Source: Gammaproteobacteria bacterium (GTDB lineage: Bacteria; Pseudomonadota; Gammaproteobacteria; Xanthomonadales; SZUA-36). Taken from it: 64,000 bases of DNA. Positions within the stretch are counted from its first letter, which is position 1; each line of letters begins with the position of its first letter. Below the pieces are notes generated by a model, which worked only from the letters and a program-made list of their open reading frames with translations, had not been told where the DNA came from and did no database searches. Positions 1 through 64,000 of this stretch are shown one piece after another. The position numbers and the translations under genes were made by a program. The stretch lies in the NCBI GenBank assembly GCA_021772915.1, contig JAJFLB010000046.1, positions 1 to 64,000 on the forward strand, given 5' to 3'.

Positions 1-195
1 TGACCAGCTTGCTGGTCAGGAATTGTGCCCGATGAACAAGCTCATCAGTCCTACCAGCACTCCCGAATGAGTTGGTATAGCAAGCTCAGATGGGCCCATG
101 CATCAAGACCGCAAAACTGGGGTTAAATTACCATTCCCTGCGCTTCAATTTGGTCTTGCGACCAGGCGGGCAATGGCCGCTCCTGTGCATCCCTG

Positions 196-318
196 CGCCC
201 GCGGCATACCGTACATCCTGCACATAAAATCCAGAGGCTCGAAAATCACATCGGTGGTGCCGTCGTTGTAGGGTGTTTTGAGCTGATGCTCAAAGAATTG
301 TAAGTAAAGCGCTTCGTG
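196..318 (-). pseudogene. IS91-family transposase remnant
   Basis: On the minus strand a short stretch reads LKTPYNDGTTDVIFEPLDFM. This matches the well-known C-terminal motif of IS91/IS801/IS1294-type transposases (usually LKTPYRDGTTHVIFEPLDFMARL). The reading is lost on both sides: upstream it runs into the antisense of the acyl-CoA dehydrogenase gene, and downstream the expected RLAALVPRPR-type continuation is not recognisable. No HUH catalytic region is present, so this is a decayed fragment. The rest of positions 1-364 shows no gene; a small hairpin (TGACCAGC/GCTGGTCA) sits at 1-18. Confidence 0.6.
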
Positions 319-364
319 TAACGTCAGAAGTTTGCGCCCTGACACGCATTGCAAGTCACATTGG

Positions 365-1441
365 TTAACGCAGTGCGTGAGTTTTGCGTAATTCAGTTGG
401 GCCCGCGATGGATGGCCACAGGCCATCAGCGCCCGCCGCGATGGTTTTCTGCCCGAGTCGCTCCGACCACCAGAACTCGCTTCCTGCGTCGCAACGCCAC
501 TGCCACAGGCGTCGAGTGAGATAGTGCAGGCTGTGCTCATCGGTGAACCCAATGGCACCAAATACCTGGTGGGCGATTTCAGCGCCTCGCCCCGCAGCCT
601 GACCTGCCCGGATTTTGGCGATCATGCCACCGCGCTCAGCGTTGTCGGCATCAATCTGGCGGCAAGCATACTGGCCGGCAACCTGTGCGGCGGCGGTCTG
701 TGACGCAAGTTCGGCGATCGCGTGCTGAATGGCCTGGAACTTGCCAATGGGGCGGCCAAATTGCTCCCGGGTATTGGCATATTCGACACACAGGGAAAGC
801 AGTTCTTCGAGGGCCCCTCCGATCTGAACGGATCGCAGACTGGCGAGATAAGGGAGCAGACCAAGCCCACCTATGGTCCTGGGTGCTTCAGCGATTGCCG
901 ACGGGGTAACGCCGACGAGGTCCAGCGCCCCGGTCGGTTCCCGTGTGAGGGTTTCCTGGGGCTCGACCTGACATTGTTCCTGTGACAACAGGCACACATA
1001 CCTATTGGCATCCCGTTTCGCAATGGCAACGATGTTTTCACACAAAGGTGCCCAGGTAACGCCGCTGTCACCCCCGTGGAGCTTATCGTTGCCATCCAGC
1101 TGATACAGGGCGGGGCTCACGGTCACGAGCCCTGTGGGCAGGGCCAGGCCACTGGCTGCAAGTACCCAGTTGGCCAGTAGTGTTTCCGGGAGTGGTACCG
1201 GTGCCCCGTGGCGGCCACAACAACGCAGTGTCGGTTCGACGTCTTCCCAGCCAAGGCCCGAGCCACCATTTTCTTCGTCCACCAGCGCAAGCAGGAATCC
1301 CAGTTCTTCCAGCGTATTCCAGAGTGTGTCGGCCGACTGACCATTTTCCACACTGATCAATAGCTCACGGGAGACCGAGTCGCTTAACACACGGTCCATT
1401 TGCTCGGCGAATAATTCTCCAATATTCAGTTCGGTACTCAT
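365..1441 (-). CDS. acyl-CoA dehydrogenase, small subunit type
   Basis: A 358-residue acyl-CoA dehydrogenase family protein. The N-terminal helical region is short and divergent. The C-terminal four-helix part is clear: the substrate/FAD helix REQFGRPIGKFQAIQHAIAEL at about residues 237-257 and the ending AHQVFGAIGFTDEHSLHYLTRR. It lies directly downstream of a second acyl-CoA dehydrogenase and its ATG shares one base with that gene's stop (TAATG), so the two are translationally coupled. Paired genes of this kind encode heterodimeric (alpha2beta2) enzymes known from steroid side-chain and other bulky acyl-CoA oxidation; that assembly is inference here. Substrate unknown. Confidence 0.9.
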   Translation of the reverse strand: MSTELNIGELFAEQMDRVLSDSVSRELLISVENGQSADTLWNTLEELGFLLALVDEENGGSGLGWEDVEPTLRCCGRHGAPVPLPETLLANWVLAASGLALPTGLVTVSPALYQLDGNDKLHGGDSGVTWAPLCENIVAIAKRDANRYVCLLSQEQCQVEPQETLTREPTGALDLVGVTPSAIAEAPRTIGGLGLLPYLASLRSVQIGGALEELLSLCVEYANTREQFGRPIGKFQAIQHAIAELASQTAAAQVAGQYACRQIDADNAERGGMIAKIRAGQAAGRGAEIAHQVFGAIGFTDEHSLHYLTRRLWQWRCDAGSEFWWSERLGQKTIAAGADGLWPSIAGPTELRKTHALR

Positions 1442-2586
1442 TACAAACCCAGGCCCTTGGCAATAATGCCGCGTAGAATCTCTCGGGTACCACCCCGCAG
1501 AGAAAAACTCGGTACGGTTTGCGTCAGGTACGCCTGCAGTTCACTGAAGCGGTCACCCCGGGTCATGACAGCCGGTGTATCAAAGAGCTCGCGCACCATG
1601 TTGGGTGTCCGTTGCTCGTAACTGTTACCAAGTTCTTTAACCAGTGCGGCTTCCTGGGATGGTGTTTGGCCCTGCTCCAACTGACCGAGGATCGACAGCG
1701 ACATTTCACGCAGGACCACCAGTTCTGACAGGGATTGGCCAATCTGGCGACAGGCCAGGCGGTCCTCGTTGTTTTGCAGGGCGTCAATGGACAGCGGCAG
1801 CAGGGGGAAGCAACTCATAAAACGATCGGGCTGACTGCGTTCAAAGGTCAGTTCAGAAGTGACTTGTTGCCAGCCATTGCCTTCGCTACCTAACAACATG
1901 TTGTCCGGCACAAACACATCTTCAAAAAGAACCTCATTGAAGTGGGCTTCACCGGTCAGATCCGCAATAGGTCTTACCTCGATGCCGGAACTGTGAATAT
2001 CGATAAGAAATTGTGACAGGCCTGCGTGTCTTTCCTTACTTCGGTCGCTGCGAAAAAGACCCATCATAAAATCGCTCAAATGGGCGTACGTGGTCCAGAT
2101 CTTGCGACCGTTGAGACGCCAGCCACCATCGACTTTATCGGCGTGGGAACGAATTGACGCCAGGTCGGACCCGGATCCCGGTTCACTGAGACCAACACAG
2201 AAAGCGGCGTCACCACGCACGATCATCGGCAAAATACGTTGTCGTTGTTCTTCGGTACCAATGCGTAGTAGCAGCGGACCACTTTGCCGGTCACCAATCC
2301 AGTGAGCGCCCACAGGTGCACCAGCTGCCAACATTTCTTCGATTACGACAAAGCGCTCCAGGGCAGACCGGTCGTGGCCACCGTACTGCTCGGGCCAGGT
2401 CATACCGATCCAGCCACGTTTGCCGACTTCGCGGCTAAATTCGCGGTTGAAACACGTCCATGAATGGCCGAGATCCCAGCCAGACCAGTCGCTGCTTGCA
2501 TCAAGCAGAAAGCTGCGGACTTCCATGCGCAGGGGCGTCAATTCATCGGGGATCTGCAGCGGATTGAACTTAAAGGACTGCGCCAT
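1441..2586 (-). CDS. acyl-CoA dehydrogenase, large subunit type
   Basis: A 381-residue acyl-CoA dehydrogenase with the full domain order. The N-terminal helical domain includes GMTWPEQYGGHDRSALERFV. The middle beta-domain has CVGLSEPGSGSDLASIRSHA at about residues 132-151, the FAD/substrate loop, followed by GWRLNGRKIWTTYAHLSDF. The C-terminal helical domain ends in LRGGTREILRGIIAKGLGL. It oxidises an acyl-CoA thioester to the 2-enoyl-CoA with FAD, passing electrons to ETF. It is the first gene of the pair with the following small subunit. The upstream flank holds an inverted-repeat element, so the promoter probably lies between 2586 and that element or within it. Confidence 0.93.
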   Translation of the reverse strand: MAQSFKFNPLQIPDELTPLRMEVRSFLLDASSDWSGWDLGHSWTCFNREFSREVGKRGWIGMTWPEQYGGHDRSALERFVVIEEMLAAGAPVGAHWIGDRQSGPLLLRIGTEEQRQRILPMIVRGDAAFCVGLSEPGSGSDLASIRSHADKVDGGWRLNGRKIWTTYAHLSDFMMGLFRSDRSKERHAGLSQFLIDIHSSGIEVRPIADLTGEAHFNEVLFEDVFVPDNMLLGSEGNGWQQVTSELTFERSQPDRFMSCFPLLPLSIDALQNNEDRLACRQIGQSLSELVVLREMSLSILGQLEQGQTPSQEAALVKELGNSYEQRTPNMVRELFDTPAVMTRGDRFSELQAYLTQTVPSFSLRGGTREILRGIIAKGLGL

Positions 2587-2599
2587 ATTGTAAACTCCC

Positions 2600-2865
2600 A
2601 GTGCTCCTTCTATGTGATAACTGCGGATTCAGCGCTCCTGTGGGATTTCGCAGCAAGGCGCAGTGCGCAGTGAATGGCCAGTCCTTTGCAAGTGCTGCAA
2701 CGCAGCAGCGGAATCCCACAGGAGCGCCCATCGGGTTTGCTTGTCAGTGCCCATGAACATCGTTGCGCCTCTTGCCAAGGACTAAGGCCATTGGCTGCGA
2801 GGCACGCCTTGCCATGAACACTGACAAACCAACTGAATGCGTAATTATCACATTGAAGGAGCACT
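2600..2865. repeat. MITE-like element with 33-bp terminal inverted repeats
   Basis: The ends 2600-2632 and 2833-2865 are reverse complements at 29 of 33 positions (outer bases AGTGCTCCTTC, then ATGTGATAA). Inside are two further nested dyads: GCGCTCCTGTGGGATT (from about 2633) pairs with AATCCCACAGGAGCGC (ending near 2727), and a TTGTCAGTG/CACTGACAA pair spans about 2741-2826. No transposase is encoded, so it resembles a non-autonomous miniature element or a REP-like structure. The right end abuts the truncated SDR. No target-site duplication was evident. A 14-bp perfect hairpin at 42427-42467 carries the same end sequence. Confidence 0.75.
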
Positions 2866-2874
2866 AGTGGTACC

Positions 2875-3099
2875 TTACATTGCGATAGTATAGCCACCGT
2901 TCACGGATATCACCTGACCGGTGACATAGGATGCTCCCTCGGACAGCAGGAAGCACACTGGAGCAGAAACCTCTGCGGGTGTTGCAAATCGACCCAGGGC
3001 GGTCTGTGCCACATAAGTGTCGCGAAAACGTTGACTGCGTATGGTCTCGGTCATGGCAGTTTCCACAACTCCAAAACAGTATGAATACACGCCTTGCAT
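2875..3099 (-). pseudogene. 5'-truncated short-chain dehydrogenase
   Basis: Only the last 60 or so residues of an SDR remain: VVETAMTETIRSQRF, then GRFATPAEVSAPVCFLLSEG and the C-terminal ASYVTGQVISVNGGYTIAM. The Rossmann glycine motif (TGxxxGxG), the NNAG motif and the catalytic Ser/Tyr-x-x-x-Lys are all missing. Only about 40 bases separate the fragment from the upstream SnoaL-like gene, so the 5' three quarters have been deleted. It lies immediately next to the MITE-like element, which may have mediated the loss. Not expected to be a functional enzyme. Confidence 0.8.
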
Positions 3100-3138
3100 A
3101 ATGTGTCGCCGCGCGGGTGCGCCTGCGGTTGATTACCC

Positions 3139-3579
3139 TTACGCCATATCTGCGCGATGACGACTAAGATCACCAATCAAATCCGGTGAAATTATGCGAC
3201 TTTGAAATCTCCAGGCTGCAGCGTCCTTTTCAAACACGTCGTGGTAGTGTCCGATGAAAATGGCCTGTAGCGGAAAATCCGGTGCCAGCCCCTGAAACAC
3301 GGTTACATAGCTCTGAGCGGTGGCCTTGTCTCCGGACTCATCGACATCAATCTGAACATTTGTCATGACGTGCTTGGTGTGCGGTATACCGTCATAAAGG
3401 GTAACGTTTTTTAACAAGCCAAGAACTTCGTCTTTGCCGGAGATCGGGCCGTTTGGATCGCCCAACACATGAAATTCCGCATGTTCGAACAGGCTGGCAA
3501 AGCCTTCGAGATCTCCCGAATCGATCCGATACGTGTACTCATTCATCAACCGCAGTATTGCTGCCTTTGCTTCACTCAT
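3139..3579 (-). CDS. SnoaL/NTF2-like family protein
   Basis: A 146-residue protein of the SnoaL/limonene-epoxide-hydrolase-like (NTF2 fold) superfamily. Recognisable parts are the N-terminal helix and loop LMNEYTYRIDSGDLEGFASLFEHAEFHV, the middle HTKHVMTNVQIDV strand region and the C-terminal GHYHDVFEKDAAAWRFQSRII. Such proteins in catabolic clusters act as small isomerases, dehydratases or hydrolases on polar ring substrates, but many have no assigned reaction. A GGAG ribosome site lies about seven bases before the ATG. It stands alone between the SDR fragment and the TonB receptor gene. Two further SnoaL-type proteins occur in the window at 46.0 and 54.8 kb. Confidence 0.8.
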   Translation of the reverse strand: MSEAKAAILRLMNEYTYRIDSGDLEGFASLFEHAEFHVLGDPNGPISGKDEVLGLLKNVTLYDGIPHTKHVMTNVQIDVDESGDKATAQSYVTVFQGLAPDFPLQAIFIGHYHDVFEKDAAAWRFQSRIISPDLIGDLSRHRADMA

Positions 3580-3753
3580 GGGTCGCTCCAGGTGGTGTGG
3601 TGGATTTGATAAGACCGTCGCCTTACCTGCTCAAAGCAACATCAAGTCGTACGGTCTCACCATTGGCACCTGTCCTTTTACCTGTGCTCAAACAGCACCG
3701 CAAATTTCCTTTCCTACTCCGCAATCCAGGACGATGTCAATCAGTTTGCGAAA

Positions 3754-6000
3754 TCAATTCCCGCCAAAGTCGTAAACGACTTCGAGTCCCCAGGTGCGAG
3801 GTGGGCGCGGGATGGCGTAGGCCCATAGACCAGACACATTCAAACCGTGTGCATAACTGTCTTCATCGGTAAGGTTACGACCGTAAAGACTGACTGTTAC
3901 TCCGTTGCTGGTTGCATAATTTACTGACAGGTCGAGTATATTCGAACCACCATTTTCCAGCTCCGCACGGTTACTCTGCTCGACAAAGTGACTGCCGATA
4001 AAATGATAAGCACCTCTCACCCAGGCGTCGCCACCGCCAACCTGCCATTCGTAGGTTGCATCCACAGAACCGGTGAAGTCTGGTGCCCGACGGAATTCAA
4101 ACCCACTAAAATCTTCTAGGCCACTGGGACCCGTAAAAGTGAATTCATCGTATCCCGTATCCAGATAGCCGATGTTCGCACGCATAACCAGGTTTTGTGA
4201 GAGTCGTGCTTGCAGTTCAAGTTCCGCACCTTTCATGGTTGCAGAAGCGGCGTTAAAAACCGTAATCCTCTGGCCCGTGGCACCTGAAGAAGGTAATCCT
4301 ATCTCTTCCTGCTTGTTCTGATAGTCCATATAGAAAACGGCGCCATTCAATCGCAGCCCGTGTTCCGGCCACTCGCTTTTGAAGCCAACTTCATAGTTTT
4401 CTACAAACTCCGGGTCGTAAGGTATCTCGGCTGTTTCAACAGAATCGACCCGTCCGTTGAAGCCGCCACTGCGATAACCTTTGGAGTAGGTGGCATAGAG
4501 CATGGCGTCGTCGGACATCGCGTACCGCAAACCGACCCTGGGCGTAAACTCGTCCCATTTCGCTTCGCCCAGTCCAAGTGTATTTCCTGTTTGCCGGGAC
4601 AGCTTCTTGTCTTCGGTCCAACGCCCGCCCAAGGTCAGGCTCCAGGCATCGCTGAGTTCGTAATCTCCCTCGAAAAACAGCGCCACAGAATCCGTTTCCT
4701 GGTGTGTGGTCTGCGGTATGTCCAAAACGGCACCCGGAACCACAAAAGTAATCCAGCTACGCAAGCGGATATCGTATTCCGAGTCCCACAAGTAAGCACC
4801 AACCACAAAATTCAACGCACCACCAGCGTCGTAAGTCAGGCGCAGTTCATGACTTTGCTGCTCGTATTCAGCCGGGCGGTCGGTTCCAAACAACATCAGC
4901 GGCTCAGCCGTCCAGTTGGAGACGATGGTCTCCTCGGTTTCATAGCTGCCAAATACATAATTCAGCTTCGTGCTTTCATTGATGTCCCAACGCGCTTCAA
5001 AGATGTGGCTCTGGGCATCGAATGTCGACAGCAGCCTGACCGGCGTCAGATCGTCTGGCGACGAAACCGCAATTGCATCGAGTGTTGGTGACGCCGTGAT
5101 CGGCAAAAACCCCAGGGTATTCACCGCGAACCGGTCTCCGGAAGTTGGCGTGTGCACATTTGGCGAGCAAAAATTAAATGCGGTACAAAACAAGGTGTCG
5201 CCCTGCCCAACGTTTAACAGCGGCGGCGTATCCTGGTCCGTATCCTCGTCCTGAAAGGTGTACTCAAACTCCAGCGTATCGCTCGCGGTAAAGAGCAGGT
5301 TGACGCCAAAGGACTGATAATCCACCCGGCCATTGTCATCACCATCATTGGTGTTTGTGAAATATCCTTCACGCTGATCATGCTTGGCGGCGCTAAGCTT
5401 TACTGCCAGGTTTTCGCTCAAGCCAAAATTGACAATCCCATCCGCGTAAATGGTATCGTAATCGCCATAACCGACGCGAAATTTACCGCCAGTTTCACCG
5501 GTTGGTTTTGATCTCTCTACATTAATCGTTCCACCAATCGTGTTACGGCCGTACAGCGTGCCCTGCGGACCACGCAGAACCTCCACCGAAGCCAGGTCAA
5601 TACTCCTGAAAATCGCCCCACTATTGGCGCCGATAAACATCCCGTCGATCGTCACTCCGACGGCCGGATCGAAATTTTTCTCAACATCCGCCACACCAAC
5701 GCCACGAATAAATATTGCCGCGTTGCCCCCGGGGCCCTGTGAAGTATCATCGAGGATCAAGTTAGGAGACATGAACGCCAGGTCCCTGGCATCCCGAGCG
5801 AAAGTCCGATCTATTTCAGTCTGACTCAATGCGCTAACTGATAAACCAACATCCTGCAGGTTCTCCTCAATTTTACGGGCGGTAACTGTGATCTCCTCCA
5901 GCCGGTTATTTTCCTGAGCCGAAACGACAGGTGCCGTGACTGTCGCGCCGGCGCCAATGGAAAATGCCATACCGAATTTTATCCATTTATTTAACATCAT
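3754..6000 (-). CDS. TonB-dependent outer-membrane receptor
   Basis: A 748-residue TonB-dependent receptor. It has a signal peptide of about 28 residues (cut likely at VSA/QE), a TonB-box-like EEITVTARK, then the plug domain with the conserved IFIRGVGVADVEKNFDPAVG and VEVLRGPQGTLYGRNTIGG at about residues 96-160. The rest is the 22-strand barrel with typical DEFTPRVGLRYAMSDDAMLY and YSKGYRSGGFNGR motifs. The family imports large or scarce ligands across the outer membrane using TonB/ExbBD energy; this plug style is common in marine proteobacteria with hydrophobic or aromatic catabolic clusters. An AGGAG site precedes the start. It is divergent from the PQQ lipoprotein gene; two matching dyads lie between them. 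Confidence 0.95.
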   Translation of the reverse strand: MMLNKWIKFGMAFSIGAGATVTAPVVSAQENNRLEEITVTARKIEENLQDVGLSVSALSQTEIDRTFARDARDLAFMSPNLILDDTSQGPGGNAAIFIRGVGVADVEKNFDPAVGVTIDGMFIGANSGAIFRSIDLASVEVLRGPQGTLYGRNTIGGTINVERSKPTGETGGKFRVGYGDYDTIYADGIVNFGLSENLAVKLSAAKHDQREGYFTNTNDGDDNGRVDYQSFGVNLLFTASDTLEFEYTFQDEDTDQDTPPLLNVGQGDTLFCTAFNFCSPNVHTPTSGDRFAVNTLGFLPITASPTLDAIAVSSPDDLTPVRLLSTFDAQSHIFEARWDINESTKLNYVFGSYETEETIVSNWTAEPLMLFGTDRPAEYEQQSHELRLTYDAGGALNFVVGAYLWDSEYDIRLRSWITFVVPGAVLDIPQTTHQETDSVALFFEGDYELSDAWSLTLGGRWTEDKKLSRQTGNTLGLGEAKWDEFTPRVGLRYAMSDDAMLYATYSKGYRSGGFNGRVDSVETAEIPYDPEFVENYEVGFKSEWPEHGLRLNGAVFYMDYQNKQEEIGLPSSGATGQRITVFNAASATMKGAELELQARLSQNLVMRANIGYLDTGYDEFTFTGPSGLEDFSGFEFRRAPDFTGSVDATYEWQVGGGDAWVRGAYHFIGSHFVEQSNRAELENGGSNILDLSVNYATSNGVTVSLYGRNLTDEDSYAHGLNVSGLWAYAIPRPPRTWGLEVVYDFGGN

Positions 6001-6132
6001 GACTGTGCTCCTCTTCTATGGATGCCAAGTACTCGACTACCGGCTAATAGCATTGCCGGTTGGTTGGGGCCGGTGGGATGGGCCACAACGAAGTGATTCG
6101 TATTCTCACCAAGTACAGACGATCTCACTTTT

Positions 6133-6147
6133 TTGAATCTTTTTCAA
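6133..6147. promoter_or_regulatory. candidate operator TTGAA-N5-TTCAA, copy 1
   Basis: Reads TTGAATCTTTTTCAA, a perfect 5-bp dyad with a 5-base spacer, about 130 bases upstream of the TonB receptor start. The same dyad recurs at 6340, 51254 and 60596, each in a divergent intergenic region. Likely bound by a TetR-type regulator; which one is unknown. Confidence 0.5.
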
Positions 6148-6339
6148 GTTTTGCAAACGATGAGCCAGTGTGAACAGAATGTCAACCCTTCGACTTTGAC
6201 AACCGCTTGGTCACGTCAGAGCGAATACCAGCTCGGTGCCATCACCGTTGTCAGAACTGGTATTTAGCCTTTTTTGTAGGGGCTTACCGCAGCGCTTATA
6301 CGGCTGCAATCCAGCTAAAAAGTGCGTTGTCGTCGATTC

Positions 6340-6354
6340 TTGAAGTATATTCAA
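6340..6354. promoter_or_regulatory. candidate operator TTGAA-N5-TTCAA, copy 2
   Basis: Reads TTGAAGTATATTCAA, the second dyad in the TonB/PQQ divergent region, about 250 bases before the PQQ lipoprotein start. Two copies in one intergenic region would allow both divergent promoters to be controlled. Confidence 0.5.
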
Positions 6355-6601
6355 ACTTTGCTTATGATGAGTTCCAATGTTAGGTACTCTGAAGCGATTT
6401 GGCCGATCATGGATAGAGCGAGCGGCACGTTTCCCGTCATGTGACGAGTGATTCCGGTCCCGGAGTTAACGTAGTTCAATCCCCGTGCGGATCGGCGGGG
6501 TGCTTTGGCCACGACACCTTCAGCTTTCTGGCAAGCATGTTCGAAATTTACACTCTTGTTTGATTGGATTCGTGACCGGCAGCAAGCTCAGGAGAGCATT
6601 T

Positions 6602-8521
6602 ATGGCCTCAAAAAACGCTGGATTGGTAGTCACCTCATGCTGCAGCCTTGCAGTTGTGCTGATACTTGGCGGTTGCGGCCAGAAAACGCCGCACGAGGCA
6701 CTGGAGTCGGAATCTGTGTCGCCGCCGGTCACGGAACTGCCTCATCCCGGACAGGCTCACTACCTGGCGCAATGTGCCAGCTGCCATGAAGGCGATACAT
6801 ACAAGGCTCCGCATCGGTCGTTCCTGGCAATGATGGCACCCGATGCCATCCTGGATTCCATGAGTGGCATCATGACGACCCAGGCCGCGGGCCTCACGGA
6901 TCTGCAGAAACAGGATGTGGCGGAGTACCTGGCAGGCCGATCACTGGTATCCGAGGTGGTGAGCTACCCGGCGCCCGTTTGCGAGCAGGCGGATCTGGAC
7001 ATGAATCTGCCGCCCCGTCAGGCCGGTTGGGGCGTTGATCTGTCCAATACCCGCTTCCAGGGGGCTGAATCCGGTGGTTTTTCTGCCGACGACACCGGCA
7101 AACTCGAACTGAAGTGGGCTTTTGCCTATCCGAATGCCATCCAGGCCAGATCCCAGCCCGCAGTGGCTGGTGACACCGTGTTCGTGGGGAGTCAAAGCGG
7201 CATGGTCTACGCGCTGGATGCGCAAACCGGTTGTGTTCGCTGGACCTTCCGTGCCACCGCCGAGGTTCGTACGGCCATTGTGGTTTCACCGTGGGAAGCC
7301 GGGTCCGCAGAGGCTCGCCCCCGGGTATTCTTCGGCGATATTCTGGCACGAGCCTATGCCCTGGATGCCCGCAGTGGTGAACTGCTTTGGAAGACCAAGG
7401 TCGACGGTCATCCCAATGCTACGATAACAGCTGCCCCTGTACTGGTAGAGGACCAACTACTGGTGCCGGTGTCTTCTCTGGAACTCGTTCCGGCTGCCGA
7501 CCCGTCCTATGCCTGCTGTACCTTCCGAGGCTCCGTTGTAGCGCTTAACCCAGAAAGCGGTGAGCTGATCTGGCAGAGCTACTCCATTGACGAGGAGCCG
7601 GCCGAGGTTGGCAAGACCAGTGTTGGTACTGCAATCCTGGCGCCGTCGGGTGCGCCTATATGGAACAGCCCCACAATTGACCTGAAGCGCGGCCAGTTTT
7701 ATTCAGGCACTGGGGAAAATTACTCGTCCCCGGCAGACGGCCGAAGCGATGCCATCATCGCCTTCGATATCAAAACCGGTGCCAAGCGTTGGGTCACCCA
7801 GACCACATCCGGGGACGCCTTTAATGCTGCTTGTCTCATCTACTTTTCCAGTAACCCGGCCAATTGCCCCGAAGAAAACGGTCCGGATTTTGATTTTGCA
7901 GCCGCATCGATCCTGGTGGAGCTTGCAGACGGGACGGATATTCTCGTCGCCGGACAGAAGTCCGGTAATGTGTTTGGAATTAATCCGGATAATGGCGAAA
8001 TCATCTGGCGTATCCAGGTTGGACGCGGTGGCGTCCAGGGTGGCGTACACCATGGCATGGCGGCTGCCGGTGGTGTGGTGTACGTACCCATCAATGACAT
8101 GTTCTATCCGGAAGATCTTACCCGTTACACATACGAAATTGACCCACGCCCGGGTATTTTTACGCTCGATGCAGCCACCGGGAAAGAGATCTGGGCTCAG
8201 CCGGCCAATTATGTCTGTCCGGATGCCGTGAAGGAATACTGTGACGAAGGTATATCTGCCGCCGTGTCGGCTATTCCGGGTGGCGTTATCGCGGGGCACC
8301 TGGACGGCCGACTCAGGATCTACTCAGCGACGGACGGCAAAGTCCTGTGGGAATTCAGCACCCTGGGGGAATTCGAAACCATCTCCGGTGAAACCGCGCG
8401 GGGAGGGTCCATGAGTGGCAGCGGCCCCGTCGTTGCCGACGGCATGCTGTATGTGAACTCCGGCTATGGCATTTACCAGCACATACCAGGCAATGTCTTG
8501 CTCGCCTTTGGTTTGAAGTGA
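6602..8521 (+). CDS. cytochrome c/PQQ-repeat dehydrogenase lipoprotein
   Basis: The start is placed at the ATG at 6602 because an AGGAGA site precedes it and it exposes a lipoprotein signal (ILGGC, Cys25). The 639-residue product has a haem-c motif CASCH at residues 58-62 and then a PQQ-type beta-propeller of repeated WTFRATAEVRT / GELLWKTKVD / GEIIWRIQVGRGGVQGG blades. This is the architecture of polyvinyl-alcohol-dehydrogenase-like quinohaemoproteins, which oxidise alcohols in the periplasm and hand electrons to the cytochrome domain. Its lipid anchor would tether it to a membrane. A close paralogue of nearly equal length lies at 13383-15284. Substrate unknown. Confidence 0.88.
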   Translation: MASKNAGLVVTSCCSLAVVLILGGCGQKTPHEALESESVSPPVTELPHPGQAHYLAQCASCHEGDTYKAPHRSFLAMMAPDAILDSMSGIMTTQAAGLTDLQKQDVAEYLAGRSLVSEVVSYPAPVCEQADLDMNLPPRQAGWGVDLSNTRFQGAESGGFSADDTGKLELKWAFAYPNAIQARSQPAVAGDTVFVGSQSGMVYALDAQTGCVRWTFRATAEVRTAIVVSPWEAGSAEARPRVFFGDILARAYALDARSGELLWKTKVDGHPNATITAAPVLVEDQLLVPVSSLELVPAADPSYACCTFRGSVVALNPESGELIWQSYSIDEEPAEVGKTSVGTAILAPSGAPIWNSPTIDLKRGQFYSGTGENYSSPADGRSDAIIAFDIKTGAKRWVTQTTSGDAFNAACLIYFSSNPANCPEENGPDFDFAAASILVELADGTDILVAGQKSGNVFGINPDNGEIIWRIQVGRGGVQGGVHHGMAAAGGVVYVPINDMFYPEDLTRYTYEIDPRPGIFTLDAATGKEIWAQPANYVCPDAVKEYCDEGISAAVSAIPGGVIAGHLDGRLRIYSATDGKVLWEFSTLGEFETISGETARGGSMSGSGPVVADGMLYVNSGYGIYQHIPGNVLLAFGLK

Positions 8522-8593
8522 ACCACTGTGCGCCAAAGAAGGCCCTCTTCCGTGAGGCGCTTAAGTAATAACTTGATAATCAAGGAGAAAACT

Positions 8594-9424
8594 GTGCGGT
8601 TAAGTGGTAAAACTGCTGTAATTACTGGTGCGGCAAGTGGCATTGGTGCGGCCAGTGCTCGCCAATTCATAAAGGAAGGCTGTCGAGTCGCATTCGGCGA
8701 TATTCAACAGGACAAGGGCGACGCTCTGTGCCAGGAGTTGGGCAGTGCCGCCGTTTTCGCCAGGTGTGACGTCACCAAAGAGGAGGACGTGGCTGGGCTG
8801 GTCGACCTCGCCGTCAAAGAATTTGGTCATCTCGATATCATGTTCAATAACGCCGGTATTGTCGGTGCCGTGGGTCCGATTGATTCGGCGGTTGCTGAAG
8901 AGTGGTCCGCCACCTTGGATATCATGCTCAACGGCGTATTCTACGGTATGAAGCACGCCGCCCGCGTGATGAAGCCGCAAGGCAGTGGCTCGATTATCAG
9001 TATGTCCAGTACCGCGGGATTGATGGGTGGCCTGGGCCCCCATGCGTATGCGGCTGCCAAGCACGCCGTCGTCGGGTTGACCAAGAATGTCGGCGCCGAG
9101 CTGGCCCGGTTTGGAATACGTGTAAACGCGATAGCGCCGGCCTCCGTGGCCACGGAAATGGTTGCCAGCATCCTGACCGGTGACCCGGATGATATTGCGG
9201 CAACAGCCGAACAACTGGCAGTCGCCTCGCCCTTGTTGAATCGTGCCGGCACAGCGGACGACGTGGCCAATGCTGCACTCTGGCTGGCCAGTGACGAATC
9301 GGGTTATACCAATGGTCACGTGTTAACGGTTGACGCAGGGATTACCACCGGGTCTACGGTCGAGGGCCCTGCTTTTGCGGAGTACCAGCCCATGATCAGG
9401 CAAGCGGGCACGACCGGACTGTAG
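8594..9424 (+). CDS. short-chain dehydrogenase/reductase
   Basis: The start is set at the GTG at 8594 with an AAGGAG site six bases upstream; the longer open frame from 8528 has no such site. The 276-residue protein is a classical SDR: TGAASGIGAASA nucleotide-binding loop near residue 12, DVTKEEDVAGL, NNAGIVG, the catalytic Ser in SMSSTAG, and YAAAKHAVVG (Tyr-x-x-x-Lys). Lys/Asp preference around GDIQQDKG suggests NAD(H). It follows the PQQ lipoprotein gene by about 70 bases and could act on the same alcohol or ketone. Substrate not determinable from sequence. Confidence 0.92.
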   Translation: MRLSGKTAVITGAASGIGAASARQFIKEGCRVAFGDIQQDKGDALCQELGSAAVFARCDVTKEEDVAGLVDLAVKEFGHLDIMFNNAGIVGAVGPIDSAVAEEWSATLDIMLNGVFYGMKHAARVMKPQGSGSIISMSSTAGLMGGLGPHAYAAAKHAVVGLTKNVGAELARFGIRVNAIAPASVATEMVASILTGDPDDIAATAEQLAVASPLLNRAGTADDVANAALWLASDESGYTNGHVLTVDAGITTGSTVEGPAFAEYQPMIRQAGTTGL

Positions 9425-9526
9425 GAAAACTATCGTCCTGAGTGTCAGTTGTCACACATTTAGCATCAGTCAATGAGCTCTCGTGGGACGATTTCATCCG
9501 TGGGCGGCATGGCAGAGGGTTGAGCG

Positions 9527-9727
9527 ATGAGCAGTGCAAACGGTGAGCTGCGCGCAGAGCTTTGCGAATACTTCACCGAATCTCAAATAGCAGAAATCTG
9601 CCTTGATGTCGCCAAATGGAGTCAACAGAAGTATCTCGTTGCCCTCCGTGTCGAGACGCCGCCATGGAGCGGATTGGGAACTCTCACATTCGACGAGGAC
9701 GGCAATCCGCAGATTTGCTCTGATTAA
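9527..9727 (+). pseudogene. carboxymuconolactone-decarboxylase-like C-terminal fragment
   Basis: A 66-residue open frame whose central FTESQIAEICLDVAKWSQQK resembles the last helix region of carboxymuconolactone-decarboxylase/AhpD-family proteins (usually ...LTEEEIVELALAVA...NR...AL). The N-terminal part with the CxxC or catalytic region is absent, since full members have about 130-180 residues. A weak ribosome site (GGGTTGAG) precedes the ATG, so a small protein may still be made. I read it as a remnant; a genuine short protein cannot be excluded. Confidence 0.4.
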
Positions 9728-9821
9728 ACAATCAAATGAAGAGAATTAAGGGTTCAGAGTCAAGTGCCAGAGTTAATTGACATAGTTGGGTGCACAAGGC
9801 TGACTTTGAGCCCTTAAATTG

Positions 9822-10172
9822 CTAAATTTTCGACTGAAAACTCATCGCCACCCCCGACGGAGTCTTAATATAATATATTCTCTCCCCGTGAGCATCCACC
9901 GGTCCATAGGCCTCCACTCCATTCGCTTTGACATTTGTCGCAAATTCATCCGAATTTTCCACCACCAACTGCAACATCAAACCCTCTGGCATTTGTTCCG
10001 AGGCTTGCCAGCATTCCACCCAACTTGATTGATCTTCGGTTGGAAAAACACCACCGACAAAACCGGTGTGCGGTCCAAGGGTGTTTGTTAGCCCCAACTT
10101 ATTTTCAAAGAAATCTAAATCGTCCTTGGCTTTCTGGCTGACACTGCAAAACCTTATTCCTATTATTTTCAT
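9822..10172 (-). CDS. VOC (glyoxalase-fold) family protein
   Basis: A 116-residue single-domain protein of the vicinal-oxygen-chelate superfamily. It opens with a beta-strand/helix FCSVSQKAKDDLDFFENKLGL, has the central SSWVECWQASEQMPEGLMLQLVVEN strand pair and ends in YGPVDAHGERIYYIKTPSGVAMSF. The reaction is unknown, as the fold covers lyases, dioxygenases and resistance proteins. It is the third gene of an AT-rich cluster with DUF4199 and LuxR proteins (leftward). Base composition of this cluster is clearly lower in GC than its flanks, suggesting transfer. Confidence 0.8.
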   Translation of the reverse strand: MKIIGIRFCSVSQKAKDDLDFFENKLGLTNTLGPHTGFVGGVFPTEDQSSWVECWQASEQMPEGLMLQLVVENSDEFATNVKANGVEAYGPVDAHGERIYYIKTPSGVAMSFQSKI

Positions 10173-10204
10173 TGCTACTTCCGTTTATGACTCATTGCTA
10201 AAAA

Positions 10205-10750
10205 TCAGTGATCAGTCGCCGCATTCAATTGTTTGATTCTATCCTTTTGGAACAACCCAGAAATAACAGATACAGATAATCCAATCATAAACACAGTGAC
10301 AAACATCGCAAAGAAATTGACTATAGGATTCATGAACATGTCTTTTTCGCGCTCCAATTGGCTAATTTGTCGCTCTATTTCGGCCGCTGCCGCACCACTG
10401 CTTTTAATCCCTTCAATGTAATATTGGTAGTATTGCTGCATGAATTCTGGATCGATGAATTCGACGTATATCACGTTATAAATACCGAACATGAGTCCTG
10501 CTATCGTACTAATTCCAGCACCAATGGAGAGTATTTTTAAAAAGCCAACAACTTCGCTTCGATGGGCCTTTTGATATTCCTTAACCGCAATGAATATGAT
10601 GAGCATGCTCAAAATCATAGTTGAATAACCGATGATCTCGCCGGTCTTAAATGTCTCTGGTCCATAGCCAATGACTAAACCGGAGAGGAGTGGAATACCG
10701 ACGATGATTGAGCCTGAAATTAGGCCAAATTTTAATATACTATGTCGCAT
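10205..10750 (-). CDS. DUF4199-type membrane protein
   Basis: A 181-residue protein with four predicted membrane segments at about residues 8-28, 40-58, 72-94 and 145-168. A charged helical segment lies between the third and fourth segments (AAAEIERQISQLEREKDMFMNP). The pattern, including the N-terminal ILKFGLISGSIIVGIPLL and the MNPIVNFF motif before the last helix, fits DUF4199, a family mostly found in Bacteroidota. Function unknown. It sits between a LuxR regulator and a VOC protein, a gene order I associate with flavobacteria. The hand-counted GC of several lines here is near 40 percent. Confidence 0.7.
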   Translation of the reverse strand: MRHSILKFGLISGSIIVGIPLLSGLVIGYGPETFKTGEIIGYSTMILSMLIIFIAVKEYQKAHRSEVVGFLKILSIGAGISTIAGLMFGIYNVIYVEFIDPEFMQQYYQYYIEGIKSSGAAAAEIERQISQLEREKDMFMNPIVNFFAMFVTVFMIGLSVSVISGLFQKDRIKQLNAATDH

Positions 10751-10840
10751 GTTAGGTTCCGTACTTTCGTGTGTTGGTTAGCATGCAGAATAATCCAATC
10801 TGTTCCAAAAAGACTATCACCCAAATGGGTGAGAGGGAAA

Positions 10841-11275
10841 TTACTTTATAAAATACAATCGCTTATACTCTGCTAATGCTTGCGTTCGGTTGCTAACTTG
10901 TAGTTTTTCAAATACTTTTCTGAGGTGCGTCTTAACGGTGTTCGGTGAAATATTAAGACTTTGAGCGATTTCTTTGTTGGTATAGCCGTTGGATAAAAAA
11001 ACTAACATTTCTTGTTCTCTTGGGCTAAATCTGGCCAGCTGCTGTTGGTCAATTTCTTCCTCTTTCGGCGCTTGATTTTGTTGGTCAATACCGGCAGAGA
11101 GTTTAGGTAGTAACGCCCTTGAAACAACAAAGCCGATAACAAGAAAAGCGGTGGCAATAAAAAACAGGTAGGTTTCCAAGCCTATTTTATAGCTAAAGAA
11201 TTGAAACTCAAAAAGCTTAAAAAGACTCAAGAGTAGAAACAAGATGAAGGAGTATTTCAATATCAAACGCCACAT
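10841..11275 (-). CDS. membrane-anchored LuxR-family regulator
   Basis: A 144-residue protein with two N-terminal membrane segments (about residues 8-24 and 32-52) followed by a LuxR/GerE helix-turn-helix at 78-140. The signature LSPREQEMLVFLSNGYTNKE is followed by IAQSLNISPNTVKTHLRKVF. No receiver or PAS domain is present. DNA binding by a membrane-tethered HTH protein of this type probably controls its own small operon; the downstream DUF4199 and VOC genes follow on the same strand. It is part of the AT-rich, probably acquired segment. Confidence 0.85.
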   Translation of the reverse strand: MWRLILKYSFILFLLLSLFKLFEFQFFSYKIGLETYLFFIATAFLVIGFVVSRALLPKLSAGIDQQNQAPKEEEIDQQQLARFSPREQEMLVFLSNGYTNKEIAQSLNISPNTVKTHLRKVFEKLQVSNRTQALAEYKRLYFIK

Positions 11276-11389
11276 ATCGGGAATAATACTGATAAGTGAT
11301 TGATTTAGCCAATGTTTGCCGTGGGTGGTGTTTGCAACACAAATGTTGAAGAAGTAAGGGAAAATTAGGCGGTGAGTGTCATATGCAGG

Positions 11390-11836
11390 TTAGTCTTCTA
11401 CTTCGTCCACTTCAAGCTGACCGGTCAGACGTCGCCAGACATGTGACCATGATAGCCCAATGGCCAAAAGGGTGGCCAGGGTCAGGAGGCCCAGCCAGGT
11501 AACGGTTCTGGCAGAACCAACATTGACCATACCCAGATCTACTAATAACCAGATACCGGTACCAAGCAAAGCGACACCCAGCACCGTGCCGAGTGTACCC
11601 AGACTGCGGCGGGTGGCGATCACAAATATTGTCCAGCCGACCAGCAATATGACACTCACAAAAAAATGCACGGCCTCCAGGCCTTCACCGACAAATGCAC
11701 CCTTGGCCCAGTGCACATAAGAATAGCCGCTTGGATTGAATGTCGTTAGTACGAGAATCATCGCAGCAAGTAAACGCCAAAGGAAGTCTTTAAAACCAAA
11801 TGACTTATGCAGTTTGTTGGAGGAATAACCAGACAT
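11390..11836 (-). CDS. small four-helix membrane protein (DUF6524-like)
   Basis: A 148-residue hydrophobic protein with about four membrane segments at roughly residues 17-35, 54-72, 78-100 and 108-128, starting FKDFLWRLLAAMILVLTTFNPSGYSYVHW and ending in an acidic tail. It resembles a proteobacterial family of uncharacterised inner-membrane proteins (DUF6524, from memory). No function can be assigned. It stands alone; the 320 bases upstream to the mscL remnant contain no gene and presumably its promoter. Confidence 0.6.
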   Translation of the reverse strand: MSGYSSNKLHKSFGFKDFLWRLLAAMILVLTTFNPSGYSYVHWAKGAFVGEGLEAVHFFVSVILLVGWTIFVIATRRSLGTLGTVLGVALLGTGIWLLVDLGMVNVGSARTVTWLGLLTLATLLAIGLSWSHVWRRLTGQLEVDEVED

Positions 11837-12155
11837 ATTGGGTCCTTGAATTAATACTGTTTCTAAGAGCGCGCCAATTATGGTCGCTGGCTCTTGGTGA
11901 CTACTTCAGGATAATAAATTAAATTGGGTCTGTTGACATTAGTCAATCAATTCCAAAACATCCGCAACAGAAATTTTCAATGGTCAGCACCTGCTCAGTC
12001 ACTGCATGACGAAGATTGCCTCTTGAAGTTGGGGTTGCACCAGAAACAGAAAACTACACCGAATCTGACTGATACATGAAGGACTAATTCGCGATGATGG
12101 AGGCACCAGACTCAGTCTGGATTCGTTGTTTTTTGTTAATCGCAGGGAGAAGACC

Positions 12156-12314
12156 ATGAGTATGATGTCGGAATTTAAAGATTTTGCAATGCGTGGCAAT
12201 GTCATGGACATGGCCATTGGCATCATTATTTGAGCCGCATTTGGGAAAATCGTATCTTCATTTGTAAATGATGTTTTGATGCCGCCCATTGGCCTGTTGA
12301 TGGGCGGCGTTTAA
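12156..12314 (+). pseudogene. mscL: mscL remnant, nonsense and truncated
   Basis: Starting at the ATG at 12156 (GGGAGAAG site upstream) the frame reads MSMMSEFKDFAMRGNVMDM then AIGIII, a TGA stop at 12231-12233, and continues in frame as AAFGKIVSSFVNDVLMPP to a TAA at 12312. This is the N-terminus and first transmembrane helix of the large-conductance mechanosensitive channel MscL. The stop replaces the Gly codon (GGA to TGA) of the conserved IIGAAFGKIV. The remaining two thirds of the gene are gone: the frame ends exactly where the oppositely oriented DUF4197 gene ends. Dead gene. Confidence 0.88.
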
Positions 12315-13105
12315 CTTCCAAATACACGTTTGAGTAAATCTGTGGTGCGTTTGACGGGATCACTACGGATCGCCGCTTCCTCTTTGGCGAGATAAAAAAA
12401 GATTCCATCCATGGCTTTCTGCACTACGTAGGTACTTAGATCAGTTTCTATTTTCGGTACAAACGGCAATGCAGAATACTGTTGCATGACCTTTTCGTAT
12501 GTTTTGATGGCGCCAACATTGGCCAGACTTTCATCAACCACGGGCATCATCTCGGTTGCAAGGGACGCGGACATTTTTGACTCAAAATACTGTGTGGCCG
12601 AGTCGTCCGGGCCTTTGTAAATTGCCATAACATCATCCAGGGTCATATCGTTAATTGCTTGCATGAACAACTCCCTGGCTCTGGGTGTAGCGCCTTCAGC
12701 GGCCCGATTTAGTTGCAACTCGAGATCGATCAACATCGAGTCCATTTGGACCTTGGCCAAAACGTCCTTTACCTTCTCAAGTTTATCCGGCAGCGTGATG
12801 TGTATCAGTTCGTCCAGATTAAAACCATCCGCTGCGCCCAAATTTTCAACAACGGTCTGTGTACCCACCCTAAGTGCTTCTTTGAGCCCACCGCCGATGT
12901 CATTATTGCTGAGCACTTGCTGTTGGTCGTCGTCGGCACCGAATTTGGCTTTTAGCTTGTCCAGCCAACCGTATGAAAGGACGTCAGTGCTACCGCCGGA
13001 CAAAGCCAACACCAACACAATTGAACTGAATCGTACGCTGTTGCGGGTGAATAATTGAGCCGCTTGAAAAGACACGTCGAACCTCCGTGGGCGTTGAGCC
13101 AACAT
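12311..13105 (-). CDS. DUF4197 family exported protein
   Basis: A 264-residue protein with a hydrophobic N-terminal stretch (SSIVLVLALSGG, about residues 27-38) suggesting export. The family core follows: GGGLKEALRVGTQTVVENLG near residue 69, ITLPDKLEKVKDVLAKVQM, LELQLNRAAEGATPRARELF, and the C-terminal KAMDGIFFYLAKEEAAIRSDPVKRTTDLLKRVFG. This is DUF4197, widespread in proteobacteria and usually a periplasmic or lipoprotein of unknown role. Its stop overlaps the end of the mscL remnant. The N-terminal start is uncertain; an internal start nearer the hydrophobic stretch is possible. Confidence 0.85.
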   Translation of the reverse strand: MLAQRPRRFDVSFQAAQLFTRNSVRFSSIVLVLALSGGSTDVLSYGWLDKLKAKFGADDDQQQVLSNNDIGGGLKEALRVGTQTVVENLGAADGFNLDELIHITLPDKLEKVKDVLAKVQMDSMLIDLELQLNRAAEGATPRARELFMQAINDMTLDDVMAIYKGPDDSATQYFESKMSASLATEMMPVVDESLANVGAIKTYEKVMQQYSALPFVPKIETDLSTYVVQKAMDGIFFYLAKEEAAIRSDPVKRTTDLLKRVFGS

Positions 13106-13382
13106 TCCACCATTATAGTCATGTCACTTAATATGAATGAACATTCGCAGACAAACAAACTCCTGCAATGGCTGTTTGCAGGACCACACCGGTTCCTAAC
13201 GAATAATCATCTTTTCACCGACCTTCATTATTTGGCTTTATTTGACAGTTTCGGAAACTTCTCTTCCGCAGCACGTTGTTCCGGCGTATTGCCGTACCCG
13301 CCATCACCTCATGGTGCCGCCTATTCTGGTCTGTGCTGCCGGGGAAATGGACCTGCAGTTTCTGTCTGGATGGCTTAGAGCA

Positions 13383-15284
13383 TTATTTCTCCGCGGGTCC
13401 TATAGCGAGCAGCACGTTGCCGGGCATGTGGAAATACATACCGTAGCCCGAATTTACATAAATCATACCGTCGGCCACGACAGGGCCGCCGCCACTGAAA
13501 GACCCACCATGGGCTTTTTCACCTGAGACCGTTTCAAAGTCCACCAGCGTATTGAGCTCCCACAGAAGTTTCCCGTCGTCACCTGAGTAAATCCGTAGGC
13601 GGCCATCCATGTGCCCGGCAATTACTGCCCCGGGAATGGCCGTAATGGCCTGGGCGATACCAGCGTCACAATACTTGAGATCGCCGCAAACATCGGGAGC
13701 AGGGGTGGACCATATGATTTTACCAGTGCCTGCCTCCACTGCGTACAGGCCTGGCCGTGGGTCCAATTCATAATCGTAGTAACCGGACTCGTCTTCTGGA
13801 TAGTACATGTCGCTGATGCCCACGTAGATCTTCTCACCCTCTGAAGCCATGCCAAACAACACACCACCCTGTACACCGCCACGCCCGACCTGGGTTTTCC
13901 ATAGTGTCTCCCCGCTTTCCGGGTCGATTCCCATGGTGGCGCCGGATTTTTGTCCCCCGACGATGATGTCCTTTCCGTTTGCCAGTGTTACGAGCATGGG
14001 TGAGGACGAAAAATCGTAATCGGGTCCTTTCTCCTCAGGACAGTTGGCATCGTTGGTTGTGTAGTCCGACAGGCAGGCGACGTTCCATGCATCACCTTTG
14101 GTTTGCTGGCTGACCCATAGCTTCTTACCGGTCTCCAGGTCGTAGGCAATGATGGCATCCGAATTGGGTCCGGCCGGTGAACTGTAGTTTTCGCCGCTGC
14201 CCGAATACAGTCTCTTGCGCTTCAAATCGACAGTCGGACTGTTCCATATGGGTGCACCGGACGGTGCCATGATGGGAACTTCCATCCGGTTTCTGCCAAC
14301 TTCCTCAGGTTTCTTGTCGACCGTGTAGTTCTTCCAGATTTGCTCACCGTTACCGGTATCCAGTGCGACCACTGCACCGCGGAATGTGCAGCAAACGTAG
14401 TTCGGATCAATTGCGTTGACCACTTCCAGTGACGAAACGGGAACAAACAAACGGTCACCTACCAGCGCTGGTGTGCCGGTGATGGTGGCATTCGGATGGG
14501 GATCTACCCTGGTCACCCACTGTAATTCGCCGGTTTTTGCATCGAGGGAATAGGCGCGTGCCAGGATATCGCCAAAATAGACACTGACCGGAGCCGCATC
14601 ATCATCCCAGCCAGAGATCACAATTCCCGTTCGGACCTCAGCTGAAGCACGAAAAGTCCAGCGCACACAGCCGGATTTCGCGTCCAGCGAATAAACCGTG
14701 CCGTCATGGCTGCCGACGAATACAGCACCGGCTGCGACCACCGGCTGTGACCGTGCCTGGAAAGCGTTGGGGTACGCAAATGTCCATTTCACTTCAAGAC
14801 CGGAGACATCACCCACGCTCAGACCGCCCGTTTCAGCAGGCTGGAAACGTGAGTTTTGTGGATTGACCCCCCAGCCCAAAGACGCAGGTTTCTTTGCCGG
14901 GTCAAATACGCTGGATTCATCGCAGGTTGGTGGTGGAAAACTTACCGCCAGCTCATCCAGGCTACGTCCGGTAATAAACTCGGCCACGTCCCGCTTTTGT
15001 TGCTTTGACATGGTCTTCGACTGCTTGGCCATGGTGCCACCGTCCATTGAGGCCAACAGCGCATCGGGGGCCATCATCGCCAGGAACATCCTGTGTGGCG
15101 CCTTATAAACCAGCTTGTCATGACAGTTGGCGCAACTTTTTTGGTACGCCGCTTTGCCGGGGTGGGGGGCCGTGACTGCGGCGTCGCCAGCGGGCGTGGT
15201 GTCGGCAACATCGACCGGTGCTGATTCGGACCCGCATCCCACGGCCAGGAGACACAATGTAATCAAGCTGTAGCGAAAGTTCAT
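13383..15284 (-). CDS. cytochrome c/PQQ-repeat dehydrogenase lipoprotein
   Basis: A 633-residue paralogue of the product of 6602-8521. It has a lipoprotein signal (LAVGC, Cys17), a haem-c motif CANCH at residues 51-55 and the same propeller with the shared blocks YKAPHRMFLAMMAPDALL, FAYPNAFQARSQPVV, SGCVRWTFRASAEVRT and VGRGGVQGGV. Family: polyvinyl-alcohol-dehydrogenase-like quinohaemoproteins acting in the periplasm. The gene is followed by no partner on its strand and is preceded by an SDR gene 100 bases upstream. Having two such enzymes suggests different substrates or conditions; sequence does not tell which. Confidence 0.88.
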   Translation of the reverse strand: MNFRYSLITLCLLAVGCGSESAPVDVADTTPAGDAAVTAPHPGKAAYQKSCANCHDKLVYKAPHRMFLAMMAPDALLASMDGGTMAKQSKTMSKQQKRDVAEFITGRSLDELAVSFPPPTCDESSVFDPAKKPASLGWGVNPQNSRFQPAETGGLSVGDVSGLEVKWTFAYPNAFQARSQPVVAAGAVFVGSHDGTVYSLDAKSGCVRWTFRASAEVRTGIVISGWDDDAAPVSVYFGDILARAYSLDAKTGELQWVTRVDPHPNATITGTPALVGDRLFVPVSSLEVVNAIDPNYVCCTFRGAVVALDTGNGEQIWKNYTVDKKPEEVGRNRMEVPIMAPSGAPIWNSPTVDLKRKRLYSGSGENYSSPAGPNSDAIIAYDLETGKKLWVSQQTKGDAWNVACLSDYTTNDANCPEEKGPDYDFSSSPMLVTLANGKDIIVGGQKSGATMGIDPESGETLWKTQVGRGGVQGGVLFGMASEGEKIYVGISDMYYPEDESGYYDYELDPRPGLYAVEAGTGKIIWSTPAPDVCGDLKYCDAGIAQAITAIPGAVIAGHMDGRLRIYSGDDGKLLWELNTLVDFETVSGEKAHGGSFSGGGPVVADGMIYVNSGYGMYFHMPGNVLLAIGPAEK

Positions 15285-15387
15285 TTCTCACCTCATGCTT
15301 GGCAGCCGTGGCCGCCGGTACATCGGCACGGTTTGCCAGGAACCCTGACACTCTTGGGGCTGGCGGTGCCGGTTCAGTGTTGTTTGC

Positions 15388-16149
15388 CTACTGGATACTC
15401 AGGGTATTGTCGATGATGATCTCAGTCCCATTGACCCAACGCGATTCGTCCGATGCCAGAAACAAGACGACGTTGGCCACGTCTTCGGGCTTCCCAAGGC
15501 CAACGACGGGGCTGATATCCTCTTTGTTTTCCAGACCGAGATCCAGTTTTGTCTGGTCGATCATCGGTGTGTCTATGGCGCCGGGATGGAGTGAGTTAAC
15601 GCGGATGTTATGACCATTCATCTGGCAATACACAGCCATTGCCTTGCTCATCGACCGAACGGCACCCTTGGCCGCGCTGTAGGCAAAATAGATCGGAAAA
15701 CCGAGGTGTGAAGCAATGGACGCAATATTGATGATGGACCCACCGCCGGTTTCGCTCATCAGCGGTACCGCGTGTTTACAGCCGAGGAAAACACCTTCAC
15801 ACATTATTGAATTCTGTTTACGAAAGGTCTCGAGCGTACATTGCTCCGGCGTTTCCATGATGACCATTCCGGCATTGTTGACCAACACGTCAAGACGGCC
15901 GTGCTCATCCCTGATCCACTGGAGGATCGTCTGCCAGTCTGATTCGCTGGAGGCATCATGGTGCAGGAAGGTGGCCTTGCCACCTGCTTCGCGTATGGCC
16001 GCTGCAGCTGCTTCGCCTTCCTCGTTCTTGATGTCAGTCATTACAACGATGGCCCCTTCCCGGGCCAGTACCTGCGAATCCGCCAGTCCCAGACCCTGGG
16101 ACGCACCGGTGATCAACGCCACTTTTCCATCAACTCTGCCCACTTCCAT
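15388..16149 (-). CDS. short-chain dehydrogenase/reductase
   Basis: A 253-residue classical SDR. TGASQGLGLADS is the Rossmann loop near residue 15, TDIKNEEGE after beta-2 has the Asp typical of NAD preference, NNAGMVI follows, the catalytic Ser lies in NIASIASHLG, and YSAAKGAVRSMSKAMA provides Tyr and Lys. It ends SDESRWVNGTEIIIDNTLSIQ. This is the 3-beta/17-beta-hydroxysteroid or cyclohexanol dehydrogenase style of SDR, but family similarity does not fix the substrate. It lies about 50 bases downstream of the FadB-like gene and may supply the alcohol dehydrogenase activity that protein lacks. Confidence 0.92.
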   Translation of the reverse strand: MEVGRVDGKVALITGASQGLGLADSQVLAREGAIVVMTDIKNEEGEAAAAAIREAGGKATFLHHDASSESDWQTILQWIRDEHGRLDVLVNNAGMVIMETPEQCTLETFRKQNSIMCEGVFLGCKHAVPLMSETGGGSIINIASIASHLGFPIYFAYSAAKGAVRSMSKAMAVYCQMNGHNIRVNSLHPGAIDTPMIDQTKLDLGLENKEDISPVVGLGKPEDVANVVLFLASDESRWVNGTEIIIDNTLSIQ

Positions 16150-16196
16150 TCTCCTGTGTATTTCCAGTTAAGCCAGGTGTGCCCTCAACCCTTGTC

Positions 16197-17636
16197 TCAA
16201 GACCCGGCCGGGTAAATCCGGTCGTCTTGCCGGGCTTTATCACGTAAAAATTCTGTTGGTCTGAACCGCTCTCCAAATGCATCGGCGAGATCATCACACA
16301 GCGCCACAAATTGATTCATCCCCATGGTATCCACATAGGACATAACCCCACCCGTGTAGCCCGGATAACCGCAGGCCAGGGTCGAGGTCAGGTCAGCGTC
16401 GATGGAATCGATTCTGTCGTCCTGCCAGAACTCGGCTGCGGCCAGGGCCTGTATGGATAGAAAGCGTTGTTTAAGTGCTTCAACGTCGATTTGATTACCG
16501 TCCGCTTCCTGTGCCCCCGGTGTGCCGGCCATTGCCAACGGTCCCTCGGCCATGCCGGCTGCTAACGCTGCATTTTCAACCACGGCCGGTTGCAGCCCCT
16601 CGGTTAGCATTCGGGCGCCCTCATCCATGTAGGCCTGTTTACAGTGCTGGACAAAAGCGGGGTCGCTTTTTTCGACGCAAAATTTGCGTTGCCGCTTGTT
16701 GATAAAGGCCGTGCGAACAATATTACGCGCCACTGGATCTCGGGTCAGTGCAGAATACTCACGTGTCTCGATTTTCAGACCGGCGTCGATCGAATTGACG
16801 GTCGTGCCGTTGAACAGGCACCTCAGCGCAGCGATGGGTGCCGGGTAGTTATGCCGATACCTGGCGCTTATCTTTGCGGTGGAAACCTGGAACAGCCGCC
16901 CGATATTCATATCGTTGAGCTTGGCACCACCCGGGATTCTGAAACCCCGCCGGTCCCAGGGCTGCTCCGTGAAGCCTTTTTCCAGGACCCACCGTTCGGC
17001 TTCTCCCAACAGGTCATCGGCGGTCGCGAGCTGGTCAATAAAGCCCAGTTCAAGTGCTGTGCCAGGGGCCACATGGCGTCCCGACAGGATCAACGATGAC
17101 GCTTCTTTGAGACCGATCAATCGCGGCAGCCGTTGTGTACCACCACCACCGGGCAGCAGACCCAGTTTTACTTCCGGCAAGCCGAGAAGTACCTGCGGGT
17201 CATCCAGCACCACGCGGTAATGGCATGCCAGCGCCAGTTCCAGCCCGCCGCCAAGGGCATTACCATTGATCGCCGCGGCGACCGGCTTACCACAGGTTTC
17301 GAGTTTGCGAAGTGACTCGGTAAAGGTCCGTGATTGTGTATAGGCTTCCTCAGCCGTTCGATTCATTGCGTAATAACTTACGATACGATTCAGGTCGCCG
17401 CCGGCCATGAACGAAGATTTCCCGGAATGTAAAACGGCGCCAATTGCCGCCTCGTCCGCTGCCAATTTCGCTGCCACCTCACCAAGCTCGCGATGCATCT
17501 CAGGGGTTAGTACGTTTACAGGCCGCTCCTGCACATCGATGGTAATGTAGGCTATGCCGTTGTCTCCGCGCCGGTAACGCAGGGTCGTGTAACCGGATTG
17601 GCTCTGGACAGTTTGCCCACTCATCGTTTCGCTCAT
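16197..17636 (-). CDS. FadB/FadJ-like protein lacking the NAD-binding domain
   Basis: The start is set at the ATG at 17634-17636, one base after the thiolase stop; an upstream extension would overlap thiolase by about 90 bases. The 479-residue protein begins with an enoyl-CoA hydratase domain (residues 15-210: oxyanion loops HSGKSSFMAGGDL and NGNALGGGLELALAC, then the PEVKLGLLPGGGGTQRLPRL motif). After a FadJ-like linker (GFRIPGGAKLNDMN...ARNIVRTAFINKRQRK) it goes straight to a 3-hydroxyacyl-CoA-dehydrogenase C-terminal-type domain (AYMDEGARMLTEGLQPAVVENAA onward). The Rossmann domain with GxGxMG that normally lies between is absent. Hydratase activity is plausible; dehydrogenase activity is not. 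Confidence 0.85.
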   Translation of the reverse strand: MSETMSGQTVQSQSGYTTLRYRRGDNGIAYITIDVQERPVNVLTPEMHRELGEVAAKLAADEAAIGAVLHSGKSSFMAGGDLNRIVSYYAMNRTAEEAYTQSRTFTESLRKLETCGKPVAAAINGNALGGGLELALACHYRVVLDDPQVLLGLPEVKLGLLPGGGGTQRLPRLIGLKEASSLILSGRHVAPGTALELGFIDQLATADDLLGEAERWVLEKGFTEQPWDRRGFRIPGGAKLNDMNIGRLFQVSTAKISARYRHNYPAPIAALRCLFNGTTVNSIDAGLKIETREYSALTRDPVARNIVRTAFINKRQRKFCVEKSDPAFVQHCKQAYMDEGARMLTEGLQPAVVENAALAAGMAEGPLAMAGTPGAQEADGNQIDVEALKQRFLSIQALAAAEFWQDDRIDSIDADLTSTLACGYPGYTGGVMSYVDTMGMNQFVALCDDLADAFGERFRPTEFLRDKARQDDRIYPAGS

Positions 17637-17637
17637 G

Positions 17638-18843
17638 TCAAAGCCTCTCGATGATGGTCGCGGTACCCATACCAGCGCCCACACAAAGGTTAACCAAGGC
17701 TGTACCCAGACCGCGCCGTTCCAGCTCATCCAGTACCGTGCCGAGGATCATGACCCCGGTTGCACCAATAGGGTGCCCCATGGCGATTGCACCTCCGTTA
17801 ACGTTGATCTGCTCGTGTGGAATGTCCATTTCCTCCATGAATAGAAGTACCACCGAGGCAAAGGCCTCATTTAGCTCAAACAGGTCAATGTCGGAACGCT
17901 GCATGCCGGCTTTGTCCAGTGCCACGCGGGCCGACGGGGTAGGGCCGGTCAGCATCAGGGTGGGGTCCGTGCCCACTGACGCACAGGCCCGAATCCGTGC
18001 GCGTGGATTCAAGCCGAGTCGCTTTCCCATTTCGGCCGAGCCGATCAAGGCACCGCCGGCCCCGTCGACTATTCCGCTGGAATTGCCGGCCGTGTGAACA
18101 TGCTCGATCTGACCCAGTTGTGGAAACTTCAGAATGGCCTGTTGATCAAACCCCATCTCGCCAAGACCGGTGAAAACGGCGGGCAGCTTTGCCAGTGATT
18201 CAACCGTTGTTGAAGGCCGTATGGCTTCATCCTTACTCAGTAACGGCAGCTTGATTTCGTCGACGACCGGAATTACCGAAGCACCAAAGTGACCATCCCG
18301 CCAGGCCGCTGCAGCGCGACGTTGGCTTTCCGCTGCGTAGGCATCGACTTCCTTTCTGGTGTGGCCGTTCAGGGTCGCGATCAAGTCGGCTGAGATACCC
18401 TGCGGCACGAAATAGATTTTGTAAGCCAGCGACGGGTCAGATGACCAGGCCCCCCCTGATGAGCCAATGGGTATACGTGACATGCTCTCGACACCACAAC
18501 CAATGACCAGTTCGCACTGACCGGAAATCACTTTGGCTGCCGCCAGGTTGACAGCCTCCAGCCCGGAAGAGCAAAAACGATGGATCTGCTGACCGGGTAC
18601 CGTCGAGGCATAGTCTGCCGCCAATACTGCACTACGTCCGATAGCGCTACCCTGTTCACCAATGGGTGAGCCGCAACCCGCGATCACGTCTTCCACCAGG
18701 GCGGTATCCAACTCGTTTCTGTCTTTGAGTGCGGCCAGGACCTGTGCCAGGAGGTTCACAGGTGAAACGGTGTGCAAGGCACCATCGGGGCGTCCTTTAC
18801 CGCGGGGGGTCCTTACGTGGTCAAAAATGTAGGCTTCAGTCAC
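17638..18843 (-). CDS. acetyl-CoA C-acyltransferase (thiolase)
   Basis: A 401-residue thiolase II-type enzyme that cleaves 3-oxoacyl-CoA with CoA, the last step of beta-oxidation. The nucleophile is Cys91 in HRFCSSGLEAVNLA. The C-terminal catalytic elements are NVNGGAIAMGHPIGATGVM (His near 354) and LCVGAGMGTATIIERL (Cys near 388). It forms a two-gene unit with the FadB-like gene, one base apart, in the order usual for fadA/fadB sets though reversed relative to E. coli. The promoter should lie in the 18844-19076 divergent region. Confidence 0.94.
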   Translation of the reverse strand: MTEAYIFDHVRTPRGKGRPDGALHTVSPVNLLAQVLAALKDRNELDTALVEDVIAGCGSPIGEQGSAIGRSAVLAADYASTVPGQQIHRFCSSGLEAVNLAAAKVISGQCELVIGCGVESMSRIPIGSSGGAWSSDPSLAYKIYFVPQGISADLIATLNGHTRKEVDAYAAESQRRAAAAWRDGHFGASVIPVVDEIKLPLLSKDEAIRPSTTVESLAKLPAVFTGLGEMGFDQQAILKFPQLGQIEHVHTAGNSSGIVDGAGGALIGSAEMGKRLGLNPRARIRACASVGTDPTLMLTGPTPSARVALDKAGMQRSDIDLFELNEAFASVVLLFMEEMDIPHEQINVNGGAIAMGHPIGATGVMILGTVLDELERRGLGTALVNLCVGAGMGTATIIERL

Positions 18844-18971
18844 CGGTTTTGCTCATTGGTTTCCTGTTCGTCTTCCACCAAAAATTCTTGGCGGAAAACT
18901 CATCAACTGGATAAAAAATTATTGGCTTGCAAGTAATCGGGTACGTTATCATAGAATTTGTATTTAATTCA

Positions 18972-18988
18972 AAAACTATAACAGTTTT
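18972..18988. promoter_or_regulatory. candidate operator dyad AAAACT-N5-AGTTTT
   Basis: A perfect 6-bp dyad with a 5-base spacer (ATAAC) in the 230-bp divergent region between the thiolase and SDR genes. AT-rich surroundings suggest promoters here. Regulator unknown. Confidence 0.35.
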
Positions 18989-19016
18989 GACCAATCTGTT
19001 CCTGTAAATCTGGTGC

Positions 19017-19038
19017 TTACCTGACCTCGGTCAGGTAA
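19017..19038. promoter_or_regulatory. candidate operator, 10-bp perfect dyad
   Basis: TTACCTGACC and GGTCAGGTAA flank a two-base centre, 38 bases upstream of the SDR start at 19077. The near-perfect 22-base symmetry is typical of a TetR- or GntR-type binding site and would sit at or just after the promoter of the rightward gene. Confidence 0.5.
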
Positions 19039-19076
19039 CATCAAAGGTTCAGGAGCACCTCTGTAAGGACCAGGTG

Positions 19077-19841
19077 ATGGAGCTAAGAGACAAAGTATGT
19101 GTGGTCACGGGCGGGGCATCCGGCCTGGGCCGCGCGACGGTGGAGAGATTTGTAGAAGACGGTGCGAAAGTGGCCATCTTCGAACTCAATGAGGAACAGG
19201 GGTCGGCACTTGCGGACAGTCTCGGTAGCGACGTTTGTTCTTACCCGGTCAATATCGCCAACGATGATGATATCAGTGCGGCGATCGAAGGTGTAATGAG
19301 CAGGTTCGGGGCCATCCACGTTTGTGTCAATTGCGCAGGTCGCGGTGGTGGTGCCACCAAGACACTGGGCAGGAAGGGTCGTTTTCCCATGGACTTGTTC
19401 AGGGATGTCATCAACATCAACCTGGTCGGCACCTTCAGTGTTTTGAGCCAGGTCGCTGAGAAAATGGCAGACAATGACCCTGATGCAAACGGCGAGCGGG
19501 GTGTCATTATCAACACCTCGTCCATTGCCGCCTTCGAGGGTCAGAAAGGTCAGGTTGCCTATGCCGCCAGTAAGGCCGGGTTGGTGGGTATTACACTGCC
19601 GATTGCACGTGACCTGTCCTACTACGGCATCCGTGTGGTCACTGTCGCCCCGGGTGTGTTTGATACACCCATTCTGAAAGGCCTGCCACCGGCGGCCAAG
19701 GAGTCTCTGGCCAAAAGCATTCCCAATCCAGCCAGATTGGGTGCTCCTGGTGACTTTTCCGCACTGGCGAAGCACATTGTCAATAATAGCTATATCAACG
19801 GTGAAACCATCCGCCTGGACGCAGCACTGCGGATGTCATAA
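19077..19841 (+). CDS. SDR, 17-beta-HSD10-like 3-hydroxyacyl-CoA dehydrogenase
   Basis: A 254-residue SDR starting at the ATG at 19077 (a GTG just before is in frame). It has the TGGASGLGRATVERF nucleotide loop, FELNEEQG with the acidic residue for NAD, NCAGRGGGATKTLGRKG, the catalytic NTSSIAAFEGQKGQVAYAASK (Ser...Tyr-x-x-x-Lys) and the PGVFDTPILKGLP loop. This set is diagnostic of the HSD17B10/type II 3-hydroxyacyl-CoA dehydrogenase subgroup, which oxidises 3-hydroxyacyl-CoA and some hydroxysteroids with NAD+. It is divergent from the thiolase/FadB-like operon, which lacks an NAD domain of its own, so it could complete that beta-oxidation spiral. Confidence 0.9.
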   Translation: MELRDKVCVVTGGASGLGRATVERFVEDGAKVAIFELNEEQGSALADSLGSDVCSYPVNIANDDDISAAIEGVMSRFGAIHVCVNCAGRGGGATKTLGRKGRFPMDLFRDVININLVGTFSVLSQVAEKMADNDPDANGERGVIINTSSIAAFEGQKGQVAYAASKAGLVGITLPIARDLSYYGIRVVTVAPGVFDTPILKGLPPAAKESLAKSIPNPARLGAPGDFSALAKHIVNNSYINGETIRLDAALRMS

Positions 19842-19866
19842 TGGTCCACCCCTTCCGGATTAAGCG

Positions 19867-19887
19867 AGACAATAGTGCGTATTGTCT
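19867..19887. terminator. candidate bidirectional terminator hairpin
   Basis: AGACAATA and TATTGTCT form a perfect 8-bp stem with a five-base loop between the convergent SDR (ends 19841) and flavoprotein (ends 19891) genes. There is no long T-run and the stem is AT-rich, so strength is uncertain. Confidence 0.4.
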
Positions 19888-19890
19888 ATT

Positions 19891-21282
19891 TCAATAGCGC
19901 CAGGTTTCCTCGTAACCGTCCAGCCGTCTGCCCAGGTAGTCCTCGACACAGGTGAGCGCTGCCCGGGCTGCCCGGTCAACACCGATGCCCCGGCTCTTGA
20001 AAGTCTCGGAGGCGAAATACAATCCAGGTATATTTGGAGCGCGCCAATGGGGGCGATAGGATCCGACCAGGCAAGGTTTCTGGATCACGCCGAAGCCTGG
20101 ATCAAAAACCAGCGTGCGACGTCGCCAGATTGGGTTCTTCAAGCCGGGATACATGATGCCCATACCTTCCTCGAATTTGTCGAAGGTTTCCCTGACGTAT
20201 TCCTTGTCACTCGCCTTGCTGCCGGGGATAACACCACCCATGACGTGCAGGTGCTGGCCTTCCGGTGCGGTACTCGGATCCATATTTGACTGGGTGAAGA
20301 AGAAACCGGGCAAGCCGGCAACCGGATCGTGAACCCAGGTTGAGAGTTCCTGGGGAGCGTATTGGTAAACCGGCTCCTCGGTCGCAATGTAAAGCCCGAG
20401 CCATGAAACACGGTATTTGTCCTGCGCTAGGTGTTTGATCTGACCGGTGTACCAGTTTGGCAGATCGTTTTCCGGGATAACATTCAACACGTTCCATACC
20501 GGCAACGTGGAAATCACACAACCGGTCTCTACGAATTCTACCTCAGCAGTTTCCTTGCTGTTGATGATCGGGTCACGTGGTATTTCAATACCCTTGATTT
20601 GCCTGTTCTCAATGACGACTCGACTCACAGAGGTGTTCATTCTTATCTCGCCACCTTTTTCACGACATGCGTCTGCGAGGTCCTGCCACAATCCATCCCA
20701 ACCCTGACCCGGCCAGCAGGAGTAAGCCGCCATGTGCTTTTCCTCATAGTGCATTTTGCGTACAAACAGATTGTCACTCGCGGAATGGTCCCAAGGTTCG
20801 TCCGTGAGACATTCAAGCACTGAAATATACTCGAACAGGTCAACGACTCCCTGGTCGTCGGTGTACTGATGAATCCAGTCACGCAGATTGCGGTCGTCCC
20901 AGCGGTCCAGTTCTTCCCACGACGTGTTAACCAACGCCTTGATGACCTTCTTTAGCTCCGTTTTGTCAGCCGCATAACGGTCGCGGATAGACCCCCATTC
21001 GAGCTTTTCATGGTCCCAGACCGGCATCTCTGCGTTGACTTTGCCATGAATCAGTTCCTTGCCCACATTCTCAAAAATCTTGGTAATCCCCGAGCCTCCA
21101 TCTTCAATCAGGTGTCCACCGATATTGACGGTAAACCCCTGGTCCTTGACGGCCAGAGCCCGCCCACCGAGATAGGGGCTTTTTTCGCAAACAAGTACGG
21201 ATTTTCCTTCCTTGGCGAGTAGCGCGCCCGCCGACAGACCGGCGGCTCCTGCGCCTATCACTACTACATCGTATCTGGCCAT
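19891..21282 (-). CDS. phytoene-desaturase-like FAD oxidoreductase
   Basis: A 463-residue flavoprotein. The dinucleotide-binding motif VVVIGAGAAGLSAGALLAKEG at residues 5-25 is followed by VCEKSPYLGGRALAVKDQGFTVNIGGH, the signature of the CrtI/amine-oxidase-like superfamily. The C-terminal FAD motif is GLYFASETFKSRGIGVDRAARAALTCVEDYLG. Members desaturate, isomerise or oxidise hydrophobic polyene, terpenoid or sterol-like substrates. It stands alone, convergent with the SDR and divergent from an acyl-CoA dehydrogenase. It is not near carotenoid synthases, so a catabolic role is more likely than pigment synthesis. The specific reaction is unknown. Confidence 0.85.
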   Translation of the reverse strand: MARYDVVVIGAGAAGLSAGALLAKEGKSVLVCEKSPYLGGRALAVKDQGFTVNIGGHLIEDGGSGITKIFENVGKELIHGKVNAEMPVWDHEKLEWGSIRDRYAADKTELKKVIKALVNTSWEELDRWDDRNLRDWIHQYTDDQGVVDLFEYISVLECLTDEPWDHSASDNLFVRKMHYEEKHMAAYSCWPGQGWDGLWQDLADACREKGGEIRMNTSVSRVVIENRQIKGIEIPRDPIINSKETAEVEFVETGCVISTLPVWNVLNVIPENDLPNWYTGQIKHLAQDKYRVSWLGLYIATEEPVYQYAPQELSTWVHDPVAGLPGFFFTQSNMDPSTAPEGQHLHVMGGVIPGSKASDKEYVRETFDKFEEGMGIMYPGLKNPIWRRRTLVFDPGFGVIQKPCLVGSYRPHWRAPNIPGLYFASETFKSRGIGVDRAARAALTCVEDYLGRRLDGYEETWRY

Positions 21283-21633
21283 ACTGATTCATCCTCAATT
21301 GCAGACATTGGTTGCTACTCGCTATAAGGGCTATATATTTGCAAGTAACAACTCTGGTGGAGTGTTAATTAAACATCTTTGGCTGTATTTTTAAAATTTA
21401 GCGTTTCAACACAAAAATATATATACCTACTGTAAATATAACGGATAAAGTGAGTTATTGAAAGTACCAGCTTTGCTAAAACAGCCATTAGTGGCTATTA
21501 TTATATGCTATTGAAGTATTATAATGAAATCCTGTCTGACCGCACACCAAGTTTGGGTTTGTGGCAACCGTTCCGCCTTGCGGGGAGGTTCGGTGAACGA
21601 GTGATCAGAAGTGACATCGACCGAGGTAAGACC
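21283..21633. promoter_or_regulatory. AT-rich divergent promoter region
   Basis: A 351-bp AT-rich gap between the leftward flavoprotein gene and the rightward acyl-CoA dehydrogenase gene. The rightward gene could be read in frame from 21505, but its residues there do not look like the family. I see promoter-like AT composition and no RNA gene, repeat or clear long dyad. Confidence 0.4.
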
Positions 21634-22797
21634 ATGAATTTTGAGTTAAGTGAAGAGCTCCAGATGTTTCGGGATTCGGTACACAAGTGGGTTGACCAGG
21701 AGTGTCCGAAGGACTGGTGTCGGGAACTGGAAAGACGTGAGCATGAGTACCCACAGGAATTGTGGGACAAACTCACCGAGGCAGGCTTTCATGGAATCGG
21801 TATAGATGAAGAATACGATGGCCTGGGTGGTGACATCATCTTTCAAGCCACGTTCATGCGCGAGTTTGCCCGCAATGCGGCCGGCCTTGGCTGGGTTTGG
21901 GGCATCACGTCTTTTTCCGGGGCCAAGTCGATCGGCTTTTACGGCTCGGAGGAACAAAAACGTGAGTTTCTGCCAAAAATGGCTGCTGGTGAACTGAAAA
22001 CTTCCATCAGTTTTTCTGAACCCGGTGGCGGAACGGATTTGCTCGGTGGCATGAAAACGAGTGCTGAAAAAGTTGATGGTGGCTGGGTCATCAACGGTGA
22101 AAAAATTTGGAGCACCGGTGCCGACAGTTCCGACTACCTGCTGTTGATCGCACGCACCGAAAAGAACGTCGAGCGAATATCTGACGGCGTTTCATTATTC
22201 TTTGTGCCCACCGGATCGGAAGGTATTACCGCCACGCCATTGCCTAAACTCGGTATGCGCGCACTCAGTTCCTGCACGGTCCTGCTGGAAGACGTTTTTG
22301 TCCCGGACAAGCTGATGCTTGGCGAAGAGGGCAAGGTTTGGAAAGACACCACCAAGACATTGAATAACGAACGCATCATGATGTCCTCCATGTGTCTCGG
22401 GATGATCGACGGCGTGCTGGAGGATGCCGTTGATTACATGAATCAACGCAGAGCGTTTGGCAAACTGATCGGTGAGTTCCAGGCCTTACAGCACACGGTT
22501 GCCGACATTGCCATGTGGCAGAAGCAGACTGAACTGATGCTGTTTAACACCGCCTGGCTACAGTCAAAGGGCCTGCCATGTGCGATGGAGGCGGCCATGA
22601 CCAAAACCATTGCCTCGGAATATGCCTGTAAAGCAGCGGATCACGGAATTTCCATCCTCGGGGGTATGGGTTACTCCGCGGAGACCGATATGCAACGTTA
22701 CTGGCGTGATGCAAGACTACTGCGCATCGGCCCCGTCAGTAACGAGATGGCCCGCAACATGATCGCGCAAGGTCTGGGGCTGCCGAGGGGATTTTAG
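21634..22797 (+). CDS. acyl-CoA dehydrogenase
   Basis: The start is set at the ATG at 21634, where the family N-terminus MNFELSEELQMFRDSVHKWV begins. The 387-residue protein has the complete fold: GFHGIGIDEEYDGLGGD, the loop TSISFSEPGGGTDLLGGMKT with VDGGWVINGEKIWSTGADSSDY, then RRAFGKLIGEFQALQHTVADIA and the C-terminal ILGGMGYSAETDMQRYWRDARLLRIGPVSNEMARN. The last block aligns with the region that places the catalytic base in short-chain-type enzymes. Reaction: FAD-dependent 2,3-desaturation of an acyl-CoA. It is monocistronic; an inverted-repeat element begins at its stop codon. Confidence 0.94.
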   Translation: MNFELSEELQMFRDSVHKWVDQECPKDWCRELERREHEYPQELWDKLTEAGFHGIGIDEEYDGLGGDIIFQATFMREFARNAAGLGWVWGITSFSGAKSIGFYGSEEQKREFLPKMAAGELKTSISFSEPGGGTDLLGGMKTSAEKVDGGWVINGEKIWSTGADSSDYLLLIARTEKNVERISDGVSLFFVPTGSEGITATPLPKLGMRALSSCTVLLEDVFVPDKLMLGEEGKVWKDTTKTLNNERIMMSSMCLGMIDGVLEDAVDYMNQRRAFGKLIGEFQALQHTVADIAMWQKQTELMLFNTAWLQSKGLPCAMEAAMTKTIASEYACKAADHGISILGGMGYSAETDMQRYWRDARLLRIGPVSNEMARNMIAQGLGLPRGF

Positions 22798-22940
22798 CCC
22801 GCATATTTCGCCAGTATCCAGACCCTGGCTGGTTCAGGCCGGTTTCTCGACCGATTCTCGGCGGCCCAGGCCGGTTTCTCGACCGATTCTCGGTCTCACC
22901 TTCTCTCACCTTCTTCTGGATACTGGTGAAATATGCGGGC
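22797..22940. repeat. 144-bp inverted-repeat element with internal tandem copy
   Basis: The ends 22797-22822 and 22915-22940 are reverse complements over 26 bases with one G/A difference (GCCCGCATATTTC...). Between them a 27-base unit beginning CAGGCCGGTTTCTCGACC occurs twice in tandem. The element starts at the last base of the acyl-CoA dehydrogenase stop codon and could form a long hairpin that also terminates transcription. No coding capacity. Confidence 0.75.
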
Positions 22941-22984
22941 TCGTGCAATAGGTCAGCTGCCTGAATGCATCGCAGGACTTAAAG

Positions 22985-23186
22985 TTCAATCGGTGGCTTG
23001 CCTGTTTGGGTGACCTCGAAGCGCCGAACAGACGGGCCGTTTAGGGGAGAAATGGACAGGATGTCCATTTCAGGCCGCCCAGGGCAGGATGCCCTGTAAG
23101 GCCGGCCCCGTCCAAACGGTACTAATGTGAGGGCAGCCCGAAGGGCCGCTGAGCCGGGAACCCAAACAGGCAAGCCACCGGTTGAA
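22985..23186. repeat. 202-bp inverted-repeat element with internal hairpins
   Basis: Arms 22985-23011 and 23160-23186 match as reverse complements at 26 of 27 positions (TTCAATCGGTGGCTTGCCTG and on). Inside are smaller hairpins, AAATGGACAGGATGTCCATTT-like and CAGGGCAGGATGCCCTG, both with an AGGATG-type centre. It looks like a dispersed intergenic repeat, not a gene. Together with the preceding element it fills the 450-base gap before the IpdB-like gene's stop. Confidence 0.75.
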
Positions 23187-23248
23187 CCCCACCTGAGGTC
23201 CAAGCAGTCGACCTCAAGCCGTGCAGTCAACCATTTCGGACCTAACAG

Positions 23249-24040
23249 CTAGGGTGTAAATTCACGCAGCCGTTCCGAAGTCGGGTCCACTTCTTCACGC
23301 AGGATTCTCAGCTCTTCATCCAAGGGCGCATCGGTGATTGCGATTTCACCATCTGGCAACACGAGTTCGAAGCCGGTGGCCTCGCGGACCTGATCCAGAC
23401 TCACCCCAGGGTGCAGACTTCTGATCTGCATGGACCTGGACTCGAGATTGAAATCCATGACACAAAGGTTTGTAACACATAATTGAGGTCCGCCGGGAAG
23501 ACCCAAGTCTGCGCGGTGGTTGCCACCGTCACCCCAGCCGATACCGGAACGAAAATCCAGTTTTTCCACGAATATTCTGGGGTTATGTGTCGTGCTCCAC
23601 AAGTAGATACGTGGGATCATGCAACCCAGGTCCGCCATGCCGCCACCACCGGGTAAACGCACCTTTGGCGTGTCGTAGGGGCCGATCACTGAGTTGTTGA
23701 CGTTTCCAAACCGGTCAATCTGAGCCCCGCGAAAGGCAAATGTATTGTAGTGCCCACCCTGTGCGTACGCCCAAAAATCAAAGGGCGAGTTGGCCAACAT
23801 GGCTGCGCCATCCCAGATTGAATCCGACAGGGTTGACTCTCCGAGCTGTGCAGGTTCGGCGTCTATGGCGATGGATGAAGCCGCCCACACCAGCTCTGGC
23901 GCATGGGTTTTGCGCGCCAGCAGGTAGGCACATACCGGAATAAACGAAACCGCACCGTTAAATGCCCGTGTCGTGTTGTCGAATGCCCTGGCCAGGGTGA
24001 CCACCATTAACTCATCAATGGAATAGGTCCCGGGATTCAC
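23249..24040 (-). CDS. IpdB-like CoA-transferase/hydrolase, beta subunit
   Basis: A 263-residue class I CoA-transferase beta-subunit homologue of the IpdB type. It starts DELMVVTLARAFDN, continues with NGAVSFIPVCAYLLARKTHAPELVWAASS, the AQIDRFGNVNNSVIGPY motif and VRLPGGGGMADLG, and closes with LHPGVSLDQVREATGFELVLP. In mycobacterial and proteobacterial steroid degradation IpdAB opens the last carbocycle of a CoA-linked ring intermediate by hydrolysis instead of transferring CoA. Which activity this one has is not decided here. GTG start overlapping the alpha-subunit stop (GTGA). Last gene of the eleven-gene operon. A second pair lies at 43.5-45.2 kb. Confidence 0.88.
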   Translation of the reverse strand: MNPGTYSIDELMVVTLARAFDNTTRAFNGAVSFIPVCAYLLARKTHAPELVWAASSIAIDAEPAQLGESTLSDSIWDGAAMLANSPFDFWAYAQGGHYNTFAFRGAQIDRFGNVNNSVIGPYDTPKVRLPGGGGMADLGCMIPRIYLWSTTHNPRIFVEKLDFRSGIGWGDGGNHRADLGLPGGPQLCVTNLCVMDFNLESRSMQIRSLHPGVSLDQVREATGFELVLPDGEIAITDAPLDEELRILREEVDPTSERLREFTP

Positions 24041-24927
24041 GTGGAGGTTCTGCGAATTCGCATGAGTGTGCTGGTGCCGCCTTGTGCGCCCATGAACTCA
24101 GTGTGTGAGACGGGTCCCGTTATACGTTGCTCCCAGAATTCCCCGAACTTTTCCGGTTGGGCTGCGGCCTTCGAGTAGACATCGTAGAACTCCGTGTCGT
24201 GCGTGTATTCGGGAAAACATGAATTTGGATAAGCCCCCCAGGGTATCTCAACAATGGCGTCCACCATGAACCTTGGATAAGTGGTTCGATGCGGCTCAGC
24301 AAGGAAATCTCTGTGCGAGATGATTCTTTCAGTACTTACGATGGTGGTTTCCGCCGCGTTCACTATTTCGTTGTCCATCCATACCAGCTTTGGATTGACG
24401 CGGACATTACCCAGGGAATCTGCTTCATTTGCATGCACCAGTGCGACATCCACGGGCAACGGTGTGCATGCGATGTAGGACTCTCCACTCACCTGGTCAA
24501 CCTCAAGACGGGTGGTGTCGGGGTGTAGCTTGATGACATCGGTGCCCAGACCGGCCTTGGTGGGTATAAATGGTACGTGGGTTGCGGCGGCCCTCAAGCG
24601 GGCGATCAACAGGTACTCGGAGTATTCTTCCAGTTCACAGCTGCCGGCTTCAACGGCTTTACGGAAGTTCGGTGCCAAACCCATTCCTTCAAAACTGACA
24701 AGGCCGGAGACCACGCGGCGTACACAACCACCAGCGATCAACCAGTCCACGCCCAACCCATTGACGATCGCCACCACAACCAGGTCTTTCTTGCCCTGGC
24801 GCACCAGTTCACGCACCAGCGCCATGGGTGTTGAGTTCATGGACAGGCCACCCAGTGCGATGGTGGCGCCGTCCGGTACCCGTGCTATGGCCTCTTCAAT
24901 ACTGCTTGTCTTTTTCATTCGGGACAC
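24037..24927 (-). CDS. IpdA-like CoA-transferase/hydrolase, alpha subunit
   Basis: A 296-residue alpha subunit of the glutaconate-CoA-transferase/IpdA family. Recognisable blocks are VPDGATIALGGLSMNSTPMALVRELVRQG, the middle FIPTKAGLGTDVIKLHPDT, and VDVALVHANEADSLGNVRVNPKLVW, then GGYP-like PWGAYPNSCFPEYTHDTEFY. It pairs with the beta subunit encoded next. The GTG at 24927 is preferred because a GGGAG site lies six bases before it; the ATG at 24918 is possible. The gene follows the LLM oxidoreductase by 12 bases in the same operon. Confidence 0.88.
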   Translation of the reverse strand: MSRMKKTSSIEEAIARVPDGATIALGGLSMNSTPMALVRELVRQGKKDLVVVAIVNGLGVDWLIAGGCVRRVVSGLVSFEGMGLAPNFRKAVEAGSCELEEYSEYLLIARLRAAATHVPFIPTKAGLGTDVIKLHPDTTRLEVDQVSGESYIACTPLPVDVALVHANEADSLGNVRVNPKLVWMDNEIVNAAETTIVSTERIISHRDFLAEPHRTTYPRFMVDAIVEIPWGAYPNSCFPEYTHDTEFYDVYSKAAAQPEKFGEFWEQRITGPVSHTEFMGAQGGTSTLMRIRRTST

Positions 24928-24939
24928 CGGGTTCTCCCA

Positions 24940-26022
24940 CTACCAGCGACAGGCCGCGGGAATTGCCGGGTGGTCAATGGGCGGATACTTTTTGTGCAAT
25001 GGTTGAACGACTTCTTCACCGAAGCGCAATATTTGCTCACGCGTGGCTTCAAGAGATGGGCCGGTGACCATGCGAAAGCGCATCGTGAAGTAGTCGACTC
25101 CCAGTTCTTCGTGGTACCACTCCAGCCGCTCACGGCATTGGGCTGCTGATCCTATAACGATATATTTGCGTACCGAATCCTCGGTGATTTTCTCCGGTGT
25201 ATTCAAATCAGGGTGATGGGCAAGGATGCCCTGCTTGCAATAAAACTGCAGGTCCGCAACGTAATGTGGGCCGAACTCCTTCACGGCCTGTTCATAGCTG
25301 TCAGCCATCCAGCCATCTCGCATCAGCACGATAAACGGCTGCTTGCCATGTGCTTGTGCACAGGCGCGGTAAGCTCCGGCCTGCTCGTCCCAGGTTTCGC
25401 GCTGGATCGGAAATGGGTCACAGGTCCACGCATCCGCATAACTCCCGCAACGTTCAATCGCAGGGGGTAACTGGCCGCTACCCCAGAATGGGAAACGGGG
25501 TTGCTGGTAGCTACCCGGTGATAGCAGCCCGTCACGCACCTCGTAAAAATCGCTGTCCCAGTCGAAGCGTTCACCCCTGGATGTCAGCGCTTTTTCGATG
25601 AGCCTTACATTGTCGAGGTAGCGACCCAGCATTCGTTCAAGTGGAATACCGACTTGCCCCCAGTACGCTTCGTGATAACCCCGGCCCCAGGTCATATACA
25701 ATCGCCCGCGTGAGAGGTTGTCGACAATGGCGCATTGCTCAGCCAACTGCATCGGGTGGTACAGCGTATTGACCAGACAATACGAACCCAGTGCAACCTT
25801 GTTGGTTTCCCGGGCCAGGATCATCAACAAGTTCATGGGGGAGCCAAAATAAGACTCGGTACGATTGTGACGGTCCGGTACCTGGATGGAGTGGAAGCCG
25901 GCCTGTTCGGCCAGGATCCCTTCTTCGACCATTGCATCCAGGGTGGTAGAAACATCCTCACGACCCGGCATCGGTTGGTCATACTTGCCCTTGTTTGTGT
26001 CGATCAGGTAACCAATTCTCAT
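24940..26022 (-). CDS. LLM-class flavin/F420-dependent oxidoreductase
   Basis: A 360-residue luciferase-like TIM-barrel protein. It has the N-terminal MRIGYLIDTNKG strand, EGILAEQAGFHSIQVPDRHN, the NLLMILARETNKVALGSYCLV strand, VDNLSRGRLYMTWGRGYHEAYWG (substrate/cofactor loop) and the C-terminal LGVDYFTMRFRMVTGPSLEATREQILRFGEEVV. Members use FMN (with a reductase) for monooxygenation or F420 for hydride transfer; sequence alone does not settle this. F420 genes nearby make the latter credible. Its ATG overlaps the stop of the preceding lipocalin-like gene (ATGA). A related protein sits at 36218-37237, divergent from this operon. Confidence 0.88.
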   Translation of the reverse strand: MRIGYLIDTNKGKYDQPMPGREDVSTTLDAMVEEGILAEQAGFHSIQVPDRHNRTESYFGSPMNLLMILARETNKVALGSYCLVNTLYHPMQLAEQCAIVDNLSRGRLYMTWGRGYHEAYWGQVGIPLERMLGRYLDNVRLIEKALTSRGERFDWDSDFYEVRDGLLSPGSYQQPRFPFWGSGQLPPAIERCGSYADAWTCDPFPIQRETWDEQAGAYRACAQAHGKQPFIVLMRDGWMADSYEQAVKEFGPHYVADLQFYCKQGILAHHPDLNTPEKITEDSVRKYIVIGSAAQCRERLEWYHEELGVDYFTMRFRMVTGPSLEATREQILRFGEEVVQPLHKKYPPIDHPAIPAACRW

Positions 26023-26945
26023 GGTCCCGGCACCCCCCAGTTTTCCGGTCGGTGGGTGTTATTCTTCCAGAAGAAATTCGCGTAGCCGTAAGCTGTGCGC
26101 CCTTCCGACTCGTATTCGGTGGCACAAAAGTAGTGATAACCCTGTTTGTTCAGTTCCTGATGAGAGATATCGAAAGCATTCAACACGTGGGCAGTGGCCA
26201 AGAGCTGTTGCCCACAACGGGTCTCGAGTTCAACTGCAAACGACTCAGGTGTCTGGTTTATTGATGCGTACCGGGCGTCCAGGTGGGATCTCTGCAGAAA
26301 TGCGTTGTCCCCGCCCTGGTAAACGTAGCCAAAGTGAATATCCCGGCCGTCATCCAGGCACAACTGGAACACGTTAAATGCAAACTTCTGGTCAAACTGT
26401 GCCGAAGCCCACAACCACTTCCTGATACCTGCACGTCTTCCCCAGCCCCAGGCATGGTCCCGCACACCCACGCCATTGATCGTGTAGCTCTCGTCACCCA
26501 CTCTGGCCAGGCCCGTATAACGACCCTGTTGCTCATAATGGTGACTGTTGGAATCTGCAAGGGCAGCCTCGGAATCTGCCCAGTAGTAGGCAGCGTGTAT
26601 GGCGTTGAACTCCAGTTGCAGTCGGCAAAAACCGTCATCGAACAACATGGTCCAGCTTTTGAACGGTTTACGTTGCTGAAAACAAAGGGGCCCGAAATCC
26701 AGTCGTTCCTCACCGATGTCCTGCGGGATATTGAAGTCCCAGCGGGTAAAGCGTGCCAACAGTCGGTCACCCTTCCACAAGGCGAAGATGACATCGCCCG
26801 TTTCCTGGTTGGGGTGGACCCCGGAGTAACCAAATCCGGACAGCCCGCTGGCAGCGTCAATGAAGTCGAAATAATAAGCTTCACGCCAGGCTTGTTCGGC
26901 CGCGGTCGTGTGAATCAGGTCGTCACGGGTTCTGAGCTTGGTCAT
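26019..26945 (-). CDS. lipocalin-like protein of unknown function (paralogue 1)
   Basis: A 308-residue protein with many alternating beta-strand patterns and the motif NGVGVRDHAWGWGRRAGIRK at about residues 160-180, followed by WLWASAQFDQKFAFNVFQL. The G-x-RDHxWG motif is reminiscent of the hydroxyneurosporene-hydratase (CrtC)/AttH-like double-lipocalin superfamily and of DUF7064/7065 proteins; I am not certain of either. No catalytic residue is assigned. A second copy of similar length, encoded at 30600-31529 in the same operon, shares WWREAWYFEF/AWREAYYFDF near the N-terminus and the RDHxWGWG motif. Nine bases separate it from the preceding PEP-enzyme gene. Confidence 0.6.
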   Translation of the reverse strand: MTKLRTRDDLIHTTAAEQAWREAYYFDFIDAASGLSGFGYSGVHPNQETGDVIFALWKGDRLLARFTRWDFNIPQDIGEERLDFGPLCFQQRKPFKSWTMLFDDGFCRLQLEFNAIHAAYYWADSEAALADSNSHHYEQQGRYTGLARVGDESYTINGVGVRDHAWGWGRRAGIRKWLWASAQFDQKFAFNVFQLCLDDGRDIHFGYVYQGGDNAFLQRSHLDARYASINQTPESFAVELETRCGQQLLATAHVLNAFDISHQELNKQGYHYFCATEYESEGRTAYGYANFFWKNNTHRPENWGVPGP

Positions 26946-26954
26946 GATCCAGGC

Positions 26955-27878
26955 TCAGGGGTCCACGGTCCGGTTTTCGGATGCAGGGACGATTCCAAGA
27001 TCCGCTTCCGCACGGATGACTTCAGCGAGCGTGGATTCAAACGCATCAGCTGCGACCGATATACTGCTGAGCCCGAATTCGATGAGTTTGCGGATCAGTT
27101 CCGGTTGCCGTGACGGCGCATCACCGCATATGGATACCGGCAGGTCATGCTTCCGGCAGTTTTGTACTATGTGCTCAATGCCCGCAAGTACCGCCGGGTC
27201 TTGAGTATCAAATTGTTCGGCCATTTTGTGGCTGTCGCGATCGATCCCCAGTATGAGTTGAGTCAGGTCATTTGAGCCAATTGAGACTCCGGATACATGT
27301 GGCAGAAACTGCTCGATCAACAGGATGTTGGATGGAACCTCGGCCATCATCCACAACTCGAACGCGGGGTTTTCAAACAGACCTTCATCCATGATCAACT
27401 GCCGGCAGTTTTCGAGTTCACCTGGGAATCGTACGAATGGTAACATCAGCCGGACATTGTCCAGACCCGAATCGATGACGCGTTTTACGGCCCGCAGTTC
27501 GAGCCGGAAACTCTCCGCATCTTCGAGGTACCGGCTGCAGCCACGAAAACCCAGCATTGGGTTCTCCTCCTGCTCCTCAAATTCGTCTCCTCCCTTCAAT
27601 CCGGCGTACTCGTTGGACTTCAAATCAAGTGTCCGGTAGATAACCGGGCGTGGAAAAAATGCCTTGGCCACCTTGGTCACACGATCCGAGAAAAACGCGA
27701 TGAAGGCCTCTGCACCGTTATCGGCGATGAGTTTTTGGGGGTGAACACCCATTGACAGGGCGAGAAACTCGGCACGCATCAAGCCCACGCCATCAGCGGG
27801 AATGGTGGCAAATTTTTCAGCCAGTTCGGGTATGCTGAGATTCAGCAGGATCTGAGTTTGTGTTGCTGGTCGCTCCAT
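26955..27878 (-). CDS. PEP-synthase-type PEP-binding TIM-barrel subunit
   Basis: A 307-residue stand-alone version of the C-terminal domain of PEP synthase/PPDK. Conserved elements are GLMRAEFLALSMGVHP near residue 33, the Arg-bearing FPRPVIYRTLDLKSNEYAGL, ENPMLGFRGCSRYL, VRLMLPFVRFPGE, VSIGSNDLTQLILGIDRD and the catalytic-Cys motif VSICGDAPSRQPELIRKL near residue 255. All residues expected for PEP/pyruvate binding appear present. The His-bearing swivel domain is encoded by the overlapping upstream gene (ATGA), and no ATP-grasp domain is found nearby. It may transfer phosphate between PEP and a substrate through phosphohistidine; the direction and acceptor are unknown. Confidence 0.88.
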   Translation of the reverse strand: MERPATQTQILLNLSIPELAEKFATIPADGVGLMRAEFLALSMGVHPQKLIADNGAEAFIAFFSDRVTKVAKAFFPRPVIYRTLDLKSNEYAGLKGGDEFEEQEENPMLGFRGCSRYLEDAESFRLELRAVKRVIDSGLDNVRLMLPFVRFPGELENCRQLIMDEGLFENPAFELWMMAEVPSNILLIEQFLPHVSGVSIGSNDLTQLILGIDRDSHKMAEQFDTQDPAVLAGIEHIVQNCRKHDLPVSICGDAPSRQPELIRKLIEFGLSSISVAADAFESTLAEVIRAEADLGIVPASENRTVDP

Positions 27879-28216
27879 CAGTTTGCGAGGAAAATCTCCC
27901 CCTCCGCATTGAAGTTAACGGTACAGCCATCGAGTTCACCTTCGTAATCTATGTTGCTGCCCATAATGCAGGCGAGATCGAATTCACGTGCAACAATGGC
28001 AAGATGCGAGGTAGCGCCACCCAGGGTGCACATGACACCCTTGATCTTTGGAAACAAAGGCGTTACGGCAGTTGCAGAGGCTTCGCGGGTAAATACCACG
28101 ATCTCGCCAAGATCTTCCTGCATTAACTGGAGCACATCCGGAATGCTTGCGATCACCCGCAGTGTGCCCGAGCAACCTTTGCCTGAGGTCACATTTCCCT
28201 GTCCGATTTTTCGCAT
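27878..28216 (-). CDS. PEP-utilising mobile (phosphohistidine) domain subunit
   Basis: A 112-residue protein corresponding only to the swivelling phosphohistidine domain of PEP-utilising enzymes. The motif GVMCTLGGATSHLAIVAREF at about residues 72-91 contains the phosphorylated His (TSHLAIVARE). It starts with GQGNVTSGKGCSGTLRVI, the normal entry to this domain (VxGxxxSPGxAxGxV), so it is a complete domain and not a broken gene. Its stop overlaps the next gene's ATG, so the two subunits are made together in the order mobile domain then PEP-binding barrel, as in fused PEP synthase. The ATP-binding part that normally comes first is missing. Confidence 0.88.
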   Translation of the reverse strand: MRKIGQGNVTSGKGCSGTLRVIASIPDVLQLMQEDLGEIVVFTREASATAVTPLFPKIKGVMCTLGGATSHLAIVAREFDLACIMGSNIDYEGELDGCTVNFNAEGEIFLAN

Positions 28217-28251
28217 TGCTACGCTCCTTGGTTTTTACCCGTGCAGGGTAC

Positions 28252-29412
28252 TCAGGCCACCACCGGCCAGAAAAAGTCGTCATCAGTTGTGGCCATATAG
28301 TTCCAGATAGACGGGGGCTGATCCTGTGCCAGCAGCTCGTCCAGCAGCTGGTGGGCCGCATCCTCGAACTCACTCCGAATCCTCTCATCCCAGGCCTGGC
28401 TGTCGGGTAGAGAGTTAAAAAACAACCTGAAATGATTGGCAAAAAGTTGTACGCCGTATTCTGCTTTGTAACGTGGTGACCACTCTGTGGCCTTCAGGAA
28501 TAATTCGATTTGTGCGGCTGCTGCACAGGATTCAATATGTTCTGCCTCCTCATGTGGGACCGGCACAATGCTATTCTCATTGTTGCGTGTAAACAGACCT
28601 TCCGCGAGTACGTGGGGTGCGATATCCGGCGCATCCCACCGAATACCTCCAAACATGTCGAAGTGCACCCGGACCCCGGAGATTCGTCTGACCAGGACCA
28701 GGTTCGCGTAAGGGTTTTGTGCCTCGGTAGCGGCCCAGGGCAGAAAGTCATTTTGCAGATCAGTAAACTCAAGCATGACGATTTGCTCACCTCCACCCAC
28801 GGTATAGGGTCCGTGTGCGAAAAGACCGTCACGCTGCTCGCCGTGAAGCATGAATATATACAGTTCCAGGGTGGCTGCCAAACGCCGTAAGCGTGAATGG
28901 TCTTGCTGGCTTGTGGGTTCGATGCGGGTCTCCAGCCACTCAACCTGGTTGTCTGGCAGGATTGGCTGACCACCCATGTCCTGATCTGCGAACAACAGGC
29001 CATCCGAGCGGTACGCGCGGCAGGCACGTTGCCAGAAATCAACCACCAGCAAGGTGTCGTCCACTTTTTCGTCTGCGTATGGCTGTCCACGGTGCAAACC
29101 CTGATCCAGCAGAATCTGTTGGCGTGCACCCAGGTAACTGCACATCAGGATGGACAATTGCAGGTAGTAGGGTCGCGAACACAGCCGCCGCATACTCCGG
29201 CCAATGTCCTCCGGTGAGACATGTTGCATCAACTCACGCAGCAGGCTTGGTGCACGCTCGTAGTAACAGTACCAACCTAGAGATGAGCGGCGTGGTACAT
29301 CGAACAGCACGGACCGCAAAAGGGCACGGTTTTCTGATCGCATGAAAGCCTTCTGTCGGTCACCAAACTGCTTAATGCAATCATTCAGCTGATCTACACC
29401 GAAAAAACTCAT
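28252..29412 (-). CDS. unrecognised protein, paralogue B
   Basis: A 386-residue, largely helical soluble protein that I do not recognise. No signal peptide, membrane segment or P-loop is seen. Striking blocks are SSLGWYCYYERAPSLLRELM near residue 43, SMRRLCSRPYYLQLSILMCSYLGAR, LRRLAATLELYIFMLHGEQR near 195 and GLFAHGPYTVGGG. The same blocks occur in the neighbouring 396-residue protein, so the two are diverged duplicates, perhaps subunits of one complex. It lies 35 bases before the PEP mobile-domain gene and its ATG overlaps the 396-residue gene's stop. Context suggests a partner of the PEP-type phosphotransfer enzyme. Confidence 0.75.
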   Translation of the reverse strand: MSFFGVDQLNDCIKQFGDRQKAFMRSENRALLRSVLFDVPRRSSLGWYCYYERAPSLLRELMQHVSPEDIGRSMRRLCSRPYYLQLSILMCSYLGARQQILLDQGLHRGQPYADEKVDDTLLVVDFWQRACRAYRSDGLLFADQDMGGQPILPDNQVEWLETRIEPTSQQDHSRLRRLAATLELYIFMLHGEQRDGLFAHGPYTVGGGEQIVMLEFTDLQNDFLPWAATEAQNPYANLVLVRRISGVRVHFDMFGGIRWDAPDIAPHVLAEGLFTRNNENSIVPVPHEEAEHIESCAAAAQIELFLKATEWSPRYKAEYGVQLFANHFRLFFNSLPDSQAWDERIRSEFEDAAHQLLDELLAQDQPPSIWNYMATTDDDFFWPVVA

Positions 29413-30599
29413 ACGGGTACACCGCCAGTGTGCTCAAGGGGTGAGAAGACCGGTCCTTCGGTGGTCGCGATATGTTGCAGAACCAGTGGTTTCTCACGGC
29501 CGCTGTACAGATTCTCGAGATGCTTTTCGATGGACTGGTCGAAACAGTCACGGACCTGTTGGCCGAATTCGTCACCAAACCCCAGTTGGTCGGCAAAATT
29601 CTTGAGTAAACAGGCGTACAGGTCTGCACCATATGCGATGCGATAACGATCGTCCCAGTCTATAACCTTGCGATACAGGTCCAGCTGCGCGTTGCCAGCG
29701 GTCTCGGTCAGTTCGGTAATTTCCTCGTCTGGCAGTGGCCGATAATGGCCGTTTTCAACCACGAATACTTCTTCTGCCACGATGTTTGGGGCAAAGTCTG
29801 CAGGCTCGGTTGCCATTGAACCGAATAAAACAATTTTTGATTGCACATCACGTAAACGGATTACCCAGGCAAGGTGGTCGCGGCGCGGCTGGGTTTGCAA
29901 TCGTGCCCAGGGATAAAAGTTCTCACGCAGGCCAATCAGCTCTCTGATCACCATGGAATCACCATTTGCCAGGGTATAAGGGCCATGATGAAATACACCG
30001 ACCCGGGCTTCTCCGTGCAAGATGAAGGTGTACAGTTCCAGGGTAGCAAGCATGCGGCGAACCCGGCGCTTGTGGCTGGGTGTCAAGTCGTCACGCAGGC
30101 AGTTCTCCAGGTCGGCCACCAAGGCCGTTTTAATGATCGGTATGCTGAATCCCGCCTCATCCGGCAACAGCAGGCCATCGTTCCTGTAATTACGGGCCAC
30201 ATCTGCCCAGAAACCCATTACACTGGCCACCTCCTCCACATTATCACGGCTCACCTGTCCATTCAGCCGTGCCTGTTCCCGGCCCACCAGGTAGCCCAGT
30301 GCCAGTGAATTCAGATGCACATAATTCGGCCTCGAGCATAATTTCTTCATGCCGTTGCCAATGCTCTCCTCATTGGCGTGCACTTTGAGGGTGCGCACCA
30401 GGGTGGGCAGGTTTTCATAATAGCAGTGGCTGCCCAGCACCAGTCTTCCCGGAAGATTAAACATCGGTGACGTCATTTCTGATCGTTGCTGATCGCGAAA
30501 GAAGTGCTTAACACTCTCACCAAATACGTGGATGTGGTGATTGGTCTCAACCAGGTCTACGCGGGTTGCTATTCCCAAATTGGATGCGACCTCAGTCAC
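29409..30599 (-). CDS. unrecognised protein, paralogue A
   Basis: A 396-residue protein of unknown family, paralogous to the 386-residue product next in the operon. Shared blocks are LGSHCYYENLPTLVRTL, GMKKLCSRPNYVHLNSLALGYLVGR, VRRMLATLELYTFILHGEAR and VGVFHHGPYTLANGD. The conserved HGExxxGxFxHGPY segment, with His, Glu and Tyr, is the best candidate for an active or binding site. Starts with GTG directly after the stop of nothing else: the neighbouring lipocalin-like gene ends at 30600, immediately upstream. No ATP-grasp, kinase or transferase motif was found. Confidence 0.75.
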   Translation of the reverse strand: MTEVASNLGIATRVDLVETNHHIHVFGESVKHFFRDQQRSEMTSPMFNLPGRLVLGSHCYYENLPTLVRTLKVHANEESIGNGMKKLCSRPNYVHLNSLALGYLVGREQARLNGQVSRDNVEEVASVMGFWADVARNYRNDGLLLPDEAGFSIPIIKTALVADLENCLRDDLTPSHKRRVRRMLATLELYTFILHGEARVGVFHHGPYTLANGDSMVIRELIGLRENFYPWARLQTQPRRDHLAWVIRLRDVQSKIVLFGSMATEPADFAPNIVAEEVFVVENGHYRPLPDEEITELTETAGNAQLDLYRKVIDWDDRYRIAYGADLYACLLKNFADQLGFGDEFGQQVRDCFDQSIEKHLENLYSGREKPLVLQHIATTEGPVFSPLEHTGGVPV

Positions 30600-31529
30600 T
30601 CAGTTCACCTCGAGGTGGTGGAAACGATCAGCCTCGCTGGTGAAAGCCCAGTTCATGACACCATGCCCAATACGTTTGTCATGGTGGTACTCACCCACGC
30701 TGAACAGCATGTGGTCGTTGCGGTGAAGCCAGCGGTGTGAGGTATCGAGGATACCCTGTGGGTGACCTGTGTACCTAAAACTGCGTCCGAGCTTGTCCCT
30801 GGCAAGGACATTGACCTGCTCAATGGTCTTCCAGCGTTGCTCGCTCCATTCGACATCTACCGTTACATCACTTAGCAGGCTCAGTTCCCCGTCCTGATAC
30901 AAATAACCACACAATGTTTGTTTACCATCATCGAATTGCTGCACCGCAATGTTGACGACACAGTTTTCATCGAAGGCTGCCCACATGATCAGGTAACTCT
31001 GCCAGTGTTTGCGGCCACCCCATCCCCACATACGGTCACGGAAACCCAGGGCGTCGATCGCCAGTTGTTGGTCCCCGACCCAAAAGTTACCCCGGTACCG
31101 GCCCAGCTGGTCAAAGTGGTGGCTGCCGATCTGTGGATCGTCGCTGGTTTCCAGCCACAGATTGGCCGCCGCCCAACTGAATGGAGGGTGCACCGCATCA
31201 AACAACAAATCAGCCGAAACATCACCGGCGTCATAACGAATCCGCCATTGCTTCAGGGGTTCAATCTCTTCCAGCTTCATTGGACCGAAGTAAAGTCGCT
31301 GCGAGACGGCTTCGGGTTCGACGTGGAAGTCCATCTTGCAGATTTCATGAACTCGCCGTTGCTGGTGAAAAACCGCAGCGTTAATGTCACCAATGGCCGC
31401 ATTTGGAAAAACCCCCTGATAGACCTGAAATTGTAATTCCACCTTTGGGTCGAAGAATTCAAAATACCAAGCTTCCCGCCACCAGGGGTCGGCAGTGGCG
31501 GCGTGGAGACCATCACAGTCCGGATCCAT
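30600..31529 (-). CDS. lipocalin-like protein of unknown function (paralogue 2)
   Basis: The start is set at the ATG at 31527-31529, 13 bases after the HyuB-like stop; this gives 309 residues, matching the 308 of its paralogue at 26019-26945. A longer frame from 31658 would overlap the HyuB-like gene. Shared features are WWREAWYFEFFDPKVELQFQ with a following G-x-FPNAAIGDINA segment, FGPMKLEEIEPLKQW and the DALGFRDRMWGWGGRKHWQS motif. Function unknown; fold resembles double-lipocalin CrtC/AttH-type proteins by motif only. Both copies in one operon suggest two related hydrophobic ligands or a heteromer. Confidence 0.6.
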   Translation of the reverse strand: MDPDCDGLHAATADPWWREAWYFEFFDPKVELQFQVYQGVFPNAAIGDINAAVFHQQRRVHEICKMDFHVEPEAVSQRLYFGPMKLEEIEPLKQWRIRYDAGDVSADLLFDAVHPPFSWAAANLWLETSDDPQIGSHHFDQLGRYRGNFWVGDQQLAIDALGFRDRMWGWGGRKHWQSYLIMWAAFDENCVVNIAVQQFDDGKQTLCGYLYQDGELSLLSDVTVDVEWSEQRWKTIEQVNVLARDKLGRSFRYTGHPQGILDTSHRWLHRNDHMLFSVGEYHHDKRIGHGVMNWAFTSEADRFHHLEVN

Positions 31530-31542
31530 CGTTGGTAACGGC

Positions 31543-33849
31543 CTACCCACTGTTTGCAACCTGGGTTGAAGCCAGTGAAATGTTCTGAAAGTCAACATCG
31601 TCCGGTCTGCAAAAACTGCCCTGTAGCAGCAGACCGCAACCCGGACAGAAGTATTCACGGTACTCGATCAGATCGTCGATAAACTGGCCTGGGTCGATCG
31701 GTGCCAGACCCACTTCTTGCACTTCGGTCACCCTCTTGAGGCAACCGGACTTGTAGTTATTATCTACGGCCTCAATGCGGGTTCGACACTTGGCGCAGCA
31801 CCAGGCCTGGTCATCATCACTTGCGGAAATAACCAGGCCCTCGGAGACCTGTATGTCCCGGGGTGACTCGGGCATGGTTTGTAGTGCCTGGTCTCTGGAC
31901 CCGGCCAGTCGATCGTGGATTATTTCGGCCCTCAATGCTGTGGTTTTCTTGGCATCGACTGCTCCATTGTCATCCAGGCAGACGCCGTATTGCCGTTCTC
32001 CGGAATCACGACTGACATATAAGTTTTCGATATCGGAGGCCACGTGTTGAGGATCTCTTTCCAGTGGATCGCCATAACCGGATGCGGCAGTCCAGGCCAG
32101 CGAGAATACGTCATCACTTTGCTGTACAACACCCCCGGTTTTGGGTGACACGTTGAGGTGCTCTCCGTCAATTTCCTCGAGGGCTGTGGGCATGTTACCT
32201 GTAGTCGCGGTTGCTTTCCTGACTGCCGCATCACGTACCATGCTGAAGCGTGTTCTCGATGTTGGGCTGCCCCCAAACAAACCCGGACCCGGAATGATCG
32301 TGTGTCCCCCTGTGGTGTAGTGGGTCATGGAATCGCAGTCGTTTAGTACGTAGGCGATTTCAGCCGCGTTTCCACCCCGGAATTTGCCACTGCCACCAGA
32401 ATCCGGGATTTCCTTCCTCCACAGATAGAGCAGCGGATAAAACAACTCATTATCCTCGACATTTGGCATTGTGCTTTGCAAATCCCATGGCCAGCCGCCC
32501 GTGTTCACGCCATCCCTCCAGGAGAGCGCACCGAGGGCGCCACCCACAGGGTCGAGGAGGAAAGAAGCGTAGGGGTCACCACGCTGGTCAATACCTGCAA
32601 TGGCGTCTATCGGAAAACACAGGGTCCCCATGCAGCTTTGCACTTCTTTTTGCAGTACTTCATCGGTGGAGCAGTAAAGCATGTGCGAGATAACCATGCC
32701 CGCCAGACCAATGGTCTGTAACAGCACGGTTGGTGGTGCTGAAACCACACCGGCCGGGAATTTGGCACAGGTCAGTGTTCCCGGTGTTGGTTCGAATTCC
32801 ATGTGACGGTATGCACCCTCAATGACAAACATCTGGTCAAACAGCATTTGCGCAGAAATCATGGAGGCAATGGCGCCTTTCCAGGCCACGGAGGCACAGT
32901 TGATTGAGCCAATTTGGGGCGCCGTGCCCTCATTGTCGAAGATCAACTTGTTGCCTTTCTTGGTCAGTCGCAGGACATTGCGGTACACGTGGCGGTCCCC
33001 TTCACGTGCCAACTCTACCCAGGTTTCTTCGGCCCAGGTCCCGTCCGGAATCGTATCCAGTCGCTTGAGAAAAGCCGTTTCGGAGTTGTCCTGTAGTTTT
33101 TTCATGACGCCCTTGACGACCTTGGGTCCGTACTTATCAATCAATTGCTGCATCCGTTCACGTGCAACATTGCAGGCGGTGATCTGTGCGCGCAGATCCA
33201 GGGCAACGAGGTCGGGCATCCTCGATCGTCGAATGTACTCTTCCTCAAGGTCTTTGCGCAGCTCACCTTGCTCCACAATTCTTATCGGTGGAATACAACC
33301 GGCTTCCCAGAAGACATCCTTGGAGATAGGGTTGAAGGCGCCGGGGGTTGTGCCACCCAGGTCCCACTGGTGCAAGGTGTTGGCAAACCAGCAGAACAGT
33401 TCTCCCTTCCAGAACAGGGGTGCAAATATACACACATCGGCCTGGTGTATGGCGCCGATCCATGGATCATTGGTCAGAAAAATATCACCGTCCCTGATTC
33501 CGGGGTTTTCGGAACGATTTTCGAGGGTCCACTTGACTGCTGAGCCACTGGCCGACGACAGGTATTGCAGGAAAGGCCCGAAAAACACGAAATCACCGCT
33601 CTCATCCAACAGGCAAGGGTTGAAATCGTGTCCATATGCAGCGATTGGTGATCCGGAAACCTTCAACAGGGTATTGCCCTGCTCCACGTTGATGTTCCAC
33701 ATCGCATAGCGGATAACCTCAAAACTGATCGGATCCAGCTCGTCAGCGACCGATGTGTGCAGTTTGATCGACGGATCAATTTTCAGTGGGTCAGACGGAA
33801 TATAGGGGTAGACTTTCCCGTCCCAGTTAATTTTTGCCTGAGCAGTCAT
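31543..33849 (-). CDS. HyuB-like carboxylase subunit fused to gamma-like zinc ribbon
   Basis: A 768-residue hydantoinase-B/oxoprolinase family protein, closer in style to acetone/acetophenone carboxylase subunits. The HyuB part spans about residues 35-600, with DPISFEVIRYAMWNINVEQG, GDIFLTNDPWIGAIHQADV, and the GGSGKFRGGNAAEIAYV region near 490. The last 100 residues add a separate domain with CCAKC near 687 and CPGC near 736, a zinc-ribbon resembling the small gamma subunit of acetone carboxylase. Such enzymes use ATP to phosphorylate and carboxylate ketones. Its ATG overlaps the HyuA-like stop (ATGA). Confidence 0.85.
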   Translation of the reverse strand: MTAQAKINWDGKVYPYIPSDPLKIDPSIKLHTSVADELDPISFEVIRYAMWNINVEQGNTLLKVSGSPIAAYGHDFNPCLLDESGDFVFFGPFLQYLSSASGSAVKWTLENRSENPGIRDGDIFLTNDPWIGAIHQADVCIFAPLFWKGELFCWFANTLHQWDLGGTTPGAFNPISKDVFWEAGCIPPIRIVEQGELRKDLEEEYIRRSRMPDLVALDLRAQITACNVARERMQQLIDKYGPKVVKGVMKKLQDNSETAFLKRLDTIPDGTWAEETWVELAREGDRHVYRNVLRLTKKGNKLIFDNEGTAPQIGSINCASVAWKGAIASMISAQMLFDQMFVIEGAYRHMEFEPTPGTLTCAKFPAGVVSAPPTVLLQTIGLAGMVISHMLYCSTDEVLQKEVQSCMGTLCFPIDAIAGIDQRGDPYASFLLDPVGGALGALSWRDGVNTGGWPWDLQSTMPNVEDNELFYPLLYLWRKEIPDSGGSGKFRGGNAAEIAYVLNDCDSMTHYTTGGHTIIPGPGLFGGSPTSRTRFSMVRDAAVRKATATTGNMPTALEEIDGEHLNVSPKTGGVVQQSDDVFSLAWTAASGYGDPLERDPQHVASDIENLYVSRDSGERQYGVCLDDNGAVDAKKTTALRAEIIHDRLAGSRDQALQTMPESPRDIQVSEGLVISASDDDQAWCCAKCRTRIEAVDNNYKSGCLKRVTEVQEVGLAPIDPGQFIDDLIEYREYFCPGCGLLLQGSFCRPDDVDFQNISLASTQVANSG

Positions 33850-35942
33850 TGGGCGGTGGCTTCCAGTTCGATGATAAAGTTGCCACCCGGGTCCACGGTA
33901 CCGGTCGCCTTGGGTTGAACGACAATCGTGGTTTCAGGATATTCCACCACTGCGGGTCCTGTTACGATGTGACCCGGGCCCAACTGTAGCCCGGTATATA
34001 TTGGTGTATCGACCTGCTCGCCCAGTAGGGGCCAGAATACTTCCCTGGATTCGGTCCGGGGATCTTCTGTGGCGGGGCTTTGTTCGGGGATGGCCGGCTT
34101 GACCAGCTTGCCAATGGCATTGATCTTGAACAGGCCAATCTCGACACCTGCCTGCCGGTATGCGGACCCCTTTCCGTAAAACCCCTCGTAAATGTCCTCA
34201 AATTTTGCAAAAACCCCTTCCAGATCCTGTTCATCCAGCTTGCCCGGTGGTACCGGTACGGGTAGCTGATGGATCTGCATCCTGTACTTCACTTCGACAA
34301 AACGCTGAATTTCAATACGGTCCGCTGCAACTCCGTCGTCTTCCAGCTGTTGTCGTCCCTTTGTTTCCAGTCCGGAAAAGACTTCATTGATATGTTTAAT
34401 ATCAAAGGGTTGTGACAAAAGATCGCTTTTTTCATAGACATGCAGGATGTCGGCACACAAAGTGCCAAAGGCGGACCAGGCGGCTGAGATGCTGCCAAGC
34501 GGCACGACAATTTTCTCAATGCCCAGCTCCCTGGCGTATTCGCAGGCATGGGTTGGCCCCGCGCCACCATAGGAGAAAATTACAAAATCCCGTGGATCGA
34601 GACCACGTTGCAGGGTCATTTGCCGCATCAACTCCGCCATTCTGGATTCTGCAATTCTGACCGCCCCGGCGGCCAGTTCCTGTATGCTCATTTCCATTTG
34701 CTGGGCCAGGGGTTTGATGGCTTCGATGGATTTCTCTTTATCAAGTCGCATCGAGCCACCAAGAAAATTGTCAGGATTCAGATAACCCAGGATCAGGTTG
34801 GCGTCAGTGATGGTCGGCACCTTGCCCTTGCCGTAACAGGCCGGACCGGGATCAGCACCCGCACTTTCAGGGCCGACCTTCAATGTGCCGCTGATTTCAT
34901 CTACCCATAAAGTCGATCCACCGCCACTGCCAATCGACTGTACATCCAGCCTGGGCATGGAGAAAACATACTGGTTAACGATGGTCTCCGACGCTGTCAA
35001 AGGCTCACCGCCGTAAATGATACCGGCCTCGAAACTTGTACCTCCCATGTCGGTAATAATGACATTCGGGCTCTTCATCTCAGAGGCGAGAAAACTACTG
35101 CCGGTTACCCCTGCAGCGGGGCCTGAGCCGATCGTGTAAAGGGGTGCCTGTATGACTTCACTTGATGGCACGACTCCACCGGTAATTTGCAGAACAAGGA
35201 TGGGTTGGTCGTAACCGTGGGACGCTGCCCGGGTCTCGATTTTCTCAATATATGACTTCATCACCGGGCCAATAAAGCAGTTGATCACAGTGCCCACTGT
35301 GCGCTCGTATTCACCACGTTTGGCGATCAGTTCATGGGAGCAACTGACAAATACTTCTGGCGCAATTCGGTGAATCATGCTCCGCAGTTTTTGCTCATGA
35401 TCCGGGTTCACGATCGACCAAAGAAAACTGACAGCGATGGCGTCGATTTCCTGGTCCAGCAAAGACCGCACTGCCGCTTCGGCTTCAGCTTCGTTCAGGT
35501 CCAGGAAAACGGCGCCCTTCCAGTCGACCCGTTCACTGACTTCATGGATCAGGTTTCGGGCAACCAGCGGGTCTGGCTTCTGGTGTCGTGAAACGTGCAG
35601 GAGCTTCTCGATTGGCAGGCCCACGGACCGGCCTGCCGAGCGCATGATTGCAAGACTGTCCTTGTGCCCACGGGTGGTGATGAGACCGGTCTTCGCGCCC
35701 TTCATCTGCAACAGTGCATTGGTGCCGACCGTGGTGCCAAGGAACAGGTGTTCGGTGCTTTGCATCAGCTCGTCCAGGCTGATACCGATCTTGACCGCAC
35801 AGGTTTCCAGGGCATCAAACAGACCGGCAGAATAGTCATCGGGTGTGGAGGGGCGCTTGGCAATGGTGATTTGGCCGTCATGGTCGATGACCGCGCAGTC
35901 CGTAAATGTGCCACCGGTATCGAGACCACAATAGTACTTCAT
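33846..35942 (-). CDS. HyuA-like ATP-binding carboxylase/hydantoinase subunit
   Basis: A 698-residue hydantoinase-A/oxoprolinase family protein with the ASKHA-type ATPase motifs: CGLDTGGTFTDCAVIDHDG at residues 4-22, HLFLGTTVGTNALLQMKGA, IITDMGGTSFEAGIIYGGE near 295 and RGLDPRDFVIFSYGGAGPTHACE near 440. It binds and hydrolyses ATP to activate a carbonyl or amide substrate together with HyuB. First gene of the eleven-gene operon; the promoter must lie in the 275-bp AT-rich region upstream, which carries two dyads. Combined with the gamma-like domain in its partner, a ketone carboxylase is more likely than a hydantoinase; that is inference. Confidence 0.9.
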   Translation of the reverse strand: MKYYCGLDTGGTFTDCAVIDHDGQITIAKRPSTPDDYSAGLFDALETCAVKIGISLDELMQSTEHLFLGTTVGTNALLQMKGAKTGLITTRGHKDSLAIMRSAGRSVGLPIEKLLHVSRHQKPDPLVARNLIHEVSERVDWKGAVFLDLNEAEAEAAVRSLLDQEIDAIAVSFLWSIVNPDHEQKLRSMIHRIAPEVFVSCSHELIAKRGEYERTVGTVINCFIGPVMKSYIEKIETRAASHGYDQPILVLQITGGVVPSSEVIQAPLYTIGSGPAAGVTGSSFLASEMKSPNVIITDMGGTSFEAGIIYGGEPLTASETIVNQYVFSMPRLDVQSIGSGGGSTLWVDEISGTLKVGPESAGADPGPACYGKGKVPTITDANLILGYLNPDNFLGGSMRLDKEKSIEAIKPLAQQMEMSIQELAAGAVRIAESRMAELMRQMTLQRGLDPRDFVIFSYGGAGPTHACEYARELGIEKIVVPLGSISAAWSAFGTLCADILHVYEKSDLLSQPFDIKHINEVFSGLETKGRQQLEDDGVAADRIEIQRFVEVKYRMQIHQLPVPVPPGKLDEQDLEGVFAKFEDIYEGFYGKGSAYRQAGVEIGLFKINAIGKLVKPAIPEQSPATEDPRTESREVFWPLLGEQVDTPIYTGLQLGPGHIVTGPAVVEYPETTIVVQPKATGTVDPGGNFIIELEATAQ

Positions 35943-36217
35943 CCAATTTCCACCTGATGAATATCATCCATAATGTATGTTAGAAATATAATCATAGGTG
36001 TTTATTTTGTTTTTGCATCGATATTATCGAGTTAGAATAACTAACCATGAAAGTGGCATAAACACACACATTATTATGAAATAGTTTTAACTCCACAAGA
36101 GCATTATTGCTTTTTTTCACTGTATAGATAAAATAGACATCATTGGCGGTTTTATAATCGTCGAAACACGCATAATAGTCAAATGCACCGGTGCAAATAC
36201 GTTAACAGGAGTCACGC
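35943..36217. promoter_or_regulatory. AT-rich divergent promoter region
   Basis: The gap between the leftward eleven-gene operon and the rightward LLM-TetR-ligase operon is strongly AT-rich. Two adjacent perfect dyads near its centre are annotated separately. The divergently oriented operon contains a TetR gene (37331), a natural candidate for the regulator. Confidence 0.5.
36018..36045. promoter_or_regulatory. two adjacent candidate operators
   Basis: TCGATATTATCGA (36018-36030) is a 6-bp dyad around one base, and GTTAGAATAACTAAC (36031-36045) is a 5-bp dyad around five bases; they abut. Their position midway between two divergent operons fits a shared operator. Confidence 0.45.
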
Positions 36218-37237
36218 ATGAAGTTCGGTATTTTGTTCCGAATTCAGGATCCTCCCAATGCAGAGCATATCGGTCGGCGAATGCGGGAGAGCATTCGAGC
36301 GGCGCAGGTTGCAGAGCAGGCTGGCTTCGATGGTGTTTTTCTGCCCGAGCATCACATGATGGATGATGGTTATCTACCGAGTCCGTTTCCACTGCTGGGT
36401 GCCATGGCGGCTACGACTGAACGGATACATATCGGAACCACCGTTCACCTGTTACCCTTTTATAACCCGATCCAGACGGCCGAGGCTGCTGCTGTGGTCG
36501 ACCGGATTTCAGGGGGCCGTCTCAGGCTGGGTGTTGGAATCGGAAATTTTGCGCCAGAGTTCGATCTGATGGGGTTGAACAAGAAAGACCAGGTGGGTCG
36601 GTTTGCAGAAGCCATTGAGTTGGTTAAGCAGGCATGGACCGGTGAAACATTTGATTTCCAGGGCCAGTTTTTTAAGGCCAAAGGCAAGATCACACCGAAG
36701 CCGGCTGGCGCAAAGCTCTGGATCGGTGCAATGTCCGATGTGGGTGTTCGCAGGGCCGCGAAATATGGCTGTCCCTGGCCCACTGACCCACTGCACAATA
36801 TTGCTGTACTCAAACACTGGGCCGGTGTTTATCGCGAGGCTGGGTGCGAATTTGGGACCAGCGAAAATTGTTCAGTGGTGTTGCTACGTGATGGCTGGAT
36901 CGCCGATTCCCTGGATCAGGTAGAAGAGGAGTGGTGGCCATTGGTGCGTGCTGACCACTGGATGTATTTTCAGAAGGTACCGCGTTTTATTACCGCGCTT
37001 GAACCCGGGTTGGCCGGTGTGACAAGCGAACATGATTTTAAGTTTGAACGGCACAGAATCGACCGCTTCGTGGTCGGTCCTGCGGATGAGTGCATCAGGT
37101 CAATTCGGAAAATGCAGGAAGAACTGGATATGGATTATCTTGTTCTGACCTTCCGATTTGCACTTGGCCCGGACCATGAACGTCACCTCGAGTGCATTCG
37201 TCGGTTTGGTGCCGAGGTGATCCCGGCGTTTCACTAG
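36218..37237 (+). CDS. LLM-class flavin/F420-dependent oxidoreductase
   Basis: A 339-residue luciferase-like protein. It opens MKFGILFRIQDPPN, has AEQAGFDGVFLPEHHMMDDGYLPSP, TTERIHIGTTVHLLPFYNPIQTAEA, DRISGGRLRLGVGIGNFAPEFDLMG and the C-terminal RFVVGPADECIRSIRKMQEEL. Features favour the F420/FMN-dependent oxidoreductase branch; cofactor not certain. An AGGAG site lies before the ATG. First gene of a rightward operon with TetR, acyl-CoA ligase, DDN-type reductase and PQQ dehydrogenase. Related to the LLM protein of the divergent operon (24940-26022), which shares VLLRDGWIADS / VLMRDGWMADS. Confidence 0.88.
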   Translation: MKFGILFRIQDPPNAEHIGRRMRESIRAAQVAEQAGFDGVFLPEHHMMDDGYLPSPFPLLGAMAATTERIHIGTTVHLLPFYNPIQTAEAAAVVDRISGGRLRLGVGIGNFAPEFDLMGLNKKDQVGRFAEAIELVKQAWTGETFDFQGQFFKAKGKITPKPAGAKLWIGAMSDVGVRRAAKYGCPWPTDPLHNIAVLKHWAGVYREAGCEFGTSENCSVVLLRDGWIADSLDQVEEEWWPLVRADHWMYFQKVPRFITALEPGLAGVTSEHDFKFERHRIDRFVVGPADECIRSIRKMQEELDMDYLVLTFRFALGPDHERHLECIRRFGAEVIPAFH

Positions 37238-37257
37238 TGCTCCATCAAGCTCATAGC
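37234..37257. repeat. degenerate end of the CTAGTGCTC repeat
   Basis: CTAGTGCTCCATCAAG, running on through GCTCATAGC, matches about 18 of 24 bases of the end of the element at 2600-2865 in outward-to-inward direction. As at 42427, the CTAG overlaps a gene's stop codon. No opposite arm was found, so this may be a solo remnant or chance. Confidence 0.3.
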
Positions 37258-37330
37258 CCAGCATCAGCGGGACCCGGACCTTGATCTGTACGGTCCCAGG
37301 CGAGAGCACCGGGGCAAGAGCAACAACTTT

Positions 37331-37978
37331 ATGACTCAGAAAAGCAGAATCATGACAAGCAAGAGAAAAACTACCGGCAAGCAGGCACGTAAGTCCCAGG
37401 CAACCCAGCGCATGATTATCGACACAACGATCCGTTGTCTTGCCAGGTATGGCTATCACGATACGACCTATATCAGAATTTCCGAAGAGTCCGGAATTTC
37501 GCGGGGCGCCATGCGTCATCACTTTCCGTCCCGTACGGATATCATGAAGACCACCATTGAGTATTTACACCAAAAGCGGCTTGCAGCTTTTAAAAAAGCC
37601 GCGTCCGGCATTCCTGAGGAAACACGTACCAAAGCAAATATTGAAGCCCTGTGGCAACATGTCAACCACCCGGCTTTTATGGTATTCATTGACCTGGCGC
37701 TGGCGGCGCGCAAGGATCGGGAACTTGCGGCCATTTTCAGACCGGCACAGGAAACCTTCAGAAGGGAGTGTTATTACGCGGCACTCGAGCTGTTTCCCGA
37801 ATGGCTGCCGCACCGTGAACAGTTGCGCTCGGCAATCGATATGGCACTTTACATGATGGAAGGAATGGTCCTTGACGATCTGTCCCCGGATGGGGATGAG
37901 GCGAGGCGCTTACTTGATTTCCTCGCGCGTGAACTGGATGTCCTGCGTAACAGCGAAGTCATTAACCAGCAGGCATGA
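37331..37978 (+). CDS. TetR-family transcriptional regulator
   Basis: A 215-residue TetR regulator. The DNA-binding domain occupies about residues 20-70: QRMIIDTTIRCLARYGYHDTTYIRISEESGISRGAMRHHFPSRTD, with the recognition helix around ISRGAMRHHF. The C-terminal ligand domain is helical (LWQHVNHPAFMVFIDLALAARKD). In-frame ATGs at 37331 and 37352 are both possible starts. It sits second in the rightward operon and faces the eleven-gene operon across a region with two dyads, so it probably represses one or both in response to an acyl-CoA or the substrate. Confidence 0.92.
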   Translation: MTQKSRIMTSKRKTTGKQARKSQATQRMIIDTTIRCLARYGYHDTTYIRISEESGISRGAMRHHFPSRTDIMKTTIEYLHQKRLAAFKKAASGIPEETRTKANIEALWQHVNHPAFMVFIDLALAARKDRELAAIFRPAQETFRRECYYAALELFPEWLPHREQLRSAIDMALYMMEGMVLDDLSPDGDEARRLLDFLARELDVLRNSEVINQQA

Positions 37979-38052
37979 CCCACGGCAACGGGATAAATAG
38001 ACTACGAATCAAACCATTGTGGATCAACCCGGATCCGCGATGAAAGTCCAGG

Positions 38053-39693
38053 ATGGTCATGGAATCACGAATCATTGAGGTTACAAGTCTCGGCGACTTA
38101 TTGTTGCGGGCGGCAGCGACATGGCCAGACGCGGAGGCATTGGTATTCCCGGGCCAACGCCTGACCTATGCTCAACTTGCCGAGCGCGCACAGCGCGTGG
38201 CACGTGCCTTGCAGGGTCATGGTATCAAGCCAGGTGACCACGTCGGCATCCTCGCACCCAACCTGGTGGAAGTCGTTGACCTGATTTTTGGCACGGCCCT
38301 GGCCGGTGGTGTGGCCGTGTTGATCAACGCGCGCTACAAAACCACTGAACTGGCCTACGTCGTAGAAAATGCTGACCTGAAGCTTCTATTCACCACCAAC
38401 CGCATTGCCGACTTCGTGGATTTTGTCGATTTGCTTTATGCCGCCCTGCCTGGTTTGCGGGAGTCTGAAGATCCGTTGTCGTTGGTCCTCCAGACCGCAC
38501 CAATGCTTCGCAGCGTCGTCCTGATGGAGGACTCCGATGATCAGGCTGGCGTGCTCGCATGGCAGCAATTTCTGGCGTTTGCCGACCAGGTCGACACGCA
38601 GGCGGTCTGGACCCGGCGCAGCCGTGTCGCGATGAGAGATCCTTGCATGATGATGTACACCTCGGGTACGACTGCCAATCCAAAGGGATGTCGTCTGAGC
38701 CACGAAGCGCTGGTGAGAAACGCCAGGGAGATGTCAATCCGATTTCAGATCAACAGTGAAGACCACCAGTGGAACCCGTTGCCAATGTTTCACATGGGTG
38801 CCGTGCTGCCGCTGCTTTCCGTAATTTGGGCGGGCGCACGATTTATTACCGATTCGCATTTCGAGCCCGATGCGGCAATTGCCGCGATCGAAGCAGAAAA
38901 GCCCACCATCATGTTCACCGCTTTTCCGACCATCATGGCGGCGCTTGTTGGCCATCCGCGTTTCAACCCTGACAAGATGCAGCAACTGCGGTTGGTCAAT
39001 AATGTGGCACCACCCAGCCAGTTGCTCGAGAATATGAAGGTTCTGCCAAATGCAGTGCACGTTAGCGCCTATGGTCTGACCGAAGCATGTGGTGTTTCCT
39101 GCAATGGCAGTGCCGATGAGGATGATGAGACACGGGCGAACACCTGTGGCAAGCCCTATTCCGGGGTGCAGTTAAGGGTGGTCGATCCTGAAACCGGTGT
39201 TGACATGAAACCGGGTGAGCGGGGTGAAGTGGTGATCAGGGGATTCTCTTTGTTTGAGGGTTATTACAAGTCGCCGGAAAAGACCGCCGAAGTCATTGAT
39301 GAACAAGGCTGGCTACACACGGGTGACCTGTGCTGTCTGGATGAAGACGGCCGTGTGTCTTACCAGGGCCGTATCAAGGATATGCTTAAGGTTGGTGGTG
39401 AGAATGTTGCCGCCGTCGAAGTCGAATCCTACATATTCACACATCCTGCCGTGCACCTTGTTCAGGTGGTGGGTGTGCCGGACGGGAAGATGCTGGAGGT
39501 GGCGGCTGCATTTATAGAGTTGGTTCCCGGCATGGAGTGTAGCGAACAGGAGATCGTCGATTTTTGCCAGGGAAAAATTGCCTCGTTCAAAATTCCGAGA
39601 CACGTGCGTTTTGTTACCCAGTGGCCGATGTCGGCGACCAAGATACAAAAATTCAAGTTACAGGAAGCCCTGGCGCGTGAGCTCCAGTGCTAG
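38053..39693 (+). CDS. AMP-dependent acyl-CoA synthetase
   Basis: A 546-residue member of the ANL adenylating family. Motifs in order: MMYTSGTTANPKGCRLSH (phosphate-binding P-loop) near residue 202, the acyl-pocket region PLPMFHMGAVLPL, HVSAYGLTEACGVSC near 337, and GWLHTGDLCCLDEDGRVSYQGRIKDMLKVGGENVAAVEVE near 418, with a C-terminal lysine in SATKIQKFKLQ. It forms an acyl-CoA from a free acid with ATP and CoA, likely activating the carboxylic acid fed into the pathway. In-frame ATGs at 38053 and 38059 are alternatives. It follows the TetR gene by 74 bases. Confidence 0.94.
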   Translation: MVMESRIIEVTSLGDLLLRAAATWPDAEALVFPGQRLTYAQLAERAQRVARALQGHGIKPGDHVGILAPNLVEVVDLIFGTALAGGVAVLINARYKTTELAYVVENADLKLLFTTNRIADFVDFVDLLYAALPGLRESEDPLSLVLQTAPMLRSVVLMEDSDDQAGVLAWQQFLAFADQVDTQAVWTRRSRVAMRDPCMMMYTSGTTANPKGCRLSHEALVRNAREMSIRFQINSEDHQWNPLPMFHMGAVLPLLSVIWAGARFITDSHFEPDAAIAAIEAEKPTIMFTAFPTIMAALVGHPRFNPDKMQQLRLVNNVAPPSQLLENMKVLPNAVHVSAYGLTEACGVSCNGSADEDDETRANTCGKPYSGVQLRVVDPETGVDMKPGERGEVVIRGFSLFEGYYKSPEKTAEVIDEQGWLHTGDLCCLDEDGRVSYQGRIKDMLKVGGENVAAVEVESYIFTHPAVHLVQVVGVPDGKMLEVAAAFIELVPGMECSEQEIVDFCQGKIASFKIPRHVRFVTQWPMSATKIQKFKLQEALARELQC

Positions 39694-39704
39694 CTTGACG
39701 AGCT

Positions 39705-39740
39705 GCCGGTCCGGCGGCCATTGAGCCGACCGGCTTGTTA
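39705..39740 (+). terminator. weak terminator-like hairpin
   Basis: GCCGGTC (39705-39711) pairs with GACCGGC (39728-39734), followed by TTGTTATTCT. The loop of 16 bases is long and the T-run broken, so it may only attenuate between the ligase and DDN-reductase genes. Confidence 0.3.
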
Positions 39741-39821
39741 TTCTGCGCCGGGTGATTGCGATTCAGCGCTATTCTGGGCATGATTGAGTTCACACCTCTA
39801 AGCTGAAGAAAGTGAACCATT

Positions 39822-40277
39822 ATGAGTAGAGAAACCATGGATGAGCTGGTAGCGCGCATGATCGGTGAGCATATCGACCTGTATCAGAATGAACCGCACA
39901 AGGGCCAGTATTGGGACTCGACCCCGTTTGGCGGGCCCGGTGTGGTGCCCTGTCTGTTGCTGCTTACACGGGGGCGAAAAACCGGCAACACCAGTACGCT
40001 GCCGCTTATCTATGGCGAATCAAACGGCGCCTATGTAGTGATCGCTTCGAAGGGTGGCGCGCCTGCTCACCCCGCCTGGTATTTGAATCTGGAGGCGGAG
40101 GCCGAATGCAAAGTCCAGGTCGGAGCAGACCACTACCAGGTCAGAGCCCGTACGACAGCGGGTAGCGAACGGAAAACGCTGTGGAAAATGATGGCCGAGA
40201 TTTATCCACCCTATGACGACTACCAGGCGGCCACCGAGCGCAAAATTCCGGTCGTCATGCTGGAGCGTGTTGGCTAG
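39822..40277 (+). CDS. deazaflavin (F420)-dependent nitroreductase family protein
   Basis: A 151-residue split-beta-barrel protein of the DDN/FDOR-A family. The family signature is complete: [23 protein letters not shown] at about residues 43-65, and [31 protein letters not shown] at about 71-101. These proteins bind F420H2 and reduce quinones, enones or nitro compounds; mycobacterial Ddn activates nitroimidazoles. A family member with intact cofactor motifs, in a genome carrying cofD and cofE, is strong support for F420 use. It lies 14 bases before the PQQ dehydrogenase gene. Confidence 0.92.
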
Positions 40278-40291
40278 GGCCTGTTAACACT

Positions 40292-42430
40292 ATGCGGAAA
40301 CCCATCGACGGCGGGTCTCAAAAGTTCATAGCGGTCACGGCGGTTTTTTTGTTGTTGGCCTCATTAGATGTTGTCCGTGCTGATTTTACTGAAGCACAGG
40401 ACCAAAAAGGGGCGGGCGAGTACCTGAAATATTGCGCGGACTGTCATGGCGCCAAGCTGCAGGGCTCCGCACACGGGTCCGAATTAGCGGGCCCGGGATT
40501 CCTTGGTCGATGGGGCAATCGACCCATCGGGGAGTTCATTGCATTGATTTCTGAAACCATGTCCGGTGGTATTCCCCGGTCATCAAGGAAATCTGTCCAT
40601 CTCAATATCACCGCGTTTATCTTAGGTTCAAATGGCGCCGTTGCCGGGAAGAAAGCGCTAAAGACCGACACAGGTCAGCCCATCGGTGCAGCAGTCGGGG
40701 GCAAGTCAGTCGTCGCAAAGGAAGCAGAATCCGAGCAGTGGGAAGGTGCCGCTAGCATCGCGGATGCCGCCCGCAAAGCCTCTGGTTTCGTGAATCGGGA
40801 AATCAAAGAATTTTCACCGGTCACCCAACAGATGTTGGCGCAGCCAGACGCAGCAGACTGGTTGAGTTGGCGGCGGACGCTGGATGGTCACGGTTTCAGC
40901 CCCCTGACACAGGTCACCCGTGAAAATGTCGATGAGTTAAGGCTGGCCTGGGTGTTGACCATGCGTGATGGCAGCAACCAGCCTACACCCCTGGTGCACG
41001 ATGGCATCATGTACCTGACCCACCCGCAAAACGTAATCCAGGCCCTGGATGCCGCCACCGGCGACCTCATATGGGAGTACGCCAACGAGTACGAACAAGG
41101 ATCACAGACCCTGGGTGGCCCGACGCGGACGATTGCGATTTATCAAGACAAAATCTTCATGGCGACCTACGACGCGGCCATTGTGGCTATTGACGCCCGT
41201 ACTGGTCGACAGCTTTGGAAAACCTTCAAAGCCGACTGGAACAGGGGTTTCACGCACACCTCCGGTCCGACCATTGCTGATGGTGTAGTGGTCAGTGGCA
41301 TCAACGGCTGTGAGCGCTATAAGCAGGAAGGTTGCTTTATTACCGGACATGACCCTGACACCGGCAAGGAGCTGTGGCGCACCTCGACCATCGCTTTACC
41401 GGGCGACCCCAACAGCACTTCCTGGGGTGACATGCCGGTTGAACTGCGGGCAGGAAGTGATACCTGGATACCGGGCAGCTACGACCCGGATCTGAAGCTA
41501 TTTTTTATCGGTACAGCACAGGCCAAGCCGTGGGTCGCCGCCAGCCGTGGTATGTCACCACTGGATGCGGCACTGTATACGAACTCGACGCTGGCGCTCG
41601 ACCCGCACTCCGGAAAGATCAAGTGGTATTACCAGCATATCCCGGGTGAGACACTGGATATGGAAGTGGGCTTCGAGCGGGTACTGGTCGACCTGGACGG
41701 TGGCAGGCAGATGGTTACCATCGGCAAGGACGGAATCCTTTGGAAACTGGATGCCGCAAGCGGGGCGTTTGTCGATTACGTTGAAACACTTCCACAGAAT
41801 ATTTTTGAGCCGCTCGACAGGAAAACCGGCCGGATCAAGTACCGCCAGGACATCATCGATGCAAAAATTGGTGACGCTGTAAAAGCCTGTCCCGGCATTT
41901 ATGGCGGACACAACTGGCAGGCAGCAGCCTATTACCCAAAAAACCACTCGTTGATTATCCCGCTGCACCAGTTATGCGTGGAAATGATCGGGCGCGAAGT
42001 GCAAATGACCGAGGGCAGGGGTGGTTACGGGGGTGAATCAACCGTGTTCCCGATGCCGGGTAGTAACGGGATGCTCGGCAAACTGGTTGCCTACGACCTG
42101 GAGACCATGAAGAAAAAGTGGGACATCGAACAACGTGCCATGTTTTTGACTTCGGCGCTGACGACTGCCGGTGGGCTGGTCTTCATTGGTGACCTGGACC
42201 GTTATTTCAAAGCCTTTGACGTGGACACCGGCAGGGAACTCTGGAAAGTCCGGCTGGGCGCAGGTTTGCACGGATTTCCGGTCAGCTACGCGGTTGATGG
42301 TGATCAATACATTGCCGTTCCAACCGGCATGGGTGTGTTCAAGTTACTGACCGCCAAGCAGGCACCGGAAATCTACCAGCCCAACGGGGGCAATGCCTTG
42401 TACGTATTCAAGTTGCCCAAGGAGAGCTAG
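40292..42430 (+). CDS. PQQ-dependent dehydrogenase with N-terminal cytochrome c
   Basis: A 712-residue exported quinohaemoprotein: signal peptide about residues 1-30 (ending VVRA), haem-c motif CADCH at 48-52, then from about 190 an eight-bladed PQQ propeller ([67 protein letters not shown]). The N-terminal cytochrome is the reverse of the usual C-terminal placement in type II alcohol dehydrogenases. It would oxidise a primary or secondary alcohol in the periplasm and pass electrons on through haem. Last gene of the rightward operon; a hairpin repeat begins within its stop codon. Confidence 0.92.
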
Positions 42431-42467
42431 TGCTCTGTCCGTAGTTATCACATGGACAGAGCACTAG
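42427..42467. repeat. 14-bp perfect hairpin, short form of the MITE-like repeat
   Basis: CTAGTGCTCTGTCC (42427-42440) and GGACAGAGCACTAG (42454-42467) pair perfectly around a 13-base loop containing GTTATCACAT. The right half matches the end of the element at 2600-2865 (ATTATCACATTGAAGGAGCACTAG there), with compensating changes in the stem. Between convergent genes it could also act as a terminator for both. Confidence 0.7.
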
Positions 42468-42472
42468 TCCGG

Positions 42473-43345
42473 TCAGAACGGAGGTGTATTTTTGCGTGAC
42501 GCGTCTTGCCCACTTTGCTGGAACCACACACCGGACAGGATGACGGCCCCACCAAGTAACAGGCTGTTCGATATTGATTCATCGTAAACCAGGATTGAAA
42601 ACAGACCGGCGAAGAAAGGGGTAAGCAGAATCCATGGTGCGACTTCAGAAACTGGGTACCGGCGGTAGAGACTGAACAGCACAGCCGTACCAAGTAAGGC
42701 GGAGACCACGACCGCGAACACCAGCGCCAGCCAGTGATGAACTTGCAGGAGTTTCGGGTCGGGGAACAAGGGCCCGGAAGCCGCTGCCATCAGACCCAAT
42801 GGCAATACCGACACCGCTGAAATCCACGCCAGCATGCGTAATACGCCCACTGATTTGGATTTGCCGATAACGATCGAACCGGCCGCATACAAAAGCGCAG
42901 AAGCAACCGTCAATCCGAACGCACCCAGAGAAAGGTGGGATTTCGTTACGCCGGCCACGTAAACGGCACCAATGGTTGCTATCAGGATCCCTAGCCACTT
43001 CCTGGGAGAAATACGTTCGTGATAAAAAACCAGGGCCAGCATCGCTGACAGTGGTGGCATTAACTGGGTTGCAACAGCCACTGTTGTCAGACTTTCGGTC
43101 ATATTGATGGCCTGGTAAAGCAGGTAGAAAGCCCCGGTGCCGATCACCAGGGCAGCTACCGTGAGTTGCCAGGGAATGCGCTCAAACGGTTTCCACCAGG
43201 GCAACAGGATCGCCAGAGTCAGCACCGACCTCGCAAACACCATTTGTTCAGGTGAGAAGACTTCCAGCACCACTCGAATTGCAACGAAATTAAAACCCCA
43301 CACCAGGACGGTTAAAAGCATTAGGAGAATATGGCTTGGTTTCAT
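42473..43345 (-). CDS. EamA/DMT-superfamily transporter
   Basis: A 290-residue inner-membrane protein with about ten hydrophobic segments arranged as two EamA repeats. The first repeat starts LLMLLTVLVWGFNFVAIRVVLEVFSPEQMVFARSV and the second SLGAFGLTVASALLYAAGSIVIGK; it ends VYDESISNSLLLGGAVILSGVWF. The drug/metabolite transporter family exports or exchanges small metabolites. Substrate unknown; perhaps a pathway intermediate or amino acid. It is at the end of a minus-strand block but 127 bases from the IpdB-like gene, so it may be transcribed separately. Confidence 0.9.
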   Translation of the reverse strand: MKPSHILLMLLTVLVWGFNFVAIRVVLEVFSPEQMVFARSVLTLAILLPWWKPFERIPWQLTVAALVIGTGAFYLLYQAINMTESLTTVAVATQLMPPLSAMLALVFYHERISPRKWLGILIATIGAVYVAGVTKSHLSLGAFGLTVASALLYAAGSIVIGKSKSVGVLRMLAWISAVSVLPLGLMAAASGPLFPDPKLLQVHHWLALVFAVVVSALLGTAVLFSLYRRYPVSEVAPWILLTPFFAGLFSILVYDESISNSLLLGGAVILSGVWFQQSGQDASRKNTPPF

Positions 43346-43472
43346 GTTTCATCAGAATCCGGCTCTGGAGTTCCGGATTGTTCTTGTGAGCTTATCCGCA
43401 GGTGGCCAATCGTTTGCCGATGGCATCAAAAGTCACCTGGGTGTGGTGGTTGATTCCGTGCCCATCCACGAT

Positions 43473-44291
43473 TCAATTCATACCTCGTTTGCGCATGTCG
43501 TTGGGGTCAACAATTTCCCGTATCAATCGGACCTGCTCACAACTTGGTGGTCGGGTTTCGGGTACGTCCGTTCCGGGCATCAACAATTCGAAGCCCGTAG
43601 CGTCCTGCACCTGTTCAACGGTTACACCCGGGTGCACCGATTGTAAACGCATTCGTTTACTTTGAGGGTGAAAATCCATCACTGCCAGATTGGTAATGAC
43701 GGCCCGTGGTCCTCCACCAAGCCCCAGTTGCTCGCGTGTGTTACCACCATCAAGGTAGCCGGCCCCGGAAATATAATCGACCTTTTCCACCAGGCTTCTC
43801 GGTGAATGATCGGGGTTCCAGTAGTACAGGTCTTTGCCGATTGAGCACATATCCGCCAACCCGGCGGTGCCCGGCAGTCTGACCCTGGGGTGATGGTAAT
43901 CCTCACCAATGATCGAGTTATTGGCATTGCCGTACTGATCCAGTTGCGCAGCGCCCACGCAAAATTTTGTTATCCAGCGCCCATTGAGAACGAAGTTCCA
44001 GAAGTCCGTGTATTGATCAAGATACATGATGGAATCACGCCACAACGGGGCCTCAAGTGTGGAGGCGGGAATTCGCTCAGGTCGCGGCTCCAGCCCAACC
44101 GAACTGGCAATCCACACCAGCTCTGGCGCGTGGGTCAGACGTGCCAGCATAAAAGCCGCAACCGGGATAAACGAGGCCATGCCGTTGCACGCCTGCTCAC
44201 CATCCTGGAAGTACTCTGCCAATGCAGTCACCATCAGTTCATCAACACCATAGTTCTCGGCGGGAGGGCTGTTACGCCAATCGGTGGTCAC
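43473..44291 (-). CDS. IpdB-like CoA-transferase/hydrolase, beta subunit (copy 2)
   Basis: A 272-residue homologue of the beta subunit at 23249-24040, sharing NGMASFIPVAAFMLARLTHAPELVW, GAAQLDQYGNANNSIIGEDY, VRLPGTAGLADM and LHPGVTVEQVQDATGFELLMPG. In known steroid pathways IpdB with IpdA hydrolyses a CoA-bound cyclic ketone. GTG start overlapping the alpha-subunit stop (GTGA). Differences from copy 1 (AGLADM for GGMADLG) suggest a different substrate. Gene order SDR, alpha, beta on one strand. Confidence 0.88.
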   Translation of the reverse strand: MTTDWRNSPPAENYGVDELMVTALAEYFQDGEQACNGMASFIPVAAFMLARLTHAPELVWIASSVGLEPRPERIPASTLEAPLWRDSIMYLDQYTDFWNFVLNGRWITKFCVGAAQLDQYGNANNSIIGEDYHHPRVRLPGTAGLADMCSIGKDLYYWNPDHSPRSLVEKVDYISGAGYLDGGNTREQLGLGGGPRAVITNLAVMDFHPQSKRMRLQSVHPGVTVEQVQDATGFELLMPGTDVPETRPPSCEQVRLIREIVDPNDMRKRGMN

Positions 44292-45181
44292 CCTGGCTGC
44301 TCCCAGTTTCGAATCCTGTTGATGGTCTCGACACCGCCCACCATATCCATGTATTGCTGCTGATTTTCAGGTCCCAACACAAAACGTTCGATCAGGTTCC
44401 TGACTGCTGTGTCATCCCGTGCGGCCGCTGCCCAGTCAAGGTGAAATTTGCTGTCATAACCATAGTCCGGGTAAAAGGAAGTCGGGTGTGCACCAAACGG
44501 GACTTCGACCACCGCGTCAACCATGAAGCCGGGCAAAATGGTTTTTTCGGGGTGACGGCGCAGCACTTCGCTATCAACAATCTCCTCTGCACTGACAATG
44601 ATCCGTTGGGCTGCTTTGGGCATGATGGCAATATCCGGCCACATGGCGGTTGGCTCATACTGGATATTGCCGAAGCGGTCGGCGCGGTGCGCGTGGATCA
44701 GAGCTACGTTCGGCACCAGCGCACGACAGGCCACAACGGGTTCGCCGCCGAAAGGATCATCGAGCATCAGCAGGTTATGTGGGTTTTGTGCAATAAGATC
44801 GGTGCCGATCGCGCCACGGCTGGGTAAAAAGGGCAGGTTACGGGCGCCGGCACCAAGACGCGCATTGAGCAGGGACTCCGACAACTCCTCGACCTTGATC
44901 CGGCCCTGTTCAACTGCCTTGCGGTATTGTTGGCACAGACCAAATTGCTCCATCGTCACCGCAGCACCGATCAGATGGTTGATCACCCCGGTTGCCGCCA
45001 GCCAGTCGACGGCTAGGCCACCGACCAGTACCACCAATCCCAGTTCGCGTTTTTGCTGACGAATCAACTCACGCACCAACGCCATCGGTGCTGCCTGGGT
45101 GGCCATGTTTTGCAGGGCCACGACATCACCGTCATTGATCAGGGAGACGGCCCCGGGTAGGGTGGTTAGTTTTTCCTCCAT
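44288..45181 (-). CDS. IpdA-like CoA-transferase/hydrolase, alpha subunit (copy 2)
   Basis: A 297-residue alpha subunit with INDGDVVALQNMATQAAPMALVRELIRQQ, LPFLPSRGAIGTDLIAQNPHN, VPNVALIHAHRADRFGNIQYE and VEVPFGAHPTSFYPDYGYDSKFH. Start is the ATG at 45179-45181, overlapping the SDR stop (ATGA); the TTG one codon earlier is not needed. Partner of the beta subunit that follows. Second of two such pairs in the window. Confidence 0.88.
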   Translation of the reverse strand: MEEKLTTLPGAVSLINDGDVVALQNMATQAAPMALVRELIRQQKRELGLVVLVGGLAVDWLAATGVINHLIGAAVTMEQFGLCQQYRKAVEQGRIKVEELSESLLNARLGAGARNLPFLPSRGAIGTDLIAQNPHNLLMLDDPFGGEPVVACRALVPNVALIHAHRADRFGNIQYEPTAMWPDIAIMPKAAQRIIVSAEEIVDSEVLRRHPEKTILPGFMVDAVVEVPFGAHPTSFYPDYGYDSKFHLDWAAAARDDTAVRNLIERFVLGPENQQQYMDMVGGVETINRIRNWEQPG

Positions 45182-45960
45182 CAAGTTCTGAACACCGGCA
45201 AGGTGGCACCGCCGTCAATTACAATTGTTTGCCCGGTGATATAGGCTGCGGCATCGCTGGCCAGGTAAAGCATTGCGCTGGCCACTTCCCCGGGGGTGCC
45301 CCAGCGATTCAGAGGTATCGAGTGCGCCATTTTTTTGCGTTTTTGCTCAGGTATGGCCCGCTCCACACCGGGGGTAAGGGTCAGGCCGGGCTCTACCCCG
45401 TTGACGGTAATGTTGTGGCGTGCAAATTCCAGAGCAGCCGCCCGGATAAACCCGTTGAGACCGGCCTTGGAGGTGGCGTAATGCGCGCAACCCGGGACTG
45501 CCGCGCTATTGCCCTGTATCGACGAGGTAAACAGCATGCGGCCCCCGCCCTGTTCCTTCATCTTTGGCAGACAGGCCTTGCTAAGGCGAAAAGCACTGTT
45601 GAGATTCACGTCCATGACGCTTTGCCATGCATCATCAGACATCTCTTCGATTGGATCATAGGGGAAGATCCCGGCATTGTGCACCAGGATGTCGATGTGC
45701 TGAAAGTGCCCGGTCACCCCGGCGATCAGAGATTTGACGCCAGTGGCTGTGCCTATGTCCGCCATGACAGCATGTGCCTGACCTTCCGCACGCTTAATGG
45801 AATCCGCCACTCGCCGAATATCATTCTCACTGCGTGCGGTCACCACGACTTTCGCTCCCTGGCGGGCGAACAATAGTGCAATTTCTTCACCGATTCCTTT
45901 GCCGGACCCGGTGATGATGGCAACCTTTCCTGCAAGGGAACTGTTCAGGTTATCATGCAT
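45181..45960 (-). CDS. short-chain dehydrogenase/reductase
   Basis: The start is set at the ATG at 45958-45960, with a GGAG site ten bases upstream; the longer frame from 46011 lacks one. The 259-residue SDR has TGSGKGIGEEIALLFARQG, TARSENDIRRV (Arg after the second strand suggests NADPH or no strict NAD preference), HNAGIFPYDPI in place of NNAG, the catalytic TSSIQG serine, YATSKAGLNG, and a C-terminal YITGQTIVIDGGATLP. Translationally coupled to the following CoA-transferase alpha gene, so it probably acts just before it on a hydroxy- or ketoacyl-CoA. Confidence 0.92.
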   Translation of the reverse strand: MHDNLNSSLAGKVAIITGSGKGIGEEIALLFARQGAKVVVTARSENDIRRVADSIKRAEGQAHAVMADIGTATGVKSLIAGVTGHFQHIDILVHNAGIFPYDPIEEMSDDAWQSVMDVNLNSAFRLSKACLPKMKEQGGGRMLFTSSIQGNSAAVPGCAHYATSKAGLNGFIRAAALEFARHNITVNGVEPGLTLTPGVERAIPEQKRKKMAHSIPLNRWGTPGEVASAMLYLASDAAAYITGQTIVIDGGATLPVFRT

Positions 45961-46033
45961 ATTTCTTGTTCTCCGTGAGGCGTGCCACTTCGTTGTCCAT
46001 ACCTTCACCACTCACTTGCAGGCCACGGGAAAC

Positions 46034-46522
46034 TTACCCATCCGGTGCACTCATCTCTGCACCCGGGATCGGATTGAAGTAGTGGATCACGACACTACGC
46101 TTTGCGATCTTCCAGACACCGTTCCGGCGTGCAAAATCATCGCTGTAGGTGGCGCTGATCATCTGCACGATGTCATCGTTGGTCGCACCCATGCAGTCTA
46201 CGTTGCAAACACCTTTCGCCCGGTCAGGGCTGTCAAATTCCAGACGCAGGTTGGAGGTCAGGTGATGGCTCTCTCGCCAGACGGGATACAGAATGTCAAA
46301 AACCGCTTCGCGGATTCCCTCGTGACCGTTAAAGGTTCCGAAAGGTGGTCCAATTTCCCATATCGCATCGTTGTGCCAGATCGATATGAACTGGTCCCAG
46401 TTACGATTATCAAACCCAAGACAGTAGTCGGTTACAAGATCGCGTAGAGCGGCCCTGCTTTCCAGTTCGTCTATGCGGGCCACCAAAGTATCCAGTTGCT
46501 CCTGGTTGATGTTGTCGGTCAT
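46034..46522 (-). CDS. SnoaL/bile-acid 7-alpha-dehydratase-like protein
   Basis: Start at the ATG at 46520-46522 with an AGGA site upstream. The 162-residue NTF2-fold protein contains LESRAALRDLVTDYCLGFDNRNWDQFISIWHNDAIWEIGPPFGTFNGHEGIREAV, the typical SnoaL_4 layout, and a C-terminal DDFARRNGVWKIAKRSVVIHYFNPIPG. Relatives include scytalone-dehydratase and bile-acid-dehydratase-type enzymes acting on ring alcohols. Situated between the SDR and a cytochrome/flavoprotein pair on the same strand. Reaction unknown. Confidence 0.82.
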   Translation of the reverse strand: MTDNINQEQLDTLVARIDELESRAALRDLVTDYCLGFDNRNWDQFISIWHNDAIWEIGPPFGTFNGHEGIREAVFDILYPVWRESHHLTSNLRLEFDSPDRAKGVCNVDCMGATNDDIVQMISATYSDDFARRNGVWKIAKRSVVIHYFNPIPGAEMSAPDG

Positions 46523-46585
46523 CACTGTGTCCTCATGGCTATCGTTTCGTATCACCTGTTATCTTGCGATTTGCAGCTTCCCGGG

Positions 46586-46963
46586 TCAATTTTGTTGTGC
46601 TCCCTGCTCAATCCACAATCGCATGGCTTTGATCTGATCCTGGTCCAGGGGTGGTTGCTGGATGGGCATCAACAAGCCCGAACCACCCACCGACTCCCCC
46701 GAGTCTATGAGTTTGATGTACAGGTAACTTTTGTTGGGGGAGCCCGGGTCAATCAGTAACAGAGGGCTTTGCTTTGACGGAACCCCGACCATGCGGTTCC
46801 ATGTGTCAGGATAGAGCCCCAACCCACCTTGCTCGGCACCGGGCAGATGACACATTACGCAATAATGCTGCAGGATTGGCATAACATCCCTTGCGAAGCT
46901 GATTGTCTGTGCCTGTGCAGCATTGACAGCCACCATCAGGACAATAGCAAGCAATCGGATCAT
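46586..46963 (-). CDS. small periplasmic cytochrome c
   Basis: A 125-residue protein with a signal peptide of about 18 residues (VNAAQA/QT) and one haem-c site, CVMCH at residues 35-39. The C-terminal LMPIQQPPLDQDQIKAMRLWIEQGAQ resembles the haem-ligand and terminal helix of DUF1588/PSCyt1-like or PVC-type cytochromes. It lies 20 bases downstream of the Tat-exported flavoprotein gene and is therefore the probable electron acceptor of that enzyme in the periplasm. Confidence 0.82.
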   Translation of the reverse strand: MIRLLAIVLMVAVNAAQAQTISFARDVMPILQHYCVMCHLPGAEQGGLGLYPDTWNRMVGVPSKQSPLLLIDPGSPNKSYLYIKLIDSGESVGGSGLLMPIQQPPLDQDQIKAMRLWIEQGAQQN

Positions 46964-46983
46964 ACGCCCGTTGCCAACACCGG

Positions 46984-48729
46984 TCAGCCTTTGTCCCGCG
47001 TCTCACCGTGTGCGGCGTTTGCAGCGATAAAGCCAAAGGTCATGGCGAGACCCAGGGTATGTCCGGCACCCCAATAGGCTTCTCGCGACGGGCTGGCAAT
47101 GCAATTGCCGGCACCATAAAGCCCGGGAATGGGTTGGTTTTTTGTATCAAGCACCCGTGCCTTGGCATCAATTGCCGGTCCGCCGCAGGTGTCGAGTGCA
47201 CCACCCGCAAGTATTATTGCGTAGTAGGGTCCTTTCCCCCTGATGGGGTGCATTGTCAGGCTGGGTCCCTTGTTAGGTGACCAGCCACTGTCTGCCCGCA
47301 TGGGTGAGAACACCTGGTGCCATTCTCTGTCATAGGCCGCCTGACCACGCTGGAAGTCCCGGTCTTTTCCAGACTTGGCGAAACCGTTAAATCGATCAAT
47401 CGTTTTCTTGAGGCTTGCCGCGAACGAAGGGGCCAGGGTAACCCCCCCGGTCCTTGAGGTAATTTCTGCCAGTCTGTTGTCGATCTTTGCAGCCAGCTCT
47501 TGCAAGGATGCGCCTTTAAGCACCTGGGCTGATTTTTCCGGGTCGGCTGGGATCGGATACGCACCTGCAAACGCTTCCGCACTGCGTTGATCGTAGACCA
47601 TGAACAGCAACTGATTGGGGAATTCTGCCCGCGAGGCATCGTAGAGCCCGTGGGCTTCGGTGCGGTCATTGTAATTACGATTTTCGTTGACCACCCGGAC
47701 ACCATACCGGTTGACCTGGATCATCGAGTCACCCGGCGGAAAAAACACACCCGCAGCCAGGTTTGGGCTCTGCAATGCTTCTTCAAGCACAATCTGGGTT
47801 CGCCAGGCACTGGACATCGAGCCCATCCGGGCACCGACAGCACCGGCAATGTTAATGAAATCTCCGGTTATCCAGGGCATGGCACACGAACCCCAGAAAC
47901 GGTTGCGTTGATACAGGCTCACAAATTCCGGGTTGTGTGCGTAGCCGCCGGTAGCAAATATCACGGCTTTGCGAGCCCGGATCGTCACCGTCGCATCCCC
48001 GGTTTCTGCCTCTACGCCTTTGACCTGACCGGTCGGGTCAAGGATAAGACGCATGGCCCGGTGCTTGGTCAGTATGGGGATACCGCGTTTTTTTACCGCG
48101 TTTCCCAATTGCATCATGAGTTCTACGCCACCGCCGATGGTGCCGTCTTTTTTCAACGGCCCCAGGGCGCGACCGGCGGGTACTTTGTTCTCCGGGACCT
48201 GATCCAGGTAATCGGGCGCGGAGCGGTCCAGTTGGAACATACGCCACTCGGCGACCTTGAGGTCACCGTGCTTGCCTAGTCTGTCCACTGCCTTGGTGGC
48301 ATTCCCGTAGAACGCTTTGAGAAGTTCAAATTCGCCTGCAGACAGGCCAAGCTGCTTATTTTCCGGATTGTAAGTTTCGGGATACGAGTAGCGGGCCATG
48401 TACTCCAGACAGTCCTTTTCATTGTCGTCAATACCCTTTTCCCTGAGGGAAAAGTTGTTGGGTATCCAGAGTACACCGGCAGACTTCGCAGAAGTGCCTC
48501 CGAGAATCGGGGCTTTTTCAACAATGACGACGGTATCACCGTTTTCATCTGCGGTCACAGCGGCTACGGATGCGCCGACACCACTGCCGACAACCAGAAT
48601 ATCTGCCTCGTGATCCCAGCTGAATTTCGAGGCAGCTTTTGAAGTGCGTAGTGTAATTGTGCCGATCGACAGGGCGCCTGCGCCTGCCAGCACTTGTCTA
48701 CGAGTCATAGCTTGCCGTTTATCACCCAT
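46984..48729 (-). CDS. Tat-exported KstD/fumarate-reductase-like flavoprotein
   Basis: A 581-residue FAD-dependent oxidoreductase. It begins with a twin-arginine signal (MTRRQVLAGAGALSIG, RR at residues 10-11). Then come the FAD-binding ADILVVGSGVGASVAAVTA at about 42-60, VEKAPILGGTSAKSAG, and the C-terminal block GPYYAIILAGGALDTCGGPAIDAKARVLD with GLYGAGNCIASPSREAYWGAGHTLGLAMTFG. This is the 3-ketosteroid Delta1-dehydrogenase/flavocytochrome-fumarate-reductase group, which inserts or removes a C=C bond next to a carbonyl. Tat export is unusual for KstD, which is normally cytoplasmic or membrane-associated. Cytochrome c gene follows. Confidence 0.9.
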   Translation of the reverse strand: MGDKRQAMTRRQVLAGAGALSIGTITLRTSKAASKFSWDHEADILVVGSGVGASVAAVTADENGDTVVIVEKAPILGGTSAKSAGVLWIPNNFSLREKGIDDNEKDCLEYMARYSYPETYNPENKQLGLSAGEFELLKAFYGNATKAVDRLGKHGDLKVAEWRMFQLDRSAPDYLDQVPENKVPAGRALGPLKKDGTIGGGVELMMQLGNAVKKRGIPILTKHRAMRLILDPTGQVKGVEAETGDATVTIRARKAVIFATGGYAHNPEFVSLYQRNRFWGSCAMPWITGDFINIAGAVGARMGSMSSAWRTQIVLEEALQSPNLAAGVFFPPGDSMIQVNRYGVRVVNENRNYNDRTEAHGLYDASRAEFPNQLLFMVYDQRSAEAFAGAYPIPADPEKSAQVLKGASLQELAAKIDNRLAEITSRTGGVTLAPSFAASLKKTIDRFNGFAKSGKDRDFQRGQAAYDREWHQVFSPMRADSGWSPNKGPSLTMHPIRGKGPYYAIILAGGALDTCGGPAIDAKARVLDTKNQPIPGLYGAGNCIASPSREAYWGAGHTLGLAMTFGFIAANAAHGETRDKG

Positions 48730-48777
48730 TGTTGACCTCCTGTATCAGTGGCATTTAGTGCGGGGTGCAGTCGGCAG

Positions 48778-50439
48778 TTAGCGTTGTAGCTCCATACCTG
48801 CAAGATCCCGGTCCCAGCAATCTGCGGTGATACCTTCCTTTTTCAGTTTGAATTTCTCCACCCGTTCGCTGGGGGTCTTTGGCATGCTGTCGCGGATGGC
48901 GATGTAACGTGGAATGGCAAAGTAAGCCATGCGTGGCTCACACCAACGAACCAGCTCTTCCTCGGTTACGTTAAACCCATCTTTGAGCACCACGACCGCT
49001 TTGACATCTTCTTCGCCAACATCCGAGGGGACACCGACCACGCAGGATTCCAACACGGCTTCGTGTGCAGAGATGACCGATTCCACCTCGAAAGATGAAA
49101 TGTTCTCACCACGTCGCCTGATGGCCTGCTTCTTTCGGTCTACAAAAAAGAAATGACCATCCTCATCCATGCGTCCCAGGTCGCCGGTGTGAATCCAGCC
49201 ATTTTTGAACAACTCCAGGGTCGCCTCCGGCTTGTTGTAGTAACCGTCGGTGCCCACAAACATCTTGTTGGAGCGGGCGATGAATTCACCCAGGCTACCG
49301 GGTTTACACTCCTGGTCGTCATCGTCGACGATACGAACATCCCAACCGGTGATGGTTTTTCCGCAGGCACCAGCGCGTGGTTCATCATAGGGACTGACCA
49401 GACAGCAATAGCACTCGGTCATACCATAGACTTCGAGAATCTTGGTGTTGAAACGTTTCTGGAAGGCGTGCCACTCATCCTGCGGTGCCGCTGCACCGAC
49501 CATCAAGCGAATCGGGTTGTCTGCATCATTCTCTTGCTCTTGCTGCTTGAGCAGGATGGGAATGATGCCGCCGATGTAATTGGCTTCTGTGCATTCCCAA
49601 CGTCGGCAGTCATCCCACAAACGGCTGGCTGAAAACCGATCTACGATCACTGCCCTGGCGTCTGCGAGGATTGCCGGGCCAATGGTGATACCCTGGGCAT
49701 TGCCGTGGAAAAACGGCAAGCCCGTGTACAGTACATCGTCTTCGGTGTAACGAGAGTACTTGACCGATTCGGCCCAGATGTCGTACCAGTAGTGGTGGGA
49801 GAACATCACGCCCTTGGAAACACCCGTTGTGCCGGAGGTGTAGAGTATGGAAGCCAGGTCGCTGTAATGAACCTTGATATCGGGTGAATCCGACGTCCGG
49901 TCCGCAAAATCTGCATACGCTACGTGCTCGAACCCCGACCAGCCCGGTAACGGTGTGTCGGTAAAGGATTCATCGGTGTAGATGATCTGTTTGATCGCCT
50001 GCAGTTCTTCGGCTATGCCTTCAAGACGATCCATGTACTGCAAATCTGCCACCAGGGCGACACAATCGGACTGAACCATCTGGTAGGCCAGACCCTGGCC
50101 CTTGAGCGCCACGTTGATCGGTACTTCGCAGGCACCTATCTTGTTCAAACCAAACCAGGCATAGAGGAACTCCGGGCTGTTTGGCAACATGATTGCGACC
50201 TTGTCGCCATGCTTGACCCCCAGGGCAAGGAAACCATTGGCCGCCTGGTTGATCCGGTCATTGAATTCACCAAGCGTGATGGGGTCGTCCCTGAACTGGA
50301 ATACAACGTGGTTTGGAAATTGCCGCGCCTTGTCTTCAATTATCTTGGGCAGCACACGGTCGTGCTGAGAATACTCCTGCATATTCCAGCTGGACCACTT
50401 GCTCGCGTGGCGTTCAAATTTGTCGTCCCAACGGCCCAT
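48778..50439 (-). CDS. AMP-dependent acyl-CoA synthetase
   Basis: A 553-residue ANL-family ligase. It has LASILYTSGTTGVSKGVMFSHHYW (P-loop) near residue 195, a middle KILEVYGMTECYCCLVSPYDEPRAGACGKTITGWD, and GWIHTGDLGRMDEDGHFFFVDRKKQAIRRRGENISSFEVE near 420. The terminal lysine region is MPKTPSERVEKFKLKKEG. It adenylates a carboxylic acid and forms the CoA thioester. The style (RRRGENISSFEVE) is that of crotonobetaine/carnitine or cholate-CoA-ligase-like enzymes. It follows the PPOX-fold gene by six bases, first two genes of this minus-strand block. Confidence 0.93.
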   Translation of the reverse strand: MGRWDDKFERHASKWSSWNMQEYSQHDRVLPKIIEDKARQFPNHVVFQFRDDPITLGEFNDRINQAANGFLALGVKHGDKVAIMLPNSPEFLYAWFGLNKIGACEVPINVALKGQGLAYQMVQSDCVALVADLQYMDRLEGIAEELQAIKQIIYTDESFTDTPLPGWSGFEHVAYADFADRTSDSPDIKVHYSDLASILYTSGTTGVSKGVMFSHHYWYDIWAESVKYSRYTEDDVLYTGLPFFHGNAQGITIGPAILADARAVIVDRFSASRLWDDCRRWECTEANYIGGIIPILLKQQEQENDADNPIRLMVGAAAPQDEWHAFQKRFNTKILEVYGMTECYCCLVSPYDEPRAGACGKTITGWDVRIVDDDDQECKPGSLGEFIARSNKMFVGTDGYYNKPEATLELFKNGWIHTGDLGRMDEDGHFFFVDRKKQAIRRRGENISSFEVESVISAHEAVLESCVVGVPSDVGEEDVKAVVVLKDGFNVTEEELVRWCEPRMAYFAIPRYIAIRDSMPKTPSERVEKFKLKKEGITADCWDRDLAGMELQR

Positions 50440-50445
50440 ATCTTT

Positions 50446-51048
50446 TTACTCCACCGAAGATTTAAGTGCTTCCGGACTCATAAACTTGGCAATCAGCTTT
50501 TGGGACTCGCCATACCAAACGCCCTCGTCATGAGCATCGAGCATTTTACCCAGATCCCAGGTCAGGATCTTTTCGGGCTTAACCTCGATAATGCATCGTA
50601 ACGGCGTGTGCACCGCTTCGAATGCGACCTCGCGTTCTTCATCGGTGGTCAACTCGAAAAAGTACTTGTCGATGATCTTCCAGTGGATATCACGCATCAG
50701 CGTATCTTCATCGTGAATCACCGCTTGCCCCATGACCATAATGGCTTTCTGGTGCCTGACATTGGTGCCGTCATTGTGGATACTGACCGTGATTTTGGGA
50801 TTTTCCTGCAGGCATCCCACCTTGTGGCGGAAGTTCTTGATACTACTCATCATGACGTTGTCATCCTTGATGACATAGAACATCGGGGTCACCACGGGAT
50901 AGCCTCGCCGGTTGACGTGACCCATGTTGCAATAGGCGCTATGGTGGTAGAGCAGATCGAACTCGTCTGTCTCCAGTGGGTAGTCCTGGGCTACTCGGAG
51001 TTGCTCGAGTTTAATCGGGTCAAACGTGACTTGTGGTTTATCTGACAT
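50446..51048 (-). CDS. PPOX-fold (possibly F420-dependent) protein
   Basis: A 200-residue split-barrel protein. Pattern: YCNMGHVNRRGYPVVTPMFYVIKDDNVMMSSIKNFRHKVGCLQENPKITVSI at about residues 38-89, the normal pyridoxamine-5'-phosphate-oxidase-fold strand order, then RHQKAIMVMGQAVIHD and CIIEVKPEKILTWDLGKM. Relatives bind FMN, haem or F420; FDOR-B members use F420H2 to reduce enones. In this F420-equipped region an F420 reductase is possible but no cofactor-defining motif is seen by eye. First gene of the minus operon; divergent from the crotonase operon, with a TTGAA dyad between. Confidence 0.78.
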   Translation of the reverse strand: MSDKPQVTFDPIKLEQLRVAQDYPLETDEFDLLYHHSAYCNMGHVNRRGYPVVTPMFYVIKDDNVMMSSIKNFRHKVGCLQENPKITVSIHNDGTNVRHQKAIMVMGQAVIHDEDTLMRDIHWKIIDKYFFELTTDEEREVAFEAVHTPLRCIIEVKPEKILTWDLGKMLDAHDEGVWYGESQKLIAKFMSPEALKSSVE

Positions 51049-51253
51049 TTGGGTTTCTCCTGATTGTTATGTGAATTACTTTGTTTGCAAGCAGCCCTGA
51101 AAATCGACGTGCCCGTGATCTGTTAACATCACCTGTTGGTATGGGACCAGTGATCCGGATTGGAATCTGACTGCTACTTCAATTTCCCTGTATGTTATTG
51201 ACGTACTTATTCTCTTTGCAGACAGCCGGTGTGTATTATTTTTTGGACAAAAC

Positions 51254-51268
51254 TTGAACTTCGTTCAA
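51254..51268. promoter_or_regulatory. candidate operator TTGAA-N5-TTCAA, copy 3
   Basis: Reads TTGAACTTCGTTCAA within AACTTGAACTTCGTTCAATC, a 6-bp perfect dyad in the 340-bp divergent region 51049-51388 between the PPOX/ligase operon and the crotonase operon. The rest of this region shows promoter-like AT tracts and no other feature. Nearly identical to the site at 60596. Confidence 0.55.
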
Positions 51269-51388
51269 TCTTTCCACAAAATACAATGTACTGTCAAGCA
51301 ACCGGACGGACCTGCGGGTGCTTGCATTCAGGGACTGTAACATCAGCAATTACCGGGCGAAAATGCCAACAAAAAACTGAGGTAGATA

Positions 51389-52165
51389 ATGCCAGATATC
51401 AAAATTGAACGCAGGGGTGAGGTGGAGTGGATCAGGCTTGACCGGCCGGACCGCATGAACGCCTACGATGCTGACATGGCGCAGGAGTTGATTCGTGCTC
51501 TTGAAAATGCTGCAGACAGTGGTGTCATTGTGCTGACCGGCACCGGGCGCGCCTTTTGCGCCGGTGGTTACCTGGCCAATCTCAGCGATCCCGATCCGGA
51601 AGCCTTGAGGGGCATGTTTTATGGTTCACTGAAGGTTTACGAGGCTATCCGAACCAGTCCGAGGCCCGTCATCGCCGCAGTCAACGGTGCAGCCGCCGGC
51701 GGTGGTAATGAGCTGGTGGTCGCTTGTGACCTCGCGATTGCGGCTGAGAATGCGACGTTTGGTCAGACGGGTGTGCGTGTTGGCAGCGCCCCGGTGCTGG
51801 GTGGCACCAATTTCCTGAGCATGTCGGTCGGTGAAAAACGTGCCAAAGAAATTGCTTTCATGTGTCGGCGCTACCCGGCCCAGCAGGCGCTTGAAATGGG
51901 CTTGATCAACCAGGTCGTACCCGCAGAAGAGCTGGAAGACGAGGTCACCCGCTGGGCTGATGAACTATTGCGCATGAGTCCGCGCTATCTCGAAATCGCA
52001 AAAATCAGTTCGAATGTCTGGTGGAATCAGTGCCGCGATTCATATTTAGGTGGTCTGGGGATGCTGGTTCAGGCCATCGGCTCAAAGGATATGATCGAGG
52101 GTGCCAAGGCATTCATGGAAAAACGCAAACCGCAGTTCGAAGGCCGTGCTGTCAAGACTGAGTAA
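51389..52165 (+). CDS. MenB/BadI/EchA20-like crotonase-fold hydrolase
   Basis: A 258-residue crotonase-superfamily protein. The oxyanion motifs are VLTGTGRAFCAGGYLANLSD and AAVNGAAAGGGNELVVACDL. The block GQTGVRVGSAPVLGGTNFLSMSVGEKRAKEIAFMCRRYPAQQALEMGLINQVVP is typical of MenB (naphthoyl-CoA synthase) and its ring-opening relatives BadI and EchA20, not of simple enoyl-CoA hydratases. These make or break C-C bonds in cyclic beta-keto-acyl-CoA. In a catabolic operon with IpdAB-type pairs elsewhere in the window, ring cleavage by hydrolysis is the likely job. GAGGTA site before the ATG. First gene of a ten-gene plus operon. Confidence 0.88.
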   Translation: MPDIKIERRGEVEWIRLDRPDRMNAYDADMAQELIRALENAADSGVIVLTGTGRAFCAGGYLANLSDPDPEALRGMFYGSLKVYEAIRTSPRPVIAAVNGAAAGGGNELVVACDLAIAAENATFGQTGVRVGSAPVLGGTNFLSMSVGEKRAKEIAFMCRRYPAQQALEMGLINQVVPAEELEDEVTRWADELLRMSPRYLEIAKISSNVWWNQCRDSYLGGLGMLVQAIGSKDMIEGAKAFMEKRKPQFEGRAVKTE

Positions 52166-52207
52166 TGCTGATTAGAATCGGTTGATAAGGGCAGGAATAA
52201 ACTATCA

Positions 52208-53338
52208 ATGAATTTTGAGTTAGACGCAAAATACCTGGATGTCCAGGAGCAGGCTCGCGGGTTCGCGCGCTCCATCGAGCACCTGGCGGTTGCGGCCGAT
52301 GATATGAGTGAAGTCCATCCCGGTCTGCTCGAGGCATTGCGAGAAAGTGAATTAAGCCGTCTGATGGTGCCGTCTGAATATGGTGGGGTGTCAACCAGCC
52401 TTGACCCCCTGGCCATTTGCCTGGTCAGGGAGGTGCTGATGGCGACCTCCTGTCAGGCTGATTCCCTCTTTGCCATGCAGGGGATAGGCAGCTTTGCGAT
52501 CACGGTCAGTGGTTCAGATAAGCAATGTAAACAATGGTTGCCCAGGATCGCCAGCGCCGAATGTCTTCCGGCGTTTGCGTTGACGGAACCCGGGTCGGGG
52601 TCGGATTTGAAATCTATCAAGGCCGAAGTCGTGAGCGAAGGGGATGGCTTACGTCTTAATGGTAAGAAGTCCTTTATATCAAATGCTGGTGCGGCGGCCT
52701 ATTACATTGCATTTGCGCGGGATGGTGGTGGGTTCTCCATGTTCCTGGTGCCGGCGGATAGCAATGGTGTCAGTGTAGAGCCCACACCTGATGTCATTGC
52801 ACCGCATGTGATGGGTGAGGTTACATTCGACAATGTGCGCGTGCCCAACGATGCTCGTCTTGGGGAGGGTGGCGACGGGCTTGACCTGGTGTTGGCTACG
52901 CTGGGGGTATTTCGCGTTTCGGTCGCGGGTGCAGCCGTGGGGCTTGCGCAGGCTGCGCTGGAAGAGGCGGTCCGTCATACAAGTACTCGAATCCAGTTTG
53001 GCCGACCGCTGAACCGGTTGGGCCCCGTTGCGCAGATGCTTGCCGATTGTTGGACGGAAATTGAGATGGCGCGTCTGATTACTTATCGTGCCGCCTACCT
53101 GGCGGGGACGGATTCACTGGCAAACGTTCATTACTCATCCATGGCCAAGCTTGGTGCCAGCGAAATGGCAAGCCGCGTGGTTGACCGGTGTGTGCAGATG
53201 ATGGGTCGTTTTGGCTTGATCAGGAACTCTAAAATGGAGCGTCTGTATCGGCAGGCGCGACCCATGCGAATATATGAGGGGGCCTCGGAAGTCCTTCGCC
53301 AGAGCATAGCGAAAAAACTCAGCGAGGAATTTCTGTGA
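52208..53338 (+). CDS. acyl-CoA dehydrogenase
   Basis: A 376-residue acyl-CoA dehydrogenase. Domains in order: MNFELDAKYLDVQEQARGFARS helical start, PAFALTEPGSGSDLKSIKAEV with GLRLNGKKSFISNAGAAAYY, the middle barrel, then STRIQFGRPLNRLGPVAQMLADCWTEIEMARL and the C-terminal MMGRFGLIRNSKMERLYRQARPMRIYEGASEVLRQSIAKKL. The glutamate in MRIYEGASEV matches the catalytic base of short-chain-type enzymes. It is followed by an SDR whose GTG start overlaps its stop (GTGA). Confidence 0.94.
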   Translation: MNFELDAKYLDVQEQARGFARSIEHLAVAADDMSEVHPGLLEALRESELSRLMVPSEYGGVSTSLDPLAICLVREVLMATSCQADSLFAMQGIGSFAITVSGSDKQCKQWLPRIASAECLPAFALTEPGSGSDLKSIKAEVVSEGDGLRLNGKKSFISNAGAAAYYIAFARDGGGFSMFLVPADSNGVSVEPTPDVIAPHVMGEVTFDNVRVPNDARLGEGGDGLDLVLATLGVFRVSVAGAAVGLAQAALEEAVRHTSTRIQFGRPLNRLGPVAQMLADCWTEIEMARLITYRAAYLAGTDSLANVHYSSMAKLGASEMASRVVDRCVQMMGRFGLIRNSKMERLYRQARPMRIYEGASEVLRQSIAKKLSEEFL

Positions 53339-54087
53339 TCGACTTACGGCTTCAGGACAAGGTTGCTATTGTCACTGGCGCCAGCCGTGGCCTTGGCCGT
53401 GCGGCGGCAGTGGCGTTGGCCGAGCAGGGTGTCGATGTACTGGCGGTTGCCAGGTCGCAGGATGAGTTACAACAACTGGAAGCCTCCCAAGCAGGCAAAG
53501 TCAAGGCTTGTCGGTGCGACATGGCTGATATTGAGGCCGTGGCGAGCCTGCCGGCAAAGGCAATTGAAGCCTTTGGTCGATTGGATATTGTCGTCAATAA
53601 TGCCGGAATAGCGCCGGCCGGGTTATTCCTCGAACAGGATGACCAGGTGTGGCATGAGGTGATGGCCATCAATGTCACTGCACCTGCAATTCTGGCGAAG
53701 GCGGCCGGCCGGCACCTGGTGGCGCAAAGTTCTGGCAAGATCATTAATATTGCATCGACGTCCGGCATTCTGGGCAAGCCGTTGCTGGTTGCGTATTCAG
53801 CAAGCAAGGGTGCCCTGTTGCAGTTTACCAAGGCACTGGCCGCAGAGTGGGCGCGCAAGGGTGTACAGGTCAACGCCATTGCTCCCGGCGCTTTTGAAAC
53901 GGACGCGCAGCGGTTGGTACTGGACTCACCTGATGTTCTCGCCCGGCGGCTCGGAAAAATTCCTGCGAAACGAATGGGTGCAGCGAAGGAGATAGGCCCA
54001 ATGGTCTGCTACCTGGCCTCGTCCCTTTCTGATTTTGTAACCGGCAGTGTCTTTGTAATGGATGGAGGTGAATCGAGCAAGCTGTAG
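53335..54087 (+). CDS. short-chain dehydrogenase/reductase
   Basis: A 250-residue SDR with GTG start overlapping the acyl-CoA dehydrogenase stop. It has VTGASRGLGRAAAVALAEQG near residue 12, CDMADIEAVASL, NNAGIAPAGLFLEQ, catalytic Ser in NIASTSGILG, YSASKGALLQFTKALAAEWA (Tyr-x-x-x-Lys) and the ending SLSDFVTGSVFVMDGGESSKL. It would interconvert a hydroxyacyl- and ketoacyl-CoA or an alcohol and ketone within the operon's pathway. Fifteen bases separate it from the following TetR gene. Confidence 0.93.
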   Translation: MIDLRLQDKVAIVTGASRGLGRAAAVALAEQGVDVLAVARSQDELQQLEASQAGKVKACRCDMADIEAVASLPAKAIEAFGRLDIVVNNAGIAPAGLFLEQDDQVWHEVMAINVTAPAILAKAAGRHLVAQSSGKIINIASTSGILGKPLLVAYSASKGALLQFTKALAAEWARKGVQVNAIAPGAFETDAQRLVLDSPDVLARRLGKIPAKRMGAAKEIGPMVCYLASSLSDFVTGSVFVMDGGESSKL

Positions 54088-54102
54088 CGGGCTCGAGAGT
54101 GT

Positions 54103-54714
54103 ATGAGTATGAGTAAAAATCAGCAAACAAACAATGCTCTGAGGCTCCCCGGTACCCGTGGTGGCAAACGACGGCAGTTGATACTGGCTGCTTTTCACGA
54201 TTGCATTATCAAGAAAGGTTACGCGAAAACAACTTTGCGTGACGTTGCAAAGGGTGCGGGCATGACCGCCAGTCACCTGCTTTACTATTTCCCCGGTAAA
54301 GACGCGATGTTGATACAGTATTTCGAAAATGTTTCCCAGACCATCATCGAGCGGCTTGAGGTTCTTCAGTCCGAGACCCCACAACGCCAGGTGGAACTGT
54401 TGGCCGAGTTGTTTTTTACCGGCAAAGGCATCACCCGGTCTGAAATCGGCTTTATGCTTGAGTGTTTTGGTGTTGCGGTCCATGACCAGCACTTGAAAGC
54501 ACACAAGACCAAGTTGGACCGATACTGCAAAGACTACTTACGGGACTTGTTCAGGGTGTCTCCCTGTGGCCCTGATGGGGCAGAGGACGCGGCTGAAATC
54601 GGTTACTCGATGTTGATCGGGTTGCGGACCGCGGCGTATTTCGACAGAAGTCTCAAATTATCCAGGGCCCTGGAGCTGTTCCGTGCCGAGCTGCTGAATC
54701 TTGCCGGTATCTAA
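54103..54714 (+). CDS. TetR-family transcriptional regulator
   Basis: A 203-residue TetR regulator with the DNA-binding domain at about residues 20-70: RRQLILAAFHDCIIKKGYAKTTLRDVAKGAGMTASHLLYYFPGKD, recognition helix around MTASHLLYYF. The ligand domain is all-helical. In-frame ATGs at 54103 and 54109 compete. It lies inside the plus operon and is the best local candidate to bind the TTGAA dyad upstream of that operon (51254) and perhaps the sister sites at 6.1, 6.3 and 60.6 kb. Confidence 0.92.
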   Translation: MSMSKNQQTNNALRLPGTRGGKRRQLILAAFHDCIIKKGYAKTTLRDVAKGAGMTASHLLYYFPGKDAMLIQYFENVSQTIIERLEVLQSETPQRQVELLAELFFTGKGITRSEIGFMLECFGVAVHDQHLKAHKTKLDRYCKDYLRDLFRVSPCGPDGAEDAAEIGYSMLIGLRTAAYFDRSLKLSRALELFRAELLNLAGI

Positions 54715-54749
54715 CGGACAACAAGTGATTTAACTAGAGGTGTAATACC

Positions 54750-55163
54750 ATGAAAACCAAGCAAAAACTAGCCATTCATGAGCTGCTGAGCCGGGTTGCA
54801 TATTGTTTCGATGCGCGTGACCTTGAAGGTATCAAAAGTTGTTTTGCTCCAGACGCAAATATGTTGGTCAACATTGCCGGTGGTCAGACTTTTGGCCCGT
54901 TCGAAGGACGCGATGCCATCATGGACCTCATGAGTGGCACACTCGCTGCCCAGACTGACACCCGGCGGCACATCATTTGCGATATATTTTTCGAGTCAGA
55001 GGGTGAGCGCGAAGCGGTGGTAGTGTCTACGCTGTTGTTGTCTTCCGTCGCGGACGGTGAGATCAGCCTGGTCACCAGCGGTGTTTATCGGGACGTGGTT
55101 AAAAGCGTGGACGGGGCATGGCTGTTCGCCAACCGTAATCTTGATCTGGATATGCCCTTTTGA
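54750..55163 (+). CDS. SnoaL/NTF2-like family protein
   Basis: A 137-residue NTF2-fold protein: KLAIHELLSRVAYCFDARDLEGIKSCFAPDANMLVNIAGGQTFGPFEGRDAIMDLM at the start and SLVTSGVYRDVVKSVDGAWLFANRNLDLD at the end, the SnoaL_4 layout. Function unknown; possible ketosteroid-isomerase or dehydratase type. Three bases separate it from the following MaoC-type hydratase gene, so they are probably co-translated. Good GAGG site upstream. Confidence 0.82.
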   Translation: MKTKQKLAIHELLSRVAYCFDARDLEGIKSCFAPDANMLVNIAGGQTFGPFEGRDAIMDLMSGTLAAQTDTRRHIICDIFFESEGEREAVVVSTLLLSSVADGEISLVTSGVYRDVVKSVDGAWLFANRNLDLDMPF

Positions 55164-55166
55164 GTT

Positions 55167-55625
55167 ATGACGGACTCCTTGCTTAACGCTGAACTGTTGT
55201 CAAATATAGGTCGTTCTGCCGAGCCCAAAACCGAGTTGGCAACACGCCGGGATATTCGCAAGTATTCCGTCGCGACCGGTCAGCGATTGGAAAAATTCCT
55301 GGCGGGCGACGAAGCGCCACCCCTCTACCACATGGCCTTGTTCTGGGACGTCGTGGGCCTCGACGAACTAACCCCGGACGGGGTTATTGTGGATCACCTG
55401 CTACCGGAATTTCCGCTCAAACGGGCCATGGCCGGTGGGTTGAAGATAGATTACTTTCAACCGATCCGGCCAGGGGACACGCTGGTCGCCACGCGTACCT
55501 TGACGGATATTTATCAAAAACAGGGTTCCAGCGGACCGCTGATCTTTTACGAGGTTGTTATGGTCGTTGAGACTGATACCGGTACACCGGTTTTGACCGA
55601 GACAGCTACCCGGATATTGCGGTGA
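55167..55625 (+). CDS. MaoC-like hydratase, FAS1_DH N-terminal type
   Basis: A 152-residue protein matching the N-terminal half of bacterial MaoC-type double hot-dog hydratases (FAS1_DH-like): DIRKYSVATGQRLEKF, PPLYHMALFWDV, LTPDGVIVDHLLPEFPLKRAMAGGLKIDYFQPIRPGDTLVATRTLTDIYQKQG. It lacks the catalytic Asp-x4-His of MaoC, which is supplied by the partner subunit encoded next (GTGA overlap). Such heteromeric pairs, like ChsH1/ChsH2, hydrate 2-enoyl-CoA intermediates of steroid side chains. The adjacent DUF35 and Ltp2-like genes strengthen that comparison. Confidence 0.85.
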   Translation: MTDSLLNAELLSNIGRSAEPKTELATRRDIRKYSVATGQRLEKFLAGDEAPPLYHMALFWDVVGLDELTPDGVIVDHLLPEFPLKRAMAGGLKIDYFQPIRPGDTLVATRTLTDIYQKQGSSGPLIFYEVVMVVETDTGTPVLTETATRILR

Positions 55626-56044
55626 GCACCCTGTCCGGGATTCGCCAAGCCCAACCTGGGGACCTGCTGCCACGGACAGATCATGTCACTGATACGAAGC
55701 AGCAGTTCATGTATAACGCGGCACTCTGGAACGCACACCGGATTCATTTCGACCTTCCTTATGCAACCGACGTAGAAGGTTATCCCGGCCTGGTTATTGC
55801 CGGGCCGTTGATGGGCGAGTGGTTGACCCAATGTGTCCACGATTGGCTTGGTGATGAAGGTGTGATTGTCTCCTTTGAGTTTTCCAATCGCCGGGCGGCC
55901 TACGTGGGAGATGTGCTGCATTCCGAAGGCAAGGTGCTTTCCACTGAACCGGAAGCGGGAACGGCAGCGCTGGAACTACAAGTTGTCAATGCAGCCGGTG
56001 AGGCCGTGACCCTTGGCGCCGCCGTGGTGAGGTTCCACAAGTAG
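55622..56044 (+). CDS. MaoC-like hydratase subunit
   Basis: A 140-residue hot-dog protein with GTG start overlapping the previous stop. It has the motif WNAHRIHFDLPYATDVEGYPGLVIAGPLMGEWLTQCVHDWLG, containing the MaoC Asn/Asp-x4-His-type element and glycine-rich loop, followed by VSFEFSNRRAAYVGDVLHSEGKV. Hydrates a 2-enoyl-CoA together with the preceding non-catalytic subunit. Catalytic assignment by motif; substrate unknown. Confidence 0.85.
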   Translation: MSTLSGIRQAQPGDLLPRTDHVTDTKQQFMYNAALWNAHRIHFDLPYATDVEGYPGLVIAGPLMGEWLTQCVHDWLGDEGVIVSFEFSNRRAAYVGDVLHSEGKVLSTEPEAGTAALELQVVNAAGEAVTLGAAVVRFHK

Positions 56045-56060
56045 TGGGCAGGTGGGACAC

Positions 56061-57233
56061 ATGAGTTCCCTGCGTGGCAAAACAGCCATTGTCGGAATGG
56101 CTGATACAAAGGTTGGAAAACTTCCGCATATCGGTGCCACGGAGTTATGTGTCGAAGCGGCCATGCTGGCACTTGAAGATGCCGGGATCAGCAAAGACCA
56201 GGTGGATGGTCTGGTGACATGCCACTCAATGACCGAACCGCATATGTACCATGCCGAAGCGGTTGCCGAATACATGCAGATATTTCCGCGCTATTGCGTT
56301 ACCGCGAATGCGGGTGGTGGAACCACTTTTTCGGTCCTGCAAAATGCCGCAGCAGCGATCGCAACCGGTATCTGCAAAACGATTGTCATCAGTATGGCGG
56401 ATTGTTTGCGCACCGGTCTCACCCGTGACCAGGCAATGGCATTGCAGTCTTCCACCGGTCATCCCCAGTTCGAGATCCCTTACGGTCCTACGGTGCCGGC
56501 CTTCTACGCCCTGATTGCGCGCGCGCACATGGAGCAGTACGGGACGACACCGGAACAGATGGCTGCAGTGGCGGTTAACGGTAGAAATTATGCCGCAATG
56601 AACCCACGTGCACAGATGCGGGACCCCATCACGATCGAAGATGTTCTGGCTTCCCGCATGATTGCAGACCCACTGCATCTACTTGATTGTTCACTGGTTT
56701 CAGACGGTGGGGCAGCGGTTGTGCTGACGTCTGCAGAGCAGGCGAAGGACTTTCCGACGGATCCCGTCTATCTGCTGGGGTTTGGTGAAGGACATGGCCA
56801 CGAGCATATCTCGCAGGCGCGCAGCCTGACCACCTCTGCTGCTGTGGAGTCGGGTCGCCGTGCATTCCGCATGGCGGGTATGGGTCCCGGTGACATATCT
56901 GTGGCGCAAATTTATGATTGCTTCACACCGGTGTTGCTGATCGAGTTGGAGGATTTGGGTTTTTGTTCCAAGGGTGAGGCTGGCGCATTTGTTGCTGCTG
57001 GTGAAACGGCGCTCACGGGTTCCTTGCCCATGAATACCAACGGTGGGTTGCTGTCTTACTGCCATCCGGGTAACCCGGGTTCCATGTTCGGGTTGACCGA
57101 GGCGGTGGCGCAACTGCGTGGAGACAGTGGTGAGCGTCAGGTCAGTAATGCTGAAACGGCACTTGTGCACGGCCAGGGTGGCATCATGTCCAGCCACGCG
57201 ACCGTGATCCTGGGACAGGAACAGGTCTTGTGA
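56061..57233 (+). CDS. SCP-x/Ltp2-like thiolase-fold aldolase
   Basis: Start at the ATG at 56061 (AGGTGGG site); a GTG three codons earlier is possible. The 390-residue thiolase-fold protein starts GKTAIVGMADTKVGKLPHIGATELCVEAA. At the usual nucleophile position it reads TANAGGGTTFSVLQNAAAAIATG, so the active Cys of true thiolases is absent, as in SCP-x/Ltp2-type retro-aldolases. The C-terminal GGLLSYCHPGNPGSMFGLTEAVAQL and LVHGQGGIMSSHATVILG are retained. In steroid degradation Ltp2 with a DUF35 partner removes a side chain by retro-aldol cleavage. The next gene is a DUF35 protein. Confidence 0.88.
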   Translation: MSSLRGKTAIVGMADTKVGKLPHIGATELCVEAAMLALEDAGISKDQVDGLVTCHSMTEPHMYHAEAVAEYMQIFPRYCVTANAGGGTTFSVLQNAAAAIATGICKTIVISMADCLRTGLTRDQAMALQSSTGHPQFEIPYGPTVPAFYALIARAHMEQYGTTPEQMAAVAVNGRNYAAMNPRAQMRDPITIEDVLASRMIADPLHLLDCSLVSDGGAAVVLTSAEQAKDFPTDPVYLLGFGEGHGHEHISQARSLTTSAAVESGRRAFRMAGMGPGDISVAQIYDCFTPVLLIELEDLGFCSKGEAGAFVAAGETALTGSLPMNTNGGLLSYCHPGNPGSMFGLTEAVAQLRGDSGERQVSNAETALVHGQGGIMSSHATVILGQEQVL

Positions 57234-57646
57234 GCGAGCACTCGGGAAAGGTTTGTCCACAATCCCGGCCGGGGACAGAGCCCTACTGGCAAGCCTGTAA
57301 GCGACACGAATTTCTGATTCAACAGTGCAAGGAGTGCGGTAACCACCAGTTTTATCCGCGCATCATTTGCACCAGTTGTTCCTCCAGGGCGGTTAACTGG
57401 ATACCTGCTTCGGGTCGTGGGACGGTATTGACGTGGACGGTTGTCCGTCGTGCAGTTTCCAACGCATACGCCGCTGAGGTTCCCTACGTCATTGCTTTGA
57501 TCAAGTTGCAGGAAGGACCGGTGCTTATGAGTATAGTACGTGGCTGCGAGCCGGAATCGATTCACGCCGGTATGACCGTGGAAGTCAGTTTTGAGGAGTG
57601 GTCAGACCAGGTGTCAATGCCGGTGTTTGTCACCACATCCGGGTGA
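57230..57646 (+). CDS. DUF35 zinc-ribbon/OB-fold partner protein
   Basis: A 138-residue Zn-ribbon plus OB-fold protein. The four cysteines of the ribbon are at IQQCKECGNHQFYPRIICTSC (about residues 30-50), followed by the OB-fold WIPASGRGTVLTWTVVRRAVSNAYAAEVPYVIALIKL. DUF35 proteins bind thiolase-fold partners and supply acyl-CoA binding, as in ChsH2 and the aldolase Ltp2. Its GTG overlaps the thiolase-fold gene's stop (GTGA), a strong sign of complex formation. Completes a hydratase-aldolase module with the two upstream MaoC genes. Confidence 0.9.
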   Translation: MSEHSGKVCPQSRPGTEPYWQACKRHEFLIQQCKECGNHQFYPRIICTSCSSRAVNWIPASGRGTVLTWTVVRRAVSNAYAAEVPYVIALIKLQEGPVLMSIVRGCEPESIHAGMTVEVSFEEWSDQVSMPVFVTTSG

Positions 57647-58674
57647 GTAACGCCGTTGGCCAGCACATTAACCCCATGAGTGATCGCGGAGCCTGGTTGG
57701 GTCTCACGACCGAGGAAGCGATTGATCCGGACCTGCCCATTTGTGACGCACACCACCACCTGTGGGATCACCCCGGCAGTCGTTACCTGGCAGATGAATT
57801 CCGGCGTGATATCGCCGGGGGTCACCATGTTGTCAAAACAGTATTTGTGGAGTGCCTGCAATTTTATGCCGAGAATGCCGAAGAAAAATTTCGACCCGTC
57901 GGTGAAACCGTCTTTGTCAATCAGGCCACGGTCAGTACACCACCTGATTCAAGGACACAGATAGCGGCCGGTATCGTCGGTTTTGCCGATCTGACACTGG
58001 GAAATAATGTGCGGCCCATACTTGAGGCGCACATTGAAGCCAGTCCGCGGTTTCGCGGGATCCGCCACGCCACTGCCTGGCACGCCGATCCAAAAATCCA
58101 CAACGCGCACACCCGGCCACCTGAGCGTTTGTTGGGGAATGAGGTGTTTCGGTCGGGGTTGATGTGCCTGGCCGATTTGGGGCTGAGCTATGATGCATGG
58201 CTTTTCCATCCCCAATTGCCGGAGCTTGTTGAGCTGGCACAGACTGTCCCCCAGCTCAGCATTATTCTGAACCACATGGCTGGGCCTTTGGGTATCGGGC
58301 CCTATGTTGATAAGCGTGAAGAAGTGTTCCAGCAGTGGCGGCATAAAATGGCGGAGCTGTCCGTTTGTGAGAATGTGTGTATCAAACTCGGTGGCCGTAC
58401 CCTGACCATGAGTGGCTTTGGCTGGCACAAAGCTGAGCGCCCTCCAGGCTCCGTTGAGCTGGCTGCGGCCATGACACCTTATTTCGATACCTGTATTGAA
58501 TTGTTTGGTCCCGCGCGCTGTATGTTCGAAAGTAATTTCCCGGTGGACCGTGCTTCCTGTTCCTACACGGTGCTGTGGAATGCGTTCAAACGCTGTTGCG
58601 AAGAGTTTTCGGATTCAGAACGTGCCGCGTTGTTTCATGATACCGCTGCCCGGGTCTATCGTCTTGCCAACTGA
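57643..58674 (+). CDS. amidohydrolase-2 family metal-dependent hydrolase
   Basis: A 343-residue TIM-barrel amidohydrolase. Start is the GTG at 57643, overlapping the DUF35 stop in the GTGA manner used throughout this operon; the ATG at 57676 is the alternative. Metal ligands are suggested by ICDAHHHLWDHPGSRY (His-x-His), with LSIILNHMAGPLG and CMFESNFPVDRASCSYTVLWNAFKR later in the barrel. The group includes lactonases and decarboxylases (LigI, ACMSD). Last gene of the operon; its 3' end overlaps the convergent cofD gene by 19 bases. Lactone or acid product processing is likely but not proven. Confidence 0.88.
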   Translation: MSNAVGQHINPMSDRGAWLGLTTEEAIDPDLPICDAHHHLWDHPGSRYLADEFRRDIAGGHHVVKTVFVECLQFYAENAEEKFRPVGETVFVNQATVSTPPDSRTQIAAGIVGFADLTLGNNVRPILEAHIEASPRFRGIRHATAWHADPKIHNAHTRPPERLLGNEVFRSGLMCLADLGLSYDAWLFHPQLPELVELAQTVPQLSIILNHMAGPLGIGPYVDKREEVFQQWRHKMAELSVCENVCIKLGGRTLTMSGFGWHKAERPPGSVELAAAMTPYFDTCIELFGPARCMFESNFPVDRASCSYTVLWNAFKRCCEEFSDSERAALFHDTAARVYRLAN

Positions 58675-59612
58675 TCGATAAAATCCAGGCAAGCCCGGCC
58701 AAGACTGATCCGGTCTTCAAGGGTCCTCATCACGGATTGTGTGGCCATGCATGCCATTCCATGGGTTTCGACGGTATTGGTCAAATCGACGTCCTCGTTG
58801 TCGAGTACAAAACCGTCGAGAAAATCAGCGTAGTGTGAAGCCACCCGTTCAGCCGTGTTTGGTATACCCAACTCCTGCATCATTTTTACCGCCGGGCCCT
58901 TGATGGCCGCACCGCCAACCACGGGTGACACGGCTATTATCGGCGCTTCGCAGGCAATCAACTGCTCTCGAAAACCCGGTACCGTGAGTATTGGGTCAAT
59001 ACTGACATAAGGATTTGAAGGACACAGGATCACACCGCCGAGCCCAGGTGAGGTCAGCCAGTCTGTGAAATCCGGATTAATATTTGCCCGTGTCGAGCCT
59101 TCGAACTCAAACCCCCTAACTCTGGGAACGCATTTTTCACCTACAAAATAGTGTTGGAAATCCAGACTTCCGTTGTCGGTCAACACACGTGTGCGTACGG
59201 GTTCGTTGCACATTGGAAAAATCTTGTGTTCAATACCAAATGAGCTTGCCAGTGAGGCCGTAACATCCCCGAGGGTAAAACCCTTGCTCAACAGGCGTCT
59301 TCGTTCCACATGCATTGCCAGATCCTTGTCACCCAGAGCAAACCAGGTTTCACCACCAATTTCTTTCAACGCCTGCATGAACTGCCAGCTTTCATCACCA
59401 CGGCCCCAGCCTGTTTCAGGATTGCCGGTGCCGGATAGGGTGTAGATCAGGGTGTCAATATCCGGCGAAATATGAAAACCCAGGTGATCGAAGTCATCAC
59501 CGGTATTAACCACAAAAGCCAGTTCTGCCGGACCGAGCAGTTTGCTAAGGCCCAAAGCCAGTTTGGCGCCGCCTACACCGCCGGTGATTGCCAAGGTTCG
59601 CTTGCCGCTCAT
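58656..59612 (-). CDS. cofD: CofD, 2-phospho-L-lactate transferase (F420 biosynthesis)
   Basis: A 318-residue CofD/FbiA-type enzyme that joins a phospho-lactyl (or phosphoenolpyruvyl) group to Fo, forming F420-0. Motifs: ITGGVGGAKLALGLSKLL at residues 9-26, VVNTGDDFDHLGFHISPDIDTLIYTL near 34, GWGRGDESWQFM, GFTLGDVTASLA, and LCPSNPYVSIDPILTVPGFR near 192. All the expected conserved blocks appear intact, indicating a working enzyme. It overlaps the amidohydrolase 3' end tail to tail and lies 18 bases downstream of cofE on the same strand. Proteobacterial occurrence of this family is restricted, so it is a useful marker of F420 production. Confidence 0.95.
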   Translation of the reverse strand: MSGKRTLAITGGVGGAKLALGLSKLLGPAELAFVVNTGDDFDHLGFHISPDIDTLIYTLSGTGNPETGWGRGDESWQFMQALKEIGGETWFALGDKDLAMHVERRRLLSKGFTLGDVTASLASSFGIEHKIFPMCNEPVRTRVLTDNGSLDFQHYFVGEKCVPRVRGFEFEGSTRANINPDFTDWLTSPGLGGVILCPSNPYVSIDPILTVPGFREQLIACEAPIIAVSPVVGGAAIKGPAVKMMQELGIPNTAERVASHYADFLDGFVLDNEDVDLTNTVETHGMACMATQSVMRTLEDRISLGRACLDFIDQLARR

Positions 59613-59630
59613 AATTAGCGCTCAGAAACC

Positions 59631-60395
59631 CTAGAGAAACAGGTCTTCTGCAGGTGGCCGCACACTGTCACCGGCGTGTTGCGGACTGTCCATGACATCC
59701 AGGCCACGCACGATCGCAGCAGGTATACCCTCGATGGTCTCACCCATGACCAACATCGCAGCGGTGGCGATAGAGTCTGCATGATTTGACATGGTGACCT
59801 TTAACTCGCGGTTGTACATATCAACGTTGCCACGGTGGTCATCGAGTACCTTGACACCGGAGCTACCGATAGCAATACCAACTGTTCCCAGACGCCAGGG
59901 GCGGTTGATGCTGTCGGAGATGATGACACCGTGACGCTTGCCCGTGAGCGCCGTCAGCTCATCGCGCAAGCGCCTTGCCGACGAATCGGGATCCTGTGGT
60001 AATAGCAGCGCAGACTCACCTTGACCATGGTCGACATTCGACTGGTCAATTCCCGCGTTGGCGCAGACGATCCCCAGACGGTGGCGTACAATAATTACCC
60101 CGGGGGCTTTGCGCACGACGGAGGTGGACTCCTGCAGGATCAGTTCGACCAGACGGGGGTCTTTGTCCGTTTCCTCTGCCAGCTTGACGGCAGCAGGTGA
60201 TGGACTGATGCTACTCAACAGCACTTGCCGCCCTTCCGACTTTGACACGATTTTTTGTGCAAACACCAGGATATCTCCATCATCGGGTTCAATGCCGGCG
60301 TCGTTCATTGCAACCACAATTATGCGGGCAAGATCGTCACCGGACTCGATGAGCGGAATGTTCTTCAGTGGGTGGACGGTAAGTTTTGTCGGCAT
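59631..60395 (-). CDS. cofE: CofE, F420-0:gamma-glutamyl ligase
   Basis: A 254-residue CofE/FbiB-type ligase that adds glutamate residues to F420-0 with GTP. Signature parts are the N-terminal LKNIPLIESGDDLARIIV with DGDILVFAQKIVSKSEGRQVLL, the middle GIVCANAGIDQSNVD, RLRDELTALTGKRHGVIISDSINRPWRLGTVGIAIGSSG and the C-terminal TAAMLVMGETIEGIPAAIVRGLD. Length and motifs fit stand-alone CofE; there is no fused nitroreductase domain as in mycobacterial FbiB. First gene of a cofE-cofD pair; divergent from the FrhB-Kor operon with a TTGAA dyad between. Confidence 0.95.
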   Translation of the reverse strand: MPTKLTVHPLKNIPLIESGDDLARIIVVAMNDAGIEPDDGDILVFAQKIVSKSEGRQVLLSSISPSPAAVKLAEETDKDPRLVELILQESTSVVRKAPGVIIVRHRLGIVCANAGIDQSNVDHGQGESALLLPQDPDSSARRLRDELTALTGKRHGVIISDSINRPWRLGTVGIAIGSSGVKVLDDHRGNVDMYNRELKVTMSNHADSIATAAMLVMGETIEGIPAAIVRGLDVMDSPQHAGDSVRPPAEDLFL

Positions 60396-60595
60396 TCTAT
60401 TTGTGGATTGTTGACTGCAGGGATCATGACGGTATATTTTTCGCCAACCAATAATAACCGTATTTTCCAGCGCGTTTGCGGGAATTTTTCTATAATTGTC
60501 AGCTCGCTACGTCCTGACAAGTGTTAACAGGCCCTCAACAACTGGGCTTCAAATGCTGGTAATGCAAATTTACTTCTTGTTATCATGCAGCCAAC

Positions 60596-60610
60596 TTGAA
60601 TTTAGTTCAA
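60596..60610. promoter_or_regulatory. candidate operator TTGAA-N5-TTCAA, copy 4
   Basis: Reads TTGAATTTAGTTCAA within AACTTGAATTTAGTTCAA, in the 317-bp divergent region between cofE and the FrhB-like gene. It matches the 51254 site at 13 of 15 core positions including flanking AAC. This would place F420 biosynthesis and an F420-linked redox complex under the same control as the catabolic operons. No other feature is seen in the gap. Confidence 0.55.
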
Positions 60611-60712
60611 AATGGATATCATGACTCATCGCCAATCTACAGGATTGCACATGTATGGACCAAAGATTTTTTAATGTACAAGACCTGCAAAATCTGGATT
60701 TGACAGCAGACA

Positions 60713-62050
60713 ATGAAACTAAGTAACTCCTGGATAAACAAGACCACCGTTGCGGTGGGCGACATGGCGGGGCGTAAGGAGCTCAATCCGATCTCCCGCC
60801 AGGTGATCAGTCGTTATCGACGTCTTCTTGACGAGGGGGCAGATCCACATGAGTGGGCGTTCGCCTGGAGAACCGAGCTGAACCGCGGCGGTTTTCCGGC
60901 CTATGAATTACTGGCTGAGGAAGTTATTAAACCCGGCAGGTGTGTGGGCTGTGCTGCCTGCATTTCAATTTGCCCGGTCGATGTTTTTGACTACGTTGAT
61001 GAAACCCCTGTCGAAACGAGGGCCGGTGCCTGCGTAGATTGTGTGCTCTGTGCGGAGGTCTGCCCGGTGTTGCGGCCTGCAGATAATGACATGCAGGAAT
61101 TCATTGACCTGCAGGAACCCTCCACCGATGAGGGTTATGGGCCGTATGCTTATGCACTCTATTCGCGTACGACCGATCCGGATATCCTGGAAAAGTGCCA
61201 GGATGGCGGTATGGTATCAACGATCATTCTGCACCAGATTGAAAAGGGTGCTATCAACGGCGCCATTGTTGGTGATGTCTATCCGGATAACAGACAGGTC
61301 GGGTTACATAAACTGGCCGTTACCCGGGATGATGTATTGAGCTGTGCCGCCTCGCGTTACACATACTCACCCAATACGCTGGCCCTGCAGGAGGCCATGC
61401 AGGAAAATACCGGACCGCTAGCTGTCGTTGGCGTCCCCTGCCAGATCGACGGTGTGCGTTTGCAGCAAAATTCCAGCATCAGGCTCGACGTCAGTTCCTG
61501 GTACCGGGAAAATATCACCCTGACTTTTGGTCTTTTCTGTTCAGAAAGCTTCACCAATGAGAGCATCAGAAAACTGGGCGAAATAATAGACGAGGATCCG
61601 GCTTCGATAGAAAACATCAATATCAAGGGCAAGGTAATCATTCGGTTGGCCAACAAGGAGGTCAAAACCGTCAGCCTCAAAAAATACCGCGAATGGGCGC
61701 GGCCTGCCTGTCTATACTGTCTTGATTACGGTGCGGAGAATGCTGACATCGGGGCGGGCGGAATTGGAATTGACGGCTGGACCTACACCCTGATTCGCAC
61801 CAAGAGGGGGCACGAGGCCTTCCAGGCCGCGTTGGCAGACGGTCGGCTGGAGACACGACCGCTAACCGATGAACCACGGGGAGAGTTTTTGATGAACATG
61901 TTGTCGTCCAACAAGAAAAAGAATCGCCCTCTGCCACCCCTGATGCCAACCCACGCGGAGCGTTTGGCCATGGGCAGTTTATGTCCAAAGACTTTTTATA
62001 CGACGGGTCCGGGTGCACCCAAGAGCGAGGAACAGGGTGACAAGGAATGA
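60713..62050 (+). CDS. FrhB-like F420 oxidoreductase beta subunit with two 4Fe-4S clusters
   Basis: A 445-residue coenzyme F420 hydrogenase/dehydrogenase beta-family protein. A ferredoxin-like region has CVGCAACISICPVDVF (Cys 77, 80, 83, 87) and CVDCVLCAEVCPVLRP (Cys 107, 110, 113, 117). The FrhB core follows, with KCQDGGMVSTIILHQIEKGAINGAI, SRYTYSPNTLALQEAM, VVGVPCQIDGVRLQQ and the flavin/F420-site-type FGLFCSESFTNESIRKLG. It moves electrons between F420 and iron-sulfur carriers. The KorA-like gene begins within its last codons (ATGA-type overlap), so it is probably the F420-reactive part of an oxoacid oxidoreductase. Confidence 0.9.
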   Translation: MKLSNSWINKTTVAVGDMAGRKELNPISRQVISRYRRLLDEGADPHEWAFAWRTELNRGGFPAYELLAEEVIKPGRCVGCAACISICPVDVFDYVDETPVETRAGACVDCVLCAEVCPVLRPADNDMQEFIDLQEPSTDEGYGPYAYALYSRTTDPDILEKCQDGGMVSTIILHQIEKGAINGAIVGDVYPDNRQVGLHKLAVTRDDVLSCAASRYTYSPNTLALQEAMQENTGPLAVVGVPCQIDGVRLQQNSSIRLDVSSWYRENITLTFGLFCSESFTNESIRKLGEIIDEDPASIENINIKGKVIIRLANKEVKTVSLKKYREWARPACLYCLDYGAENADIGAGGIGIDGWTYTLIRTKRGHEAFQAALADGRLETRPLTDEPRGEFLMNMLSSNKKKNRPLPPLMPTHAERLAMGSLCPKTFYTTGPGAPKSEEQGDKE

Positions 62051-63855
62051 AGTTGGATGTTCATGACAGCAGTCCGGGGGTGAACCCGAAGTTGCTGCGG
62101 GGTAAACTCCGTGAGGACTTGACTGTGATGGTTGCGGGACAGGGTGGTGATGGCTCGTTGACGATCATCGCGCTGGTTTCCCGTGTGTTGCTGCAGCGTA
62201 GATATTTCATTTACCGCTCCAGCAATATCGCATCGCGCATCAAGGGCGGACACGCCGCAGCCTGTCTGCGTGCGACACTAAAACCACGTAGTAATTTGGG
62301 TGACCACATTGATATCCTGGTTGCGTTCGATATTGAGGCCGTGGAAAAAGCCTCTTCACGACTGGCCCCTGGCAGTGTTGTAATTTTCGACAGTTCACGT
62401 GACGCACTGCCACCAGGGCTGATAGCCGATAATGTGGTAGTGCTGCCGGTACCCTTCAGTCGTCTCGCAGTCAGGGACATGCGTCGGGACCTGTTCAAGA
62501 ACAGTCTCGGGTTTGGGTTGCTGGGGCGGGTTATCGGTCTGCGGGATGAGGAAGTGGAATCCTGCCTCAGAAGCCATTTCAAAAAGTTGTCCAGCACCCA
62601 GCTGGAACCAAACATCAAGGCATTACGGGAAGGCCATGGATTTGCCGACAAGGTCGGTATCACGAGCAGTAGCTCTTTCCTGACCCTGCCACCCCTTGAA
62701 TCGGGGCCGGAGCGAATGTTCATATCGGGCAACCACGCAACAGCCATGGGTTTCATGGCGGCAGGGGGGCGGTTTTTTGCCGGTTACCCGATTACACCGG
62801 CGACCGATATAATGAACTTTCTGAACCGGAACCTGCCCCCTGTGGGCGGTGTGGTGATGCAGGCTGAGGACGAAATGGCTTCGATCAACCTGGCCATTGG
62901 GGCGGCACTCACCGGTGTCCGTGCCATGACCGCATCTTCAGGGCCGGGCATAGCACTAATGCTCGAGAGCATAGGTCACTGCGGTTCGGCAGAGATCCCA
63001 CTGGTGATTGTCGATTGCCAGCGGGCGGGCCCATCCACCGGTATGCCGACAAAACCGGAGCAGAGTGATATCAACATGCTCACCCGTGGTGGCAACGGTG
63101 ATTATCCACGCATCGTATTGGCGCCAGGAGACCCTGAAGAGTGCTTTTATGACAGTGTTTTGGCCATTAATCTGGCCCACAGGGCGCAGTGCCCGGTGAT
63201 CATCGCACTGGATGCGGTTTGCCACGATACAAACACGGTTCCGCGATTTGATTTGGAGCGTGTCGCTATCGATTCTGGTAAACGGGTCAGTGAAAGCGAG
63301 TTGGTGAAGATGGATGAATACCGTCGTTACCAGATTACGGAGGATGGTATTTCGCCGTGGGCCGTGCCCGGTATGCCCGAGGCCATGAATCTTGTTACCG
63401 GCAATGAACGAAACGAGTGGGGCCGGGTGACGACGGAGCCGGAGATGCGGGTGATGATGGTAGAAAAACGCAGCCGCAAGATCGAAACAGTAAAACCACA
63501 GTTGCCCAGGGCCGTTGAGTGGGGTAAGGAAAGTGCAGCCACGGGTATCATCGCCGTGGGTATCCTGGGTGGCGTTGTTACCGAGGCATGTGAGCGTATG
63601 GCAGAGGAGGGGCGCTATTTCCATTGCCACAGACCCCGTACGCTGTGGCCCGTACTGCAGGACACCATCGACTTCGTCAACGCACACGAGCGTGTTTACG
63701 TGGTCGAACAGAATGAGGGCGCACAAGTCACCGGATTACTGCAAAGTGAAGGCGCGCGGGCGGAGAATATCATCAGCATCCTCAAGTACGACGGTCTACA
63801 GTTTTCTGCTGCAGGCTTGGTAAAGAGGATTATGGAAAAGGAACAGCGGTCATGA
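62047..63855 (+). CDS. korA: 2-oxoacid:acceptor oxidoreductase, fused gamma-alpha (KorA-type)
   Basis: A 602-residue protein. The first 190 residues are the gamma domain (VMVAGQGGDGSLTIIALVSRVLL with KGGHAAACLRATLKP). From about 225 comes the pyruvate:ferredoxin-type alpha domain: GNHATAMGFMAAGGRFFAGYPITPATDIMNF, the VVMQAEDEMASINLAIGAALTGVRAMTASSGPGIALM core, and STGMPTKPEQSDINMLTRGGNGDYPR. It binds the oxoacid together with a TPP-bearing KorB subunit, here encoded next (ATGA overlap). The enzyme oxidatively decarboxylates a 2-oxoacid to acyl-CoA; the usual acceptor is ferredoxin, but here FrhB may pass electrons to F420. Confidence 0.92.
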   Translation: MKLDVHDSSPGVNPKLLRGKLREDLTVMVAGQGGDGSLTIIALVSRVLLQRRYFIYRSSNIASRIKGGHAAACLRATLKPRSNLGDHIDILVAFDIEAVEKASSRLAPGSVVIFDSSRDALPPGLIADNVVVLPVPFSRLAVRDMRRDLFKNSLGFGLLGRVIGLRDEEVESCLRSHFKKLSSTQLEPNIKALREGHGFADKVGITSSSSFLTLPPLESGPERMFISGNHATAMGFMAAGGRFFAGYPITPATDIMNFLNRNLPPVGGVVMQAEDEMASINLAIGAALTGVRAMTASSGPGIALMLESIGHCGSAEIPLVIVDCQRAGPSTGMPTKPEQSDINMLTRGGNGDYPRIVLAPGDPEECFYDSVLAINLAHRAQCPVIIALDAVCHDTNTVPRFDLERVAIDSGKRVSESELVKMDEYRRYQITEDGISPWAVPGMPEAMNLVTGNERNEWGRVTTEPEMRVMMVEKRSRKIETVKPQLPRAVEWGKESAATGIIAVGILGGVVTEACERMAEEGRYFHCHRPRTLWPVLQDTIDFVNAHERVYVVEQNEGAQVTGLLQSEGARAENIISILKYDGLQFSAAGLVKRIMEKEQRS

Positions 63856-64000
63856 CTAAAACCTACCAGACAGGACACCCGATCTGGTGTGCCGGATGTG
63901 GTCATTTTGGTGTGCAAAGCGCCCTGCAAGACGCCCTGAAGCGGTCCGGCGTGGAACTGCACGACACGCTGGTGCTGGCCGGGATTGGCTGTTCCGGTAC
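63852..64000 (+). CDS. korB: KorB-type TPP subunit, partial (runs off the window)
   Basis: Starts at the ATG at 63852, overlapping the korA stop. The visible 49 residues, TYQTGHPIWCAGCGHFGVQSALQDAL then ...LAGIGCSGT, match the N-terminus of 2-oxoacid:ferredoxin oxidoreductase beta subunits, including the cluster-ligand-like WCxGCG motif and the GIGCSG TPP-binding entry. Incomplete at the right edge, so function of the rest is inferred from the family. Confidence 0.88.
   Translation, partial: MTKTYQTGHPIWCAGCGHFGVQSALQDALKRSGVELHDTLVLAGIGCSG

Follow-up and report, generated by a model that had tools for sequence, protein, structure and literature searches.

A putative split phosphotransferase and a phosphate-lyase-like pair encoded in one eleven-gene operon

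Gene content and conservation of the operon

All eleven genes lie on the minus strand at positions 23249–35942 of the window, the whole 64,000-nucleotide stretch analyzed. Neighboring genes overlap by 1–4 bases or sit 0–35 bases apart, bearing out the first-pass annotation of eleven genes on one strand with gaps of at most 35 bases. Pfam upholds the family assignment of nine of the eleven; the exceptions are unkA and unkB.

The operon opens with a HyuA-type subunit (33846..35942, 698 aa; Pfam Hydant_A_N, Hydantoinase_A and Hydant_A_C) and a HyuB-type subunit with a fused gamma-like domain (31543..33849, 768 aa; Hydantoinase_B, above its cut-off, and Acetone_carb_G, 31.6 bits against a cut-off of 21). 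The best PDB match of HyuB-gamma is the acetophenone carboxylase delta chain (5l9w_A), and its gamma part matches 5l9w_C. HyuA matches 6yra_A (418 bits) and acetophenone carboxylase gamma, 5l9w_B (392 bits); in NCBIfam, a caprolactamase-type model (558 bits) and ApcC (409 bits) both score below cut-off. HyuA is somewhat nearer caprolactamase than acetophenone carboxylase, which counts against the main reading given below. The operon has HyuA-, HyuB- and gamma-type parts in common with acetophenone and acetone carboxylases (PDB 5l9w, 5m45, 5svb), but acetophenone carboxylase has two HyuA-type chains (alpha and gamma), whereas the operon has one HyuA gene and fuses gamma to HyuB. HyuA/HyuB-gamma is described here as a putative, ketone-carboxylase-like enzyme.

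The last three genes encode an LLM oxidoreductase (24940..26022, 360 aa; Bac_luciferase, 3.2e-36), whose NCBIfam matches all fall below cut-off with an F420-dependent family as the best, and two CoA_trans proteins, an IpdA-like subunit (24037..24927, 296 aa) and an IpdB-like subunit (23249..24040, 263 aa). PDB matches are 5mzw, 1poi and 6co6 for the former and 1poi and 6co6 for the latter. Since 5mzw and 1poi (IpdA-like) and 1poi (IpdB-like) score higher than IpdAB itself (6co6, 6con), "IpdAB-like" is a working name only; the family labels first given to these genes hold as Pfam families, and the closeness to IpdAB does not. In the IpdB-like subunit, the Glu of the GctB ESG motif, presumably Glu54 of GctB, aligns with Ser, leaving a CoA_trans fold that lacks the CoA-transferase Glu, a trait of the IpdAB ring hydrolases.

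Between these ends lie lipo2 (30600..31529), unkA (29409..30599), unkB (28252..29412), PEPh (27878..28216), PEPc (26955..27878) and lipo1 (26019..26945). Divergent plus-strand genes at 36218..39693, assigned by Pfam to a second LLM protein (LLM2), a TetR regulator and an AMP-forming CoA ligase, probably belong to the same pathway, as probably do an FAD oxidoreductase (19891–21282, minus strand) and an acyl-CoA dehydrogenase (21505–22797, plus strand), both also assigned by Pfam.

Parts of the arrangement recur in two other MAGs, which is more than chance. MAG B110T1L10 shares the end of unkA, then unkB-PEPh-PEPc-lipo1-LLM-IpdA-IpdB, with one inserted thioesterase gene; HyuB-gamma-lipo2-unkA-unkB is found again in MAG CSMAG_1979, on two contigs. 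At locus L010, PEPh and PEPc are separate genes as in the window, and the FAD oxidoreductase and acyl-CoA dehydrogenase follow IpdB in the same order. LLM2, TetR and CoA ligase genes share a contig, interrupted by an N-run, with lipo2 and unkA in MAG B110T1L10. This partly kept gene order supports the operon and its conservation, as originally proposed.

Swivel, donor and candidate acceptor genes

PEPh (112 aa) is a stand-alone phosphohistidine swivel domain (Pfam PF00391, PEP-utilizers, 8.2e-11). It keeps GGATSHLAIVARE, including the catalytic His within GGATSH, and the Ser-His is kept in all 11 swivel sequences read. PEPc (307 aa), which overlaps PEPh by one base, is a stand-alone PEP-binding domain of the PEP-synthase type (PEP-utilizers_C, 5.3e-67) with active-site motifs intact by comparison with the genome's own PEP synthase. 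Within PEP synthase, their counterparts are the swivel domain and the PEP-binding domain, but here each is a separate gene and the operon has no ATP-grasp domain. The contig of the window has no PPDK_N match, and the three PPDK_N places of the genome are elsewhere. The donor gene in the window appears to be an intact PEP-binding domain in place of an ATP-grasp.

The paralogs unkA (396 aa) and unkB (386 aa) share 35% identity; for neither did Pfam, NCBIfam or PHROGs give a family at E values up to 1. Against PDB sequences, unkA has no match and unkB has three, all at E>1 and none meaningful. The best PDB fold match that Foldseek gave for the unkA model (pLDDT 70.5) has E 0.23. For unkB, alignments A1–A4 are further evidence; hhalign detected no similarity of unkA to the HpeH substrate domain (0.3%), with an HpeH-like alignment of two sequences only.

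As judged from sequence, the pair is nonetheless not an orphan. Distant homologs at 23–26% identity occur in 7 of 72,556 plasmid records, which represent four distinct cluster types once near-identical records are collapsed. They are not scattered away from PEP-type genes: in all seven records a swivel gene is fused to the unk homolog or lies within 7.5 kb, and a PPDK_N-type (ATP-grasp) donor gene is present. Because all four cluster types combine a swivel domain with such a donor, unkA and unkB are best read as the acceptor (substrate) subunits of a swivel kinase that is split into separate proteins. Where the plasmid genes are fused, the swivel sits at the N-terminal side of the unk homolog, an order that differs from HpeH. 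PEPc, HyuA and HyuB do not always accompany the unk genes: they have no match at E 1e-4 in any of the seven fetched stretches. The case for a PEP donor therefore comes from the window and from a single MAG. On the plasmids, moreover, the PPDK_N proteins contain a His domain of their own, which counts against the main reading.

A pair resembling 25-phosphosteroid lyase

Both lipo1 (308 aa) and lipo2 carry Pfam DUF7065/DUF7064 and are 31% identical to each other. The lipo2 reading frame opens at GTG 31658, but relatives indicate that translation probably starts at ATG 31529. These are the only DUF7065 genes in the genome, and none of 14 control genomes has one. The first-pass annotation called the pair lipocalin-like and missed its likeness to a solved phosphate-eliminating enzyme. 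For the AF2 model of lipo1 (pLDDT 79.1), the five best Foldseek PDB chains are all 25-phosphosteroid lyase (top E 1.5e-14; query TM 0.67–0.71), at a low identity of 14–15% in the structure comparison; the lyase entries, identified by title, are 9fzn, 9g2i and 9g4c. The comparison was made by fold for lipo1 and by sequence profile for lipo2: the family profile A6, of which lipo2 is a member, has 25-phosphosteroid lyase as its sole PDB sequence match up to E 10 (E 2.3e-7). One Rhodococcus copy (L013), searched alone against PDB sequences, did not reach the lyase.

Close inspection of 13 DUF7065/DUF7064 copies, 11 of them distinct, revealed R-D-[RH]-x-W-G in every one, with R-D-R-M-W-G in lipo2. 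The Asp of R-D-x-x-W-G, a presumed catalytic residue, is replaced by Asn in 9g4c, the structure that contains the steroid product. By analogy, lipo1 and lipo2 would eliminate phosphate. On the plasmids, a lyase-like gene lies within 2 kb of the unk gene in three of the four cluster types; none was found in the Novosphingobium cluster.

Given the lyase match, phosphorylation with elimination is likelier than activation alone. In Sterolibacterium denitrificans, 25-hydroxysteroids undergo phosphorylation and then phosphate elimination, with a phosphoester potential slightly above that of ATP. The kinase of that system, about 43 kDa in size, depends on ATP, consists of one protein and works by a ternary-complex mechanism; in 2021 no lyase candidate was seen near its gene (PMC7411048, PMC8449060, PMC11061730). 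The operon shares with this system the lyase fold, profile similarity and R-D-x-x-W-G motif, but in place of the single kinase it has a putative split swivel kinase whose donor is of the PEP type, encoded together with two lyase-like genes.

Proposed pathway and alternatives

We propose that the operon core is a split phosphotransferase with phosphate lyases that would dehydrate an alcohol and feed a ketone-carboxylase-like enzyme and an IpdAB-like hydrolase, a reading to which we give about an even chance (roughly 0.5). It builds on the genes and domains present, their conservation, the catalytic motifs that remain intact and, for the lyase-like pair, the match in fold and profile. Besides the points noted above for HyuA and for the plasmid PPDK_N proteins, it has against it that unkA shows no likeness to HpeH or to a known fold at the levels given, that PEPc, HyuA and HyuB are absent from the plasmid stretches, that the Novosphingobium cluster yielded no lyase-like gene, that the swivel of the fusions is N-terminal, and that identity to 25-phosphosteroid lyase is low. 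PEPc would bind phosphoenolpyruvate, the presumed physiological donor, and phosphorylate the His of PEPh, from which a substrate bound to unkA or unkB would receive the phosphoryl group; lipo1 or lipo2 would then eliminate phosphate and so create a double bond. Since a single donor and a single swivel would work with two acceptor subunits and two lyases, the system may act on two hydroxyl groups or on two successive intermediates. In the step order we envisage, a resulting ketone would next be carboxylated, a beta-ketoacyl-CoA made and the ring hydrolyzed open; these steps would fall to the LLM, HyuA/HyuB-gamma and IpdAB-like proteins together with the adjoining CoA ligase and acyl-CoA dehydrogenase. 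The substrate is probably a steroid- or terpene-like compound undergoing breakdown. The earlier scheme of ATP- or PEP-driven alcohol or ketone activation followed by CoA-dependent ring opening remains a plausible frame, to which the lyase-like pair adds elimination as a likely step.

In its fullest form, which we hold tentatively and at somewhat less than even odds, the proposal is a machine for dehydration driven by PEP: a free-standing PEP-binding domain would charge a free-standing swivel, which would deliver phosphate to two paralogous acceptors of an undescribed family, and two paralogous phosphate lyases would convert the phosphorylated alcohols to alkenes. Such a machine would parallel the sugar PTS in soluble and catabolic form, with one general carrier for several substrate subunits. 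It would be favored because, with PEP as donor, a tertiary alcohol would be phosphorylated in a practically irreversible way; as the phosphoester potential lies slightly above that of ATP, a donor stronger than ATP would be sensible.

A different outcome follows if the substrate of the split kinase is a phenolic or enolic ketone, HyuA/HyuB-gamma carboxylates it in its phosphorylated form, and the lipocalin-like proteins later dephosphorylate it or serve as carriers, with no alkene formed. The Hpe pathway proceeds by phosphorylation, carboxylation, dephosphorylation, CoA ligation and hydrolysis; in Rhodococcus rhodochrous GD02 the kinase adjoins carboxylase and CoA-ligase genes, a likeness to the three of seven unk-bearing plasmid records (two of four types) with biotin-dependent carboxylase genes, whereas the window has HyuA/HyuB-gamma, the lyase-like pair and IpdAB-like proteins (PMC9618137). 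The window does offer a ketone-carboxylase-like enzyme and a CoA ligase. We nevertheless consider this route rather unlikely: the pair resembles a phosphate-eliminating enzyme, and in the stretches fetched for types L013 and L016/L058/L059, lyase-like genes occur with no match to the biotin carboxylase, carboxyltransferase, HyuA or HyuB.

Alternatively, a PPDK_N protein from another locus, such as the genome's PEP synthase, could use ATP to charge PEPh, with PEPc in another role. The PPDK_N-type proteins of all seven plasmid records and the three PPDK_N places in the window's genome fit this idea, but PEPc is intact, overlaps PEPh and stays with it at L010, and the sole PPDK_N gene found in MAG B110T1L10 reads as an ordinary PPDK adjoining a frame that we take to be glyS. 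We judge it improbable. Less probable still is a PTS-like regulatory relay in which PEPh, PEPc and the unk pair sense PEP and act on no growth substrate. PTS Enzyme I has the same swivel and PEP-binding parts, which in the operon are separate genes, and operon proteins match NCBIfam PTS_I_fam. The genes, however, are embedded among catabolic genes, with the unk pair adjoining the lyase-like pair, and similar genes recur in catabolic plasmid clusters that have ATP-grasp donors. A set of unrelated genes brought together by chance, to which the rarity of the unk family (2 of 200 genomes of the order and, by either profile, 1 of 398 of the phylum, own genome included in each) and the missing plasmid HyuAB and PEPc would lend some color, is largely refuted by the gene order kept in two other MAGs and the unk-swivel co-occurrence in every plasmid record.

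The statement that no described pathway has this gene set was too strong for the parts, which have counterparts in the ATP-dependent phenol kinases HpeHI and PpsAB and in 25-hydroxysteroid kinase and 25-phosphosteroid lyase. In the small-molecule dikinases HpeHI, CreHI and PpsAB and in rifampin phosphotransferase, a phosphohistidine swivel shuttles between donor and substrate modules (PMC12167813). The donor there is of the ATP-grasp type and the substrate domain is rifampin-binding-like, whereas the operon has a PEP-binding domain and separate swivel and putative substrate genes. We found no description of a PEP energy donor with such substrate subunits for systems of alcohol phosphorylation and elimination.

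The plasmid clusters of Rhodococcus and Novosphingobium point to a toolkit of exchangeable parts, with an ATP-grasp or PEP donor and, downstream, a lyase, biotin carboxylase or ketone carboxylase. The reading is the first functional one for the unkA/unkB family, and DUF7065/DUF7064 become testable as phosphate lyases. If the proposal is true, small-molecule phosphorylation in catabolism would reach from ATP to PEP, and the dehydration of alcohols by phosphorylation and elimination would not be confined to sterol side chains.

Layout and conservation of the operon

All eleven open reading frames proposed in the first-pass annotation are present on the minus strand: HyuA, a HyuB-gamma fusion, lipo2, unkA, unkB, PEPh, PEPc, lipo1, LLM, IpdA and IpdB. 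Neighboring genes overlap by at most 4 bases or are separated by gaps of at most 35 bases. The operon lies on contig C41 of a 4.68 Mb draft genome that is 98% complete. Pfam backs nine of the eleven genes, and the paralogues unkA and unkB have no Pfam match. The lipo2 frame opens at 31658, and alignment with relatives suggests a start at ATG 31529.

Relatives of unkA are rare among genomes. Counting its own genome, unkA occurs in 2 of 200 genomes of the order. Two unk profiles placed it in 1 of 398 Pseudomonadota genomes, again its own, in a scan whose first look scored at most three or four candidates per genome among the matches shown, and whose sample may or may not take in G186, a genome holding the unk family. 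Comparison of the unkA/unkB alignment with 84,980 species genomes, using two strict peptide patterns that reach close relatives only and possibly leave out records of the own genome, returned four loci in two MAGs. CSMAG_1979 carries HyuB-gamma, lipo2, unkA and unkB on two short contigs, with an unkA ~65% identical to the window copy. In B110T1L10, contig L010 carries the end of unkA, unkB, PEPh, PEPc, lipo1, LLM, a thioesterase gene, IpdA and IpdB, followed by acyl-CoA dehydrogenase, FAD oxidoreductase and HyuA genes. Its second contig, L011, carries an AMP ligase, a TetR gene, LLM2 (a gene of the divergent flank), lipo2 and the start of unkA. The B110T1L10 proteins are 61–83% identical to those of the window, excepting the short unkA end (50%). 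N-runs interrupt both contigs (L010:10453-10461, within HyuA; L011:3808-3817, within LLM2, with an unrelated histidine-kinase-like stretch), so gene adjacency across these points is not certain. B110T1L10 may be an alphaproteobacterium, because its PPDK gene adjoins a frame that we take to be glyS. We reject a chance assembly of the operon genes.

A putative acceptor family and its proposed phosphoryl donor

A translated search of 72,556 plasmid records gave seven with an unkA homologue, six from Rhodococcus and one from Novosphingobium, at 23–26% identity. The seven records fall into four distinct types: L012 with its close relative L014, L013 alone, L015 (Novosphingobium) alone, and the R. 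opacus records L016, L058 and L059, whose fusion and lyase-like proteins are identical. In L012, L013 and L014, a separately encoded swivel domain overlaps the unk gene or lies 2 bases away from it. The second copies in L012 and L014, as well as the R. opacus gene, encode unk fused behind a swivel domain, and in L015 the closest swivel gene is 7.5 kb from the unk gene. The active-site Ser-His is kept in all 11 swivel sequences read, the window and L010 among them. Every plasmid record also has a gene of the PPDK_N type (the ATP-grasp donor domain), assigned by Pfam in L012, L013, L015 and L016 and, in L014, L058 and L059, by near or complete identity with these copies. Loci L031-L048, which match the swivel end of the model alone, were left out. 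Across a 13-sequence unk alignment, unkA positions S44, R107, F192, R199, G206-P207-Y208 and P230 are invariant. Most simply, the unk proteins would serve swivel kinases as their acceptor subunits.

We had expected unkA to be homologous to the rifampin-binding-like domain of HpeH, the substrate/swivel protein of the phenol kinase HpeHI, but profile comparison, PDB-sequence search and Foldseek detected no such relation. Alignment of unkA to an HpeH-like profile built from two sequences gave 0.3% (hhalign). A search of PDB sequences with unk profile A4 had no match up to E 10. In Foldseek, the unkA model (pLDDT 70.5, pTM 0.65) reached a best E of only 0.23 against the PDB. Separately, a homologous protein or domain of ~200 residues accompanies the plasmid swivel/PPDK_N genes (L012:26708-27316, L013:19505-20101, L015:27616-28233 and the C-terminal part of L016:14230-16611). 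Its L012 copy has no Pfam match, and no counterpart was seen in the window operon.

In the operon, the stand-alone phosphohistidine swivel domain PEPh is accompanied by PEPc, an intact PEP-binding domain of the PEP-synthase type. Relative to the genome's own PEP synthase, PEPc keeps GLxRxEF, RxxDxKSNEY, NPMLGFRG, SIGSNDLTQL and the cysteine of ICG; in PEPh, GGATSHLAIVARE is conserved. A frameshift in this one assembly would not explain the PEPh/PEPc split, since both genes recur separately in L010, where they overlap by 4 bases. No ATP-grasp donor was found in the operon, and PPDK_N had no match on its contig. The whole genome has three PPDK_N places: the PEP synthase, a gene whose neighbors we interpret as nucleotidyltransferase and amidotransferase genes, and a third within a frame of 2060 residues. 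On contig 4 of the same genome, at L026:5183-7515, two frames coincide with matches to PPDK_N and to a swivel domain; their surroundings, which we interpret as nucleotidyltransferase plus amidotransferase genes, differ from the operon context. The one PPDK_N-type gene found in B110T1L10 looks like an ordinary PPDK; the small assembly CSMAG_1979 yielded none. From these sequences, we infer that PEPh is charged by PEP. None of the seven plasmid stretches contains PEPc, HyuA or HyuB; among the best 30 of 362 plasmid records matched by PEPc, the annotated ones are PEP synthases.

Candidate downstream enzymes

The gamma-like domain of HyuB exceeds its Pfam cut-off, and the best PDB match of HyuB is acetophenone carboxylase delta. 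For HyuA, a caprolactamase-type model and chain (6yra, which we take to be caprolactamase) score somewhat above acetophenone carboxylase, all below NCBIfam cut-offs. Within the NDPWIGAIHQAD stretch, Asp, His and Asp have identical counterparts in acetone carboxylase alpha and are presumably metal ligands. Both the IpdA-like and the IpdB-like protein belong to the CoA-transferase fold. The Glu of the GctB ESG motif aligns with Ser in the IpdB-like protein, making hydrolysis or decarboxylation likelier than CoA transfer. The IpdA-like protein is nearer 5mzw and 1poi, and the IpdB-like protein nearer 1poi, than either is to 6co6, presumably IpdAB. Ketone carboxylation, CoA ligation and ring hydrolysis would form a coherent route, with a putative order and substrate.

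The LLM enzymes may be F420-dependent, since cofD (58656-59612, minus) and cofE (59631-60395, minus) both exceed NCBIfam cut-offs in the window. An FrhB-like protein below cut-off (60713-62050) and a 2-oxoacid:acceptor oxidoreductase alpha subunit over cut-off (62047-63855) adjoin them, and this pair (60713-63855), in the region 58656-63855 with cofD/cofE, is perhaps an F420-linked oxidoreductase. Elsewhere, an F420H2-dependent quinone reductase family protein (39822-40277) adjoins a PQQ alcohol dehydrogenase (40292-42430). The genes at 43473-50439 encode a second CoA_trans (IpdAB-like) pair, an SDR, a 3-ketosteroid-dehydrogenase-like FAD protein and a CoA ligase, a group resembling a steroid-degradation cluster.

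The lyase-like pair and the possible fate of a phosphoester

The lipo1 model (pLDDT 79.1, pTM 0.78) has 25-phosphosteroid lyase (25-PSL) as its top five PDB chains (E 1.5e-14 to 1.5e-13, 14–15% identity); AttH, fungal pericyclases and kievitone hydratase rank next. Independently, a profile built from six proteobacterial copies matched 25-PSL alone among PDB sequences up to E 10 (E 2.3e-7); a single Rhodococcus copy, searched by itself, did not match it. All 13 lyase-like copies read (11 distinct) keep the Asp of R-D-[RH]-x-W-G. In 9g4c, 25-PSL with bound steroid product, Asn replaces it, which suggests a catalytic mutant. The two DUF7065 genes found in the genome are lipo1 and lipo2, and 14 control genomes have none.

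In Sterolibacterium, according to passages of PMC7411048 and PMC8449060, an ATP-dependent kinase phosphorylates a 25-hydroxysteroid and phosphate elimination then gives an alkene. A passage of PMC8449060 puts the transfer potential of the tertiary phosphoester slightly above that of ATP, with an equilibrium constant of 0.34 for the ATP reaction. A PEP-driven swivel kinase would push tertiary-alcohol phosphorylation forward. The window holds two acceptor and two lyase-like paralogues with one swivel and one donor, and the L012 stretch as fetched holds three unk proteins and one PPDK_N gene; from these counts we propose that a single donor could serve several acceptor subunits.

Phosphorylation may instead lead to carboxylation, as in the Hpe pathway, where hydroxyphenyl ketones are phosphorylated, carboxylated and dephosphorylated (passages of PMC9618137 and PMC12167813). 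In support of this alternative, biotin-dependent carboxylase genes occur in three of the seven plasmid records and two of the four types. However, lyase-like genes are present in three of the four types (at most 2 kb from an unk gene in L012, L013, L014 and L016; none found in L015), and L013 and the R. opacus type have no carboxylase hits, both favoring elimination. The two chemistries may each operate in different organisms. The plasmid clusters with unk kinase genes at L012:29049-34841 (Rhodococcus oxybenzonivorans) and L015:19533-25759 (Novosphingobium resinovorum) share a biotin carboxylase, a PYC-type carboxyltransferase, a CoA ligase and a thiolase, the Rhodococcus cluster having in addition a tyrosine-phosphatase-family gene; they are possible Hpe-like pathways. 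There is no support for a side-chain pathway of the Sterolibacterium type, since none of the 15 genome matches to sterol C25 hydroxylases (TIGR03479) comes above the cut-off of 985 bits, the best scoring 254.

In open-licence PMC literature, we found no PEP-dependent small-molecule kinase and no description of this gene combination. The pieces of this system have relatives; what is new is its acceptor family and the arrangement with a PEP donor.
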